DNA of 64,000 nt from Prorocentrum cordatum (lineage: Eukaryota > Sar > Dinophyceae > Prorocentrales > Prorocentraceae), in assembly GCA_963575745.1 (NCBI GenBank), contig CAUYUJ010006335.1, positions 951,262-1,015,261 of the forward strand, given 5' to 3'. The position numbers were made by a program, and so were the translations under genes. Shown in pieces: positions 1 to 64,000 of this stretch (the first letter of the stretch is position 1; each line of letters begins with the position of its first letter). The notes below the pieces were generated by a model. It ran no database searches and was not told where the DNA came from. It was given only the letters and a program-made list of their open reading frames with translations.

Positions 1-10
1 GGGGTCTGGT

Positions 11-85
11 GTGTTTTTGTGTGTGGTGTGTGCGTGTGGTGTGTGCGTGTGGCGTGTGTGTGTGTGTGGAATGTGTGTGTGTGTG

Positions 86-124
<39 letters not shown>

Positions 125-330
125 GTCTCTGTCTCTGTCTGTGTCTGTGTCTGTGTCTGTGTCTGTGTCTGTGTCTGTGTCTGTGTCTGTGTCTGTGTCT
201 GTGTCTGTATCTGTATATGTATATGTGTTGTGTTGTGGTGTGTTGTGTTGTGTTGTGTTTGTTGTGTTGTGTTGTGTTGTGTTGTGTGGTGTGGTGTGGT
301 GTTGTGTTGTGTTGTGTGTGTTTTGGGGGG
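11..330. repeat. TG / TCTG / TGTTG simple repeat
   Basis: Mixed microsatellite: (TG)n to about 90, then (TCTG)n, then (TGTGTC)n to about 215, then TGTTG-type units to about 320. All three forward frames stay open only because of the repeat. No gene signal. Confidence 0.95.
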
Positions 331-511
331 GACAGGCGGAGGCCAAGGACGACGGCCAAGGCAGGGAAGCGGCAGAGGACGACAGGGGGCAAAGCTGGGC
401 TCTTGCCCAGGCGGCGCCCCGATCGGCAAGCTGCCGCTGCCCGCCTGGCTGGGCGCGGCGTCGTCCTGGTGCGCCGGCGGAGGAGCGCGGAGCCGACTCC
501 TCCTCCCCGGT

Positions 512-792
512 GGGAGGAGGAGGAGGAGGGAGGGAGGAGGAGGAGGAGGAGGAGGAGGAGGAAGGAGGAGGAGGAGGAGGAGGAGGAGGAGGAGGAGGAG
601 GGGAGGAGGAGGCGGAGGCGGAGGCGGAGGGAGGCGGAGGAGGAGGAGGAGGAGGAGGAGGAGGAGGAGGAGGAGGAGGAGGAGGAGGGGAGAGGAGGAG
701 GAGGAGGGAGGAGGGGGTGAGGAGGAGGAGGAGGAGGAGGAGGAGGAGGAGGAGGAGGAGGAGGAGGAGGAGGAGGAGGAGGAGGAGGAGGA
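512..792. repeat. (GGA)n microsatellite, left of retrogene
   Basis: Almost pure GGA trinucleotides with a few GGC interruptions. It stops exactly at the nine T residues that form the 3' end of the minus-strand retrogene and resumes at 1851, so this tract and the one at 1851-2072 look like one microsatellite split by an insertion. Confidence 0.95.
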
Positions 793-801
793 TTTTTTTT
801 T
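793..801 (-). other. A9 tail at 3' end of retrogene
   Basis: Nine consecutive T on the plus strand are A9 on the retrogene strand. They sit exactly at the border with (GGA)n and mark the 3' end of the inserted cDNA. No AATAAA signal was seen upstream; dinoflagellates generally lack it. Confidence 0.75.
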
Positions 802-1030
802 ACATGCGCCGCTCCCTGGCAACACCAGAGGTCAGCGGGGGGCCAGGCCTGGACCTGACCAGACCTGGACCCCCCGACCGAGCCGACGATGCAGTCAAGG
901 TAGACGTAGTACGCGTACCACGCCGACGAGCGGGAGAGGAAAAGCTCCACGCTCGCGAGCACGAGGATCCGCACGAGCGACTCCTCGAGCACCAGGAACA
1001 CGAGGAACCACACCAGCGACTCCTCGAGCA

Positions 1031-1807
1031 TCAGGAGGAGCGATGCCCGATCTGCGCGAGGACCCGCGCCGCGACCACCCGAACGTCCTCCTCCCCCGGG
1101 TGCCTCTCCTCCCACGGTGCGAGCCGCCACGCCTCGCCGCCCGCAGCCGCCGCCGCACCAGCAGCAGCAGACACAGGCACGCAGGGCGCAGCAGGCGCCG
1201 CCGGAGCACCAGCCCGCGCGTCGGCGCCGCCCGAAGGGACAGCGCCGGGTGCCGAGCGCCGCAGGCCGTCGGCCCAGGCGTCGTCGGCCATGGAGTCATC
1301 GTCGGCGTCCGCGTCGCCAGCAGCCCCCGCCACCTGGACGAGCGCAAGGCCCGTGCCAGCAGAGCCTGCCGCCGCACCCGCGGCCGCCACGTCGACCTCC
1401 GTCGTCTCCACCACGACGGCAGCAGGAGCGCCCGCCGCCGCTTTCCTCGCCGCGCGGCGCTGGCGGCGCCGCCTCCGCCGCGCGGCACGCGCCGCGGGCT
1501 CGGCGACCGCTGCACCAGCAGGGCCAGGGCGAGGAACTTCAGGATGAGCAGGGGGTGGATCGCCACCAGCGGCAGCGTCGCGAGGCGGCGGCACGGCTAC
1601 CTCGGCGCGCTGAGCGAACAGCGCGGCCGAGACGGCCGACCTCGCCACCGCCGCGACAGTGCGGCGTGGGGCGCCCCCCAGGACAGCGCCGCGCACGGCC
1701 GCCTCCACCAGCGCGGCGGCGGCGGCGGGCAGCGCGCGAGCCCCTCTAGGCCTCGCCATCCCACGGCGGCTCCGACGCGAGGAGGGAGCGGCGGGCGGCG
1801 GGGCCAT
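1031..1807 (-). pseudogene. Retroposed gene, 258 codons from first ATG after the leader; unrecognised, probably frameshifted
   Basis: The first ATG after the leader lies 7 nt downstream and opens a 258-codon frame (MAPPPAAPSSRR start) ending at 1031. The product is Ala/Arg/Pro-rich and I do not recognise it. An acidic segment (DADADDDSMADDAWADG) lies near residue 170. Two other minus-strand frames carry better hydrophobic segments: one centred on 1510-1570 (IHPLLILKFLALALLV) and one at about 900-1035 (LVWFLVFLVLEESLVRILVL followed by WYAYYVYLD). The original protein may therefore have been a membrane protein whose frame has been broken. An intact soluble product of the first frame cannot be excluded. 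Confidence 0.45.
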
Positions 1808-1814
1808 GCGAACG

Positions 1815-1829
1815 CTTGAGCCAAAACGG
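1815..1829 (-). other. Relict truncated spliced leader
   Basis: The minus strand reads CCGTTTTGGCTCAAG, directly 3' of the full leader. It matches the last 15 nt of the leader with a single A-to-G change at the third base. The truncation point is the AG inside the leader (CCGTAG/CC), the expected acceptor when a genomic leader copy is trans-spliced again. Confidence 0.9.
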
Positions 1830-1851
1830 CTTGAGCCAAAATGGCTACGGA
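1830..1851 (-). other. Full-length dinoflagellate spliced leader (DinoSL)
   Basis: The minus strand reads T, then CCGTAGCCAT followed by TTTGGCTCAAG. This matches all 22 positions of the known DinoSL consensus (first base A, G or T). The 5'-most T is also compatible with the flanking GGA repeat, so 21 nt are secure. Confidence 0.95.
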
Positions 1852-2072
1852 GGAGGAGGAGGAGGAGGAGGAGGGGGAGGAGGAGGAGGGGGAGGAGGAG
1901 GGGAGGAGGCGGAGGCGGAGGCGGAGGAGGAGGAGGAGGAGGAGAGGAGGAGGAGGAGGAAGAGGAGGGAGGAGGAGGGGAGGAGGAGGAGGAGGAGGAG
2001 GAGGAGGAGGGAGGAGGAGGGAGGAGGGGGAGGAGGAGGGAGGAGGAGGAGGAGGAGGAGGAGGAGGAGGAG
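1851..2072. repeat. (GGA)n microsatellite, right of retrogene
   Basis: GGA trinucleotides with GGC and GGGGA interruptions, starting at the 5' end of the leader. Long open frames here encode only poly-Gly/Glu/Arg and are not genes. Confidence 0.95.
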
Positions 2073-2109
2073 CCTGGGGGCAACGTTCGGGGAGGAGGGG
2101 GGTAGGGTC

Positions 2110-2560
2110 ACAGGGCTAATCTCGACTCATCGGGCTCGATTCGATTAGATTTTTGGTCGATTCCGATTGCGATTCTGTTTGGGATGCCAGTTCGGGTTTC
2201 GGTTTCTCCATGGAGGCCCTGCTGGCCTGCCGATTTCCGCCGGTTCGACTCCTCCCGACTTGGCTGCCGATTTCCGCCGATCCGATCCCGTTCGATCGAC
2301 GAATCGACTTCTCGATTCGAGTCTGGGCTCTCCTGTCCTCCAGGAGGAGGGGGAGGAGGAGGAGGACAGGATGGAGGATCGATTGGGAGTTCCTGCTTGG
2401 TTCGTTGAAGGCCCAGGGAAAGCATCCCGAGGGACCTGCGGGGATCTTTGCTTCACTTCGATCACCGAGTCGACTTCTCGATTCGATCCTGGGCCCTCCT
2501 AGGGGATCGGCTCAGAGGTCGGGGGCGGCCAAGACGGAGGTGATGACTAGGGGGGGGATC
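2110..2560. repeat. Degenerate CCGATTC / GATTCGATT repeat region
   Basis: Repeated short words such as CGATTCCGATT, GATTCGATT and CGACTTCTCGATTCGA occur throughout. The same vocabulary returns at 43550-43590 and 50725-50920, suggesting a dispersed degenerate satellite. No gene signal. Confidence 0.55.
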
Positions 2561-3066
2561 TCGTGGCGGGGTCCATGATATCTCCCCCGATTTCATGGCG
2601 CTTGTTCTTCTTTCAGTGCGTGCCCTGGGCCCCCCTGGTCCGCGCACATGCCTCGGGCCATGACTTGCACCCCCCCCTCTTGGACGCCTCCCTCTTGGGC
2701 GCCCCCGAGGAGTGGGGAGGGGCCAGGCCACCCACAGGGGCGCGACGGTGGCCGCGCTCCGCGCGCCGCGGCCTGGCCCGCAGAGGGTTCCCCCTCTTCC
2801 CTGGGGCTGCGGCGCTCCGCCCTCGGGCTCGCCCTGCACGTCGCGAGCCGGCACCCCGGCCACGCACACGCGGACCCTGTCTCGGGCGATGGCAGACATG
2901 GACCGAGGAGGCGTGGACCAGCGACGGGTCCCGTTTACATGAGAACTCGCGGATTTCCGCCGCCGGACGAGACGGCACCGGCCGCACTTTCGGGAGGGCA
3001 CATCCCCCGATCGACCGCGCGCCAACTCCATGGATCGCTAACCAATGAGTGCGCGCCCTCGGGAAG
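2561..3066. other. No recognisable gene
   Basis: GC-rich unique-looking sequence. Open frames occur on both strands but none has a recognisable domain or a consistent coding pattern. Confidence 0.5.
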
Positions 3067-3210
3067 TGGGGGTGACCCACATGGGGGTGAAGCAAGACAA
3101 GCCCTAAAGGGGCCCCTTGTGGGCCCCTTGTGGGCACTAACTGGCGCCCGAAGGGGCCCTAAAGGGCCCCTTTAGGGTCCTTCTCTTCACCCCCCGTGTG
3201 GGTCACCCCC
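3067..3210. mobile_element. MITE-like inverted-repeat element, family 1
   Basis: The left end GGGGGTGACCCACATGGGGG-TGAAG (3068-3092) is the reverse complement, with one or two differences, of the right end (3185-3210). The 90 bp interior holds further GGGGCCCC-type palindromes, so the whole 144 bp could fold into one hairpin. It has no coding capacity. A shorter relative with the same GGGGGTGA..GGGTGAAG ends lies at 51462-51540. A clear target duplication was not found. Confidence 0.6.
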
Positions 3211-3499
3211 TATTGCAGTGGAGGCCCATGCCAAGAAACACCCTGCTTGCCTCCAGGGTGCCCTGGGTTTCTTGGGTTTGGCTCCGATTCCTCCTCATCC
3301 TCCTCTTCTCCCCTCGGAGGCGGCGCGGGAGCGCGAAGGTGTCCGCACATCGCGCCTCGCGCAGCGCGAAGCGCGAAGCTGGGAGCCCTCCATAAGTGGC
3401 CGCGCCGCGCGTCGCGCGCCGCGGTGCGCGGCGCGCGAAGTTAGGACGGGAGGGGGGGGGAGAATTCATCAGGAGGAAAAGAAACACACAGACACAATT

Positions 3500-3620
3500 A
3501 ATCCTCGATCCCCCAGAAAATATGGGAAAATATGGGAAGTGGTTGGGAAGACAGAAACCCCGAAAATATGGGAAAATATGGGGAACATTTTTATTTGTGT
3601 GTATTTATTTGTGTGTGTCC
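3500..3620. repeat. AAAATATGGGAA short repeats
   Basis: Four copies of (A)AAATATGGGAA and two of TTATTTGTGTGT in a locally AT-rich stretch. No gene. Confidence 0.6.
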
Positions 3621-3793
3621 TGGGGCCCCTTCAATTCAGGGATAACGTTGAGGGGGGGAGCGGCTCAGGGGGGGGGACGCTTCGACACCCGATCGCCCCT
3701 CTCATCGCCCCTCCTGGGGCCCCACGGCCCACCCCGCTCGGGAACGGGCGCGTGCGCTATCGGGGGCTTCTCGCCGATCTATCGGTCTGTGTT

Positions 3794-3885
3794 ATATATA
3801 TATATATATATATAGATATTTAGAAATCTTCCCAGAGAAAACACATATATATATATATATAAAAATAATTATATATATATATATA
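3794..3885. repeat. (TA)n / AT-rich island
   Basis: Three (TA)n blocks separated by short AT-rich spacers, conspicuous in a window that is otherwise strongly GC-rich. Confidence 0.9.
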
Positions 3886-4666
3886 GACACTCGATTATGC
3901 ACATACACATTACACCAGAGAAAAGCCCCAATCCGTGGATGGTTTTCGCCGAGGAGATCGACCGGGAGCACGGGAGCCCGGGAGCTCGACGCCTCCCCCC
4001 CCTGAGCCGGTCCCCCTCTTGATATTCCCCCTCGTCCCCCCTTCCCTCCTGCCCTGCCAAGAAGGAGCGCACCAGATCTCCCACATGCTGCCTTTCCGCG
4101 GCCCGGGCGTTTCTCTGAGATCTCGGCCTCTGGGGTCCGCTTTCGGATTCCATGAGGGTCGGACATGGATCCAGTGCAAAGTGGTCGGGGTTTCGGGCCT
4201 CGCGTTGGTCAGGATCATACCTATACGACCACCCTTCGGGTGACAAGGAAATCCTGTGGGGGGGGGGGCGGGGGCAACTGATGACAACTGCAGTGGCTGT
4301 GATGGTGACGACGCCGGTGGATACGAGTTGGCCACGACGCGCGACGACGGTGCTTGTGACAATGCGCGATGGCGACGAACGGCGGCGATGACAGTGACAC
4401 TGCATGTGGTAGTGGTGACGCGTGGCGGCGATGCCTGTGATGAGCGGGGCATCGCAAAGAGGCAGCGCACAACAGAAACAGTGCATCAATCGACTTCGGC
4501 TGGTAGAGCCTGGCTAGCGGCACGACGCATCCGCAACGGCGCACTCGCACCAGTGATTACGTCACCACCGCAGTCGCAGACAGATAAATGCCACCTGAAT
4601 TGCTGGAGGTTGCACTTAGTTACTTGCAAGCGACCCCTGTGGCGCGACCAACGGGCTCCACTAATC
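3886..4666. other. No recognisable gene; GAC/GGCGA-rich stretch
   Basis: Includes 4280-4450 with loosely repeated GACGACG/GGCGATG words. Frames on both strands are open over short stretches but give no recognisable product. Confidence 0.5.
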
Positions 4667-6184
4667 GAAGACGCCTACGGCGAATCACCGCCGCCCCCTG
4701 CCTTTTTGGAAGCGCCTATGTGGCCGAACGTTGAGGCCAGACCTGCCAAGCTATCGGACCATGTGTTCCCCGAATCGGTTTGGAAAGCCTTCGGGGAACA
4801 CGTGGGCATCTTGAAGGTCATCTTGGCCGTCTGGAGGCCATTTTGACCCTTTCGGGCCTTCTTGGAGGACGTCTTGGAGGGCTCTTGGGCCGTCTTGGAG
4901 GCCATCTTGAGCGTCTTGGAGGCCTCTTGGGCCGTCTTGGGGGCCTCTTGGGGCCGTCTTGGGCGATCTTTGGGGGCACTTGGGCCGTCTCGGGCCGTCG
5001 GAAGGCCGAAAAAAAGCTAATGCCACAATCCTTCAACAACTCTAGGGGAATCAATGTTTTTGGCCTTTTCGGGCCTTCCTGGAGGCCCTCTTTGAGGCCA
5101 TCTTGGAGTCTTGGGCCGTCTTGGGCCATCTTAAGGCCATCTTCGGCTGTCTTGGTGGGCTCCTGGCACGTCTGACGCCGTCGGAAGCCGTCTGGGGGGC
5201 CTTTCTGGGCCGACTTGGGGCCCTCTTGGAATGCTCCATGGCCGTCTTGGAGGCCATCTTGAGCGTCTTGGATGCCTCTTGGCCCGTCTTGGAGCCCTCT
5301 TGGGGCCGTCTTGCGGGCCTCTTGGGCCGTCATGGGGCCATCTTGGAGGCCTCTTGGGCGCTCTTGGGGCGACCTTGGGGGCCTCTTGGGCCGTCTTGGG
5401 CCGTCGGAAAGCCGAAAAGCGCACATTGGGCCGTCTTGGGCCATCTTAGGGCCATGTTCGACCGTCTTGGTGGGCTCCTGGTCCGTCTGACGCCGTCGGA
5501 AGCCGGTTGGGGGGTCTTTCTGGGCCGACTTGGGGCCCTCTTGGAATGCTCCATGGCCGTCTTGGAGGCCATCTTGAGCGTCTTGGATGCCTCCTGTGCC
5601 GTCTTGGGGGCCTCTTGGGGCCGTCTTGGGGCCCTCTTGGGCTGGGCCGTTCTGGGGCCATCTTGGAGGCCTTTTGGGCGATCTTTCGTCGATCTTTGGG
5701 GGCCCCTTGGGCGGTCTCGGGCCGTCGGAAGGCCTACAAGAAGCAACTGTCAAAATCCGTCAGCAACCTAAGGACAATCAAGGTTTTTGGCCTCTGCCGG
5801 GCCTTCCTGCAGGCCCTCTTGGAGGCCTCTTGGGCCAGTTTCGAGCCAACTTCGGCCATCTTGGTGGGCTCCTGGCACGTCTGACGCCGTCGGGAGCCGT
5901 CTTGGGGGCCTTTCTGGGCCGACTTGGGGCCCTCTTGGGGCGCTTCGGGGCCGTCTTGGAGGCCATCTTGGGCGTCTGGAGGCCATCTTGGGCGTGTTGG
6001 AGGCCTCTTGGGCCGTCTTGGGGCCCCTTTGTTGGGGCCGTCTTGGGGGCCTCTTGGGCCGTCATGGGGCCCTCTTTGGGTCCTCTTGGGCGATCTTGAG
6101 AGCCTCTTGGGCCGTCTTGGGCCGTCGGAAAGCCGAAGAGGCGCAAATGCCAGAATCCTATACAAACAAAAACACCAATGGCAA
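4667..6184. repeat. GCCNTCTTGG(G) array, left part, interrupted by YR-1
   Basis: Starts with the hairpin module GAAGACGCCTACGGCGAATC (4667-4860), then runs as near-continuous 10-11 bp units of GCC[G/A/T]TCTTGG(G). AT-richer spacers near 5030-5060, 5745-5785 and 6145-6180 recur in every array copy. Minus-strand frames of up to 311 codons (4818-5753), rich in QDGPRGP and RPPRRP words, are products of the repeat, not genes. The array resumes at 12618 on the far side of YR-1. Confidence 0.9.
4763..4801. repeat. 12 bp inverted repeat (hairpin) in array module
   Basis: GTGTTCCCCGAA (4763-4774) and TTCGGGGAACAC (4790-4801) are perfect reverse complements with a 15 nt loop. The same hairpin recurs in the modules near 20155, 20990, 22530 and 24110. 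Confidence 0.85.
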
Positions 6185-6249
6185 TAGCAGCGCACGGTAT
6201 TGTTCATTGCATTCGTCCGCTTCACTCGCTCTGTAGCAATCGCTTCTGC
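6185..6249 (+). repeat. YR-1 split direct repeat A1
   Basis: 65 bp beginning TAGCAGCGCACGGTATTGTT; 62 of 65 positions match A2 at 12441-12505. Confidence 0.9.
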
Positions 6250-6266
6250 TCAGAGCTTCGCTTGTT

Positions 6267-6716
6267 ATGGCAGGGCTCGCGTACGGACTCGCCCCAGTAG
6301 TCCGCGATTGGGCTGCGACTGGCCTGTACGCCGCCAATCTCTGGACATCTCTCCGCAGGGATTGCCACTGTACGTGTACCTTCACAGGAGAGCACGACAG
6401 AGAGCTGCTGCAGGTCCTGCAGCGCCAACTAGACAGGTGTGGCCCCGAGCAGCTTCGGAGCGCCCCCTTGGAGTGTCCCTCGAGCTTCTGGGAGGTCGCC
6501 TCAGTCTTGTGCCTCGCTGTGTGCGCCGCGTTCATCATTGGCTTCCTCGTTGGCAGGCTCCATGGCCATGGTCCCGCGAGGGCTTCCCGACCTGCTGAAG
6601 ACGGTCCGCCAAGGGGACAAGCTATACTGTCTGTACAGCCTGGAGGACCGTCTGTTCCACGAGAGGCTTCTGTGCGGCCACGTGGACGGCTCACGGTGGG
6701 TGGTGGCGACGCCTGA
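6267..6716 (+). CDS. YR-1 small membrane ORF
   Basis: 149 codons. The first ~98 look genuine: a Cys/His-bearing stretch (CHCTCTFTGEH, about residues 33-43), a charged segment (LLQVLQRQLDRCGPEQL), then one strong membrane segment (SVLCLAVCAAFIIGFLVG, about residues 78-96). After that the frame overlaps the gag-like ORF, which begins one frame over at 6562, so either two overlapping genes or a single product joined by a frame change. The start is the first ATG after repeat A1. No family recognised; a single-span membrane protein at the head of a retrotransposon is unusual. Confidence 0.5.
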   Translation: MAGLAYGLAPVVRDWAATGLYAANLWTSLRRDCHCTCTFTGEHDRELLQVLQRQLDRCGPEQLRSAPLECPSSFWEVASVLCLAVCAAFIIGFLVGRLHGHGPARASRPAEDGPPRGQAILSVQPGGPSVPREASVRPRGRLTVGGGDA

Positions 6717-8019
6717 TGCCGATGTGTACGTGGAAGACTTCGCCGACGAGGATCACGTGGAGATCCACCGAGCTGGCCCTCGAGGGGGAGCCCCGCCTCA
6801 GCTGCGCAAGAAGATGCTGTACCGTTTCGACCTGGACGAGCAGGCTCTGGCCGCCCTCCTGAGCGAGGGGGCGCAGCTGGCGGAGTCTGAGCGCCGCGAG
6901 GCCGGCCGCGACTCAGGGGCGGTGGCGCCCGGGGTGGTCCGCCGGCTCCGTGGGGAGCAGCACGTACTCCCGGAGATGGCGGCCGGTGGCACGGACACGC
7001 CGCGTGGTTCCGAGGTCGACTTGGCGGCTGGCGCTTCGGAGCCGCCGCTGCCACCGCCGAGCCACGCTCCCCCGCCTCGCGCGGGCGCCGGCGGTGGGCC
7101 CCTGCCGCCAGTGCAGCTGGACGACGGCTGGGTCGCCCTGGAGTCGCGGCTGGGCTTCAGGCGGGGTTCGCCAGTGGACGTGACGTTCCCCTCCGTCTAC
7201 GCCCTGGACGACCGCGCCATGGCCTCGTTCCCGGAGGGGGTCATCGCGCTGGGACGAGTGGGGACCCTCTCCGAGGAGGCGCCGCCCTCTCCACGGGACG
7301 CGCGGGATGAAGTCCTGGACGAGCGCATCCTGAGGTACCGGAGGAGCGGTACGGGCCAGCGGCGGCGCGCCTTCGCGGAGGTGGTGGCCGAGCAGCGCGA
7401 GGTGCTCAGCACTCAGGAGTGGCGCGTGCAGGGGCCCGCTACCATCGGCTGGCTGCTTCAGGCGCATCTGGAGCAGGGCAGCGGGCCCGTCCAGCGGCAC
7501 TACTGGTGGCGTCAGATCCTGGGGCTGGCGGCTGCCGACCCCGGGGTCGACGAGCATTTGTTCCTGTGCGAGCTGACCGAGACGGCCTCCACGGCCGACC
7601 AGCTCAACCTCCCCGGCTGCGAGGCGTTCGAGCTGGCAGCCAGGCGATTCCAGCTGTGGGAGGAGGTGTCCTCCGAGGCCCTGCGCCAGGTCGAGGTCTC
7701 AGGCACGGCGGGGGCCGCGGCAGACTCGGACGGCTGGCTGGACGAGCGCAGGATCTTCCTCGGCGGCTCCCGCTCCAAGGGCCATGCTCTCGCGGCGCCA
7801 TCCTTGGAGAAGCACGTGGCGGAGAAGATGCAGGAGGAGAGCGCCATCCTCAAGGAGAGGCGCAAGGGCAGAGAGGAGCGCCGCATGGCCCGCGGCACGG
7901 GCAGCAGCGGCGCCGACGCCGCACCAGGAGGTGGCGATCGATGTGGTGGCGGCGGCGGCGCAGGCGGCGGCGGCCCTGGCGGCCGAGGCCGTGGTGGCCG
8001 CGGCCGCGGGCGGGCCTAG
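6562..8019 (+). CDS. YR-1 gag-like protein
   Basis: 485 codons from ATG 6562 (MAMVPRGLPDLLKTV). An in-frame ATG at 6439 exists, but the sequence before 6562 reads as a shadow of the membrane ORF. The N-terminal part has a WVVATPDADVYVED-type segment, the middle is Pro/Ala-rich, then a helical part (WLLQAHLEQ, HYWWRQILGL) follows, and the C-terminus is Lys/Arg-rich ending in Gly/Arg repeats (GGRGRGGRGRGRA), a likely nucleic-acid-binding tail. By position, upstream of RT, it is the structural (gag) protein. There is no CCHC knuckle. The assignment rests on position and composition, not on a recognised fold. Confidence 0.6.
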   Translation: MAMVPRGLPDLLKTVRQGDKLYCLYSLEDRLFHERLLCGHVDGSRWVVATPDADVYVEDFADEDHVEIHRAGPRGGAPPQLRKKMLYRFDLDEQALAALLSEGAQLAESERREAGRDSGAVAPGVVRRLRGEQHVLPEMAAGGTDTPRGSEVDLAAGASEPPLPPPSHAPPPRAGAGGGPLPPVQLDDGWVALESRLGFRRGSPVDVTFPSVYALDDRAMASFPEGVIALGRVGTLSEEAPPSPRDARDEVLDERILRYRRSGTGQRRRAFAEVVAEQREVLSTQEWRVQGPATIGWLLQAHLEQGSGPVQRHYWWRQILGLAAADPGVDEHLFLCELTETASTADQLNLPGCEAFELAARRFQLWEEVSSEALRQVEVSGTAGAAADSDGWLDERRIFLGGSRSKGHALAAPSLEKHVAEKMQEESAILKERRKGREERRMARGTGSSGADAAPGGGDRCGGGGGAGGGGPGGRGRGGRGRGRA

Positions 8020-8109
8020 CCCGCCGCTTGTTTTTCGGCTTGTGCGCGGCCGCTGCAGCCCCCCGGGCAGCGGGCGCTTTCGCAAGGGAGGGCCGCCACT
8101 GCGGTGGTG

Positions 8110-9060
8110 ATGGCGGCCTCGGCGCAAGGAGTCTCGGACACTGGCATCGCGCGCGACGCCCTGCCCCTCCCGCTGGGCGTGACGCTCGACGAGCTGCTGC
8201 ACGGCGCGGCGGCACGCCTTCTGCCGCGCGGCGGCGGTCGGCGCGGGCGGCAGCGCAGGCATTAGGAGGTCTGGCTGCGCGAGGGCATCGCCGCGCTGAA
8301 CGACCTCGGTGGGCGCGGGGTGGATGCCCCCGCGGGGGCCCCTGCGGCCTGCCAGGTCGCCGCCGTGCGGCGCCTCGCACAGCTCTACGGCAGGGTGGAG
8401 CCGCCGCCGTCCGACCTGACTCCCCTGGGGGCGTGGCAGACGCTCCAGGCTTCGCGGAACGGCTATGCAGACGTCATGGCCGAAGGTGCTTCGACAACCT
8501 ACAGGAAGGGGGCCATGGCGCTCCCGCGGGCTGCGGCGGGGCGGGTGCGGCTTGCTGACGTCCTGCCGCCGCACCTGCAGTCTCTCTTGTGTGACTCGTC
8601 GCAGATGTTACGAGAGCCTGAGGCTCGCAATTTTGCTTTGGGTGAGGCTCCCAGGGTCTGCGCCATGGACCCAGTTTTGCAGCGGCATGGCTACCAGTAT
8701 GGCGAGTGCCTCTCCGAGCTGCTCTCTGCGGGCATCATTGAGCCTGCGGCCGAGGGCAGCATCATCGAGCGCGCTGGCATCTTTTTCGTCCCAAAGAAGG
8801 ACTCGTCGCTGCGGCTGATCTTCGACACCAGAAGGTCTAATGCCCATTTCCAGGACCCCCCCTACACGCTGCTCGCGAGCGGGGAGGCCCTGGCGAACTT
8901 GGAGGTCGACGCTGCTGGAGGGATTGCTGTGGCCTCTGGTGACGTCGAGTGTTGCTTCTACCAGTACGAGCTGCCGTCGTGGGCACGTGCCTTCTTCGGT
9001 CTGCCAGCGGTCCAAGCACGCTTCTTGGATTCGGCAGCCCGCCAGCGCCTGGGGGTTACA
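8110..9060 (+). pseudogene. YR-1 reverse transcriptase, N-terminal part
   Basis: Begins MAASAQGVSDTG in frame 1 and is interrupted by TAG at 8263-8265. From 8770 it reads FFVPKKDSSLRLIFDTRRSN (fingers), then GDVECCFYQYELP, whose first Asp (8941-8943) sits at the motif A position. Near 9055-9075 the reading changes to frame 2. Without correction of the stop and the shift no full RT can be made. Confidence 0.8.
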
Positions 9061-10260
9061 GACCCCTTCGGAGATGATCCACTTCGTTGCCAGAGTGGTC
9101 CCCATGGGCTGGTCGTGGGCCGCGCACCTCATTCAAGAGGCCCATGCCCATGTCCTGAGCACCATCAGCCCGGATGCGCCCTGGATCGCGGACACGGCGC
9201 CCGCACCGGCGCTGGGGGCTCAGTGCGCCACCGCCAAGATGCTGTACATCGACAACGTCGCAGTCTTCACGTCAGGCAGCGGCGACCCCGCGCTGGAGGT
9301 GGAGCGCATGCTGGCCGCCCTGGGCGCGCGGGGGCTTCAGGCTTCCTTTGACCGCGATGATGGGGACATGCACACCCTGCTCGGCTTCGTGCTCCACAAG
9401 CCCTCGGCCACCTGGCGCCTGTCGCACAGCAAGTTTTGGCGGCTGAAGTTTAGCCTCGATTTTGCACTGGCACCTGGGCGTCTTGTCACGGGGCGCGAGC
9501 TCGAGAGGCTGATGGGCCACATCACCGCGGCTGTCATGCTGCAGCGGCACATGCTCTCGCTCTTCCATGCGATCTACAAGTTTTGCAGGCGGTCGCGTGA
9601 CAAGCGGCAGCCTCTCTGGTCGTCGGTGAAGCGGGAGCTCACGTGGTTCAGAGCGCTGCTTCCCTGCGTGACCGTTTCGCTGAGCCGCCCCTGGTGCGAA
9701 CGGGTCACCGCCACGGACGCCTCTCCATGGGGGTTTGGCGTGGTGGAGCAGCCGTGGCCAAACAGTGATGTCCGGTGAGTTGGCAGCCTTTCGGAGCGCA
9801 GTCGCTTCAGAGGAGTCCTGACGGCGGATTATGCACCCAGGGACACGCTGGTCGAACAGCAGCTCCTGCACGCCACGGCGGCCGAGGTCACCGAGGAGGG
9901 CACCCTGACCCACTTTGAGGAGGTGCCGGCATCGCGGCTCTTGGCAGACCCCTGGGCGGTCGCGGCCGCCCGTCGCTGGCGGCGGGCCGCGGCCATCCAC
10001 GTCCTGGAGGCTGAGGGGGCGCGCTGGGCTGTGCGGCGCCTTGCGCGCAACTCGCAGCTGCATGGACATCGGCACCTCATCCTGGGTGACAACCTCGGGG
10101 TGGTTTGCGCGTGTGAAAAGGACAGAGCTGCACACTTTGCACTCAACGTCATCTGTCGGGAGATCTGCGCTATCTCAGTCGCCTCTGGGATGCAGCTCAG
10201 GTTCAGGTGGGTCCCATCAGAGCTCAACCCTGGTGACGCTCCCTCTCGCAGGTTCATGCC
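9056..10260 (+). pseudogene. YR-1 reverse transcriptase C-terminal part and RNase H
   Basis: Frame 2 carries RT motif B (VPMGWSWAAHLIQ, ~9099) and motif C as YIDN (9245-9256), where the common form is YxDD. RNase H follows: TATDASPWGFGVV (first Asp 9716-9718), LGDNLGVV (Asp 10088-10090) and NPGDAPSR (Asp 10235-10237). A TGA at 9776-9778 interrupts the RNase H; the frame resumes at once with VGSLSERSRFRG. The RT to RNase H order without an intervening integrase fits DIRS-order elements. Confidence 0.82.
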
Positions 10261-10379
10261 AGGCGCGAGGAAGCACCACGTTGTCGGACAGTGCAGCACA
10301 CCCCCAGGCCTGGAGGAGATCGGCACACATCGCGCTGGGCCTCTGTCCGGAGACATCGGCTCGAGGGAACACTACCATG

Positions 10380-11560
10380 CCAACGACGGTCTACTCGGTC
10401 AGCCCCGCCTACGGCAACCACGCCCGCGATGCAGCGGAGCCCAGGCCGGCGCCGACCACCCGGCGCGCCTCCGACTGGCGCGGCGGGCACGGGCCGCCAG
10501 GCCCTTCGGGCTCCCGCCGGGGCTGGACATCCCAGGCGCCGCTGAGCGACAGGCCCGCAGAGGTCTGTTCGCGGCGGGCGCCGCTGTGTCTGCGGCGCTC
10601 GCGACTGGCGGTGCGTCGGGTGCGACGCGTCACCGTGCGTTCGTACCTGCTGGCGCTGACCATGCGCTCGGGCTCGCCGCGGCTGCTGGCGCTGCCGGGC
10701 TGGATCCCCGCGCAGTCGGACGGGGCGCTGGTGGACTACTCCGAGTGGGCCTTCGACCGCGGCATGGGTCAGGAGGCGTCCTCTCGCACCCGCTGTGCCT
10801 TGGCTGGGGGCGAGCCCGCGCTGGGAAGGCCCGTTCGGCGCCTCTTTCCCCCCGCGAACGCGTCGCTGTCAGGCGGGACGCAGCGCCCGTCGGGCCACTC
10901 CCGCCAGCCGCTGCCGCGGGCGCCTGCGCGGGCGATGGCGGCCGCGCTGGCCTCGCGGGGGAAGCCAGACTCGGGGCGGTGCGTCTTGGCGACCTTCGAG
11001 TACGACCTGGGCCCGTCGGAGACCACGACCTTGTTGGCCATGCAGTTTCTGCCAGGCAGGTGCAGAGTGGTCAGAGGGCTGCAGCAACCCCTCCTGCTCC
11101 TGCACCCAGAGGGACTTACTACCAGCTCCTGGACGGGCGAATTCGACTCCACAGTGGGGCTCGACCTTCATCGACGTCACGGGATTGGGCGCGCTGTCGC
11201 GCGGCTGCAGCTGCTTCGTCTCGGGGACGAGCTGCTGTTCGTGAGCTCGCGCCCGCAGCGCCTGGCGGACTTCCATGTTGCCTGTCAATACCTCAAGCTC
11301 GAAGGTTTGGACTGCTCGCCACACTTCCTGAGGCACGGCGACGCGACATACGTCTGCGTTGCAGGGTACCGCGCACTGCTGGAGGTGCGGAGGCGAGAAA
11401 CGTGGAGGACGACTTCGCCAGTTCGGAGGTGCGACAAGGCCGGTCGGCTGGCGGTGGTCAGGCAGGCCCTCAGCAGCGCCCAGAGGAGGAGCTGCGAGAT
11501 CTGGGCGGCAGCCGCCCCGCAGCTCTTCGACATCGCCCACGTGCTGCCCTCCGCGCCGGC
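10380..11560 (+). pseudogene. YR-1 tyrosine recombinase
   Basis: Frame 3. An N-terminal SAM-like part (SYLLALTMR; DGALVDYSEWAFDRG near 10720-10760) is followed by the catalytic part with DLGPSE (11004-11021), a VARLQLLRLGDELLF strand region, LRHGDATY (~11328) and WRTTSPVRRC. Recombinases of this family normally have Arg in the L-R-P-S/G-E motif; here it is Gly (11010-11012). Aligned with the YR-2 recombinase in this window, which has Trp then Tyr nine residues later, the tyrosine position is Cys (TGC, 11430-11432). Two catalytic residues therefore appear lost. The frame change from RNase H lies somewhere in 10260-10400. Confidence 0.7.
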
Positions 11561-12325
11561 CGCCTTGGCGAGCGGCGGGCGTTCCTGGATCTCTTCTCAG
11601 GCTCGGGTGGCCTCGCCGCCGAGCTAAGGAAACGGGGGCACGCGGTGGTTTCAATTGACGTTCTCCTGGGCCCAGAGTGCGACTTGCTGCAAGATGATGT
11701 CTTCCGCGCCCTTCGAGGCTGGCTTGAGTCTGGTATCATCTGGGGCATGTTTTCAGGCAGCCCTTGTGAAAAATGGTCACAGGCGCGCAGGGCTCCGCCT
11801 CACAGTGTGATGCCTCGTCGCTTACGGACGAAGGAGCACCTGCGAGGCCTGCGAGGCCTGGAGGGCGCCGACTATCACGATGTCGTTACCTCGAACAAGC
11901 TGGCTGACAGAGGCGCACTCTTGCTAGGCATCGCCCTGAGACGCCAGCTGCCAGCTGGAGAGGAAAATCCCGCATCTAGTTTGCTGCGGCTGCTCCCCAG
12001 CCGCCAGCGTTTTCACTCTCATGCCAATGTCCAGACTGTTGTCTTTGACTATTGCGGTGCTGGCCGTCCTTTTCGTGCGCGCGCTCGTATGGCATTCGCC
12101 AGTATATCTGTTCCGCCAGAGCTATGCACATGGCACTGTAAAGGCAGGGGTGTTTGCGCGTTTTCGAGCAAGCCGCGCCTTGTTCTGTCTGGTAAGTCCA
12201 AGGCCGGCTTCCTTACTCATCTTAAAGCTTCCTACCCCCCGCGCCTGTGCTCCGTGCTCGCTCGAGAACTTTCTCACAGTTATTTGTCTCTGCGGGCTCG
12301 CCGCCTGTGGAATTTGATGCGGTAA
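11560..12325 (+). CDS. YR-1 C5-methyltransferase-like domain
   Basis: Frame 2. FLDLFSGSGGLAAELRKRG (from 11582) has the shape of motif I, the AdoMet-binding DLFxGxGG of cytosine-5 methyltransferases. It is followed 50-60 residues later by GSPCEKWSQAR (Cys ~11765; the P-C loop with the catalytic Cys) and later by EENPASS (~11957), comparable to the ENV/ENP motif IV. Spacing suits a compact C5-MTase catalytic half; the C-terminal target-recognition part is not evident. DIRS-order elements often carry a methyltransferase module, and retroelement capture of cytosine methyltransferases is known in dinoflagellates. The domain is in a different frame from the recombinase, with a change near 11560; the frame then stays open to TAA at 12323. 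Confidence 0.65.
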
Positions 12326-12365
12326 TCCAGTGCATTGCTTGAAGACGGGGTGTATTTATGAGGAT

Positions 12366-12436
12366 GGGTTGTGTGGGACAAACTGCCCACATGACATGTT
12401 GTCTTCGCCTCAACATTTCTCTGGAAAACAAGAATG
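12366..12436 (+). repeat. YR-1 split direct repeat B1
   Basis: 71 bp beginning GGGTTGTGTGGGACAAACTG and ending CAAGAATG; identical to B2 except for one A/G difference. Confidence 0.92.
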
Positions 12437-12440
12437 AACA

Positions 12441-12505
12441 TAGCAGTGTACGGTATTGTTCATTGCATTCGTCCGCTTCACTCGCTCTGTAGCCATCGCT
12501 TCTGC
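12441..12505 (+). repeat. YR-1 split direct repeat A2
   Basis: Copy of the element's 5' end placed between B1 and B2, with three mismatches to A1. Confidence 0.9.
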
Positions 12506-12546
12506 CCTCGCCAGCCCAAAGCCTATTTAATTGTTGCGTTCTCTGC

Positions 12547-12617
12547 GGGTTGTGTGGGACAAACTGCCCACATGACATGTTGTCTTCGCCTCAGCATTTC
12601 TCTGGAAAACAAGAATG
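12547..12617 (+). repeat. YR-1 split direct repeat B2 (3' end of element)
   Basis: Second copy of B. GCCNTCTTGG array sequence starts within about 30 bp after it, which defines the right boundary. Confidence 0.92.
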
Positions 12618-13690
12618 GACAATCAAAATCCTCGTCGGGCCTTCCTGGAGGACCTCGTGGAGACCTCTTGGGCCGCCTTGGAGGCATCTTGCGGGCCTTT
12701 TGGACCGTCTTAGACCATCTTCAGGCCATCTTGGGCCGTCTTGGAGGCATCTTGCGGCCATCGTAGCCGTCTTGGAGGCCATCTTGGGCCGTCTTGGAGA
12801 CGTCTTGGAGACCATCCTGGGCCATCTTGGCCGTCTTGGGCGCCATCTTGGGCCAACTGGAGGAAACAGATGCACGACGGACGCGTTTTGAGATCCCTTC
12901 CAGGTGGCCAGCGGGACGGGCCGAAGCCCCAGGGGGAGTTCTTTTGGAAAAAGAAGTAACACCACAACCGAGAAGGTCCAGCACGCCAGGAACCCCTGCG
13001 ATGAATCGACAGGGGGCGGCGGATCTTATGGTCTCCCGCGACCGCGCCTGGGTTGTGGGCACGAAGTCTATTGGATGTTCGTTGGGATCTCGTGGGAGGC
13101 CTCTCGGGGGCCTCATGGAGTCAGTTTGGATGTCTCTTGGGGTCCGTTTTGGGGCCTCTTGGTGCCTGGTTTGGAATTCTTGGAGGCTTCTTGGGGCCTC
13201 TTGGGGGCGTCTTGGGGGTCTTTTGGGGGCTCTTGGGAGTCTGTTGGGGCCTCATGGGCACCTCTTGGTGCCTCGGGGCCTGTTGGGGCGGAAGGCTCGG
13301 TTTTTCGGTTCGTGCTCCATCTCTTAGGGCCGCATTTCGGGCCGTCTTTGGGCCCTTTTGGGCCGTTTTGGGTGCCTCTTGGGCCGTCTTGGGGCCTTTG
13401 GGGCTGTTTTGGGGCCCTCTTGAAGGCCTCTTGGGCCATCTTGGGCCAGTCTGAAGCGGCGAGAACGCCGAAGTCCTTTAACACCGATTGAAATTCTCTG
13501 GTTTTGGCCTCTTGGGGCCCTCGTGGGGGGCCTCTGGAGGCCTCTTGGGGCGTCTGGGAGACCTCTTGGGCCGTCTGAGGGCCATCTTGAGCGTCTTGGA
13601 GCGATCGTTCAGCGACTCGGGTCCCTCTTTTACCGTCTTGGGGGCCTCTTGGGGCCCTCTTGGCCCGTCTTGGGCCCTCTCTTGGTCACG
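12618..13690. repeat. GCCNTCTTGG(G) array, right part
   Basis: Continues the array interrupted by YR-1, including the AGGGGGCGGCGG half-module at 13015-13030 and a more diverged stretch (GGCCTCTTGGGG) from 13090. Open frames in both directions are repeat artefacts. Confidence 0.88.
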
Positions 13691-13884
13691 CGGGGAACCG
13701 CGAGAAGTCCTGGGAGATTAGGGCTGAAGGGCTCCGAGCCCCTTTTAAGAAATCCTCAGGAGTGGCGACTGAGGGTTAGAGGGGTAGTGAGAGGACCTGA
13801 GGACACGTCGACTCCGTCCCCAGGGGCGGTGGCGGCTTATCGATGACACTCGCAATCTTACAATCAAGCGGCCTTTGTATCCAT

Positions 13885-14125
13885 CGAACTCGATATCCAT
13901 CGGCCTCAATATACTTCGACCCCGCTACCTATGTATCGATCTCACTATCGATATCCTTCTCTCGATCGACCTCACTATCTGTCGATCTCACAGTCGACTT
14001 CAATATCTCAATATCGATATCACTATCGTTCCCACTATCGGTTTCAGTACCGATCTCACGGTCGATCTCACTCAATCGATCCCACAACCGATCTCATTAT
14101 CGATCTCCCTATCGACCTCCACGGG
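13885..14125. repeat. TCGATCTCACTA degenerate tandem repeat
   Basis: About 20 units of roughly 12 bp built on (A)TCGATCTCACTATCGA, with strong ClaI-like ATCGAT periodicity. It gives Ser/Asp/Tyr/Arg-rich artefact frames on the plus strand. Confidence 0.8.
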
Positions 14126-15060
14126 ACATCACGGGAAACCGCGGGACATCGCGCCACGGGCCACCACGGAGCACCACGGGACACCAGCGGGACACACACA
14201 GGCCACCGTCGGCCAACCAGAGGGAGGAGAGACATTGAGCCCGGTTTCACTCTAGCCAGGGCGGGGTCATTCCTCTCGCCTGCCAACACCTCGCCCGCAC
14301 GCACGACACGAAACCCCGACCGAGTTACGAGTGGGGAGCTCTCCGTTCCGTTGCGATCTCACCCCCGAACCTCCGATCGTCGGATCCTCAGGGGAGGGTA
14401 TCAAGCTGTTGTTGCCGTTTTGGGGGCCCCCCGGCCCCCGGGATTGCAAGAAGCGCGGGCCCCCGGGGAGAGCCCCGGGACCCAGGACCCGTTTCGGATG
14501 TTGCTAGAAGTAGCCCTGGCCCAAGGTGCCCCCAGGATTTCGAAGGAGGCCCCCACGGCCTTCAGGGCACCCCTCACGAGGCCCAGGGGTTCCCAGAGAC
14601 TCCAAACTGAAGCGACGAACTGGGAGTACCTTGGGCCAGGGGCACCTTCAGCAACACCCGACCGTTCTTCTCAGGACCCGGCTCGGTCTCTCTCTTGTGC
14701 CAGTCGTCGGGTGTTGCCAGGGGTGGTCCTGGCCTAAGGTCGCCCCAGCATCTGCAGGGAAGCCACGGCGGCTTCCAGAGCACTTTGATCGCGGTCCGCA
14801 GGGCCCCAGGGGCTCCAACATAGCGCGCAGAGTTGGGCACGCCCTGGGCTGGGAACACCCCTGGGCAACCTTCAGGGCGAAGGACGTCGGGTTTCGATGC
14901 GTTTGTGGACGTTCCCCACTCAGGGGAACTTCTCTTTGCCACAGCCGGATTTCCCTACCCTCCAGCACGAAGTCAAGGTGTCCTGCAGGATAGGGCTGTC
15001 CTTTTCCAAGCCATCCTGTGGTGTTGGGTTCTCGTTTTCGGTCAGCAGCTCCCCGCGTCT
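14126..15060. other. No recognisable gene
   Basis: Contains a perfect 14 bp inverted repeat CCCTGGCCCAAGGT (14512-14525) / ACCTTGGGCCAGGG (14629-14642) and other CCCAGGGG-type words. Frames on both strands are unrecognised. Confidence 0.5.
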
Positions 15061-15110
15061 TCTCCTCCTCCTCCTCCTCCTCCTCCTCCTCCTCCTCCTC
15101 CTCATTCTCC
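15061..15110. repeat. (TCC)n microsatellite
   Basis: Pure TCC for about 42 bp, grading into CT-rich sequence to about 15165. Confidence 0.95.
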
Positions 15111-15170
15111 TCTTTCTCTTCCTTTTCTCCTCTCCTCATCCCCCTCCCTCCTCCCTCCTCCCATCTCTGC

Positions 15171-15440
15171 ACCCATTTCGGCACACCCCTTACACGGTCC
15201 GTGGCCCCACAGGGGGCCCCGCCAAAGGCCTCAGCGGCAACATTCGCATGGCAGGCAGCACCGCGCCAATTTGCCCCCTCCCCCCCCCCTTCCCTTCCCC
15301 CCCCCCAGTGGCGGCGTCCCTGTGGCCGCACCACGCCCACTTCGGCACCCCCCTCACACGATCCGTGGCTCCAGTGGCAGCGTCCGCATGTCCGCACCGA
15401 ACTCCTTCTGGCATACCGCTGACACGTTCCGTGGCCCACT
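15171..15440. repeat. Three copies of a TTCGGCAC..ACACGGTCCGTGGC motif
   Basis: Related ~35 bp blocks start at about 15175, 15341 and 15410, each reading TTcGGCAcacCcCT.ACACG.TCCGTGGC. They are separated by poly-C and GC-rich spacers. No gene. Confidence 0.55.
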
Positions 15441-15955
15441 TCCTTCGTCTCACTTCCCTCGCGATATACGCAGCTGCATCTGGCCAGGTCCTTCGCCCCG
15501 ATGATTTTCTTCAGTCTTCTTGCTCACAGGGCCCTTCCCGGGCCTCAGGGCCGTTGAACATTTTCTCCAGACGAGGAGCTGGCCCCATAGGGAGCCTCCG
15601 GGGTCGAGGACCCGTTTCCATGCCCCACCCCTTGCCTCTTGCGTTGCTGCCCGTCGTTGCCGTTGCCGCCGTCTCGTCCTCGTCCTCCTCGTGCTCCTGC
15701 TCCTCTGTGCCCTCCTGCTCCCGCCCTCCTCCTCCCTCCTCGTCCTCCTCGTTTTCCTCGTCCTCCCCGTCCTCCCCGTCCTCCGTGCCCGGCTTCTCCT
15801 CTGGTGTCCCTCCCGCGCCGGCTCCCGCTGCCTGCGCCTCCCTCGGCTCCCCGCCCCCGCTCCCGCTGCCGGCTGCCTGTGCCTACTCCTGGCCCAGCTG
15901 CTGCTGCTCCTCGCCCGCCCCCCTGAGGGGCGGAGGGGCATTTTGGTTGCATGTT
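15441..15955. other. No recognisable gene; CTCCTCGTCCTC-rich
   Basis: Compositionally biased CT-rich stretch (15660-15800). Long frames here read as Leu/Pro/Ser runs and are judged artefacts. Confidence 0.5.
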
Positions 15956-16080
15956 TGGAGGGGGAGGAGGACAAGGAGGACGAGAAGGACGAGGAGGACG
16001 AGGAGGAGAAGGATGAGGAGGAGGAGGAGGAGGAGGAGGAGGAGGAGGAGGAGGAGGAGGAGGAGAAGGACCAGGAGGGG
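15956..16080. repeat. GAGGAC / (GAG)n microsatellite
   Basis: Starts as GAGGACAAGGAGGACGAG and becomes pure GAG from 16015 to 16063. Confidence 0.95.
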
Positions 16081-17035
16081 GGGGACGCGGAGGAGCAGGA
16101 GGTGGGGGACGAGAAGGACAGGAGTGTACATCCTGGGTCTGCGGGGCATTGCGGATCCTTCAGGGACGGCCGTTGGCTAATTGGGCGGCCAGCCCCGTGA
16201 GCCGTTCGGATGTCGGGGCCTGGAGACGAGGGAGGTGTTTGCTCCCCCCCCCCACCCGTTTGGTCGTTGATGAGGTTCGGGCCCGTGTGCCGGGGGGGGA
16301 GGGGCCCGTGAGGCGATGGTTGGCGGAAACGTGCCATTGGCAAATCTTTCGGAGCCAATGCAGCTTTACAATTTTCCTAGAACATCCGCTTGGCAGACCC
16401 TCGCTTCTTCAGGCCATGGGAAGGTGGCGCCTTCACAAGGCAAGCCAGTACTCGAAGATCGAATGCTGCTTTACACCAGGGGGACCGGGCCGGGTGGATG
16501 GGGCCGTGGCGGACGAGGACGAGGACGAGGAGCCTGCTCCTGCCAGCCCGCGGCCGACAGACGGGCACCATAAGTACACGGAGGAGAAGACCAGAGAGGC
16601 GGGGGAGGGTGGTGAATGCGGTTCTCCGCGACGAGGCAGGACGCAATGACATGATGATTGGTGGAGCAACAGCGCCGAGCGCAGCGGCGGTGCACATCAC
16701 AAGGACACATGGACCCAAGGTGCACTTCTTTCCGCCGCGCACCCATGGACATATTCGAGCCTTTAATGCCGTCTCGCTTGCATGTGCGTCCGATGGTCAG
16801 CGACTGGATGGAGGGAGGGATGGAGTTTATGGGCGAAGGTTTTTGAGGGGCTGGCTAAAGGATGGACAGGAGAGGCGAGATAGAGCACACCAAGGCTGGG
16901 TCGGGGTTGGGCTCCACAAGTCCCGGCAACCGAGGACAGTTGTACATCCTCGGCAAGGGCGCCTCACCCAAGATATGGCAGATCCAAATTCCCCACGAGT
17001 TGGTGATGTGACCCGCAACGCGCGCCTTGCCTTCA
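16081..17035. other. No recognisable gene
   Basis: Mixed sequence. A 341-codon plus-strand frame (16390-17415) runs into the polypyrimidine tract and has no recognisable domain, so it is not called. Confidence 0.45.
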
Positions 17036-17039
17036 TCTG

Positions 17040-17268
17040 CATTCCCCCGTGCCTCAGTCCTTCCATCCATCCCCCCTCGCCCTTTCCCATCCCTCCATCC
17101 CCCTTCCATCAGCTCCCCCTCTCCTCTCTGCTCCCCCTCCCCACGCCCCCCCTCTCCTCTCATCCCGCTCCCCTCTCCCTCCCGCTCCCCTTTCCTTCGT
17201 TCCCCTCCCCCACTCCTCCTCTCTCGTCCCCCTCCCCCACTCCTCTCTCCTCTCCGCCCCACAGGCCT
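17040..17268. repeat. Polypyrimidine (CCCCTCT) tract
   Basis: Over 85 percent C+T on the plus strand for about 230 bp, with CCCCTCTCC and CCCATCC words. A similar tract lies at 19075-19250. Confidence 0.85.
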
Positions 17269-17585
17269 GCTCAGTATGAACACTACTCTCATCTCCCCCC
17301 GGATTCTGTGCGAGCGGTGCGCTTCTTCTCCCGCATACTTCCCCGCACAGGACCGCAAACATTGGTTATGCATGGTTTCCCGGATCATTTTTTTGCCAAA
17401 GGATTGGTTTGTTAAGAAGCGGGTGGGTCTGGGGATGCTCCGTCAGAGGTGGTGTTCGGCGTTCCTCTGTCCCAGGGTCTTGGGTTCTTTGTGGGCGTTC
17501 CTCGGGGTTCCTCGCTTGGATTTCTCGGGTTCCTTGCTTGTGATCCTCGCTTGGTCTCGGGGTTTCTTGGGGCTTCTCGGGTTCT

Positions 17586-17840
17586 CGCCTGGGTTCCTCA
17601 GCAATGCAAAGCAATGCCAAGCGACGACAAGCAATGCCAAGTAATACCTGTGAGAGCAAATACATGCTTAGCCATGCCGAGCAACGCAAGCAATGGCAAT
17701 CCATGCCAAGCGCTGCCACGTAGCGCCTACCTCTGCCCAACACTGCCAAACAATACGGAGCAATTCCCAGCAATGCAAAGCAATGGCAAGCAATGCAGAG
17801 CATTGCGTTGCATGGCTCTGAACTGCTTTGAATGGCCTCG
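17586..17840. repeat. AGCAATGC(C/A) degenerate repeat
   Basis: About 25 imperfect units of 8-11 bp around GCAATGCCAAGC / GCAATGCAAAGC. Confidence 0.8.
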
Positions 17841-18235
17841 GAATGAGATAGGCTTCTAAGTCGGTTTCGCGCGAGGTTCAGGATGCCCACAGTGGTGGGA
17901 GTTCCCCCCGTCTTTGGACAACCGAGCGGCGCAAAGAAACGGGGCCGTCTTCGCAGACATTAACGCGTAGGCTGCCCGCGTAAGGTCTCGCGAAAGCGCC
18001 CTCGCTTCACCTGTGACGTGCCGCGCGGGCGGCCCGCGCAAGCCACCGCGCAAGGTCGCTGCGCCATATCGCGAAAGACCCGCTTTTGATCGTCGCTCAA
18101 CTGTCATCCAGATGCGCGATCGGCTTGCTGGTGCTCCAGACGTTTCTCCCACGTGGGCGGCCGCTGGGCTACTGACGGTGCCCGGGGTCGGCGCCCCAGG
18201 ACTGGTATTTATGGCCCCGCGCTCGCGTCGGGGAT
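17841..18235. other. No recognisable gene
   Basis: Single-copy-looking sequence with a GCG-rich core (17950-18070). Short unrecognised frames only. Confidence 0.45.
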
Positions 18236-18590
18236 ATGTACACGCACACACTGACACTGACACTGACACTTACAATTACACTTACACTTACACTTACACT
18301 TGCACTTATAATTACACATACATTTACACTTACACTTACACATTCATTTACACTTGCACTTGCACGTACACTGACACTTACAGTTCCATTTATATTTACA
18401 CGTACGTTTACACGTACACTTACACTTACATTTACACTCGCCCTTACCCTTACCCTTACGCTTATACCGACACTGACACTGACACGGACACTTACACTTA
18501 CACTTACACTTACATTTACGCTTGCATTTACACTTACACTTGCACTTACACTTGCACTTACACATACACACTCACAAACGAAACAGAGTT
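18236..18590. repeat. (ACACTT)n degenerate hexamer repeat
   Basis: About 55 units of ACACTT/ACATTT/ACACTG. The hexamer differs from the TTTAGGG telomere motif reported in dinoflagellates, so it is taken as a microsatellite. On the minus strand it yields a Lys-Cys artefact frame. Confidence 0.9.
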
Positions 18591-18775
18591 AAGTTGGGCA
18601 TGTCCCTCTACATGATTTTGTTTGAAATTGTCAGGAAATAGGAAGGGGACGATGTTTCGACTATGTTTCGACTATGTTAGAGTACTCTTGACTATGTTTC
18701 AATTCCTCTTCAACATCCGCCTGTAAGAGGACATACCCGACCTAAAACAGAAAGGGATGCGACGTTGGGGTACAT

Positions 18776-18960
18776 ACAGCCCGACCGAGGTATAAGATCG
18801 AGGTCGAGTCGGGAAGGGTGCCCTGGTGCTCTTCGTGCCTGCTTGATGTTCTTGTGCATCCTGGGTGGTTCGGCCGGCGGAGGGTCTCATGTTCTCGAAG
18901 GCTGTTCTTCTGGCCTGGGTCCGACTGTACAGTGGCGGTGGCGCCGCTGTGCGCCCCCCA
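18776..18960 (+). repeat. Dispersed repeat, copy 1
   Basis: Shares blocks in the same order with 50155-50375: GACCGAGGnnnAAGATCGAGG, then ATGTTCTTG / ATGCTCTTG, then GGCCGGCGGAGGGTCTCATG followed by TTCTCGAAGG, then TGGGTCCGACTGTAC. Divergence is high (roughly 65-75 percent by eye). Nature unknown. Confidence 0.5.
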
Positions 18961-20057
18961 CTGGGCTGCTGCGCTGGTCGGCGAAAGTCCTCTGACGTAC
19001 ACTGCCTCGCGTTTGTCCCACTGACTTCCCGATTGGCATCGCCTCCAGTTCGGTCGTGCCCTCGTTCGCCACCCCTTCCTGCTCGTGCTGCTCCCCTCCC
19101 TCCCTCCCTGCCTCCCCTCTCCATCCCCACCTCGCCCTCTCTCGCCCTGTTCGTTCCTCCCCTCCGCTCCCCTCCCCGTCCGCTCCATTCTCCCCCCATT
19201 CCTACTCCCTCCCTCCTCGTCTCTGTCTTCTTGCCCGTCTCTGTCTCGACGCTTCTGCTGCCCATGTCTCGCGTTCCCTCCCTCGCTGACCCTCTCGCTC
19301 CGCCTGCCCTGCCTCCGCTGTGCCCTCGCGCTGCGGACGGCGCGTGCCACATCTGATGGCAGCAGCAGGCAGCGCGGTGTTTTCCGCGCAGGTCGGCATC
19401 GAGCGGCGACGGTAGGACGGTGAGGGAGCTAGGCGACGCCAGCACAATCCCTTCTCTTTGCACGCTCGGTTTTCTTCCGCCTCGCTTGCCTTGCATCCTC
19501 CTTTCCACTCCCCCTCTTCTCACTCCGTCGCCGTTCGCCCTAGGTCTTCGCCTCCTCTATCAATATTTGCTCGCGCCTGCCCGGTGCATCCTTCATCGCC
19601 TCTTCCCTCTTCCCTGTTTCCAGTCTGCTTGCGTTCCCCCTCCCTCTTCGATCCTTTCCGGCCTCTCTCCCAGTCGTTTGTTCTCCTGCGCCGCGAGCAA
19701 TTCCTACCCGCCCCTGGTGACAATCATTTGATTTCGTCCTTACGACTGGCCCCTATTGCACTGTGATGAGCAATCTGCGGGAGATGCTGACATTTAGGCA
19801 AGCTGCAAGACGCGTACACGGTTGCGCATGTTGCCGCCCCCACAATTGGGATTTGCAGCCTCTCACCTTGATTAGCTCATTAGCTTGGGGGGGTTGGGGA
19901 TATTATTTTTGGACCACTCTGCTGTGCTGGAGAGCCCGCCCTCATACGAGGATGTGGAGATGGCCGCGCACGAGGATGTGGACATGGCTTCTTCCAAGGA
20001 CTGGTTCATCTCGGTTGCTTTTTCGCCGCGCAGCTGCAGCAATTCATGAAGTTTTCG
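18961..20057. other. No recognisable gene; includes polypyrimidine tract 19075-19250
   Basis: CT-rich in the first half and mixed afterwards. No domain-bearing frame on either strand. Confidence 0.5.
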
Positions 20058-20873
20058 AAGACGCCTACGGCGAATCACCGCCTCCCCCTGCCTTTTTGGA
20101 AGCGCCTATGCGGCCGAACGTTGAGGCCAGACCTGCCAAGCTATTGGACAACGTGTTCCCCGAATCGGTTTGGAAAGCCTTCGGGAAACACGTGGGCATC
20201 TTGAAGGTCATCTTGGCCGTCTTGAGGCCATTTTGACCCTTTCGGGCCTTCTTCGAGGACGTCTTGGAGGACTCTTGGACCGTCTTGGAGGCCATCTTGA
20301 GCGTTTTGGAGACCTCTTGGGCCGTCTTGGGGGCCTCTTGGGACCGTCTTGGGGGCCTCTTGGGCCGTCATGGGGCCATCTTGGAGGCCTCGTGGATGCT
20401 CTGGGGGCGATCTTGGGGGCCTCTTGAGCCGTCTTGGACAGAGGGAAGGCTTAAAAGAAACATATGTCAAAATCATAGAAAAACCAATGGAAAATCAATG
20501 ATGTTGGCCTCTTCGGGCTCTCCTGGGGGACCTCTTGGCGCCCTCTTGGGCCATTTTGAGGCCATCTTGGAGCCATCTTGGCCCGTTTTGAGGCTTGGAC
20601 GATTTAGAAGGCATCCTGGTCCCTCTTGGGCCGTCTTGGAGGCCATCTTGGACCATCTTGGGCGAACTTGGAGACCATCCTGGGCCATCCTGGCCGTCTT
20701 GGAGGCCATCTTGGGCCAACTTGGGGCAACAAAGGCATCGACGGATGCGTTTTGAGATCCTTCCCGGGACCCCGGCGGGACGCGCATGAGCCCCAGGGGG
20801 AGATCTTTTGGAAAAGAACCAAAACCAAAACCGATATCTTCGAGCACGCCAAGCACCCTTGCGATGAATCGAC

Positions 20874-20921
20874 AGGGGGCGGCGGATCGAAGACGCCTAC
20901 GGCGAATCACCGCCGCCCCCT
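20874..20921. repeat. Array hairpin AGGGGGCGGCGG / CCGCCGCCCCCT, copy 1
   Basis: Perfect 12 bp arms (20874-20885 and 20910-20921) around a loop containing GAAGACGCCTACGGCGAATC. Copies follow at 22411-22458 and, with one changed base, at 23996-24043. Confidence 0.88.
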
Positions 20922-22410
20922 GCCTTTTTGGAAGCGCCTATGTGGCCGAAGGTTGTGGCCAGAGGCCTGCCAAGCTATCGGACCATGTGTTCCCCGAATC
21001 GGTTTGGAAAGCCTTCGGGGAACACGTGGGCATCTTGAAGGTCATCTTGGCCGTCTGGAGGCCATTCTGACCCTTTCGGGCCTTCTTGGAGCACGCCTTG
21101 GAGGGCTCTTGGGCCGTCGTTGAGGCTATCTTGAGCGTCTTGGAGACCTCTCGGGCCGTCTTGGGGGCCTCTTGGGGCCGTGTCTTGGGCCTCTTGGGCG
21201 ATCTTTGTGGGCACTTGGGCCGTCTCGGGCCGTCGGAAGGCATAACAAAAAGCAAATGCCACAATCCTTCAAGAACCCATGCCAAATCAATGATTTTGGC
21301 CTTTTCGGGCCTTCCTGGCGGCCCGCTTGGAGACCTCTTGGGCCGTCTTGGGCCATCTTAGAGCCATGTTCGGCCGTCTTGGTGGGCTCCTGGTCCGTCT
21401 GACGCCGTCGGAAGCCGTTTGGGGGGCCTCTATGGGCCGACTTGGGGCCCTCTTGGAATGCTCCAGGGCCGTCTTGGAGGCCATCTTGAGCGTCTGAAAG
21501 GCCTCCTGTGCCGTCTTGGAGGCCGTCTTGGGGCCCTCTTGGGCCGCTCTGGGGCCATCTTGGAGGCCTCTTGGGCGATCTTTCGGCGATCTTTGGGGGC
21601 TCTTGGGCCGTCTCGGGCCGTCGGAAGGCCGAAAAGAAGCACATGTCAAAATCTGTCAAATACCTTAAGGAAATCAATGTTTTGGGCCTCTTCTGGCCTT
21701 CCTGGAGGCCCTCTTGGGGGCCGCTTGATCCGTCTTGGGTCAGCCTTGAGCCAACTTCGGCCATCCTGGTGGGTTCCTGGCACGTCTGACGCCGTCGGGA
21801 GCCGTCTTGGGGCGCTCTTTGGGCGCTTCGGGGCCGTCTTGGAGGCCATCTTGGGCGTCTTGGAGGCCCTCTTGGGCGTGTTAGAGGCCTCTTGGGCCGT
21901 CTTGGGGCCCTCTTGGGGCCGTCTTGGAGGCCACTTGGGCCGCCTGGGGCCCTCTTGGGGGCCTCTTGGGCGATCTTGGGGGCCTCTTGGGCCGTCTTGA
22001 GCCGTCGGAATGCCGAGAAGAAGCAAATCCCCAAATCCTTCCAGAACCTAGGGAGAATCAATGATTTTGGCCTCTTCGGGCCCTCCTGGAGGACCTCTTG
22101 GAGGCCTCTTGGAGGCCTCTGGGGGGCCTCTTGGGCCGTCTTGGACTCTCTTGGGCCGTCTTGGAGGCCATCTTGGCCGTCTTGGAGGCATCTTGAGGGT
22201 CATCTTGGACCATCTTGGAGGCCATCTTGGGCCAACGTGGCCATCTTGGCACCATCTTGAGCCATCTTGGAGGATTTGTTTCCGGATTGAGCGCCTTTCC
22301 GGGTGGCTTGCGGGACGTGCCGGAGCCCCAGGGGGAGTTTTTTCGGAAAAAGAACCAAAACCAAAACCAGAGAGGGTCCAGCACGCCAGGCACCCCTGTG
22401 ATGAATCGAC

Positions 22411-22458
22411 AGGGGGCGGCGGATCGAAGACGCCTACGGCGAATCACCGCCGCCCCCT
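22411..22458. repeat. Array hairpin, copy 2
   Basis: Same 12 bp arms and loop as copy 1, 1537 bp downstream of it. Confidence 0.88.
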
Positions 22459-23995
22459 GCTGCCTTTTTGGAAGAGCCTGTGTGGCCGAAGGTTTCGGCC
22501 AGAGGCCTGCCAAGCTATCGGACCATGTGTTCCCCGCATCGGTTTGGAAAGCCTTCGGGGAACACGTGGGCATCTTGACGGTCATCTTGGCCGTCTGGAG
22601 GCCATTCTGACCCTTTCGGGCCTTCTTGGAGGACGTCTTGGAGGGCTCTTGGACCGTCTTGGAGGCCACCTTGAGCGTCTTGGAGACCTCTTGGGCCGTC
22701 TTGGGGGCCTCTTGGGGCCGTGTCTTGGGCCTCTTGGGCGATCTGTGTGGGCACTTGGGCCGCCTCGGGCCGTCGGAAGGCGGAACAAAAAGCAAATGCC
22801 ACAATCCGTCAAAAAACCAATGGCAAATCAATGATTTTGGCTTTTTCGGGTCTTCCTGGAGACCCTCTTGGAGACCTTTTGGGCCGTCTTGGGCCATCTT
22901 AATTAGGGCCATGTTCGGCCGTCTTGGTGGGCTCCTGGTCCGTCTGACGCCGTCGGAAGCCGTTTGGGGGGCCTCTATGGGCCGACTTGGGGCCCTCTTG
23001 GGCCGTCTTGGAGGCCATCTTGGGCGTCTGAAAGGCCTTCCGTGCTGTCTTGGGACCGTTCTGGGGCCATCTTGGAGCCCTCTTGGGCCGTTCTGGGGCC
23101 ATCTTGGAGGCCTCGTGGGCGACCTTTCGGCGATCTTTGGGAGCTCTCAGGCCGTCTCGGGCCGTCGGAAGGCCGAAAAGAAGGATACGTCAAAATCAGT
23201 CGAATACCTTAGGAAAATCAATGTTTTTGGCCTCCTCTGGCCTTCCTGGAGGCCCTATTGGGGGCCTCTTGGGCCGTCTTGGGCCAGCTTCGAGCCAACT
23301 TCGGCCATCTTGGTGGGTTCCTGGCTCGTCTGACGCCGTCGGGAGCCGTCTTGGGGGCCTTTCTGGGCCAACGGGGGACCCTCTTGGGGCGCTTCGGGGC
23401 CGTCTTGGATGCCATCTTGGGTGTCTTGGAGGCCATCTTGGGCGTGTTGGAGGCCTCTTGGGCCGTCTTGGGGCCCTCTTGGGGCCATCTTGGGGGCCAC
23501 TTGGGCCGTCATGGGGCCCTCTTGGGGGCCTCTTTGGCGATCTTGGGGGCCTCTTGGGCCGTCTTGAGCCGTCGGAATGCATAGAAGAAGCAAACCCCCA
23601 AATCCTTCCAAAACCTTTGGAAAATCAATGATTTTGGCCTCTTCGGGCCCTCGAGGAGGACCTCTTGGAGGCCTCTTGGGCCGTCTTGGAGACCTCTGGG
23701 GGGCCTCTTGGGCTGTTTTGGGCCGTCTTGGACTCTCTTGGGCCGTCTTGGAGGCCATCTTGGACCATCTTGGGCGGACTTGGAGGCCATCTTGGACAAT
23801 TTTCGAGGCCATCCTGGGCCAACGTGGCCATCTTGGCGCCATCTTGAGCCAGCTTGGAGGATTTTTTTCCGGTTTGAGCGCCTTTCCGGGTGGCCGGCGG
23901 GACGTGCCGGAGCCCCAGGGGGATTTCTTTTAGAAAAGAACCAAAACCAAAACCGAGAGGGTCCAGCACGCCAGGCACCCCTGCGATGAATCGAC

Positions 23996-24043
23996 AGGGG
24001 GAGGCGGATCGAAGACGCCTACGGCGAATCACCGCCGCCCCCT
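23996..24043. repeat. Array hairpin, copy 3
   Basis: Left arm AGGGGGAGGCGG has one mismatch to the right arm; located 1585 bp after copy 2. Confidence 0.85.
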
Positions 24044-25248
24044 GCCTTTGTGGAAGCGCCTATGTGGCCGAACGTTGAGGCCAGACCTGCCAAGCCATCG
24101 GACCATGTGTTCCCCGAATCGGTTTGGAAAGCCTTCGGGGAACACGTGGGCGTCTTGATGGTCATCGTCGCCGTCTTGGAGGCCTCTTGGGCGATCTTTC
24201 GGCGATCTTTGGGGGCTCTTGGGCCGTCTCGGGCCGTCGGAAGGCCGAAAGAAGGGAAATGCCCAAATCCATCAAAAACCTTTGGGAAAATCAGTGATTT
24301 TGGCATCTTTTGGCCTTCCTGGAGGCCCTCTTGGGGGCCTCTTGGGCCCTTTTGGGCCAGCTTCGAGCCAACTTCGGCCATCTTGGTGGGTTCCTGGCAC
24401 GTCTGACGCCGTCGGGAGCCGTTTTGGGGGCCTTTCTGGGCCAACGGGGGACCCTCTTGGGGCGCTCCAGGGCCGTCTTGGAGGCCATCTTGGGCGTCTT
24501 GGAGGCCATCTTGGGCGTGTTGGAGGCCTCTTGGGCCGTCTTGGGGCCCTCTAGGGGCCATCTTGGAGGCCACTTGGGCCATCATGGGGCTCTCTTGGGG
24601 GCCTCTTGGGCGATCTTGGGGGCTTCTTGGGCCGTCTTGAGCCGTCGGAGAGCCGAAAAGGCGCAAATGCCAAAATCCTTCAAAAACCAATGGAAAATCA
24701 ATGATTTTGGCCTCTTCGGACTCTCCTGGAGGACCTCTTGGAGGCCTCTTGGGCCGTCTGGGAGGCCTCTGGGGGGCCTCTTGGGCCGTCTTGGGCCGTC
24801 TTGGACTCTCTTGGGCCGTTTTGGAGGCCGTCTTGGACCATCTCGGGCGGACTTGGAGGCCATCTTGGGCCATCTTCGCGATGTTTTGAGGATGTCCCGA
24901 GCGAAACGGCCGTTTTTGGGCACGGTGGCGGGACGGGCCGGAGCCCACTGGAGAGTTCTTTTGGAAAAAGAACCAAAACCAAAAATTAACAGCTCATCCA
25001 GCACGCCGTGCACCCCTGCAAGCAGGGGGCGGCGGATCCAGCTGCTTGCGGCAAGTCCCGCCACCGTGCCAACCCAGCAATCTGGGTGGCGATAGTTCCA
25101 GGGTGCATGGGAGGTCGTCACGTGTAACACCTCGTGTCTCAAGGCTTGGGAGAGCCATGATGAGGATGACGAGACTATATGGATGGTGGGGGTGATGACG
25201 ATGACAATAAAATATTCTGATTGTAATCAAGCTGCTGCAGCTGCTGCT

Positions 25249-25255
25249 CTTGATA

Positions 25256-25306
<51 letters not shown>

Positions 25307-25950
25307 CTGATGCTGATGCTGATGCTGATGCTGATGCTGATGCTGATGCTGATGCTGATGCTGATGCTGCTGATGCTGATGCTGATGCTGATGATCATGA
25401 TGATGATGGTGATGATGATGATGATGCTGATAATCATGATGAGGATTAGGACTATGATGAGGATGATGATGCTGACGCTGACGATGAGCATGACGAGGAT
25501 GTTGATGGTGATGGTGATGGCTATGATAATGCTGAGGATGATGATGATGATGATGTTGCTGATGATGCTGCTGATGGTGATGATGATGGTAGTGGTGATA
25601 CTGCCGATGATCATGCATATGATGAGATTGCTGATGCTGATGCTGATGCTGATGGTGAGGATGATCGTGAGGAAACTGATGGTGACTGTGGTAGTGGAGG
25701 TTGTAATGATGGTGATGATGATGACGGTGATGATGATGAGGATTATGTTGATGACGATTATGATGATGATCATGATGATGATATTGGTGTTGCTGCTGAT
25801 GATGCTGGCGATGATGGCGGTGATGATGGCGGTGATGATGATGCTGTTGTTGATGATGACGATGCTGATGACGATGATGCTGATGATGACGATGATAATG
25901 ATGATGAAGACGATGATGAGGATGATGACGACGATACTGATAATGGTGGC

Positions 25951-25984
<34 letters not shown>

Positions 25985-26277
25985 CTGATGGTGCTGATGA
26001 GTCTGACGAGTCTGATGCTGATGAGGATGATGATGATGATGGTGATGATGCTGAGGACGACGCTGATACGGATGATGAGGATGATGATGATGATGGTGCT
26101 GATACGGACGATGATACGATGATGATGCTGATGATACTGTTGATGCTGATGATGATGATGATGATGATGATGGTGCGATGATGGTGATGCTCATGATCAT
26201 GATGCTGATGATGGTGCTGATCATGATGCTGAGGATGCTGATGATGATGAGGATGAGGGTTACACTGACGATGAGAC

Positions 26278-26308
<31 letters not shown>

Positions 26309-26353
26309 CTGATCATGATGATGAAGCTGATGATGATGCTGATGATTATGATT

Positions 26354-26392
<39 letters not shown>

Positions 26393-26520
26393 ATTATGGT
26401 GTGATGGTGATGCTGATGGTGCTGATACTGATGATGCTGTTGCTGATGATGATGCTGATACTGATGATGCTTATGATGGTGATGATGGTGCTAATGGTGA
26501 TGACGACGATAATGCTGATG
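25249..26520. repeat. GAT/GCT trinucleotide repeat, 1.27 kb
   Basis: GATGATGAT and GATGCTGAT units kept almost in triplet phase for 1.27 kb. A pure (GAT)16 block and an alternating (GATGCT) block lie at the start. Plus-strand frames give Asp/Ala or Met/Leu runs and minus-strand frames give His/Gln or Ile/Ser runs of 290-350 codons. None is believed to be a gene. Confidence 0.95.
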
Positions 26521-26935
26521 CTGGTGAAACTCGTTTGGGCCATCTTGGTGCTGCCTTGGTCTCAGGGGTAGTCTTGGGGGTCCCTTCGGGCCCTCTTACG
26601 CCGGCTTGGGGTTCTCTTGGGCCGCCCGTCTTGGGGCCCTCTTGATCGTATAGTGGGTGTCTGGGGGGCGACGTGGGGCCTTTTTGATGCCGTCTTTGGC
26701 CGTCGAAGCGCCTTCTCAGGCTGTTTTGGGTCCCACGGGCGGGCCTGCGAAGATCATTCAACCTGAGGGAAATCATGACTTGTGGTTTCCTCGGGCCCTG
26801 TTGGAGGTCCTCTTGTGGCCCTTTTGGACCCTCTTGGAGGCATCTTGGGCCGTGTTGAAGCGGTATTCGGCCGCCTTGGGGCCATTTTGGGCCGTCTTCG
26901 AGGCATTTTGGGCCATCGTGGTGTCCTTGGTTGCC
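26521..26935. repeat. Diverged GCCNTCTTGG array remnant
   Basis: Words such as GGGCCATCTTGGTG, GGCCGCCCGTCTTGGGG and GGCATCTTGGGCC persist, including a spacer-like AACCTGAGGGAAATCATGAC at 26760. Confidence 0.7.
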
Positions 26936-28884
26936 TGCATGCGGGACGCAAGCAAGCATTACACCTGGTGCAGGAAACATGCAGGCGAAGAGGCACTGCT
27001 TTCGCCGGGCGGTGCGCGACGCACAAGGCCGCTCTGGATTGTTGGGAACTTGGTGTGGGCCACAACCGAAAAACAGTCGGGTCTTGTTCTTAGTGCGACC
27101 CTGCGAAGTCAAGGGCGCCCTTGTGCAAGTGTCATGGTTCATGTCCTCTGTATGTACGGATTGCGCTTTGCCTTCTGAAGAGGCTCGTGTCCTCTCAGGT
27201 GTCTTCTGCGAGTCCTGACTGTACCTCCTTTTTTGCTGTGGCCGCCGTGGTCTGGACGGCCTCCCGGGGCTTCCCAGTTTGTGGTGAAGGGCATTCTCGT
27301 TTGCACTGCACGCCTGCTGCGGTGGCAGTCGCAGGACGCATGCATGGCGCCTGCACCCGCACTGCCTGCGGGTCCATGTGGCCGAGTGCGGCCCAGCGCC
27401 AGGACTTCGAGGCAGCGGAGAAGAAGGAGTCGGGCATGCATGTGATGGTGCGCTGCCCAGATCCGCACCATCCCCGCCGGCACTGAGGACAGCAAACCCA
27501 CCCTTACCCCCAGCCAGGACCCCCGCTCCCAACTTCGATCGCCAGGTCGGGACTAGTGGTCCTGGCTAGGGGTGGGGGTGGGTTGTGCCGAGTTGGGAGG
27601 CGGGGGCGCAGCTCGTTCTGAGTTTACCCAAGAGGCTTACGCCATTTCGCCGACCCCCAGAGAAAGAGGGATAAGGAGGGAGAGAATGAATCGGACGACG
27701 ACGACGAGACGAGACGACGACAACGACACGACGATGACGGCGACAACGACGACGACGGTGACGGTGGAAGTAAGAAGGAGGAGAAGGCGGACGACGACGA
27801 CGACGACGGGAAGGTTTTCGATGCTCTGGGGGCCTTGTCGAGGTCTCTCTCGTTCAGCCTCTTTAGGTCAAGTGGGTCCGTCGGGGGTCGCCGCCGGGGC
27901 CTCCTTTATTCCAAGTTGGTCGCGGCAGGCTCTTGCGGGAGAGGGTGCGGGAGGGAGCCAGCTCACGATCTTGACAAGTATACATGTTTATTGCGACCCT
28001 TTGAAGGCGTTTTGCGGGTGGTTTGATGTTTATATGTTTCTGTTGCCGAAGTGTTTCTCGCGCGCGTGGGCCTCTCTGGTGTCTTCAATTTATTTCGCGC
28101 TTTGCTCCGATTCTCTACAGTGTATCTCGTCTCACACCTCGCGGGGGTGTCGACTTCTTGCGACAGCCCATTGACCTTGATCTGCCTTACGATAGGCCTG
28201 CGTCGCCAGTTCGTTGCTGTTTGCGCCAACCAGCTGCATGGGAAGTCGGTCTTGGTTCAGAGCGCATGTGATTCTTTGTTTCCCTTCACACGGCTTGCGA
28301 ATTAGGGATCTCTTTTCAGCAAAGACATTAGGTCGTATACCAGCATCGCGCAACACATCATGGCACGCAGACAGTCCGTAGCATGGTTTTCACAGCATAG
28401 ATGGCCTGGCTCGGCGTAGCAAGCCATGGCATATCGTATCGTTGAATCGTCTAGTACTGTGTTGCATTTGCATAGTTTATCGGCCAGACAACTGTCTTTG
28501 ACTGCCACTCTTGGGGCCGCAGAGGTCCACAACAGCTTTTGCTGAGAGGGCGCCTGCTGGCCCTAGGAGGGTCGCGGGACATTCCAAAGAGCCCCCAGGA
28601 GCCTTGCAGTGGGCTCCCAGAGAGCCCCAGGGATCACTGGAGGGCCCGAGAAACGAGAACGCGAACGGACCCCAGGAGCGTCTTCCCATCTCGAGAGGCA
28701 GCTCCAGGACCACGCACACGCTCTCATCAAGTCTCCTGGAGGCCCCTTAGGAACACCAGAGGCCCCCCCAAAGAGGACTGAGAGGCTCCGGGTTGGAAAC
28801 ACGATGGGCTTGTTCTCCCACTTTCTCCTCTCTTTCGCCTCCCCTCGGTCTTCCTGTTCCTCCTCATCGTTCTCCTCATCTCCT
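26936..28884. other. No recognisable gene; (GAC)n at 27690-27810
   Basis: Frames on both strands are unrecognised. The GAC/ACG microsatellite lies at 27690-27810. From 28780 the sequence becomes TCC/CTC-rich (TCCTCATCGTTCTCCTCATC) up to the left end of YR-2. Confidence 0.5.
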
Positions 28885-28942
28885 TGCTCCTTCTTATCCC
28901 CATCGCGCCCGCTGATTGCAGTCGTCTGCAGCTTCTCGGCCC
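28885..28942 (+). repeat. YR-2 split direct repeat A1
   Basis: 58 bp starting TGCTCCTTCTTATCCCCATC and ending CTTCTCGGCCC; identical to A2. Confidence 0.95.
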
Positions 28943-29214
28943 GATAGCTGCCCCGCTCGCCCCCCACTCCCCTCCCCGCGCGCGCGCGGCCGGGGCGCCA
29001 GGGGCCCGCGGGGCCATCGCCGTTCAGGTTTCCTCGACACCTACGCGGCGATCGTCGACTCCGGGTTCGCCACCCCGCGCTGGCCCAAGTCGGTCGGGCC
29101 GGCGCCTGTGGCCCGTACGACGAGAGCGAGCGTCGGGGCCGACCGTCCGTTCTGAGCGGTGGTCGGTCGGGCAGGCGCGCCTTTCGGCACCCTGCCTGCC
29201 GTGGCCACTGGGCC

Positions 29215-32200
29215 TTGCTAGCACCGTCGCTGCTCGCTCTTCGGCGGGCGGTGCGGACAGGGCCCATGCCACGTCCTGCCGTTGGCAGGTCTCTCCAGCC
29301 TGCACCAGTCTGGTGGTCTTCGGCGCTCTCCACGCCGACTTCGGCGCAAAACTCCTCTCCCTCCTCCTTCGCCTTCTCCCCCTTGGCCTTTGGGGCGGCG
29401 GAGCAGGAGGCCCATCTGAGGAGAGGAGTAGGAGGGGGGCCTCACACGCCGCAGCGCCACGCCTTGCGCCGTGGCGCAGCGCCAGCCCTCGTCTCGGGCG
29501 TTCAAAGTGCCGCCGCGCCTGGGGTCTCAGCCGCCGCTTCTACGCAAGACTTTCAGCCGCCGCGACAGAGACGCCCGACGGAGGGCACAGTGGCCAAAGG
29601 CGCTCCGACGCGCCGCCCAAGGGCTTCAGCCGCCGCGCAAGCCATGCCCGCCATTCCTGCTGCCAGCGAACCCAATGCCAGCGTGTTCAACGCCGAAGCA
29701 CCAGAGGGGTGCCCTGCGAAGATAACTGCGCTCTTGGGAAGGGAAGTGGTGGACGAGGATCTCTCTTACCTCCCCCCAACTCCTTCTCCTTGCCTCTACT
29801 CCGCCACCTGGCTCACCTGTGCCGCTAGGCATGGCGACCACTTTGTGGGCCCCGCCTGCTCCACCGTGGGCGGGGGAGCGTCACTCGCGGGGCACACGGG
29901 CTTTGCCGCCGCCTCGGTTTCCTGGCCTTCGGCTGGAGGCATCGCCGCGGCCACTTCTGCCGACGATGCTGCTCGGACCGCCGGGGGCGGATACATTCGC
30001 GCACCTCCAGGCTTGGACCCGCTGCCTCCTGGGCCTCCGGTCAGGCAGATTGGGCCGCCTCCGGGCCTTGACGTCTTGGAGGTTGGTTCCCAGAGGCTCA
30101 GTGCGGCATGCCCGCGCCGTGGCGCGGCTGCGGCTTGGAGCCCCACGGTCGTCTATCAGGTCCGACCTGGGGCCACGGCGTCAGAGGCCGCGCTTCCTCT
30201 ACTGAGGACGCCGCCTCCGCCGCCACAGGGTCGCCCCTGGAGCGGTGCGTTGGCCCTGGTGGAGGCGGGGTGCTCCGTCGTCCCTCCTCGGGGTTCTTCG
30301 GCGGCCATGTCCGACTGCGGCCTTGACGGGGGTAGTCCCTCCTTTTCGAGGGCGGCGCCGCGGTGTGGCTCGAAAGGGGTTGGTATGCGCCCTGCCAGCG
30401 ATGCTGATACGGCCCCGCAGGGAGGGGCTCGTACCGCCCCCCCAGCCGCCACCGCAGTCCACCAGCCTGGCACCCCGCCGCGGAGCGGCCCCAGGGCCAC
30501 CTCGGCCTTACGCGCCGACCTCCACTTGTGGGACCTGCACACGGGCTCCGACACTCAGGGTGTGGATCCGCCGCCAGGCCTCTCCGGCTCCGAAGCAGGC
30601 TCACGGGTGCCGCCTTTGGTCGACCTCCGCGCGGCCCTTGCCTCGGATGGGGTGCAGCTGTTTAGCAGCGGGAGTATGCCGTGCACTGCGGCGTCGCCAC
30701 TTCTGTCCGAGCGCTTCACGGTCGCCGACGGTGACCGCGCGGCCAGCGGAACACCCCTGAGCGCGGACTGGCATCGTGTCTCCGGGGATTCGCCCTCCCA
30801 GGCCAGGCATCTGAGGCCACCGTCCGGAGTTGCCGTCCCAGAAGCGGATGTTCATGCGCCGCCGCCGCTCCACCGTAGCGCGGTTGGTCCCGCCTCACTT
30901 CGGGCGGGCGCTGCCCGTGGGCGCATGTGGTATGGTGAGCGCGCAGGGCTCCTGCCTTTCACTAACCTCGAGGGCGGTGTCGGCGCGCCAGCTGCCGGAG
31001 GGCCACCTCCCCAGTCAAGCGCCCGGGGCGCTTGCACTTGTAACGCAGCGGGCACTCAAGCAGCGGAGTCAACTCCAGGCCTCGTCGGCTCCGCCGCGGG
31101 CTCCTCGGGTGAAGGCGTCGCCGCAGCCGCAGCCATTCCAGCGCGGCCCCGACGCCTCTCGTGCGATCGGATCCAGGGCCTCGCCGCGTCGATCCCTGCT
31201 CGCGCTCGCGAGCGCCTGCTGGCCGACCCTCGTGGTCTGAGCTCTTCTCCGTCACCACTGGTAGGCATGCGCCCTTCCAGCGATGCTGTTACGGCCCCGC
31301 AGGGAGGGGTTCGTGCCGCCGGTGGGAAGTCAGGAGCGGGCTCGTCCACGGCGGCCGCGACGCCCCGGGATGCGGTCCCTGCGTTCTGCTCTGTCCGAGG
31401 GGCCGCTTTCGCCACGGGCTCCTCGGGCGAATGCGCCGCCGCAGCCGTTGCCACTCCAGCGCGGCCCCGACGCCTCTCGTGCGATCGGATCCAGGGCCTC
31501 GCCGCGTCGATCCCTGCTCGCGCTCGCGAGCGCCTGCGGGCCGACCCTCGTGGTCTGAGCCCTTCTCCGTCCCCACTGGTCGGCATGCGCCCCTCCAGCG
31601 ATGCTGTTACGGCCCCGCAGGGAGGGGTTCGTGCCGCCGGTGGGACGTCAGGAGCGGGCTCGTCCGCGGCGGCCGCGACTCCCCGGGATGCGGTCCCTGC
31701 GTTCCGCTCTGTCCGAGGGGCCGCTTTCGCCGCGGGCTCCTCGGATGAAGGCGTCGCCGCAGTCACTGCCACTCCAGCGCGGCCCCGACGCCGCTCGGCC
31801 TCCACCAACAGCGCTGCCGCACTCCCCGCCTTCAGGCTCCGACGAGTTCGTCGGGTCCGCACTCGGCGTGGAGGACGGCGGGGTCGTCGGGCCGTCGATG
31901 GTAGCTGCCGTGCCGCTCACGCTCCAGCCCATGCTGGTGCAGCTGCCTCGTCTTCGGACGCCCTTTCTGGTGCTTCAGAGGCCGCTTCTGGGGCCCCTGT
32001 CCAAGGGAGCCGCCGCTCGCGCTTCAATCGGAGCGTGCGCGAGGATGCGGCAGCAATGTTGCGCTTCGGAAGTGCACCGCCCGTTGTCGTGCCTCCTGCG
32101 GCTGGAGCCCCGCCACGGTTTTCAGCTTCAGCCGAAGCTGCGGGGGCCCCGTCGGTAGGCATGTGCTCTGCCGGCGATGCTGGTGCGGCCCCGCAGGAAG

Positions 32201-35200
32201 GGGCTCGTGCCGCCGACGGGGTCACCGCGGAGGGGGGTGCACGCGCCGCCCAGGCCAGCGGTTACCAAGGCGGAGCCCCCGACGAGCCTCCTCGGCTCCA
32301 AGCTGTCGGTGGCCCTGCCCTGGACCAAGAGGGCTCCGGGCAGCCCCGAGCCGGCCCCGCCGACCAAGGTGCCTCTTACCCCCAATCTGTTGGAGCCGCC
32401 CACGTCGGGCGGGTCGAACGGGGTGCTGGATGTGCTCGGCCGCCGCCGCTGGGGAGGTCTCATCCCGCGGCCGCCGCCCGCCGCTTCTGGACCGAGCGAG
32501 GTCGCGATGGTAGGGATGCGCAGGTGCAGCGCGGCTGTTTCGGCGCCGCTGGGCCCCGTGCGTGCCGCCATGGTGATTCTCGCTCGCTCCCAGGCGCTTC
32601 CCCCGCTCCTCCTGGCCATCCTGGTCCCAGCGTGGGCGTCGGGGCGCGCCCTGCGCCCTTCGCGCCTTGCCCTTTTCCCAGCACATCCCGTACCAGCACT
32701 GGCACTGGCAGGTCTGCGCCTTTCGTGGCCGATCTGTCCGCCTTGCTGCGCCTGTTTCCAGGCGCCAGCATCGACGTCACCCACTGGGCCGCTGCTCTTG
32801 CCCAGGTCGGGATGGGGACTCGATGCTCCCTTGCCGCTTTTACCCGCACATCTTTCTGCGCGCTGGAATGGGACGACTCGTACTTGTCGGGGTCGGCTCC
32901 CCGCGATCCTTGGCCGTGCCCTCCCTCGCCGCCTCTTCCGCCGCCACCTGGTCACCTTACGGGTCGCGCGCGGGAGCGCTGGCGTGTGAGGCGCGCCGCC
33001 CGCACGTTGTCGCAGCATGCTGTCGTTGCGCTCAACTGGCTCACCTTGGGTCATCCCAGCTTCGCTCCCGCCGAAGCTCGGGTGCGGGAAACGGTCACAC
33101 CCTGCCAGGAGGGAGTTCGCAGTCGCCTCGAGCGTCTGTGTCGGATCGCAGTTCGCCTTGCCCGTGGTGGCAAGAGCGACCTTGGTCGGGCTTTCGCCAA
33201 GTTCGACTCCACCGAAGTCTCGCTCCATGGCCTGGCTACCCATGTTGCAGCTCTTGAGGCTTCGTTCACCTCTTCCTCACAAGTGCCCGCCCCCATGCGG
33301 CAACTCCCCGTCAGCGCGACGCCCCTGGCAAGCTCGTTGGCGGCCGCGGCAGGCTGGGACTCCACCCAGGCTGAGCCTTTCGACCTTCGGGTCCAGGCGT
33401 CCCGCATCAAGTGGGATTACTCTCCTACGTTTGATCCCACTCCGTACTTGTCCGACGATCTGGTACGTTCCGCCTTTCATGACCCCGACGTCATGCGGCT
33501 ACCAGAGGACGAGTGGCCTTCGGGCTTTTCGGGTGCTCGTGTGCACATGGACCGCGAGCAGCTGTGGGAGCTCTTGCGCAAGTGGGACTCTTGTGGCGCC
33601 CTGTATCTGACCCCCTCCGACAACCTCGCCTGGGACGAGGCTTGTGGAGCGTTCAGGGTCCCGAAGGACGAGGCTCATGACCGTCTCATCCTGAATCCGA
33701 CGGTAGTAAACAGTCGTTGCAGCAGCGTGTCCTCCAGCACTCAGCGCCTCGGCCAGGGTTTCCTCCTGTGCCGCCTGGGGCTCGCGCCCGGGGAATGGCT
33801 GGTGGTTTCGTGTGACGACCTGCGCGAGTTCTACTACACGTTCAAGGTCCCGCCCGCTCGTGCACGCCGCAACGCCCTCCGCGTCAAGCTACCCAGCTCG
33901 CGGTTCAGAGGCTTCAACGCGTGGCGGGCAGACCTTGAGGGGTTGGACGTTTCTCCCTGCCTTAATGCGCTGGCCATGGGTGACAACATGGCAGTGGAGA
34001 TCGCCAACTCCGCACACGAGGGCGTGCTGCGCAGCTTCGGCGCGCTCCGGCCTTCCGAGCAGGCTGTGCATCGCCTGCCGTTCCCTCGGGGGCCGTACGT
34101 CGAGATGTTAAACATCGACGACCACACGGGCTTTCAGAAGCTCTCGTGGCGCGGGAGCGCCCCGCGCCCCGACGACCCGACACGCCGCGACAGGGAGGTC
34201 TTTGCTGCGTGCGATCGCGGCTACCCCCAGGTGGGTCTCATTCAGCACCCCGGGAAGAGAGCCAGGGGCGAGACCCAAAAAGTCGTTGTCGGCGCCGAGG
34301 TGGAGGGCAGGATCGGCATCGTGTGTGCTCCCCTGGTTCGCACTGTGGCCCTTTGCCGCTTGACTCTGATTCAGGTGTTCCTCGGTCGCTCGACCCGGGC
34401 GTTGTTGAGCTCGCTCGTGGGTTGTTGGGTGCAGGTGTTTTTGTATCGTCGTCCCATCCTGTCGATATTCACTCACATCTACACCTTCATCACGACACTT
34501 CCCGACGACGGGCTTGAGTATGAGCTCCCGTCTTCGGTTCGCGACGAATTGCAAGCCTGCACCTACCTTGCCTTCGTTGCGATGACCGACCTTCGGGCGA
34601 CGCCTTGCCCTGAAGTGTTCGGCACGGATGCCTCCCTCGGCTGGGGCGGTGTTGTCCGCAGCGACATCAGTTCGCACCTGTCACAAGAATTGTGGCGGCG
34701 CTCCGAGCACGGCGGCTGGCATACTCGTCTCCACGACCGCCACTTGCTCATGGTTCTGAGCCGCGGGGAACCTTTAGGCCCCGAGCTGACCCAGATACAC
34801 CGCGAGGTGGGGCTTCCCTCCCTCGAGCTCCCCATCGCACCGCGCTGGGTCAGTGAGCTGTCGGAGGCGCTGCGTTTCCGTTTGGCCTACAAGTGGGAAT
34901 TCCGCACGCCCCGCCACATCAATATCCTGGAGACCACCGTGTTCAAGAGTCTGTGCAAGTACTGTTGCATCCGCAACCCTGACTCACGGATCCCTGTTCT
35001 CTTGGATTCCCAAGTGGCACTAGGCGCGGCCGCCCACGGTCGGAGCAGCAGCCCTGGCCTTTCGCACGTGTTGAGCACCTGCTTGCCCTACATTTTGGGG
35101 GGCGGGCTCTACATGGGCGGGCTCTACGTCCCGACCGACGTCCACCGAGCGGACGACCCCACGCGCAATCGCCCTGTTCGCCCCCCCTCGCGTGTCGAGC

Positions 35201-38200
35201 CTGCTTGGTTGCTTGACATAGACGAGGGTCGCTTTGAGCGATTCGACATGATAGCGGCCGCCGACGCCGCCTCCGCGTACCCGACTTGTCTGTGGGGCCG
35301 GTTCGTGCTGCAAGTTCTGGCTCGCAGCCCCGCCGCGGGCGCAGGCCCGCTCGGGCACCCCGAGGATCGCCACGTGGGAGCGCCAGCCCGGGTCGACAGG
35401 GGCGACGCGACGGCCTCCGCCGAGGCCCGCGACGCATATGAAAGCGCCGCGCCGCGCAGGGGGGCTCCTGTCTCCGCCAAGGTGCCCTCGAGCGCGGCGG
35501 CGGTGAGCTTCTCCGCGTCGCGCTGCACTCGCGCCCGTGACAGCCTGCCGGCCGCCCCTCGGGTACCAAGCCCTTCGCCGTCCCCGCCGGTAGGCATGCG
35601 CCCTTCCAGCGATGCTGTTGCGGCCCCGCAGGGAGGGGTTCGTGCCGCCGGTGGAGGGCCAGGAGAGGGCGCGCCCGAGCGGAGGTCACGCGCCAAGAGC
35701 GACGCAATCGCCGCTGCTCGACCTGGTACGCCCAAGGGGGACGCTCACCCCGTCTCGCTTCTGTCGGAGGCGAACGGCTCGGTTCCAGCTTCGTTGGGGG
35801 GTCTTCTGGGTCGTCCGTCCGTCACGACTCAGACTCGCCACCGCCAAGATCGTGCCGCCAAACTTGTTGCCGCGCTCGATTTGCTCCACCTGGAGCGCGG
35901 TGCGACCACTGATCGCGTGAACGCTCAGTTTCGACGGATGGGTTGGGCCTGCCATCCCGACCGCGATAAGTCGATCGAGGCCAGCAGGAAATGGCGTGCT
36001 CTCTGTGACGCCAAAGCCTTCCTCCTCGGGCCTGGGCGCGATGTTACCGGCCCCGATGCCCCGGCCTCTGGCGGCGCTACTCGCCGTGCTTTGGGCAGAG
36101 GGCTCTTGGCGGCGGGAAGGCGTGACGACGCGAACCGCTCGCGCGGGGTCGCCACTCGGGATTCGGCTCTCGACGCCTCCCTCGGTGCTCGCCTCCGCGG
36201 CATGCCGGGGGAGCGTCGGAGCGCCCCTGGCGCGTCTCCAGACGCAGAGCCGAGCGCGGTCGCTAGCTGCAGCGACCCAGGGTCGCGGGCTGCGCCACGT
36301 TGTACGGTGCAGACCCCCGCGATGCCTACTGCCGCCATGCGACGCACGCAAGCTCGCCCGGAGGCCGACCTGGGGGCCGCCCGTACCGCGGCCGCGGTGC
36401 TCCCGCCCTTTCGAGCCAGCACCCTGCCCCCCCTGCCAGGGTGCCGCGCCGACGCCCATAGCGTCGCGCCGCGCGCCAGCTCTGCACCTGCCCTGCTGGC
36501 CGGGCGCTCGCTGGGCGCAGCGGCTATGCTGCGTGCTACCCGCGAGCGGACTGCCAGTGCGGCCACCGCCGGGGCGGCACATCACAGGGCCGTGCTTCCG
36601 TGGGGCCACAGCGCAGAGCGCAGCGAGGTGTCGCCGGCTCCCAGCTTTGCCGACTCCTGCTGCGCCGGCCAGCGTGCCGACTCTTGCGCCGCCCAGCTCA
36701 CCGCGTCCCGCGGCGACCAGCTCACTGACTTGCAGCCCTCCAAGCTCACCGACTCCCGCACCGACCAGCTCGCCGACTCCCGCGCCGACCAGATCGCCGA
36801 CTCGCGTGCCGAGGGGCTCGCCGACGCCCGCACCGACCAGCTCGCTGACGCCTTCACCCGTTCCGACTCCCGTGCCGATCCTCTCACCGGATTAGCATTG
36901 CGCACCAGCCGGGTCGTTGGCCCGACGGCCACGGTTGCGAGGCGCGTGCGTGACGAACGGCGCGCTCTGGCGCGGTTCCGTGCCTCGGTCGATGTTCTCG
37001 ACGCCGCTCTTACCGAAGTTGAATTCGGTCGAGGCGCGGAGGCTTGGGGTCCAAGTGCAGGAGAGCTGGCTGAGCTTTTGCAGACGACACTGGCCGAGCT
37101 CGAGCGCCAGAAGGCTGCGTTGCGCATCGCCCGCTCTCGCACTGCCGAGTGCGTCAGAGGGTCCGCTTCCGCCTCGGGCTTTTCGGGTGGAGGCGCCGCC
37201 GCAGCCGCTGCCGGCGCACCCCCGAGAGCTCCCGCCACGGCTGGTAGCGCTACTTTTGCAGCTCAAGCGAAGGAGCGTGCGGATAAGCACCCGGCTAGCT
37301 ATCGCGACGTGGTCGAGGCTAGGGCTCATTCGGGCGCCCAGGCGTCGCATCCGCGCAAGCGCCGTGGCGTCGGGCGCCCGTGCTCTGCGGCGCCCGTCAC
37401 GCCACGGACCGCCATTAGTTGCGATGAGCGCTCCCGCTCCGCAGCACCTGCCGCCACCCGCTCGGCCGCGTTTTCCGAGACGCTGTGCGCTGTTGACCGC
37501 AGGCGGCGCGAGCACTCCCCAGGACTCAGGCCTCTGATCCTGGACGGCACGGACCGCCAGCCGGAAGCCGCGCCGAGCACCGGCGAGGTCGTCGAGGCCC
37601 CCCGCGCCGAGCAACGCGGCCGCACCTCGCGTCGCAAGCGCAGGCGTGTTCGGGCTTCCGCCGGAGCGGCAGCTACCACTCCTGCCAATCCCTCTGGTCA
37701 AGAGCCGCCCGCGTCAGCCTTCGTGGCAGGGCGCCAGGACTGGCCTGCCTCTCTGGAGCCTGCCCTTCCCGAGGGGGCTTCCGAGGCCCTCGGGGTGAAG
37801 GTGGAGAGCCACTCTCGGCGCGTCCCCTCTTGCGGCGACCAGCGCACTCGTTCGCTTAAGGCGTTTGACGTGTGGTGCGCCGAGCACACAGGAGTGGCAC
37901 TTGCCACATGGGCTCGCAGCGGCATCTTGCTCGGGAGAGCGCTCGCGACCTTCGGCGTGTGGTTGTACGATGCTGGCTTCCCCCGCCTCGTCCTCGTGAA
38001 TGCGATCCGGGGAGCACAGGCCCTTCAGCCCCACTGGAGGGGCTTCCTCACCGAGGCGTGGGATGTGGCGGAGCGGTGGATCCCTTCCAAGCCTCCCTGT
38101 CCCCTCCCACCGCTACCGCGTGCTCTGCTGCGCGCCATGGTAGCGTTGTGCCTCGCATGGGACTGGCCGGATATGGCCACCCTGCTGCTTGCCGGGTTCA

Positions 38201-38793
38201 CTATGTCCGTGAGGCCTGGTGAGTTGGCAACCGCCCGCCGGAGCGACCTCACTCTGCCCATTGACCGCCGTGAGTCCACGGGCGACGCTTTGCTGAGCAT
38301 CTCTGTTCCGGAGGCCCGGGGGTCTGGCGGAGAGCGTCAACACGCTCGGTGCTCCGATCGTGCTGTGGTCAGGATGATGGAGCTGGTCTTTAGAGATTTG
38401 AGTCCCACCGATCCCCTATTGACCTTCGGTCAAAGCGGCTTCCGCACTCGGTGGCTCGATCTTCTTTCGGCGCTGGGCGTCCCGCTCGCCAGAGCGCCAT
38501 CGGGGTTCGATCTGTCCCCTGCGCTGCGCTTCAGAACCGATATTTCGGACGGCATTAATCGCGTCTTCTGGCGTGATCGCTGGCGGCTAGCTTCCAGTAC
38601 AGAGCGCTATCTCCACGATGCTGCCGCCTCTGCAGTCCTCCCATCATTGGCTGAAGCCGCTCGGGACCGCGTTTCTTACCTCGCCGAAGCAAGCGACCTC
38701 CTCGTCGCATCCTTTCTGAATGTTGGCCCAGCTGTGTGGCCCATTCAGCTCGCGGCCGCCCGCCGAAACCTTGTCACTTCGCAAGGGCTTTGA
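29215..38793 (+). CDS. YR-2 polyprotein: RT, RNase H, J-domain-like segment, tyrosine recombinase (3192 aa)
   Basis: Single frame of 3192 codons. Residues 1-1380 are Pro/Ala/Gly/Ser-rich with no recognised gag fold and with repeated VGMRPSSDAV modules (~390, 683, 789, 981, again 2126). RT spans ~1387-1760: FRVPKDEAHDRLILNP, motif A CDDLREFYY (Asp 1534/1535), GDNMAVEIANSAHEG, motif C LNIDDH (Asp 1635/1636). RNase H spans ~1800-1985: TDASLGWGG (Asp 1805), NILE (1903-1906), LLDSQVALG (Asp 1931), VHRADDPTR. A J-domain-like segment spans ~2219-2275 with HPD at 2247-2249. A TDQLADSRAD repeat spans ~2496-2560. The tyrosine recombinase spans ~2870-3170: SVRPGEL (Arg 3000), GERQHARC, WRLASSTERYL (Tyr 3132). 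The start may instead be Met 18. Two domains are certain by motif (RT, RNase H); the recombinase is strong. Confidence 0.88.
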   Translation: MLAPSLLALRRAVRTGPMPRPAVGRSLQPAPVWWSSALSTPTSAQNSSPSSFAFSPLAFGAAEQEAHLRRGVGGGPHTPQRHALRRGAAPALVSGVQSAAAPGVSAAASTQDFQPPRQRRPTEGTVAKGAPTRRPRASAAAQAMPAIPAASEPNASVFNAEAPEGCPAKITALLGREVVDEDLSYLPPTPSPCLYSATWLTCAARHGDHFVGPACSTVGGGASLAGHTGFAAASVSWPSAGGIAAATSADDAARTAGGGYIRAPPGLDPLPPGPPVRQIGPPPGLDVLEVGSQRLSAACPRRGAAAAWSPTVVYQVRPGATASEAALPLLRTPPPPPQGRPWSGALALVEAGCSVVPPRGSSAAMSDCGLDGGSPSFSRAAPRCGSKGVGMRPASDADTAPQGGARTAPPAATAVHQPGTPPRSGPRATSALRADLHLWDLHTGSDTQGVDPPPGLSGSEAGSRVPPLVDLRAALASDGVQLFSSGSMPCTAASPLLSERFTVADGDRAASGTPLSADWHRVSGDSPSQARHLRPPSGVAVPEADVHAPPPLHRSAVGPASLRAGAARGRMWYGERAGLLPFTNLEGGVGAPAAGGPPPQSSARGACTCNAAGTQAAESTPGLVGSAAGSSGEGVAAAAAIPARPRRLSCDRIQGLAASIPARARERLLADPRGLSSSPSPLVGMRPSSDAVTAPQGGVRAAGGKSGAGSSTAAATPRDAVPAFCSVRGAAFATGSSGECAAAAVATPARPRRLSCDRIQGLAASIPARARERLRADPRGLSPSPSPLVGMRPSSDAVTAPQGGVRAAGGTSGAGSSAAAATPRDAVPAFRSVRGAAFAAGSSDEGVAAVTATPARPRRRSASTNSAAALPAFRLRRVRRVRTRRGGRRGRRAVDGSCRAAHAPAHAGAAASSSDALSGASEAASGAPVQGSRRSRFNRSVREDAAAMLRFGSAPPVVVPPAAGAPPRFSASAEAAGAPSVGMCSAGDAGAAPQEGARAADGVTAEGGARAAQASGYQGGAPDEPPRLQAVGGPALDQEGSGQPRAGPADQGASYPQSVGAAHVGRVERGAGCARPPPLGRSHPAAAARRFWTERGRDGRDAQVQRGCFGAAGPRACRHGDSRSLPGASPAPPGHPGPSVGVGARPAPFAPCPFPSTSRTSTGTGRSAPFVADLSALLRLFPGASIDVTHWAAALAQVGMGTRCSLAAFTRTSFCALEWDDSYLSGSAPRDPWPCPPSPPLPPPPGHLTGRARERWRVRRAARTLSQHAVVALNWLTLGHPSFAPAEARVRETVTPCQEGVRSRLERLCRIAVRLARGGKSDLGRAFAKFDSTEVSLHGLATHVAALEASFTSSSQVPAPMRQLPVSATPLASSLAAAAGWDSTQAEPFDLRVQASRIKWDYSPTFDPTPYLSDDLVRSAFHDPDVMRLPEDEWPSGFSGARVHMDREQLWELLRKWDSCGALYLTPSDNLAWDEACGAFRVPKDEAHDRLILNPTVVNSRCSSVSSSTQRLGQGFLLCRLGLAPGEWLVVSCDDLREFYYTFKVPPARARRNALRVKLPSSRFRGFNAWRADLEGLDVSPCLNALAMGDNMAVEIANSAHEGVLRSFGALRPSEQAVHRLPFPRGPYVEMLNIDDHTGFQKLSWRGSAPRPDDPTRRDREVFAACDRGYPQVGLIQHPGKRARGETQKVVVGAEVEGRIGIVCAPLVRTVALCRLTLIQVFLGRSTRALLSSLVGCWVQVFLYRRPILSIFTHIYTFITTLPDDGLEYELPSSVRDELQACTYLAFVAMTDLRATPCPEVFGTDASLGWGGVVRSDISSHLSQELWRRSEHGGWHTRLHDRHLLMVLSRGEPLGPELTQIHREVGLPSLELPIAPRWVSELSEALRFRLAYKWEFRTPRHINILETTVFKSLCKYCCIRNPDSRIPVLLDSQVALGAAAHGRSSSPGLSHVLSTCLPYILGGGLYMGGLYVPTDVHRADDPTRNRPVRPPSRVEPAWLLDIDEGRFERFDMIAAADAASAYPTCLWGRFVLQVLARSPAAGAGPLGHPEDRHVGAPARVDRGDATASAEARDAYESAAPRRGAPVSAKVPSSAAAVSFSASRCTRARDSLPAAPRVPSPSPSPPVGMRPSSDAVAAPQGGVRAAGGGPGEGAPERRSRAKSDAIAAARPGTPKGDAHPVSLLSEANGSVPASLGGLLGRPSVTTQTRHRQDRAAKLVAALDLLHLERGATTDRVNAQFRRMGWACHPDRDKSIEASRKWRALCDAKAFLLGPGRDVTGPDAPASGGATRRALGRGLLAAGRRDDANRSRGVATRDSALDASLGARLRGMPGERRSAPGASPDAEPSAVASCSDPGSRAAPRCTVQTPAMPTAAMRRTQARPEADLGAARTAAAVLPPFRASTLPPLPGCRADAHSVAPRASSAPALLAGRSLGAAAMLRATRERTASAATAGAAHHRAVLPWGHSAERSEVSPAPSFADSCCAGQRADSCAAQLTASRGDQLTDLQPSKLTDSRTDQLADSRADQIADSRAEGLADARTDQLADAFTRSDSRADPLTGLALRTSRVVGPTATVARRVRDERRALARFRASVDVLDAALTEVEFGRGAEAWGPSAGELAELLQTTLAELERQKAALRIARSRTAECVRGSASASGFSGGGAAAAAAGAPPRAPATAGSATFAAQAKERADKHPASYRDVVEARAHSGAQASHPRKRRGVGRPCSAAPVTPRTAISCDERSRSAAPAATRSAAFSETLCAVDRRRREHSPGLRPLILDGTDRQPEAAPSTGEVVEAPRAEQRGRTSRRKRRRVRASAGAAATTPANPSGQEPPASAFVAGRQDWPASLEPALPEGASEALGVKVESHSRRVPSCGDQRTRSLKAFDVWCAEHTGVALATWARSGILLGRALATFGVWLYDAGFPRLVLVNAIRGAQALQPHWRGFLTEAWDVAERWIPSKPPCPLPPLPRALLRAMVALCLAWDWPDMATLLLAGFTMSVRPGELATARRSDLTLPIDRRESTGDALLSISVPEARGSGGERQHARCSDRAVVRMMELVFRDLSPTDPLLTFGQSGFRTRWLDLLSALGVPLARAPSGFDLSPALRFRTDISDGINRVFWRDRWRLASSTERYLHDAAASAVLPSLAEAARDRVSYLAEASDLLVASFLNVGPAVWPIQLAAARRNLVTSQGL
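31080..31745 (+). repeat. 318 bp tandem duplication inside YR-2 coding region
   Basis: Two ~318 bp (106-codon) copies: the GTAGGCATGCGCCC word lies at 31261 and its equivalent at 31579, and the surrounding GCGATCGGATCCAGGGCCTC blocks also recur at the same spacing. A partial third copy follows to about 31790. The length is a multiple of three, so the frame is kept. Confidence 0.9.
35866..36035 (+). other. J-domain-like segment (HPD motif) within YR-2
   Basis: Encodes LDLLHLERGATTDRV, then QFRRMGWACHPDRDKS, then SRKWRALCDAKAFLL. This gives a helix I with hydrophobic spacing, a helix II with basic residues running into HPD (codons 35953-35961, followed by Arg), and a helix III with the K-x-x-x-L-x-x-A-x-x-x-L pattern of DnaJ-type J-domains. 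J-domains stimulate the ATPase of Hsp70 through HPD. Neighbours in the polyprotein are the RNase H upstream and the TDQLADSRAD repeat downstream. Identification is by motif and helix pattern only. Confidence 0.75.
36700..36890 (+). repeat. 24 bp-type repeat encoding (T/A)DQLADSR
   Basis: About eight units of GACCAGCTCGCCGACTCCCG or close variants. They encode an acidic, hydrophilic repeat (DQLTDLQ, DQLADSR, DQIADSR, DQLADAF) likely to be helical or disordered. Confidence 0.8.
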
Positions 38794-38804
38794 GCCTGGG
38801 TATG

Positions 38805-38969
38805 GCTGCTGCGGCCTCCCTTGGCCGCCCGGGTGCCCTCGTTGGACGAGGCCGCCTGAGAGCGTCGCACGGCCCGCCCGCGTAGGCCTGTCCCGCTTTA
38901 CGGGCCGCCGCGGGCGCGCGCCGCGCGTTCGCCCTGAGACGACTGCTCACTTGCGCAGCGTGCGGGGAT
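38805..38969 (+). repeat. YR-2 split direct repeat B1
   Basis: 165 bp starting GCTGCTGCGGCCTCCCTTGG and ending GTGCGGGGAT, 12 bp after the polyprotein stop; identical to B2. Confidence 0.95.
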
Positions 38970-39026
38970 GCTCCTTCTTATCCCCATCGCGCCCGCTGAT
39001 TGCAGTCGTCTGCAGCTTCTCGGCCC
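38969..39026 (+). repeat. YR-2 split direct repeat A2
   Basis: Identical copy of the element's 5' end, directly joined to B1. Confidence 0.95.
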
Positions 39027-39069
39027 CCTCCCTCTCTCCTCCCTCCTTCTTCGAAGGCTGACCTGCGGC

Positions 39070-39234
39070 GCTGCTGCGGCCTCCCTTGGCCGCCCGGGTG
39101 CCCTCGTTGGACGAGGCCGCCTGAGAGCGTCGCACGGCCCGCCCGCGTAGGCCTGTCCCGCTTTACGGGCCGCCGCGGGCGCGCGCCGCGCGTTCGCCCT
39201 GAGACGACTGCTCACTTGCGCAGCGTGCGGGGAT
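39070..39234 (+). repeat. YR-2 split direct repeat B2 (3' end)
   Basis: Identical to B1 and followed at once by TCC-rich flank CCTTCTCCTCGTCG. Confidence 0.95.
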
Positions 39235-39244
39235 CCTTCTCCTC

Positions 39245-40770
39245 GTCGTCCTCCTCGTCCTCCGTCAGGAGCACCGCAAACATTCGGGCGTCAGGAGCCT
39301 CGCTTCCCACGCGCTCCCCATGCCTCCACACTGGGGCATCGCCTGCACATCTTGGCATTCCACTCTGCGGTATCGACGTTTCTTCGTTGGCTGATGGCTC
39401 CTGCTCGCCTGCCTCGATGACAGGACAGCGGCTTGGCGTGCCCCCGTACAACCCGTTGCACGCCGTGCCCGGAGAGAGGCTCGCCTCGATCGCACGGGCG
39501 CGCCCGTGCTGCGACTTTGCTTGTCTCGCGGGCGCCACAGCTCACGGGCATGGGCATCACCAGCCGTGGGAGGCTCCCTGGCGGCGGGCAGGAGGCGACA
39601 GGTGGTGCATCGCGAGCGGCTGGGCCAGAGGACCGCCCACGAACAACAGCGTCGGCTGCAGCATTGCTCTCGGAACCAAGATCAAGAAGGCGTCGGTCAC
39701 GCACACGTGGACGGCCCCAGGACTTGCACTGCGGGCTCGCTGTTCCTCCTACGCCTTCGGCATCTGCACTGCATACTTCGCGTCTGCGCCGACGAAGGGC
39801 GGCTCGCAGGTGGTCATCTACCGACGCACGTGCGATAGATTGATCAGCTGGCTTCGTGAATTCCTTTCATGTGTCGGCACCAAGCGTGTATTTCAAGTTT
39901 TTGTTGGTATTGAACTCAATTCAGGATTCGGCCTCAGCAGAATCGATGGCGGCACAGCATGGCGCAGAATGGAGTGGGGCACTCGCAGAGGCCAGTCAAC
40001 AGACTACCAGCGCTACGCAACCGACGCCATCATACCTCTCAAGAGCTCGGTCGGGCTCGCGGTCATCAGTACATAAACGTGTAGAAAGGAGCACACATTC
40101 TTCGGCGTTGCAAGAACTTTTGTATCAATCGTTTTGACGCAGCAGGTCATTGCTGGCAAGGAGATCATGGACCACCCGCCCCTATTTCCATGGGTCGATG
40201 ATCGAACATGCTTGGTTGGGTTCTGTTCCACAGGCTGTCTTTTGGCATCGGGGGGCTCCGATGCAATCGTTCAGGTCGGGACACGGTCTGACGGCGTTCC
40301 AGCTCGTTCTGGGAAAGTACATGATAGACCACCCCATGCAATGGAAGCTGATTCAGCGTGGGGAGCAGGCAGCGAATGCAGGATGGGGTTTATTTACGGA
40401 CGCTCTCCTCACCACTGGCAGCAAACAGTTCGACAACGCACTTCGGCATTGCGACGGATACAGACCTTATGCGCAAGCTATCGAGCCCCTGCTGGGCAAG
40501 CAGCGCGAGTTTCCTCAAACTATCAAGTCCCCGCTGAGCAATCAGCTCGAGCTTCCTCTGCCAGCGGCCGAGGGCGCGGACGACGAGCAGCTGCGGAAAG
40601 TGCCGCGGCATGTTCTGACAGCATGCCCAGCTGTTCAGATTGGCCGAGACGTCGATATCGGAAGGGTAGGCGATCTGATGCGGCGGCTGAACTACAGAGG
40701 CTCATCGAACGTTGCGTCGTGCTTGGGTGGCTCGTATTTCCAAGCTGCTCGCGGGCGCAGGCGTTGAACC
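39245..40770 (+). pseudogene. LINE endonuclease fragment (apurinic endonuclease type) and downstream linker
   Basis: Frame 3 from about 39640 encodes NNSVGCSIALGTKIKK, ARCSSYAFGICTAYFASAP, a helical stretch (RRTCDRLISWLREFL) and VGIELNSGFG (39903-39932). These match the middle strands and the G-x-D/E-x-N motif of the APE-type endonuclease of LINEs; compare VGLDSNCQFG in the LINE at 43.9 kb. Here the acidic residue is Glu rather than Asp. From about 40150 the reading moves to frame 1 (HAWLGSVPQAVF, SFRSGHGLTAFQ), which resembles a linker after the endonuclease. No RT follows, so this is a truncated, shifted copy lying directly next to the 3' end of YR-2. Confidence 0.6.
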
Positions 40771-41211
40771 CAGAAAGCGAGATTGTCGACGCGCGACGCG
40801 CGTTGGCTGCTGTCTCCACCGGCGGCGAGCTCGCTGAACGGTGGGCGCTGCTTGCTGGCAAAGGGGGCGTGGATGCAGCGAACATCGGCTGGGTGGCGAT
40901 GGCAGTGGGGCACCCGTGCGGTCCAGAGTCGGGCAGGAGGCTTTCCAGTCTCTGGCGCTATGTCTGAGGAGAGATATTGGCGCGGGCGGAGCGTCGAATC
41001 CAGAGGGCCAGACAGTGCCTACGCGGGGCGCTTAAGCGACCCGCCCGCCCTGCCTGGCCGGCCCCGCTCGAGCTCTGGTAGATGATCTTGCGCCCATATC
41101 GCAGAGTGTCTCGCGGGAAGCGAGGTGTCCGCTACGTGTCCCTGCAGATGCACTTGGGAGGCCCGCGCCGCTTTCTGGTTCTAGCGGTGCATCGGGCCCG
41201 ACGCTCCGGAC

Positions 41212-42255
41212 ATGCGTTCTTGGCGTGGCATCTCAGTCAGGAGTTGCGCTGCGCCAGGAAGCGCGGGATTCGCTTGCGCGGCCCCTTCGGCAAGGCACGC
41301 ATGGCGACGGCGTTCGGTCGCGACAGTGAGGGGCCCGCGTTCGCCCGCGGATGCCCCCCCGCATCGGCGCCGCGAGACGGCGATGCAATGGTGGCAGCTC
41401 TGCGCGCGGAGGCCTCGGGGGCCTGGTATCATCCGCGCTGCGGACCTGGAGGGCGTCGCCAACGCTTTCGCGTCCACGGGCTGGCCCAGCCTGGAGGGCG
41501 CCAACGCCGCCATCGCGGCGGGCGACCGCGCGCTGTCAGGGCGACAGCGATTTCGGTTCGCAGCTTTCACCTGCGCGTTCGGCGACATCTGCGTCAGTCC
41601 CAGCGTGGGGGCGCTCATCGGCGACCCATGGGCAGTCCGCGTTCCTGTCGTAGACGCAAGCAAACTCGCCCAGACGGCCCAGCGGCGCTTCGAGCTGATC
41701 GGGCCGCCCGCGACTACGTGGCGCCACTGCGAAAATGAGGACTTCGCGCTGGGCCAGGCCTCCCACTCCAACGCGGGCGATGCCATTCGCGCGATGTTGT
41801 CAGAGAGTTCGGCGCCGACCGACGAGATATCGCGATGGTCGCGGGCGCGCGGTCTGCCCCTGTCCGCCGAGCTTCGCCGCCGCGGCTACGCCCAGGACCC
41901 GGGCGAGAGCCCTTCGCGGCTGTTTCTGCGATCAGACGCGCGCGCTCGTCGGCGCGAGGCTCTCGAGCAAAAGTTTGCGCTGGAGGGGGGGCGGGGGGCG
42001 CTGGCGCCGCGAGACATCTTAGCGGTCGGTTCATGGGAGATTCTTCGCGTCGCGCGTGCAGAGCTGGCCCCCCGTCTTGCAGCAGTTAACGCAGCCTTTC
42101 ATTCGATGCGGAGGACTTGGTGCGCGAATCCGCCAGCGAGGCGCCCCTCCCCATCCGGGCCCAGCTCGACGCGCTCGCGGGCAGGGGCGTATTCTGCCGG
42201 CGCGCGGCGGGCGACGCGCGGGGGGCGCCGCGATCTGGAGGGGCTCTCATCTTAG
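41212..42255 (+). CDS. Unrecognised ORF, 347 codons
   Basis: Arg/Ala-rich product. Its central part (about residues 110-300: FRFAAFTCAFGDICVSPSVG, RFELIGPPATTWRHCENEDF, SRLFLRSDARARRREALEQK) has more balanced composition than neighbouring frames. No domain recognised. It could be the decayed linker of the LINE fragment upstream, another retroelement, or chance in high-GC DNA. Start codon arbitrary. Confidence 0.2.
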   Translation: MRSWRGISVRSCAAPGSAGFACAAPSARHAWRRRSVATVRGPRSPADAPPHRRRETAMQWWQLCARRPRGPGIIRAADLEGVANAFASTGWPSLEGANAAIAAGDRALSGRQRFRFAAFTCAFGDICVSPSVGALIGDPWAVRVPVVDASKLAQTAQRRFELIGPPATTWRHCENEDFALGQASHSNAGDAIRAMLSESSAPTDEISRWSRARGLPLSAELRRRGYAQDPGESPSRLFLRSDARARRREALEQKFALEGGRGALAPRDILAVGSWEILRVARAELAPRLAAVNAAFHSMRRTWCANPPARRPSPSGPSSTRSRAGAYSAGARRATRGGRRDLEGLSS

Positions 42256-43876
42256 ATCGGTTGTGGCAGATGATGCGTCGAGATGTCGGAATGTGCCCCT
42301 TCTGGCCATCGGCTTTCGAGGTCGTCGATTTCGATGGCATGAGCCACGGTCTGCGAATCCTGCGCGGCACCTCGGAGGGTGGGCCCCTCTCGCAGACAGG
42401 GCGACGGCAGCGCCGCTCGCGTGGGCCCCTCTCGTCGCAGATAGCGGCGCCGCGTCGGCGACGCGCAGATGGGGTCACGGCGCGACCTGCGCGCCTGGCC
42501 CCCGAGGGCCACCTCGCCGCAGGGTGAGTCCCTGCGCCCAAACGTGCATCCAGCATTTCGGACCTGATGGTGGGCAGCCTATCTTATGTAGTCAAGGTGG
42601 TGAAGTAATGATTGCTTCGGGCTCGGGAGGGGCCCGGGTCTTTGGGCCGCCCATTCGCAATCTTTCATGGAATCCCGCTGTGGCCCGGGCCCGCCGCGGT
42701 CAGGAAAGCCCCTTCGCGCCCTCGCATGCGCTCCTTCAAGTGGATACCCTTGCCAGGGAACTCCCTGCTTGGGTCCAGGGTGCCCTTGCCCTTGGTTTCT
42801 TGGGTTCCGATGGTCTTGCTATGAAAGGCGCGACGTACTGGGGTCTCAGGGTTGGGTTTCTCGTCGAAGGTTTCTCGTGGCCGAGCTCCCACTGCAGTTG
42901 AAGGATGACCGTGGCTCCCAGGGCGCGGCGGGCGGCGTCGATCGCCGCGCGGCCGTGGCGGGGCAATGGGGCAGGCGACCTTGGCGGGGCTCCTGCCCGC
43001 CGCGTTGCCGCGGCAGCCCTCGCTTCTCCTGCCGCTGGCCCTGCCCACCTCGGTCCTGCGGTCATGGTTCGATACTCTGGATGTCGCAGTGCAGTCGCGG
43101 TGCTGAGAGAAGGATTTTTCTGGGCTCAGGAGGGGCTCCGGGTTTCGGGCCGTTCCGTTTAGGTCCAGATCGGGGGGCCTCTTCGTGGCCGAGGGTCGCC
43201 GTGGTCAGGAAGGCTCTTTCGTTCCTGAGTTGGCGTTCCTTCTGGCAGTGCGTCGACTGTCATGGCGTGGGTGTCTTTTGTGGGAGGGTCTAGCGGGCCT
43301 CGTCAAACCAAGGTTGCCAGAAGTCTCGAATTTCAGGATCCTTTGATGCCTCTGCGGGGGGAGCATTATCATGCGGTTGCACCGCTCTTTGGGGGCTCCT
43401 GGACGCGCTGTCAAGCATTTTTTGTTGGCCCCCCCGTTTTTGTGACGTTTGGAGTGCCCATCTCATCTGGCTCGGTCCGAGTCAGTGTCGGTTTTCGGAC
43501 AACCCGCCGCGGCCCAATGCTTGCACTGCTCAGTTTTGTGTCCGTGGTGCGGCCGATCCGGCTCGATTCCGATTCTGTGTCTGAGCAGCCCGATCCGAGT
43601 TGATGTAATGATGCGATGTTGAGTGCTCCTGTCCAGGGGGCGGCAGAGCCAACTGGATCAGGGCGATCAGCGTGAGGAAAGTTCCGCAGTCAAGGTTCAG
43701 CGAGAGCTCGGATGTGACCCATTTGGGCGCATCGCACCGATCAGCGTCACAGGGCCGGCCATCCCAGTCTCGCGACGCCACGCCCAGCACGCCACGCCGA
43801 CAAGAACTCGCTCGAACCCTCCGGTTCCAATCGTATACTTTGCCTCGTACCAGTCGCGTCCCAGGTAGTCACGAAG
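42256..43876. other. No recognisable gene; dispersed repeat similarity at 42740-42830
   Basis: The stretch 42740-42830 (CCCTGCTTGGGTCCAGGGTG, then TTGGTTTCTTGGGTT) resembles 3235-3285. 43550-43590 has GATTCCGATT words. 43890-44010 is CT-rich (CCCGTTCATCCCTCCTTCC) and runs into the LINE endonuclease frame. Confidence 0.45.
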
Positions 43877-44791
43877 TTGGCATTGCGCTTCCCGTTCATC
43901 CCTCCTTCCCCGTTCATCCCTCCTTCCCGCCCCCCCTCCCCGTTCATCCTTCCTTCCCCCCCCCCTCCTCCCCTGCCCCTCGCTCTGCCTCTGTCCCCCC
44001 CTCCCCTCCCAGGCTGCGAGGAGATCAGTTGCACGTTGAAGTTCGCGGATGTGATACTTTGTCCTGCGACGACATGCAGACAGAGATTGAAGGCACCAAT
44101 TAGCACAATGAAGTTGTCGCATCACAAGATGTTCTCGCATGGCTGGGAGAAAGGCAGGCGCGCCAACAAAAGTGCGGGATGTGCGATCTTCGTGAGAAGG
44201 AGGTGCATCAGTGACTTTCACATCTGCGAGGCGCGCGCGGCCCCGACGGACCTCGCGGGGAGAGGAGGCCTGTTGAGGATCAAGAGCGGACAGTTCGATT
44301 TGACATTGATCACGGCGTACTACCCGCCGCCCAGCAATATGCCAGTGGAAGCATGGAGATCTACCTGTAAGAGAGTCACGGACTGGGTGCACAAGATGAT
44401 CCAAGAGAGTAAGCAAAGGTCTCTCGTGGTGGTTGGTTTGGATTCTAATTGTCAATTTGGGACTCGGAAGGTTGGCCAAGGATTGCCGACGCCAACTTAT
44501 GACGATCATCATGTCGGTCGTTTCGCCACTGGCGTCGAGAGTGAGGTTTCAGAGGGCATATGGCGCATCCTGCGCATGGAGCAGATGGCAGTGGCCGACT
44601 CGTTCTTCCCGACGGGCCCGACATATTGTGGCGTGGACTCGACCAGCAACCCTGGCCATCTGCTCGTACCAGTAGAGGCCATCCAGCTTACACAGAGGTG
44701 CAAGATTCTTCGACGAGCCCAGAGAGAGTTGCAAATCATACCAGATGTCAAACCACGAGATCACGCGCCACTGCTCTGGGCGGCCCAGTAA
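43877..44791 (+). pseudogene. LINE APE-type endonuclease (N-terminally incomplete)
   Basis: The genuine part starts about 44030 (LKFADVILCPATTCRQ), after a Pro/Ser artefact from CT-rich DNA. It continues with NKSAGCAIFVRRR, LLRIKSGQFDLTLITAYYPP, the catalytic-type VGLDSNCQFG (Asp 189, Asn 191), SFFPTGPTYCGVDS and RDHAPL (Asp 295, His 296). These are the middle and C-terminal motifs of the exonuclease/endonuclease/phosphatase fold that nicks the target in LINEs. The first strands with the N and E residues are absent or unrecognisable. The stop at 44789 overlaps the start of the RT frame by 47 nt. Confidence 0.75.
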
Positions 44792-47050
44792 GCCCCGATG
44801 GGATCGAGATCAGATATGGAAGATGCTCCAGCACGATGGCAGTGGGGCAGAGATTCTTATGGAGATCGAAAGACTCTCGGCGTCCAAGCAGCAGGAGTGG
44901 TACAGAGATACAGGCAGGACCGACCCCAGCCAGGCCTGGGACGCACTGGTGTCCGACCTACGCGCTGCAGCCCTTCCAGAGCTACAGCAGACGAGCCAGC
45001 AGGGGGGCTACTCTCGAGCGTACCGTGAACGGCGACGCGAACTCCTGGAACTTCGACGGCAGCTGAGGTTGAACCCCCAGGACCAGCAACTCCTGGACCA
45101 GCTTGGGACTCTACTGGCAGATACACAACAGAAGCCGCCGTCCAAAGTGGTCCCCGATACTTCGAGGCTGCCAGTGCAATTTCTTGACCTACCTGCTTCT
45201 CGGAGTGACCCAGGACCTGCTGCTGCTGAACTGGATCCACTGCGACCTGCCGACGCCTTCTGGAGGAGCAACACCGAAGATCTGGAGTGGCAGTCTTCTC
45301 AGTTGGGCTTTGGAGTTCCTGCTCTTGGACAGCTACCAGAGCCATCTCTGATTGGGAGGCAATTTATTCGTGATAGACGGGGCGCTGAGGGTCTCCCAGC
45401 TTCAGAGGCAGCTGCTGGAGGACGACGAGATCGGCCTGACGACCCTCAACCTGGACTCCCTGCTGGCGAAAATCCTGGCGCGCCTGGCGCGCCAGGTTCA
45501 GTCGTCGCTGGGTGGTCGACCCCCTCCCAGAGGCCCTCGGGGTTGGAGGAATCGCTCCGAGGGACACCGTGTGGAGGCGGCGGCCAACCCGTTTTGCTGG
45601 ACGCTCCCATGGCAAGTGCCACACATGTTGCCGAGGCAGTTCGAGTGCGACTTCGCGAGTTGGATCGGCTTATCAAGCGAGAACGACGACAGTTGGACAC
45701 GATTCACATAGACAGATTACTGGAAGAAGCAGATCTACATCGACGCTCGAACGACACCAGCAATCTGTGGAGGGTGGTCTATCAGATTGGCGCGAGGTGC
45801 AGGGGACCACGACAGCGGGCGTTCAACATGCCAGACTCGTATCGCCCGGGCCTGCAGGAGTGGGAGGAGACAATGAAGGCCTCTGCCAAAGACGGGGGCT
45901 TCTCGGCCAAGGTGCTGCAGTCGCCATCTGACCCATCCTGGACCGAACTCCAGCGCCTGCAGGAGGACGGCCCCGAGGACTTAGGCGGTGCCGCAGCCTC
46001 GCTTGCCTGGGACGACTGGTTCCGCACGCTAGGTCAGCCACGCCGTGCAGCGAGGAGAAGATATGCCCCGAGCCACTCGTTGTCAGCTGAACTGTGGTAC
46101 TGGCTCGCACAGCACGTCACGAAGCAGATCGCGGGGGAGTGGCCTTTCACCCATCATTTAACGGATGCTCAATTGGAAAAGGTGGGGTCCCGCATGCGCG
46201 TACACTGCCCGAACTTCGCGGAGAGACTTCGGAGGCTATTCAGACAATTTGGGGTGAAGTCTAGGACTCCGTCGTGCCGGCATTGGAGTAGGACCTTTCA
46301 GCTCTCCAAGGGGAACCTCAAGCGGGGCACGAGGGCCATGCGACTTATCCATTGTTATTGCCCGATGGGGAAAGCTTGGCATCGGGGCCTCTACCTTCGC
46401 AGCGATCATCCTCCCCTGCCCCCGCACGCACATGGATATGCAGCACATCGAGCACGTCAAAACGCACAGCTGGTTGCAACAATCCACAGTTGGAGGTTGA
46501 AGAAACTGGGGGTATCACACATACTCGTCAACAAGGACATGTCGAATGCGTTCCCCTCGGCCTCGCACGAGGAGCTTGCGCGCACGGTCTTAGAGGTTAT
46601 TCCGCACCCGCAAGATCGTGCTTTCTTTCATCAACGGCACGAGGAGGCGGTGATGGAGATCAGGGCGGGGGAGGAAGTGGGGTACTATCAGCCGACGCAT
46701 GGATCTGGGATGGGGGACGGGAACGCCTGCGAGCTTGTCGTGCGTAGCTTTCTTCGCCCTGTGGAGGCCTGGCGGGACGAGCTACTAGAGCAGCCTGATT
46801 TGTTCCAAGTGGCACGACAGTCCCAACCTGTTTTGCTCTACAGGGCCGCCAACATCATGACGTGTGCGCTGACTAATGCGATGCACGACGTCTCGGTCAG
46901 AGACTATGCTGACGATATGCATCAGACTGTGCCCTTGTGCGCCCCGAACTCTGTAGAAGCAAGGCAAAAACTTCTGGCGTCTAACCAGGTCCTGGGCAGA
47001 AAGCTGGAGGAGGGGGGCGTTTTTTTCTCAAAACCCAGACACGGAGGTGT
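44745..47050 (+). pseudogene. LINE reverse transcriptase
   Basis: Frame 3. An N-terminal linker rich in Gln/Arg/Glu (REL, RRQLRL words) is followed by a variable Pro/Gly region, then RT: MRLIHCYCPMGKAWHRGLY (from 46338), motif A NKDMSNAFPSASHEEL (Asp 598, codon 46536), motif B GSGMGDGNACELV, and motif C YADD (46905-46916). The palm residues are intact. The continuation of the protein after FFSKPRHGG moves to frame 1 at about 47040, so frame 3 beyond that to 47291 is spurious. With the downstream segments it makes one LINE ORF2-type protein. Confidence 0.88.
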
Positions 47051-48350
47051 GCATGCCAGTTATGACGGGCCCAGGGGCATACACGGCTACTCGAGTTTTA
47101 CTTGCCAAAAGTATTGCTGTGCCTGGGGTGGTGGCTGCAGAGAGTCTGTACCTGGGAGGGATGGGGCACCTTACGGGCGGGAGTGCAGCAGAAGTCAGGC
47201 GGAGGGTGGAAGCGACGAGGTCAGCTTGGAGGAGGATGGGCAGGTTCTGGGAGGTTACTCATTCTATTCGATTGGAGAGGATGGCGTTTAAAGGCATCAT
47301 CTTGTCGGCTGCATACTCGGGGTTGGAGACCTACCTTCTCAGTAAGCAGGACCTTCGCCGACTGGATGCCGTCGTCCTGGGATTTGCGAGAGTAGTCTTG
47401 CGCGATCGCAAGCCTGAGTTCATAGAAGGTGCTCCAGACGGAGCTCGACTGAAGTACCGCTCCCTGGCCGAGAGCACGCTGCTGACAAAAATGCGCATCA
47501 CCAATGCCCGTGCTGAGTTGTTGGTTCGAAGGCTTCGCCAGTGGCGACGGTTCGTTGAGTACCCCCAGGACAGCAGGCAGCCCTTGGTAGCGCTCTTCGG
47601 GACCTTGGAAGGCTTGGAGGAGGCCGACGCTTTCCTGGAGGACGGGACGGTGAGCCCGTCTGCGAATCCGTGGGCCCAGTTGCTTCAGAAGGACCTCCAG
47701 GCCTTGCAGTACCTCGAGGGGGGCCCAGAGTTCCTGGCTGAGTATTCGGTGCGTGACATCTTCACGAGGGACATGGTGGGTAGGCTCTTTCGCAGGTTCA
47801 ATCCAGAGAAGCTCAGAAAGGTACCCGAAGTTCGGGGCCCCCGCAGTAATAATCACCCAGAAGACCCCGAGCAAGGCCCTCCAGAGGCGCATGTTTGCGA
47901 GCTTCCAGGAGACGATCCAGAGGTGGTCTGTGGGCAGGTGTTCTACAGCAAGGGGGCTCTGCGGGCGCATCAGGTGCATCATCCTTCTCATAAGTTGCGA
48001 GTTCCTGCTCATCTATTGGTTGTCACTAACCAGTGTCCCTATTGCATGTCCACGTTCAAGAGCGAGGTCACGGCCAAGCGTCATGTTGCCATGTCACTCC
48101 GAATGCGCAGGCTCATCACAGATTGGAGCCCCTATGCACCCGAGCCTATCGTCCCGTCTGACCTCCGCTGCCCCTTCTGCCTGGATATCGACACGACCCC
48201 CGAATGCTTCGTTTGTAACATGCAGCCTGGCACAAGGAAGATAGGGGCTTTTGAGAGCCTTGCAGAGTTGCAGCTACACATACGGGAAGTACACGCGCCA
48301 CCTGCACCTGACTTGATCTTCTACGATACTCAGCCTGATGGATCTGGCCT
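47047..48350 (+). pseudogene. LINE thumb/connection and zinc-finger region
   Basis: Frame 1. A helical thumb-like part (MGHLTGGSAAEVRRRVE, AWRRMGRFW, LSAAYSGLETYLLSKQDLRR) typical of the region after LINE RT is followed by putative zinc fingers: C284-x10-C295 then H-x-V-H-H (308-312), and C330-P-Y-C333 with H near 346, followed by RCPFCLDIDTTPECFVC. C-terminal CCHC-like or C2H2-like fingers are common in LINEs and bind template RNA or DNA. After ~48340 this frame becomes Arg/Gly/Ala-rich and is probably no longer coding. Confidence 0.78.
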
Positions 48351-48629
48351 CTCGCGCCCTCAGCGTCGGAGGGGCAGACAGGGCCGCCGCCTTGCGCTCA
48401 CGCAGCGGGGAGCGAGGCGCGGGCGCAGCACGGAGGGGGGGTCCGAGGCCCAGCAGAGAGCGCCCTCCAGCAGGAGGCCAACCGAGGCGCGGGCCCGCGG
48501 CGGAGCCTCAGCCCGCGGCCGCGGGCGCGGGACAGCCGGTGGGAGCAGGCCTGCCCGCCCCTGCCGCGGTGGCGCACGCGGCGGCGGGAGGCGCGCAGCC
48601 ACCGCCTCAGCAGCGCCCTCCACAGCAGC

Positions 48630-49322
48630 AGCGACAGGGCGGCAATTTGAACAAGATGCCGGCGCAGCTCTTCGAAGCGGCCGACAACAACTACGGCCTC
48701 AACCGCGGAGACGTCCTCCGTCTCGGGGACGAGCCGATGCCGATCGAACTCGTGCAGGCGATCATGCCAGTGCTAGTCAGGTCGATGTTGCACACGCGGC
48801 AGGGGCTGGCAGCTCTGGAGTCGGTGGTCTTCAACATAGCGCACCTGCAGGCGGACCACGAGGTGTGCCAGGCGATGCGGTTGACGGGCAGATACTTTGT
48901 GCAGGAGGCTCAGCGCCTCCGCCTCCAGCATCGCCAGGAGATCCAGAATGGCGTGAGAGTCGTGGAACTAGACAAACTCGGTGTACCACATCCTCACTTA
49001 TGGCTCACATTAGTCGGGGCTTTGCAGCAGCAAGGAGATCGAGTGGGAGCGCAGACGGCAGCGATGATCAAGACCTACATGGACACAGTGAAGGCCGACC
49101 AGAGCATGGCCAACGAGACGCAGGTTCTGCAAGATAGGCTTCACGCACGATCGGGCGACGATGAAGATCTTCTTGGAGGCCAGCGGGTCGGGGATCCAAG
49201 TGGAAGTACTCTCGGGCCTCGTCCAGCTCGGGGCGACCATCAAGAGAGGGACGCATCCGCGGTCTCACCAGGAGAGGCTGATGCAGTTGGCGCTGGATGG
49301 CATGGAGAACCTCGGCCTTTGA
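48630..49322 (+). pseudogene. LINE extra C-terminal helical domain
   Basis: Frame 2 from ~48640 (NLNKMPAQLFEAADNNYGLN, PIELVQAIMPVLVRSMLH, LESVVFNIAHLQAD, GALQQQGDRVGAQ) reads as a well-composed helical protein. Near 49140 it passes to frame 3 (TMKIFLEASGSGIQVEVLSG, HQERLMQLALDGMENLGL) and ends at TGA 49320. It lies after the zinc fingers, separated by a Gln/Pro/Ala-rich linker. I recognise no family. It may be a separate small ORF of the element or an extension of the RT protein. Confidence 0.55.
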
Positions 49323-50154
49323 TGAATGGAAATACGGACACTCTTGGTGCTGAACGACGGCGGCCTCGTGATCTGATGCATCCTGAGCCCCGTCCTGCAC
49401 GCGGCGCTGCCATCAGGGCGGCGCCACCTCGCCCCGCTGCCCGTGCCCGCCAGCTTCCAGCAGATGCACCCGCACGAGGCGGGTTCTCCTCCTCCACTCG
49501 TCCTCGTCTTGTCTCCTCGTCGTCTGAGCGTCGTCCTCGCCTCACCTCGTCCTCCACTCTCGATGATGCGGTCTTCCGTCTCATTCGTGGCCCTGCTTGG
49601 AGGGAGGAGGGAGGAGCCCGACGGTGACAATGCTGTTGGGGCTGCTTCGGTCCGAATTTACGGTCCCCTCTCCTGGGCCCAACTTTTTGGCTCTGAGTTT
49701 TCGGACTTGCGTTTCAGAACTTCTGTTCCTTCCTGGGTGGTCCTGGGCCCTCTCTTGTGTGTTGGTAGTCTTGTAGTTTTGTCGAGGCCTTCGCGTGGCC
49801 TGGCCCCAGGGTTTTCTCCGAGCTGGGTTAGCCGTGGCACGCTGCCCCCCCCCCCCCCCCCTCCGTGCGAATGCACCGTTATTCGTTAGCGCATTCTAGG
49901 CGCTTGAGCTGTCCTGCGAATGCCCCGTGTTAGAGCAGCCAGACTCGTGCACCTGCAGAGCTCTGCCGCCGCCCAGGCTGCCCCCCCTCCCCCGGGTGCG
50001 CCTCGCTCGTCCGCCTGTCCCCCCTCCTGCTGCTGCCCCTTCCCTCTGCCAGCCGCTGCTCTCGGTGCCGCTGCCGTGTCCACCGCGTTCGCCAGCGCCC
50101 GCCGCCTGGAAGCGGATGGTTCCTCCTGGCTTCCCAGACGGGGTCCGAGCGCGG
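49323..50154. other. No recognisable gene; C17 run at 49846-49862
   Basis: Probably LINE 3' untranslated sequence at first, then unassigned. The homopolymer C run lies at about 49846-49862. Confidence 0.5.
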
Positions 50155-50375
50155 TCGGACCGAGGCACAAGATCGAGGTCGGCTCGCAAACGTTACCCGA
50201 GTGTTTTTCGTACTTGTTGGATGCTCTTGTGTACCCTGGGGGAGGGCGCCCTAGTGTTTCTCGCCCTCGTGGAATGTTCTTGAGTAGTGTTGGAGGTTCA
50301 GTGTGTTTTGGCCAGCGGAGGGGTTCATGTTCTTGAAGGATTTTCTTTTGTCCTAGGTCCGACAGTAGACGGCGT
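50155..50375 (+). repeat. Dispersed repeat, copy 2
   Basis: Colinear with 18776-18960 (see there): GACCGAGGCACAAGATCGAGG, GGATGCTCTTGTGTACCCTG, GGCCAGCGGAGGGGTTCATG, CTAGGTCCGACAGTAG. Longer and diverged. Confidence 0.5.
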
Positions 50376-50387
50376 CGGAGGATCGCA

Positions 50388-50415
50388 CCGCATCGCCGAT
50401 GCATCGGCGATGCGG
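50388..50415. repeat. 28 bp perfect palindrome
   Basis: CCGCATCGCCGATG followed by its exact reverse complement CATCGGCGATGCGG, with no spacer. Confidence 0.92.
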
Positions 50416-50445
50416 CGCGATGAGGAGCCCGATTTTCTCCACGCT

Positions 50446-50471
50446 TGCGTCGCCGATGCATCGGCGATGCA
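50446..50471. repeat. 26 bp near-perfect palindrome, second copy
   Basis: Centred on GATGCATC at 50458/50459. Same core GCCGATGCATCGGCGATGC as the first palindrome with one mispaired position. A third half-copy (GATGCATTGGCGGTGC) follows at 50474-50490. Confidence 0.85.
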
Positions 50472-50724
50472 CTGATGCATTGGCGGTGCGGCTCGACCCT
50501 CCTATCCCATCTATTCGGACCAAGCCCGGAAGGCCTCCTCCTACGTTTCCCCCCCGCCCCCCCCGTCAGAACCCCCCTCAGCCCACCCCTCCTGCATCGT
50601 TTTTTTAAGGTCGGGTCATCCAACGGTGAGATCAGGGAACGAACCCAGCTGGATGCTCATGTATCTTTCTTCCAGGGGCCGTTGAGAGCGATTTTCCTGC
50701 AATCCCACTCCTCAGGGCCCATTT

Positions 50725-50920
50725 TGATCCCATCGATCCGATTCGATGTTGATTCCGGCTGGCCCGATCCGATTCGATTCCGACTCCGATTCTGGCGATC
50801 CCGTGTGGCCGCTGTGCACCCTGGCGCAGCAGATCCGATTCGATTCCGACTCCGTGCGGACGTTGCCCGATCCAGTGCACATGCCGTTTCGATCCGACGT
50901 CCCGATTCGATGCTGACTTA
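50725..50920. repeat. CCGATTCGATTCCGA degenerate repeat
   Basis: Six or more GATCCGATTCGAT / GATTCCGACTCCG units, the same vocabulary as 2110-2560. Confidence 0.6.
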
Positions 50921-50949
50921 TCCTACCCCTGCCCCTGCCCCACCGTTAC

Positions 50950-51048
50950 TAGGGGGGCACATGCGAACCCCACCCCTCCCCCCCAGGATTTCTGAGGGGG
51001 AGGGTGGGGTTCACTCCGTAGGGGGTAGGGTTCGCATGTGGCCCCCCA
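50950..51048. mobile_element. MITE-like element with 5 bp target duplication
   Basis: Inverted ends AGGGGGGCACATGCGAACCC (from 50951) and GGGTTCGCATGTGGCCCCCC (to 51047) match with one indel. GTTAC occurs immediately outside both ends (50945-50949 and 51049-51053). The interior has CCACCCCTCCCCCC / GGGGGAGGGTGGGG arms, so the 99 bp folds as a hairpin. No coding capacity. Confidence 0.72.
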
Positions 51049-51130
51049 GTTACGCCCCCACCCTCGGCTGGAGCAGCAGCTCTGCGGGCTGGACCCGGGC
51101 GGCTGCCCCCCCGACCCCCCGAAAGGAGAG

Positions 51131-51149
51131 AGAGAGAGAGAGAGAGAGC
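51131..51149. repeat. (GA)n microsatellite
   Basis: About ten GA dinucleotides. Confidence 0.9.
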
Positions 51150-51461
51150 CTGGCGGCCACGCCCGGCCGAGGCCGGCGGCAACGCCCTGGGGGTTCCGAC
51201 GCCGATGGTGGCGTGAGCTGCGGGTAATCTGCAGCTCGGCACCGGAGAGGAGGCTGCTCGGGGGGGGGGGGGGTCGGGCGGGTGGTCATAGTCGGAAGTT
51301 GATAGACCTCCTACCCTGTCACGTCGATCAGCGAATTGGCCGTTACGGTTCGCGAGAGGGCGTCGCGGCCGTCATTTTTGCGCCAGGTCCGTCGGTTTCG
51401 GTCCCAGGCAGTTTCCACCAGCGGAGGTTTCTTGAAGGGAGGTTTGTCCACCGCCGAGTAA

Positions 51462-51540
51462 TGGGGGATGACCCCAATTGGGGGGTGAAGAAAGCTCTTC
51501 AGGGCCCTGTTCTTCACCCCCCATTTAGGTCACCCCCCAT
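51462..51540. mobile_element. MITE-like inverted-repeat element, family 1, short copy
   Basis: Left end TGGGGGATGACCCCAATTGG then GGGGTGAAG (51462-51490); right end CTTCACCCCCCATTTAGGTC then ACCCCCCA (51512-51539). The arms pair with few mismatches around a 21 bp loop. The end sequences match the 3067-3210 element. Confidence 0.6.
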
Positions 51541-52156
51541 TGCCACCCGCCCGAGGGAGCATTCGGTACCATTGGCATGGGTACCGAGAGAATGGGTACG
51601 AAGACCGACAGTACGTAGTCCTTGACTATTTTGAGCAGGGTTTGCTGCAAGCGTACCTGCGGATACTGTCCATGTGAGGCAGACGGCCGCCTGCCTAACA
51701 GCGGCCGCTGTGGGTGTTGCTCAACACCTGTTGTTGGGCATCGTAGCCATTTCGGGCGTCCAAAAGCATGGCAATCAGGGTTGCGGGCCCACTTCAGTGT
51801 AGTCGGGAGGGCGCCGATCGCAGCAGTAGCAGCACTTCCCCTCCGCGGCGGGTTGCCTCAAAGGCTTCACAAGGTGCCGTGATGAATGCAGCAGCGCACA
51901 CATTTGCGCTGCGTCTGGGAAACAGTTCACCGCCCACCAAACCACCCCAATCCAGCCTGAAGGCCCCGATTTGCCCTCCATTTCCAGTTGGGGGGGGTCG
52001 GGGAACATTGAAACAAAAACACATGAAGCCCGTACGCCCCCCAACCCAAAATTCGTGTTCAATTCGGGTCTTCGGGTTGGGTTGGGGTGTTCTGGTATGT
52101 AGTCAACAGTGGGGCCGCAGTGAGCACACTCTGGAATGGCTTTGAGAAGGTGGGGG
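51541..52156. other. No recognisable gene
   Basis: Mixed composition. A GTAGCCATTT word at 51741-51751 partly resembles the spliced leader but is not accepted (see rejected). Confidence 0.5.
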
Positions 52157-52842
52157 GGGCATCGCGTGGGGTGTTAGAACGCCGCCGTCCGGCGCTGGGC
52201 GGGGTTGGTGGGTCGCGTGACGGGGTTGGTTCGGCGCGCATGGGGCTTGGGCCGCAGTGACCGGGAGGAGGAGGAGGAGGAGGAGGAGGAGGAGGAGGAG
52301 GAGGAGGAGATCCCCAAGGAGCCCCCAAGAGGTCCCCATGAGGTCCCCAGGAGACCATACAGTCAAGACTGGCGTCAAGGATGAGCTTTCGGAGCGGGGT
52401 AGCCTCGCGTCGACCCATTTTGGACATCCGCTGCATGCCCTCTTTGCGTCTTCGGTCAAATGGCATCCTGGCGCGATTTGGGTGCCTTGCATTCTTGTGC
52501 TCCATCCCCCTCCTCCCTCCTCCTTCTCCTCCTCCTCCTCCTCCTTGTGCCCCATCCTCCTGATGCGCGAGGGGGGATCGCGTGGGGGGTTCGAATATCG
52601 CTGTCTGGAGCTGGGCGTGTGGGTCGCGTTGGGGGGGGGTCGGCGCGCGTGGGGGGGAGTGCCAGAAGGGGCTGTCGAGCGGGAGGAGGAGGAGGAGGAG
52701 GAGGAGGAGGAGGAGGAGGAGGAGGAGGAGGAGGAGGAGGAGGGGAGGCGGAGGAGGAGGAGGAGGAGGAGGAGGAGTGGGAGGAGGAGGAGGAGGAGGA
52801 GGAGGAGGAGGAGGAGGAGGAGGAGGAGGAGGAGGAGGAGTC
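52157..52842. repeat. Duplicated block, each copy followed by (GAG)n
   Basis: About 105 bp at 52157-52262 (GCATCGCGTGGGGTGTT, GGCGCTGGGCGG, TCGGCGCGCATGGGG) recurs at 52574-52680 (GGATCGCGTGGGGGGTT, GGAGCTGGGCGTG, TCGGCGCGCGTGGGG). Pure (GAG)n follows each copy: 52264-52309 and 52681-52842. The intervening 52310-52573 is unassigned. Confidence 0.7.
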
Positions 52843-52853
52843 GAGGAAGTCTA

Positions 52854-53048
52854 GAACTGGGGGTGGGAGGGACGTGGGGAGCAAGGGCAGCCCGGGCGAG
52901 CACGGCGACCCGCTGCGGCTGCTCTGGCTCAAGGCCGAACGACTAAGTCCTGCGCGCGGCGGCGCGGGCCTGCGCCCGACGGCGCGGACAGCGGAGAGAG
53001 AGCTGGTGCGGCTGTGGCGCCAGCGTCGGGAGGAAAGGCCTCTCGACT
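52854..53048 (+). repeat. Copia-like 5' LTR
   Basis: Shares GAGCAAGGGCAGCCCGGGCG, GCGCGGGCCTGCGCCCGA and TGGCGCCAGCGTCGGGAGGA, in the same order, with 63247-63435. Identity is high but with indels. Ends at CGACT directly before the primer binding site. Confidence 0.78.
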
Positions 53049-53066
53049 TGGTAGCGGAGCTCTGGT
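53049..53066 (+). other. Primer binding site, Met-tRNA type
   Basis: TGGTAGCGGAGCTCTGG immediately follows the LTR. Initiator Met-tRNA sites of LTR elements typically read TGGTAGCAGAG or TGGTATCAGAG; the match is 10 of 11 to the first form. Confidence 0.7.
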
Positions 53067-53169
53067 TCACCACGGATTGGAGGCTCCAGTGCCACCACTG
53101 CGCGACGAGGGCTGGACGTTCCCAGCCACAAGCAGGTCATCGAGGTAACCAACGGCGAGCAGGTGGTTT

Positions 53170-54310
53170 CCATCGGGGTGGAATGCGGCCACCGCTCGGA
53201 CTACGAGGCTGGTTTCTAGCCAGCCATTTTCTGAGAGTGCCTCTGGCTGGACTGGTCCTCCCAAACAAGATGGAGAGCACACAGCTCGAGGTGCTGGGCT
53301 CCCTGAAGGTCTCGCCCGCGTGGGGTCCCGAGCAAGACAGGGCCTGCCCGTTCAGGCTCTGGCTCGCGGACGTCACCATGTGGGCGGTTGCGGCGGCGCG
53401 AGAAGTTCTTCCAGAACAGCAAGGGCCGGCAGTGGCCTTGCGGCTGGGAGGCGCTGCGCGCAGCCTGGCCAGGGAGATACCAAAAGAGCAGCTACGTGAC
53501 GGAGCATTCGCAGACCCAGGCGACGGGAACGGAGCGTTGCAGCTGAGTCTCCAGTTGCTTTTGCTTGTGTTGTCGAAGTGGTTCGCGCCACTAGGTGGCG
53601 AGAGTGAGCTACGTGCGACCCATGCCTTGTTTGGATTCCACCGAAAGAACCACGAGAACATATACCAGAAGCTGTCGAGGTTCGAGGTCACACGCAGGAG
53701 GGCAACGACGTTGGGAGGATTCAGCACGGGCCCGCAGGGCTACGCGTGGATGTTGCGGATTTCTCTCAGCTGCAGCCCTCAAGAATGGAACGAACTACTC
53801 ATTCACTTTTGCGGTCGCCCACCCAGGACAGGGCAACAATTCAATGAGTTGGTCGGGTATATCAGATGATATGGACATATCCTGGAGAAGGGACCGATGA
53901 CAGTCAACAGCAACAGCGGCAAAGGCGGATACAGAGGAGGCAACTTCTTCTTACCCACCTTCAACGCTGGTGGCGGCGGAGGACAGTAAGGCGATGGACA
54001 CGATGGTGGCTTTGGATTTGGGGCCGGAAGTGGCGTGGCACCGTCCGGAACCTATCCCGCCACCCAAGGCGCGCAAGGATCGGGACGGAGTCCTTCGGTG
54101 CCGTGGTCGCCGGCAGCAGGCTCATCCGACCCGTGGGCCAACTAGCGGGTCCGGATAACGCCGAACAGCGATGCGGGCACGGACCGAGATGACGGCGAGG
54201 ACCCGGACGGATCGGATTTTCCTGGCGCCGCGGGCAAGGACGACGACTTGATCCAGCAGTACTTCTACCAGATTTCTGCATTCCTCAAGAAGCGCTGGAG
54301 GAGATTCACC
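53170..54310 (+). pseudogene. Copia-like gag
   Basis: Frame 2 to TGA at 53867. It has a capsid-like helical part: FRLWLADVTMWAVAAAREVL, QQGPAVALRLGGAARSLA, THALFGFHRKNHENIYQKL, TLGGFSTGPQGYAWMLRI, GRPPRTGQQFNELVGYIR. This gives the W..D, LxLxGxA, FxxxxR and L..L patterns of UBN2/copia gag proteins. Downstream (53955-54140) a Gly-rich stretch (FNAGGGGGQ, GFGFGAGSG) lies in another frame with internal stops, and 54180-54320 encodes DDDLIQQYFYQISAFLKKRW. No CCHC knuckle was seen. Confidence 0.65.
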
Positions 54311-54449
54311 TGACGGCCTGCGCGTTTCCAGCGTTTCATTAATGGTAAGGGCGAGAAAGGATTACCGATGCTTTTCCGAAAGGCCTCAACGAGGGCTGGG
54401 GGCAAAAGGCTACCATCTTGGAGGAATTATCCCAGTGGGAGCATTTAGG

Positions 54450-54970
54450 AAAGCAACATCTACATCTACACCGACAGCTACGTTTACATTTACACCTGCA
54501 TCTACATCTACATCAACATCAACAGCGAGACTCACATCTACATGCTTGCTGTGATATGAAATGCTGTGCTATGCTATGATTTGCTGCGCTGTGCTATGCA
54601 AAGCAATACTGTGCTATGCCGTGCTGTGATATGCTATGCTACGGTGCGCTATGATATGCTATGATAGGATATGCAATGCTATGCTATGCTGTTCTATGCT
54701 ATGCTATGATTGGCCATGCTGTGCTGTGCTATGTTATGCTATGCTATGCTAATGCTACGCTGCGATATGCTGCGCTGCGCTCAGCTAAGCTAAGGTAGGC
54801 TAAGCTCAGCTAAGCTGGGCTAGGCTAAGCTAAGCTAGGCTAAGCCAAACTAAGCTAAACTAAGCTAATATGAGATAAGGCAAGCAAAGCTAAGCGAAGC
54901 TTGGCTAGGCGAAGCGAAGCTAAGCTAAGGTAGGATAAGCTAAGCTTAGCTAAGCTTAGCTTAGCTAAGC
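54450..54970. repeat. ACATCT, GCTAT and GCTAA short-unit repeats inside the copia-like element
   Basis: Three successive degenerate tandem repeats: (ACATCT)n at 54450-54545, (TGCTATGCTA)n at 54550-54770, and (GCTAAGCTAG)n at 54775-54970. They separate gag from the protease region and are lower in GC than the rest of the element. Confidence 0.88.
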
Positions 54971-55260
54971 TGGGTGAACCCAGGGGGCGCAACTGGGGGA
55001 ACCGCGGGGCGGATGCTGGGGAACCGCCTGGGGCGCTTTCCACTGCCCGGCCCCTTGAAGCCCAGAGAGTAAGAACCTCGCAAGGCAGAGCCTAGTGCAT
55101 GGAAAAAGGCAGACGTCATCCGGTTGGTCGAGATGGCAATGGGATGAAATGCCCGTAGAAGGGATGCGAGAGCGAGTTCCCTCTGGCGAAAGACTGCCCG
55201 CGCCGTCATGGCGGTAAATCAAAAGGAGAAGGGTCGCTTACCATCGACGGACCTCGTCCA

Positions 55261-55911
55261 GTGGCTGGGGCCGGCGCCGGAGTGCCATGGTTTGGATTCA
55301 GCGCAGGCGCCGCGGCCAAGTCATCTGCGGCGGCAGCGCCGTTCCCGAGCGCATCGTCGGCGCCAGCCTACGGCTCTGGAGCCATCAGTTTCTCCGCGGC
55401 AGAGAGCGCCGTCGCCGACGAGAAGCCGGAAGCCAATGATTTTGTGGCGAGCCTGACAGGCTCGACAGGATTCGTTGAAGATGCGATCGCGCCGGCTGCG
55501 TCGGGGCCGAAGATTGCGATTGAAGATCGACGCGAGCTGGAAGACGGGCCCAAGGCGCCCCTGTCGACTGCTGCCTGGGGGCCTCCGTCGAGACCGAGCG
55601 GGCCCGCATCGTCGGGAAGTGGGGGGCCAGCGTTTCCTATAATGGGCATGCTGGGCGCGGGCGAGACGGGGGATATGGCGAGCACCCCGGTGCTCGCGCC
55701 AGACGAGCCAACCTTTGGACTAGACCAAAGATTGAGCCTATCCCTTATCTCGACGGCCGCAGCAGAGACCGCTAGAGCCGCGCCGTCAAGTCCTCCAGCT
55801 CCGCCGCCAGACGTGGTTTCGCCGAAAGCAGCTACGGACGACGACGCCGACAATTCCAAAAGGATAGAGGGTTTGACGTCTACGAGAAGGAACCCCAGCA
55901 GAGGGCCTTAG
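55261..55911 (+). pseudogene. Ala/Ser/Pro-rich segment between gag and protease of the copia-like element
   Basis: Frame 1, 216 codons, low complexity (Ala, Ser, Pro, Asp) with no recognised motif. By position it is the variable linker between gag and protease. Could also be chance. Confidence 0.35.
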
Positions 55912-56239
55912 CATTGGCGGCCTCACGTTCACAGCAGCCCCACCAAAAGCGTCGGTCACGCCGCCGAGCGCGAACGGCGCGGCGGTCAGCTGAGAGCAGA
56001 TCTCGAGTTTACCAGGCGATGATGCCCGCGCGGCTGTCGTTGCAGAGCAGCAGGTGGACACTTCGATCTTCGATGACGTGTTCGAGAGCAACTTCGATGG
56101 CGAGGAGAAGCGCGACTCGGACGAGGAGGTTGAGCGCGAGGGCCACGACCGGCGCGAGAGCATCGATTTCGCGGACAATGAGAAGGACTTCCACGGAGTT
56201 GTCTGGGCGGTGAAGAAAGAGCGAGACGCGCTACCTGGG

Positions 56240-56735
56240 ACATGAACGGACGAGGCTCGACAACGGGGAAATTGTTGCCCTGGTTGACCTGGGAGCTCGC
56301 GGGAACCTCGCGGGAGACCGATGGGCTAAGCAGCAGGTCGCCAGGGCGTCGTGCCTTGGGCGCAACACCGAAGGGGTGATGCTGAACGAGCCCCGCGTCG
56401 GCAAGGGCCCCGACCACTGCCGCCAGCAGTGGCGACTGCCGACTGGCGCGCAGGAGATCAGGCCAGATAGCGAGGGCACCGGCAACCTGGATTCGCACGC
56501 GGCGCCCATCAATCCCGACAGCGACGTTCTGGCACTGCTAGGAAATAGTTCCCTGGAGAAGCTCGATGCCATCCTTGAGTGCGGCCCTGGTGCCCTGCGC
56601 CTATGCGGGCCAGGGCGTCGAGGGCTGTCGCTGCTTGCTGGCGCGAGGAGCTACCGCTTGAAGGCTAGTAGGTGCGGGCTACTCCCGCGCTCGAAGATTA
56701 AGGGGTTGCTGCGACGCAGGCGAAGGGGTGCATGA
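56240..56735 (+). pseudogene. Copia-like retropepsin (protease)
   Basis: Frame 3. GEIVALVDLGARGNLAGDRW, then HCRQQWRLPTGAQEI, then HAAPINPDSDVLALLGNSSL and LDAILECGPGALRL. This follows the layout of retroviral-type aspartic proteases: the active-site strand, a central strand, then a V-P-x-L-L-G flap/helix region. The active-site triplet is D-L-G (56286-56294) where D-S/T-G is expected, so activity is doubtful. Confidence 0.6.
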
Positions 56736-57777
56736 TCGACAAGTTACAGCCGAAGCCCGAGCCCGATGGTCGAGGCCGAGAGTGAGACGAAGCCTTACGC
56801 CCGAGGACCATGGCAGCCAGGGCCCCGCCGTCACGGGACACGCAGCGGCGCCAGGCAGCTCGGGGCAGGGAGCGGCGCGTCGCGCGAGATCCAGGGCTAC
56901 CGCCGCCTCCGAGCCCGCGGCGGCGTTCATCCAGGAGACGGTTACACGGAGGTGCGCTTCGAGGATGAGTCGCCGATTGCGCCTTCAGAGCACCACTGAG
57001 GGTGCAGGGCTCCGGTCGCGGCGGCTGGAGCAGCTGCCGGACGCCATGGGGCGACGCCGCTACAAGTGCAGGTGATTGGTCATCGTCTTGGTCTGGCCAC
57101 AGCGATGAGAGCTGCAAGAGAAGGAGGCTGGCCAATTGCGCAAGTGCTGGCCTACGATCACGCATGCGGCAGAGAGTTTCGAGACCTCAAGCGGCATCTC
57201 ACGGAAGGGCGTTTTGGATTGCTCTGGGCAGATCTGCCTGGGCGCCGCGGGGCCGAACGAGGACGTCGGCCGCGGCAACGTCTGCGGTGTCTTGCGGGGC
57301 GCATTCGAGCTCAAGCGGCTGGAGGTGGAGAAGCCGTGCTGGCTGCTGAACGTGGAAGCGCCATGTGGGCGGTTCCGACGGCCATGCGGCTGCGGCCGAA
57401 GGTGCCCCGCGAGGCGGACATACATTGGTGCTCCATCGATGTGCCCTCTTCCAGACGAGTCCAGCGAGCAAGGGTGGAGCGGCCGGGTTGACCGCGTTCA
57501 AGCGTCTTTCCAGGTCAAGGCGAAGCCCGGCAAGTGCCGAGGCAAGAGGCGACGGCACACGCGCGACTGGAGGAGCTCGTCAGGCTGCGACCAGCGGAAG
57601 TAACAATGAGACGAGCAAGATCCTCAACACATGGTGGCGATGTTTCGGGAGATGAACGACGCCCTCGGTATCGCTCGTAACCGTTCACCGCCAGAGTCGA
57701 GAATACATCTGGATACGACTGCGGACATCCGACAAGAAGAGAGCTCGTGCCCGACAGAGGCCAGGATGCGCGCTTAG

Positions 57778-58763
57778 ATGAAGGCTCTGGTCGACAAGCC
57801 GGAAGAAGCAAAGATAAATCAGTTCTGCATTGGGAATCATTTTGACGATTGCGGCGGTTCCATCGACGGAATGGGCGTGAACAGCGAGCTTCTCGTGATC
57901 TACGACGAATGCGAGACATGCTCAGATGACGACGGCTACTTTGTGCTCTTCGCCGAGGAAGAATTCTACGATGGTGGATGCCACACCTCCTGTCTCCGCG
58001 GACTTGCTGGCGACGATGGAGACGCGCGGTGCGAAGGCCCAGGAGCCCGTCGGGCGGCAAACCTCGCACATCTTGTCAAATTCCTCGCGAAGACGAAGTC
58101 TGGCACGGACGATCTGGAAATTTGCGGGGAAAGAGGTTACGTTAGTCGCAGTTGCGTCCGCAGGAAATGTCGAGCCGGGCCCAATTTTGATAATGTGCGC
58201 GGCTCGGATCTTCGGAATGGGGACGAACAGTGGTCTCTCTAGGGGGATTTGGAGCGTGTGTGATGGTCGTGGCGATGGCCCCATCGATGCGCCCCCTATT
58301 GCTGCTACTCGTGCACAAACATGTTCAACGCCAGGGACAGCTGGGTGGAGAGCTACGAGAGGTGCCGGCCGCTGGCACTTCTGCGCGGAGAGGTGGCCCT
58401 ATACCAGCTGGAGCGCGGACGGTTTTTTTTTCAAGCCCGGCTGGGTCCAAGCTGCACCACGAACCACCGTTGCGGCGAGTTGCGACGTATCCTGGAATTG
58501 CGCACGCCGTGGTGGATCAGTGCATGGCAGGCTTGAAGCTCAAACGGAGTACCGATGAGGAAAATGGGCGGTGCTTTTCGCGCGAAGTTCTACTACGGCA
58601 CGCAGTGATGTTTCAGTGTGATGGCGAACATGAGCACGAGACGATTGAAGGCAGAGATGAGACGGCGCGGGCTAGGCTGTGGTCTTGGTCTTTCGCAGTC
58701 TCCATCGAAAACGGCATCGTGGACTGCATCTCCGAGGTGGCGAACCAGGATGCGATGCGCTAG
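57778..58763 (+). pseudogene. Copia-like polyprotein, conserved region between protease and integrase
   Basis: Coherent protein-like sequence in shifting frames. Frame 1 at 57778-57970: KINQFCIGNHFDDCGG, NSELLVIYDECETCSDDDG. Frame 2 near 58430: RGRFFFQARLG. Frame 3 at 58440-58763: GSKLHHEPPLRRVATYPGIA, VVDQCMAGLKLK, VMFQCDGEHEHETIEG. The last part recalls the region before integrase in which a short helical D-Q-C-x-x-G segment is followed by a C-x-G-x-H-x-H. Function unknown. Confidence 0.45.
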
Positions 58764-59280
58764 CTGCAGAGCGCGGTGGCCTATCCCGGGGCTGCCGCAG
58801 CGGCGCCCGCGGACGAGCAGGCGCCGCGGTGGCCGCTGTGGGCGCAGCCTGCCCTGGACGCGGTGGGTTCGGCTGACCCGCCGCCGCCGGCAGCGCCGGC
58901 GCCAGTCGCGCGGGGGCGAATCGCCGCCAAGAGGGCGTGCAACGGCGCCCACGCGGCGCGCGCGCATGCCAGGAGAGCATCGGCTAGCGACGCCTGGGGA
59001 GCGGACCTGCCCGAGGGAGACCAGAGACGCCTTACAGGTCATGCGCTGATCGCCGGACCATGCAGGCGGGCTACTGAGGTGGGTCCGCAACCGCGTGGCA
59101 GACGACGCCCAGTTCGAGCAGCGGCCCACGATCCAGCTCCAGGAGCTGGAACACCACTACCCGACGGTGTTGTGGATGCTGACGACGCGCCCGACAGAGG
59201 TGAGACTGCCGCTGTTCCATCGCCAGTGGTACCGGAAGAAGAGCAGGCCATGGGCGGAGACTGGTCGAGCTGGGACTTGG

Positions 59281-59992
59281 ACTCGGCAAGGCGCGCGCTG
59301 TTCAGGAACAGAGAGGTGGTGTCTCGGCGCGTTCTTCGACGCCTGCGTCGTCGGTGGTTGCACGCCAATGAGAAGGCCATGGGGCGCATGCTCACCGCCG
59401 CAGGTGTTTCGCCCAAGGTGATCCAGCTGGTCGACGACATCGTGGGTAACTGCAGGGTCAGCAGGTTGTGGATGAAGGGCGGTCACAGGCCGACCGCGAC
59501 TGTGAAGCTGAGTGTCGAGTTTAACGACGAAGTGCAGCTGTATCTTTTCTTCTACGAGCGAAGGGTTATTGGTCACTTGTGTGGCGGGTGTTTTCTGTTT
59601 ACCGTCGCCTGGGGGCTGGCGGACAAATCCGTGGAGAGCACCTCTTGGACTTTATCTGGGCGGCCTGGATGCAGGTGTTTGGCCCTACGGCGGTGTTGAC
59701 CGTCTATGGTGATGGGGCCATAGCATCAGAAGAAACAACAGTGGCTCTCGGGTTAATCGGTACTATGCGAAAGCTCAAGGCGCCAGGCCAGCCCGCGCAG
59801 GTGGCGGGGCGACGCCGGGAAATATTACGGAGACAGCTGCACCTCATTGACGCCCAGTGCCGCGAGAACGACATCCAGTTCCCGTTTGCTAGGATGCTGG
59901 CGGAGGCTGCCTACGCAAAGAATTCGTTCTTGACAATAGGAGAGGGTACTCACTACAAGGCGCTATACGGTAGGGTGCATCTCCTGCTCTGA
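59281..59992 (+). pseudogene. Copia-like integrase
   Basis: Frame 3 carries the HHCC-like N-terminal domain (RRRWLHANEKAMGRMLTAAG, VIQLVDDIVGNCRVSR). A second Cys of the C-x-x-C pair is replaced. Then VQLYLFFYERR stands where the first catalytic Asp (E-x-D-L-x-F) is expected and has Tyr. Frame 2 from 59579 continues with LLDFIWAAWMQVFGPTAVLT, VYGDGAIASEE (expected V-D-G-E-x-A; Tyr at the Asp position) and RREILRRQLHLIDAQCREND. At least two catalytic positions appear lost. Confidence 0.65.
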
Positions 59993-60139
59993 GATTTCGA
60001 CAGAGCGGGGGCCCAAGAGCATGACGACGATAATAGTTTGGCTATATTTTGGCATGCACAGAGGCTGCGCGGGATTGCGTCGACTTCGACCATCGAGGCG
60101 ACGGCGCAGGCCAGGATGGAGAGCAGCGAAGTCAAGAGC

Positions 60140-60360
60140 GGCCCCAGTGCTGGAGGACTTGAAGCTCGAAGTCGGCGATCTTGTGGATTTGTACACGCCT
60201 GGCATGGCCCCGAAGGACGCGCCGAACTGGAAGGGCCCAGCAAGGGTGGTGTCAGCGGCAGCGGCAGAAACGGGCACGCCGACCATGCAGTGGCAGGGTC
60301 GGGATATGGCGATCAAAGCCACCGACGTCAGAAGGGCGATCCTGTTCACCTACGCCGTGT
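60140..60360 (+). pseudogene. Copia-like integrase C-terminal domain
   Basis: Frame 3: LKLEVGDLVDLYTPG, NWKGPARVVSAA, MQWQGRDMAIKATDVRRAI. This is the small beta-barrel pattern (V-G-D-x-V, W-x-G-P-A-x-V, x-x-x-G-R-x-x-x-x-x-x-x-x-x-R) of GPY/F-type or copia integrase tails. It precedes about 1 kb of less clear polyprotein before RT. Confidence 0.55.
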
Positions 60361-61529
60361 CCTTCGTTTCGACGGAAAGCGATTCCTCGCGAGTGCTCAT
60401 CGGCTTTGTGCGCGACATCGGCGAGGGCTTCGAGCACCTAGGCTTGGCGAGTATCTCATCATGTTGGTCATTGACGAAGACGTCTCAGAAGTGCCCCGGA
60501 GTAGTGGTGGCCATGTTGCAGGTGGCACCATGCGGCCTGCATCTCAATGGAGTCGTGGCGGCACGGGTTGGCAGAGAGGTGCCGGCGCTGCCAGGGTTGC
60601 GCGACATCGAGCACTACGCGATGCGTTGGCGGGCGCCGAGGAGACGCGGCAAGGGAGACGCGGGCGTGGAAGCGACGTGCTACGGCGAAGGCGCAGCTTC
60701 GGAGCATCTGAGTTTACGACAGATTTTCTGCGAATCGTATCGGAACACCATGTATTTCATGCAGTTTCTCGCCGTAGGGCCCGATGTGTTGGGCATCCCG
60801 CAGGAGCAGGCCCCTCAGGCACCGCGTGCGGGGCGGCTTCATCTGCCCGGCGTGGGCGCCCGGCGGCGAGGACATCGCTCGATTGCCATGCGCCCGTTCT
60901 CAGCTGCCTCGCAGGGGCCCGAGAATCTGACAACGCACGTGGAAAGAAGGGTGGAAGACGAGTCCCGGGAGACGACGCCGAGGCTCTCTCGACTCTAACG
61001 AAGAAGAAGACAAGGAGGACAGTCTCGACGAGCTGTGCTCGGTCGAGGCACTCTGGGCGATACCGAAAGAAGGCAAGGAGATGCCGGATGAGGGTGATGT
61101 GCTGGAATTGGTGATGCATCTGACGGAAGAACCAGACGCTTCGGCCATTGACAGGAGTGACGTCTTCACGGATTCCGACGACATGGAGGCCTGGATGGCC
61201 TCAGGGCGACATTTGTGTTAAGATGATCACGGAGATTGCAGAGTCTCACCAGCCCGAGAAGGTCATGCATATTGGGTTCGCAGCAAAAGCCTGGGATATG
61301 CTGAGCGAGCCCTGCATCGAGGGAAATTCCCGACGCGCAGGCGATGTGGTAGTCCTCGCCGTCTAGGGGGGTGGCACCGCGGAGGCAGTGATAGGGCGCG
61401 ACGACAGCGTCCTGACGCCGGCCGAAAAGATAAACATCAAGAAGCATTGCGAGCCGGGCGTCTCAAGGAGCTACGCCAATGTGCAATGTGCATGTTATTT
61501 CGTGGAGGAGCGCCAGGCACTTCATCGAC

Positions 61530-62136
61530 GCGAGTCGGGTTGACCAATGGAAGTGGGCACATGCAGCCGACGGCACTGTGGCGAGGATCATTCGCCGCAG
61601 GTTGACAGTGCGTGGATTTCAGGACCGTCAGATGGATGAAGTCGAGGCCTTTACAGCGACGAGCGCCCGCTGGGGGCAGCGAATGGCGAATATTTTGGCG
61701 GCGCTACACAGGTGGGAGATACGCGGCGCGGACATCTCGAGAGCGTTGCCTCAGGGCATGACGTCTGAGGAGGCTTCGAATTTGTTGAACGAGCCTGTCC
61801 GAGAGATATGTTTCGAGCTCTCCCAGGGATCGGCGGAGCTGTCATGCGAGGTTGAGGGTTTCGAGGGCTCCAACAGCGCGTTGGAAGTACTACGGATGGA
61901 GAGGGGGGGGGGGCTTCGGTCTCAACGACGCTCTTCGTCTCTTCGGCATGCGACGCGATCGAGGGCTGTTGTCGGTTGGGCTTCGAGCGGCGCGTGCCGA
62001 TTCCCAGCGCTGGCTGAAACATGATGGCCAGGTTCTAGCGCTGGTGGTTTCCACGCGCCTGGGCCACCTGAAGTATGCTGGAGATGACGAGGCCGTGGAC
62101 GAGATGATGCGAGCGTTGCAATGCGGTTTTCGGTAA
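61530..62136 (+). pseudogene. Copia-like reverse transcriptase
   Basis: Frame 3: RRRLTVRGFQDRQMDEVEAF (the copia R-L-V-x-R-G-F motif), SARWGQRMANILAAL, GADISRALPQG (motif A Asp at 61731-61733). After about 61860 frame 1 continues with GFGLNDALRLFGMRRDRGLL, VVSTRLGHLKYAGDDEAVDE. The catalytic Y/H-V-D-D expected before L-K-Y-A-G is LGH (62059-62067), so both Asp are gone. RT is inactive. Confidence 0.78.
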
Positions 62137-62299
62137 AATGGCTACGCGCGAGGAGAACCTCGTGCGCTGTGAACTCCCGACGCCGGCAGCTGGACGCTAT
62201 GAAAATAAAGGTGGGCCAGACAGGGTTCATCAACCATCTGAATTGCATCGACGGCAAGGAGTTACAAGGCAAGAGTGACGAGGACGACCCGTCGGAGAA

Positions 62300-63060
62300 G
62301 CATGCGAAGCTGTATCCGCCCCTACCTGGAGCCATCGCGCGGTGCATCGTGACGGGGGTGGGCATCTGTATATACGTGGTGGCTTTGCAGAGACATGGCA
62401 AGGCTCTTTAGGTAGGCAAGATTCGGAAGATGGGCGTGTTGCTGAAGTACATGAAGGAGAATCCGATGTCCATGGTGACACATCAGCTGAAGCTGCCGGC
62501 GGAGTTGGTTACAGTTGGCGACGGAGCTTTCAGGAGAGAGTCAGATGACAAGGGGCTGGCCATGATGGGGCGCAGTGTATCTTCTGGTGGAAGATGGAGA
62601 CGGACCAGGAGGCAAGTGCAACATGCTGGAGTACGATTCCAGGAATCGGGATCACGTGGTGCGAAGCACCCAGGGGGGCCGAGTTATGCCAGCTACCAGA
62701 TGGATGAGAGTATCTTCTTTTGTTGGCGGCTTACCTGGCAGAGCTGCAGATGGGAGAGATGAGTGGGCGACGATTACGAGAGATGGTGGACGGCGCAGAG
62801 GACTGCACGGCGCCAGTACTACCGCTGGAAGCTTGCGAAGATGCGCCGGGTGTGTATTCCGGCGTGACGGCTGAGCAGGTCAGGGTGCCGGCCGAGAGGC
62901 ATACGGTGTATCACGCACAATTGATACGATAAATGTTGGATCGAGCCATCCTACGAGTACTATGGTGGATCGTTACGAAAGACTGTTGTGCAGACAGTCT
63001 TGCCAAAGGCAGTGTACCACGAGAGGCACTCAGGTGCGTCGCGCGAGGATGGTCGAAGAC
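62300..63060 (+). pseudogene. Copia-like RNase H
   Basis: Frame 3 (LPGAIARCIVTGVGICIYVV, TAG at 62409, KYMKENPMSM, TVGDGAFRRESDDKG) gives the strand with the first acidic residue. Frame 1 (LLVEDGDGPGGK, LEYDSRNRDHVVRS) follows, then frame 2 (LAAYLAELQMGEM, VRVPAERHTVYHAQLIR, TAA at 62930, LDRAILRVLWWIVTKDCCAD, SLAKGSVPREAL). The last part matches the C-terminal D-x-L-T-K end of copia RNase H, with the usual S-L-T-K as S-L-A-K. Confidence 0.72.
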
Positions 63061-63246
63061 TCAACGCCCTGTCATGGCCTGGAAGTCGACGGGCCGAGTG
63101 CTCCAGAGATCGAGTCCGGTTTTGAGTCGAGCACCAGCGACGACATAGAGGGCCCCCTTATATACATATTGTTTTTTTTGGATCGTATTCTGTGGCGGGC
63201 AGGCTCCTGTGCTCAACGACCTGAGCGCGTTCACCACCAGAATCGA

Positions 63247-63435
63247 GAAGTGGGGGTGCCATGGGGAGGGGAGCAAGGGCAGCCCGGGCGAGCACGGCGA
63301 CTCGCTGCTCTGGCTCGAGGCCGAGCGACTGAGGCTTGCGCCCGTCGGCGCGGGCCTGCGCCCGAGGGCGCGGACAGCGGAGTGAGGACTGGTGCGGCTG
63401 TGGCGCCAGCGTCGGGAGGAAAAGGCTTGTCGACT
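63247..63435 (+). repeat. Copia-like 3' LTR
   Basis: See 5' LTR. Ends CGACT followed by AAGGATGAGGAGG, which leads into (GAG)n. Confidence 0.78.
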
Positions 63436-63532
63436 AAGGATGAGGAGGAGGTTGAGGAGGAGGAGGAGGAGGAGGAGGAGGAGGAGGAGGAGGAGGAGGA
63501 GGAGGAGGAGGAGGAGGAGGAGGAGGACAGTT
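63436..63532. repeat. (GAG)n microsatellite, right of copia-like element
   Basis: Almost pure GAG for ~85 bp; counterpart of 52681-52842 on the other side of the element. Confidence 0.93.
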
Positions 63533-64000
63533 GCGGAGTGCGCTCCAGTCGCAGTCTTCGTGGACTCGGGGCCCCCGCCGCCGCCACAGAAGCGCGCGCC
63601 CGTGTGCTCCGCACGCGGGCGTGGCATCGGCGCCCCGTCCCAGCCCCCGTCCCTGTCCCGGCCAGCCTCGGCGGCCGCCGCTTCAGTAGGTGATATGTTT
63701 GTTCATCATTTTTTTTGCCGGTCGGCGCGGGCCCCCACCCCCCCCCCGTGGAGTGGATTTTGGCTGCTTTTGGCGCCTGATCCGAGCAGGTAGAGTCTCC
63801 CCCCCCATAGGACGCACTGTCGCAAACACTCGCGCTAATAAGCAGAGGTCTGGAGCCAGACCCCCTCCCCCCCCACCCTCCTTTCCGCCCAATGTCGAAA
63901 CGCCGAATGGAAAACGGTCACTAGCCGATCGCCTAACGAATGCGCCACCTCGGCGGCGCTCGTGCCCTGATGCCACGATGGGCCTTCTGCGGGCCACGTC
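63533..64000. other. No recognisable gene
   Basis: GC-rich with several poly-C runs (63735-63750, 63870-63880). A tRNA-like stretch on the minus strand was considered and rejected. Confidence 0.5.

Follow-up and report, generated by a model that had tools for sequence, protein, structure and literature searches.

A J-domain homologue with a variable HPD tripeptide in the polyprotein of a putative tyrosine recombinase retrotransposon of the dinoflagellate Prorocentrum cordatum

Results

A single long open frame lies between split direct repeats

The stretch of DNA analysed here, referred to as the window, comprises 64,000 nucleotides of contig CAUYUJ010006335.1 of P. cordatum (assembly GCA_963575745.1, positions 951,262 to 1,015,261 of the forward strand). 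It contains an element in which one open frame, with its first ATG at 29266 (residue 107), stands among split direct repeats arranged as A1-ORF-B1-A2-B2 (Table 1). Starting at 28885, 58 bp recur without a mismatch at 38969-39026. Because the repeats are perfect and the frame is intact, these observations indicate that the element is a recent insertion.

Table 1. Features of the element and of the J segment in the window
Feature	Positions	Strand	Basis
Repeat A1, left end of the element	28886..28942	+	Matches start of A2
Polyprotein open frame, intact	28948..38793	+	3281 codons, stop to stop
Reverse transcriptase (RT) region	33037..34600 (approximate)	+	Motifs VSCDDLREFYY, LAMGD, LNIDDH, by eye
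RNase H region	34615..35250 (approximate)	+	TDAS, ILE, LLDS, RADDPTR, by eye
Stretch in RNase H-to-J linker	35507..35677	+	82-83% identical to N-terminal repeat unit of same ORF
J-domain homologous segment, 63 residues	35854..36042	+	Pfam DnaJ match 35878-36024; profile comparisons
HPD tripeptide, CAT CCC GAC	35953..35961	+	Residues 2336-2338 of frame
Tyrosine recombinase region	37852..38790	+	RPGE, RYL, by eye; conserved among element families
Repeat B1, 165 bp	38805..38969	+	Repeat comparison
Repeat A2, 100 bp	38970..39069	+	First part identical to A1
Repeat B2, right end of the element	39070..39234	+	100% identical to B1 over 165 bp

We assigned the labels RT, RNase H and recombinase by visual inspection of motifs and by position, not by profile. 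In searches with pieces of the window and with alignments of the element families described below, the RT and recombinase stretches produced no relevant hit with Pfam, PHROGs or PDB profiles, and the RNase H stretch had none in Pfam or PHROGs. The three stretches are common to eight database proteins without informative names, and a recombinase profile that includes the window's own sequence also detects element families B, C, D, F and G.

In its N-terminal part, the ORF is duplicated in tandem at 31092-31797 (offset 318 bp). The repeat unit (31178-31354 and 31496-31666) has a diverged further copy in the linker between the RNase H and J stretches, and the linkers of the element may thus grow by internal duplication.

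The segment between RNase H and recombinase is homologous to the J-domain

When the whole ORF was scanned against Pfam with E-values up to 10, DnaJ was the sole family returned (residues 2311-2359, 35878-36024, E 8.7e-4). The match lies between the RNase H-like and recombinase-like stretches, and its E-value was 5.1e-5 when a piece of 300 residues was used and 5.3e-6 with a piece of 91 residues; the latter corresponds to 26.9 bits, which is below the gathering score of 27.8, and all J copies scanned score below this cut-off. A search of the PDB with the 91-residue piece gave 27 sequences at E up to 10 (best 8.3e-4), all of which are J-domain proteins by name or, in the case of RabJ, WBSCR18 and HCG3, known as such. 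Against a profile of 13 host J-domains, the real segment scored 26.2 bits, while the best of 2000 shuffles, 1590 of which received a score, reached 9.2.

The J segments of related elements support the same assignment. Although those of the more distant families are only 31-41% identical to the window J over the aligned piece, they match Pfam DnaJ independently (E 7.4e-5 for family C, which has HPT in place of HPD, 3.5e-6 for F and 2.6e-3 for D). The J of family B (HPG, 87% identical to the window J) matches at E 6.3e-4, and that of family G has a weak score (E 0.25, 11.9 bits). In a comparison by hhalign, a profile of seven element J sequences matched eleven host J-domains with a probability of 97.4% (E 1.1e-11). 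With the family profile as query against the PDB, the best E was 1.9e-7, and the best 60 of 72 matches were J-proteins by name or by the known identity of the protein. Together, these comparisons confirm, at the level of sequence, that the segment is a homologue of the J-domain (DnaJ, PF00226).

An earlier note on this DNA, made from the letters alone, had proposed a J-domain-like segment in an intact frame between RNase H and recombinase, and had suggested the DnaJ profile as a check; Pfam, hhalign and the PDB profile search agree in bearing out this proposal, with a profile match that falls just short of the gathering score. The order of helices that the note had read around the tripeptide (I, II, HPD, III) recurs in two single-sequence AlphaFold models, in which three helices follow each other in J order. 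However, both models are of low confidence (mean pLDDT 57.5 and 58.6), and a fold search with them gave no J-domain fold among the matches.

The window J was not among the 150 scored Pfam DnaJ matches of the P. cordatum genome. Twenty-eight loci around some of these matches are without this RT or recombinase and look like host genes.

Seven element families have a J segment downstream of RNase H

To describe the relatives of the element, the genome assembly from which the window comes (4.13 Gb, 21,875 contigs) was searched. A query with RNase H and J had at least 104 scored matches, 101 of 104 spanning the position of HPD. Thirty-two of them, including the window itself, are 98-100% identical to the query, five are 94% and 43 are 91-92% identical; 14, which represent family C, have 62% identity and 10 are partial or placed otherwise. 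The J of family C as query gave 149 places, which overlap partly with these matches and revealed family D. These comprised 32 rows of family C, about 55 D-like rows, assigned by identity and range and with 26 sharing the same 3058-codon frame, and then copies of A, B and others. Families E, F and G were recognised by reading short stretches.

All seven families (A to G, the window belonging to A) have the J segment behind the RNase H stretch. Upstream, the window has the RT stretch, which was also recognised in copies of B, C, F and G; D showed the end of it. Downstream of J, the window and A2 have the recombinase stretch, as does the single copy examined of each of B, C, D, F and G. In the F and G copies it lies in an open stretch of its own; the part of family E that was read showed no recombinase. 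B1-A2-B2 repeats were found in one copy each of A2, B and C, and long open frames occur in B, C and D, each of which is present in multiple copies.

Between A and C (L038 versus 34900-36090 of the window), the RNase H stretch is 96% identical with dS 0.40, whereas J is 36% identical with dS about 2.2. This difference suggests that the element families exchange segments by recombination.

The HPD tripeptide has changed repeatedly

In a census of 53 copies, picked non-randomly from the genome match lists and with loci fetched twice counted once, 17 have HPD. The tripeptide is HPD in A and A2 (5/5), in the single copy of E, which has a stop shortly downstream, and in 11 of the 12 copies of F. By contrast, it is HPG in all 19 copies of B that were read (one copy is frameshifted), HPT (4) or HPA (5) in the nine copies of C, RPD in D (5/5) and RPG in G (2/2). 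The genome has 42 exact matches to the DNA of the A-type motif, and within the tripeptide A and B differ by a single base. With its HPD, the window copy is not one of the J-like kind with an altered tripeptide, to which the copies of B, C, D and G belong.

Because the changes differ in kind (D to G, D to T or A, H to R), they arose at least three times. B, C, D and G fall on separate branches in a small RNase H tree, which would make four independent losses, and we consider this number probable. In a tree built from J segments, however, G clusters with A and B, so that exchange between families is possible.

These data bear on two points of the earlier note. It had named a loss of HPD among relatives with RT and recombinase as grounds for rejecting its reading, and such a loss is found in families B, C, D and G. 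Its suggestion that the domain recruits Hsp70 through HPD is possible for A, E and F, in which the tripeptide is kept; because HPD is not kept in B, C, D and G, such recruitment would not be the shared role of the domain.

J is conserved between distant families, but recent changes do not set it apart

Among pairs of A, A2 and B, the J segment has a dN/dS of 0.31-0.78 and the linkers have 0.46-0.74; the corresponding values are 0-0.09 (RNase H) and 0.14-0.33 (recombinase). For the J segment, which with 59 codons is short for this comparison, the ratio does not differ significantly from that of the linkers (p 0.52-1.0), from neutrality (p 0.075-0.60) or from that of RNase H (p 0.09-0.37). The dN/dS comparison that the note had asked for is weak. 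Between A and C, the J ratio is 0.41-0.42, at a dS close to saturation. The B copies L032-L034 differ in J by two silent changes and no replacement, and the linker of a recombinant copy (L037) has a dN/dS of 0.82.

Over longer distances the picture is different. In a pairwise test that omitted family B, which is near-identical to A, J could be aligned in each of the 15 pairings among families A, C, D, E, F and G (z 14.8-28.3 versus shuffles), whereas the linker between RNase H and J was at chance in 13 of the 15 pairs (z -1.3 to 2.3) and above chance in two (A-C, z 15.8; E-G, z 17.2). Thus, J is conserved above most flanking linkers. In seven aligned J sequences (E left out), an R, an A, LL and an R of helix II, the P of the tripeptide and a W, a C, an A and an L are invariant. 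Residues specific to the element copies recur as C[DN]A[KR] in 8/8 and as QFR in 7/8 sequences.

A profile match alone is no proof of constraint. In a simulation in which host J-domains drifted at the linker rate, the two scores of a pair equalled or exceeded the scores of A and C in 1047 of 1684 or 420 of 1672 cases, depending on the depth assumed. This simulation of profile scores did not reject an explanation by drift only; the linkers at chance in 13 of 15 pairs disfavour it. We give the long-term conservation of J more weight than the short-term dN/dS because a drifting passenger should have dissolved as the linker did.

Relatives of the polyprotein in databases

A search of protein databases gave eight relatives of the window polyprotein. 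A query starting just behind the conserved RNase H and a recombinase query gave no relatives in the protein-database search, scans of viral and prokaryote contigs gave no relatives of the element, and a Pfam scan of the eight proteins with E up to 1 gave no matches. The end of the closest relative, P0002 (75% over 42% of the query), resembles the start of the J-domain (AARLDHARRVLGVGGSA). A pattern made post hoc from this end (VLGV..SA type) occurs neither in 107,195 six-frame residues of the window nor in the seven other relatives. However, the end has no significant score with Pfam or two J profiles, and of the 3264 17-mers in the ORF, 18 resemble it no less than the J start does; the resemblance is suggestive only. 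A match of P0003 to a J profile (E 0.0085 among the eight proteins) was set aside as chance, the best domain having E 0.075 and covering 15 residues in RT.

By eye, four of the eight proteins (P0003, P0007, P0008 and P0009) show, within or after RNase H, stretches resembling methyltransferases as well as NPGP motifs; they have no J by Pfam. The NPGP motifs (GIEPNPGP, GEAANPGP), which resemble 2A peptides, precede the recombinase-like part. The window ORF has no NPGP motif.

Discussion

In its organisation, the window element resembles elements of the Ngaro, PAT and VIPER groups, which are described as having split direct repeats in the order A1-ORFs-B1-A2-B2; methyltransferase or hydrolase is mentioned as an extra domain of such tyrosine recombinase (YR) retrotransposons (PMC6681497, PMC8547959). 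Like these elements, the window element has an A-ORF-B-A-B order and, to judge by motifs read by eye, putative stretches of RT, RNase H and tyrosine recombinase. It differs, in a comparison by arrangement and motifs alone, in that it has one frame of 3281 codons with a J-domain. A second parallel is found in the SymbioDIRS-Dnmt3 elements, YR retrotransposons of Symbiodinium in which a cytosine methyltransferase was captured in Pol between repeats of the order A-coding-B-A-B, and in which the RT reportedly aligns poorly with Pfam models (PMC5890265). Both are dinoflagellate elements with a captured host-type domain, the same repeat order and an RT poorly matched by Pfam. However, the window ORF has no methyltransferase match in Pfam at E up to 10, and DnaJ alone is found.

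J-domains occur in cellular proteins and in the T antigens of tumour viruses. The earlier note knew of no retrotransposon with a J-domain, and searches of open-access papers that combined J-domain or DnaJ with transposon topics brought up none; the main texts of PMC5890265, PMC6681497, PMC3783388 and PMC8547959 do not contain DnaJ. The window copy is homologous to DnaJ/Hsp40 (PF00226) over helices I-III and has HPD, while it differs in its position inside a retrotransposon polyprotein, in its score below the Pfam cut-off and in that four of the seven families are without HPD. HPD is described as essential for the interaction with Hsp70, and J domains without it are termed J-like (PMC11349236, PMC3196505). 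Among these, TbPam18 and TbPam16 are required for maxicircle replication, suggested to be independent of mitochondrial Hsp70 (PMC11349236), and CJD1 is a J-like protein that is kept without HPD (PMC3196505). Families B, C, D and G are similar to these proteins in that a J-derived domain is kept despite an altered tripeptide; the three proteins are, however, cellular and have a shown function, whereas that of the element J is one that we infer.

Based on these data, we suggest a model in which a captured J-domain is retained as a docking module in the polyprotein of a YR retrotransposon lineage, with HPD-dependent contact to Hsp70 in some families only; we assign this model a probability somewhat above one half (about 0.56). 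The data show the J homology, its position, the intact frame, the identical split repeats, the presence in seven families, a conservation that exceeds that of most flanking linkers and the repeated loss of HPD. In this model, a cellular DnaJ-type J-domain would have been captured into the polyprotein before the families seen here diverged. Capture would have taken place where RNase H and recombinase meet, a site that in some related elements has a methyltransferase-like stretch instead. The captured domain is predicted to fold as a J-type helical hairpin and, by analogy with TbPam16/TbPam18, may serve as a docking module for the assembly of the element's enzymes. In the families with HPD (A, E and F), J could also engage host Hsp70, while in B, C, D and G it would act without stimulating Hsp70, as in the J-like TbPam16/TbPam18. 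A more specific version holds that the lineage domesticated the J-domain and that at least three, probably four, families made it an Hsp70-independent J-like domain that, for example, docks or dimerises in a complex for reverse transcription and recombination; this version is tentative, with odds that we put slightly short of even.

A resemblance to the J-domain could also arise by chance or convergence, from a helical hairpin with an accidental HPD. That the scanned pieces score below the Pfam cut-off (G with 11.9 bits) and that the low-confidence models matched no J fold would fit this explanation, but the independent matches of sequences that are 31-41% identical, the E-values of the PDB profile search and of hhalign and the far lower scores of the shuffles make it hardly credible. 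If the homology is accepted, the domain might act as a canonical co-chaperone, in which HPD-driven stimulation of host Hsp70 folds or remodels element proteins and the families without HPD are failing or exceptional. This idea is in agreement with the intact HPD in the window, the 42 exact genomic sites and the HPD of E and nearly all copies of F. It is difficult to reconcile with the complete absence of HPD from the copies of B, C, D and G, with the long frames and high copy numbers of B, C and D (43, 32 and about 55 matches, respectively) and with the single base by which the tripeptides of A and B differ, and we regard it as clearly unlikely.

The last explanation to be considered is that J was captured but has long been jobless, drifts in a disordered linker and stays in frame only through the downstream recombinase. 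The recent changes between A and B fail to separate J from linker or neutrality and HPD was lost several times, as this explanation would predict; moreover, the null model does not reject drift at the linker rate between A and C. A passenger in this sense thus retains some weight. By contrast, the alignment of J across six families while the adjacent linker is largely at chance, and the recurrence of element-specific residues, argue against it, and we hold it to be rather unlikely.

As a conserved domain, the J segment would lengthen the list of host domains captured by YR elements. Moreover, the serial loss of HPD in one genome would provide natural variants in which to study the role of the J fold without Hsp70 stimulation.

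Additional observations

The recombinase of one copy of family C (L062) has TPVGLQ where the window has SPALR and P0003 has TPGVLR; we take the arginine at this site to be catalytic, and it is possibly changed in this copy. Elsewhere in the window, remains of another RT-RNase H-like element lie in three frames at 8266-12322 (+), without a J-domain match and with a methyltransferase-like stretch (FLDLFSGSGG ... SGSPCEKWS) read by eye. Positions 1830-1850 (-) exactly match the dinoflagellate spliced-leader sequence, which fits a dinoflagellate host, and 4664-6159 and 20055-24878 contain related repeat arrays that are 75-96% identical among the matches listed. In the genome, five loci (L010, L020, L025, L026 and L028) encode a J-domain protein that is unrelated and has, as judged by eye, a WW-like stretch. 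It lies within multi-kb repeats, long pieces of which are mostly 89-98% identical to L026, with stretches of N nearby.
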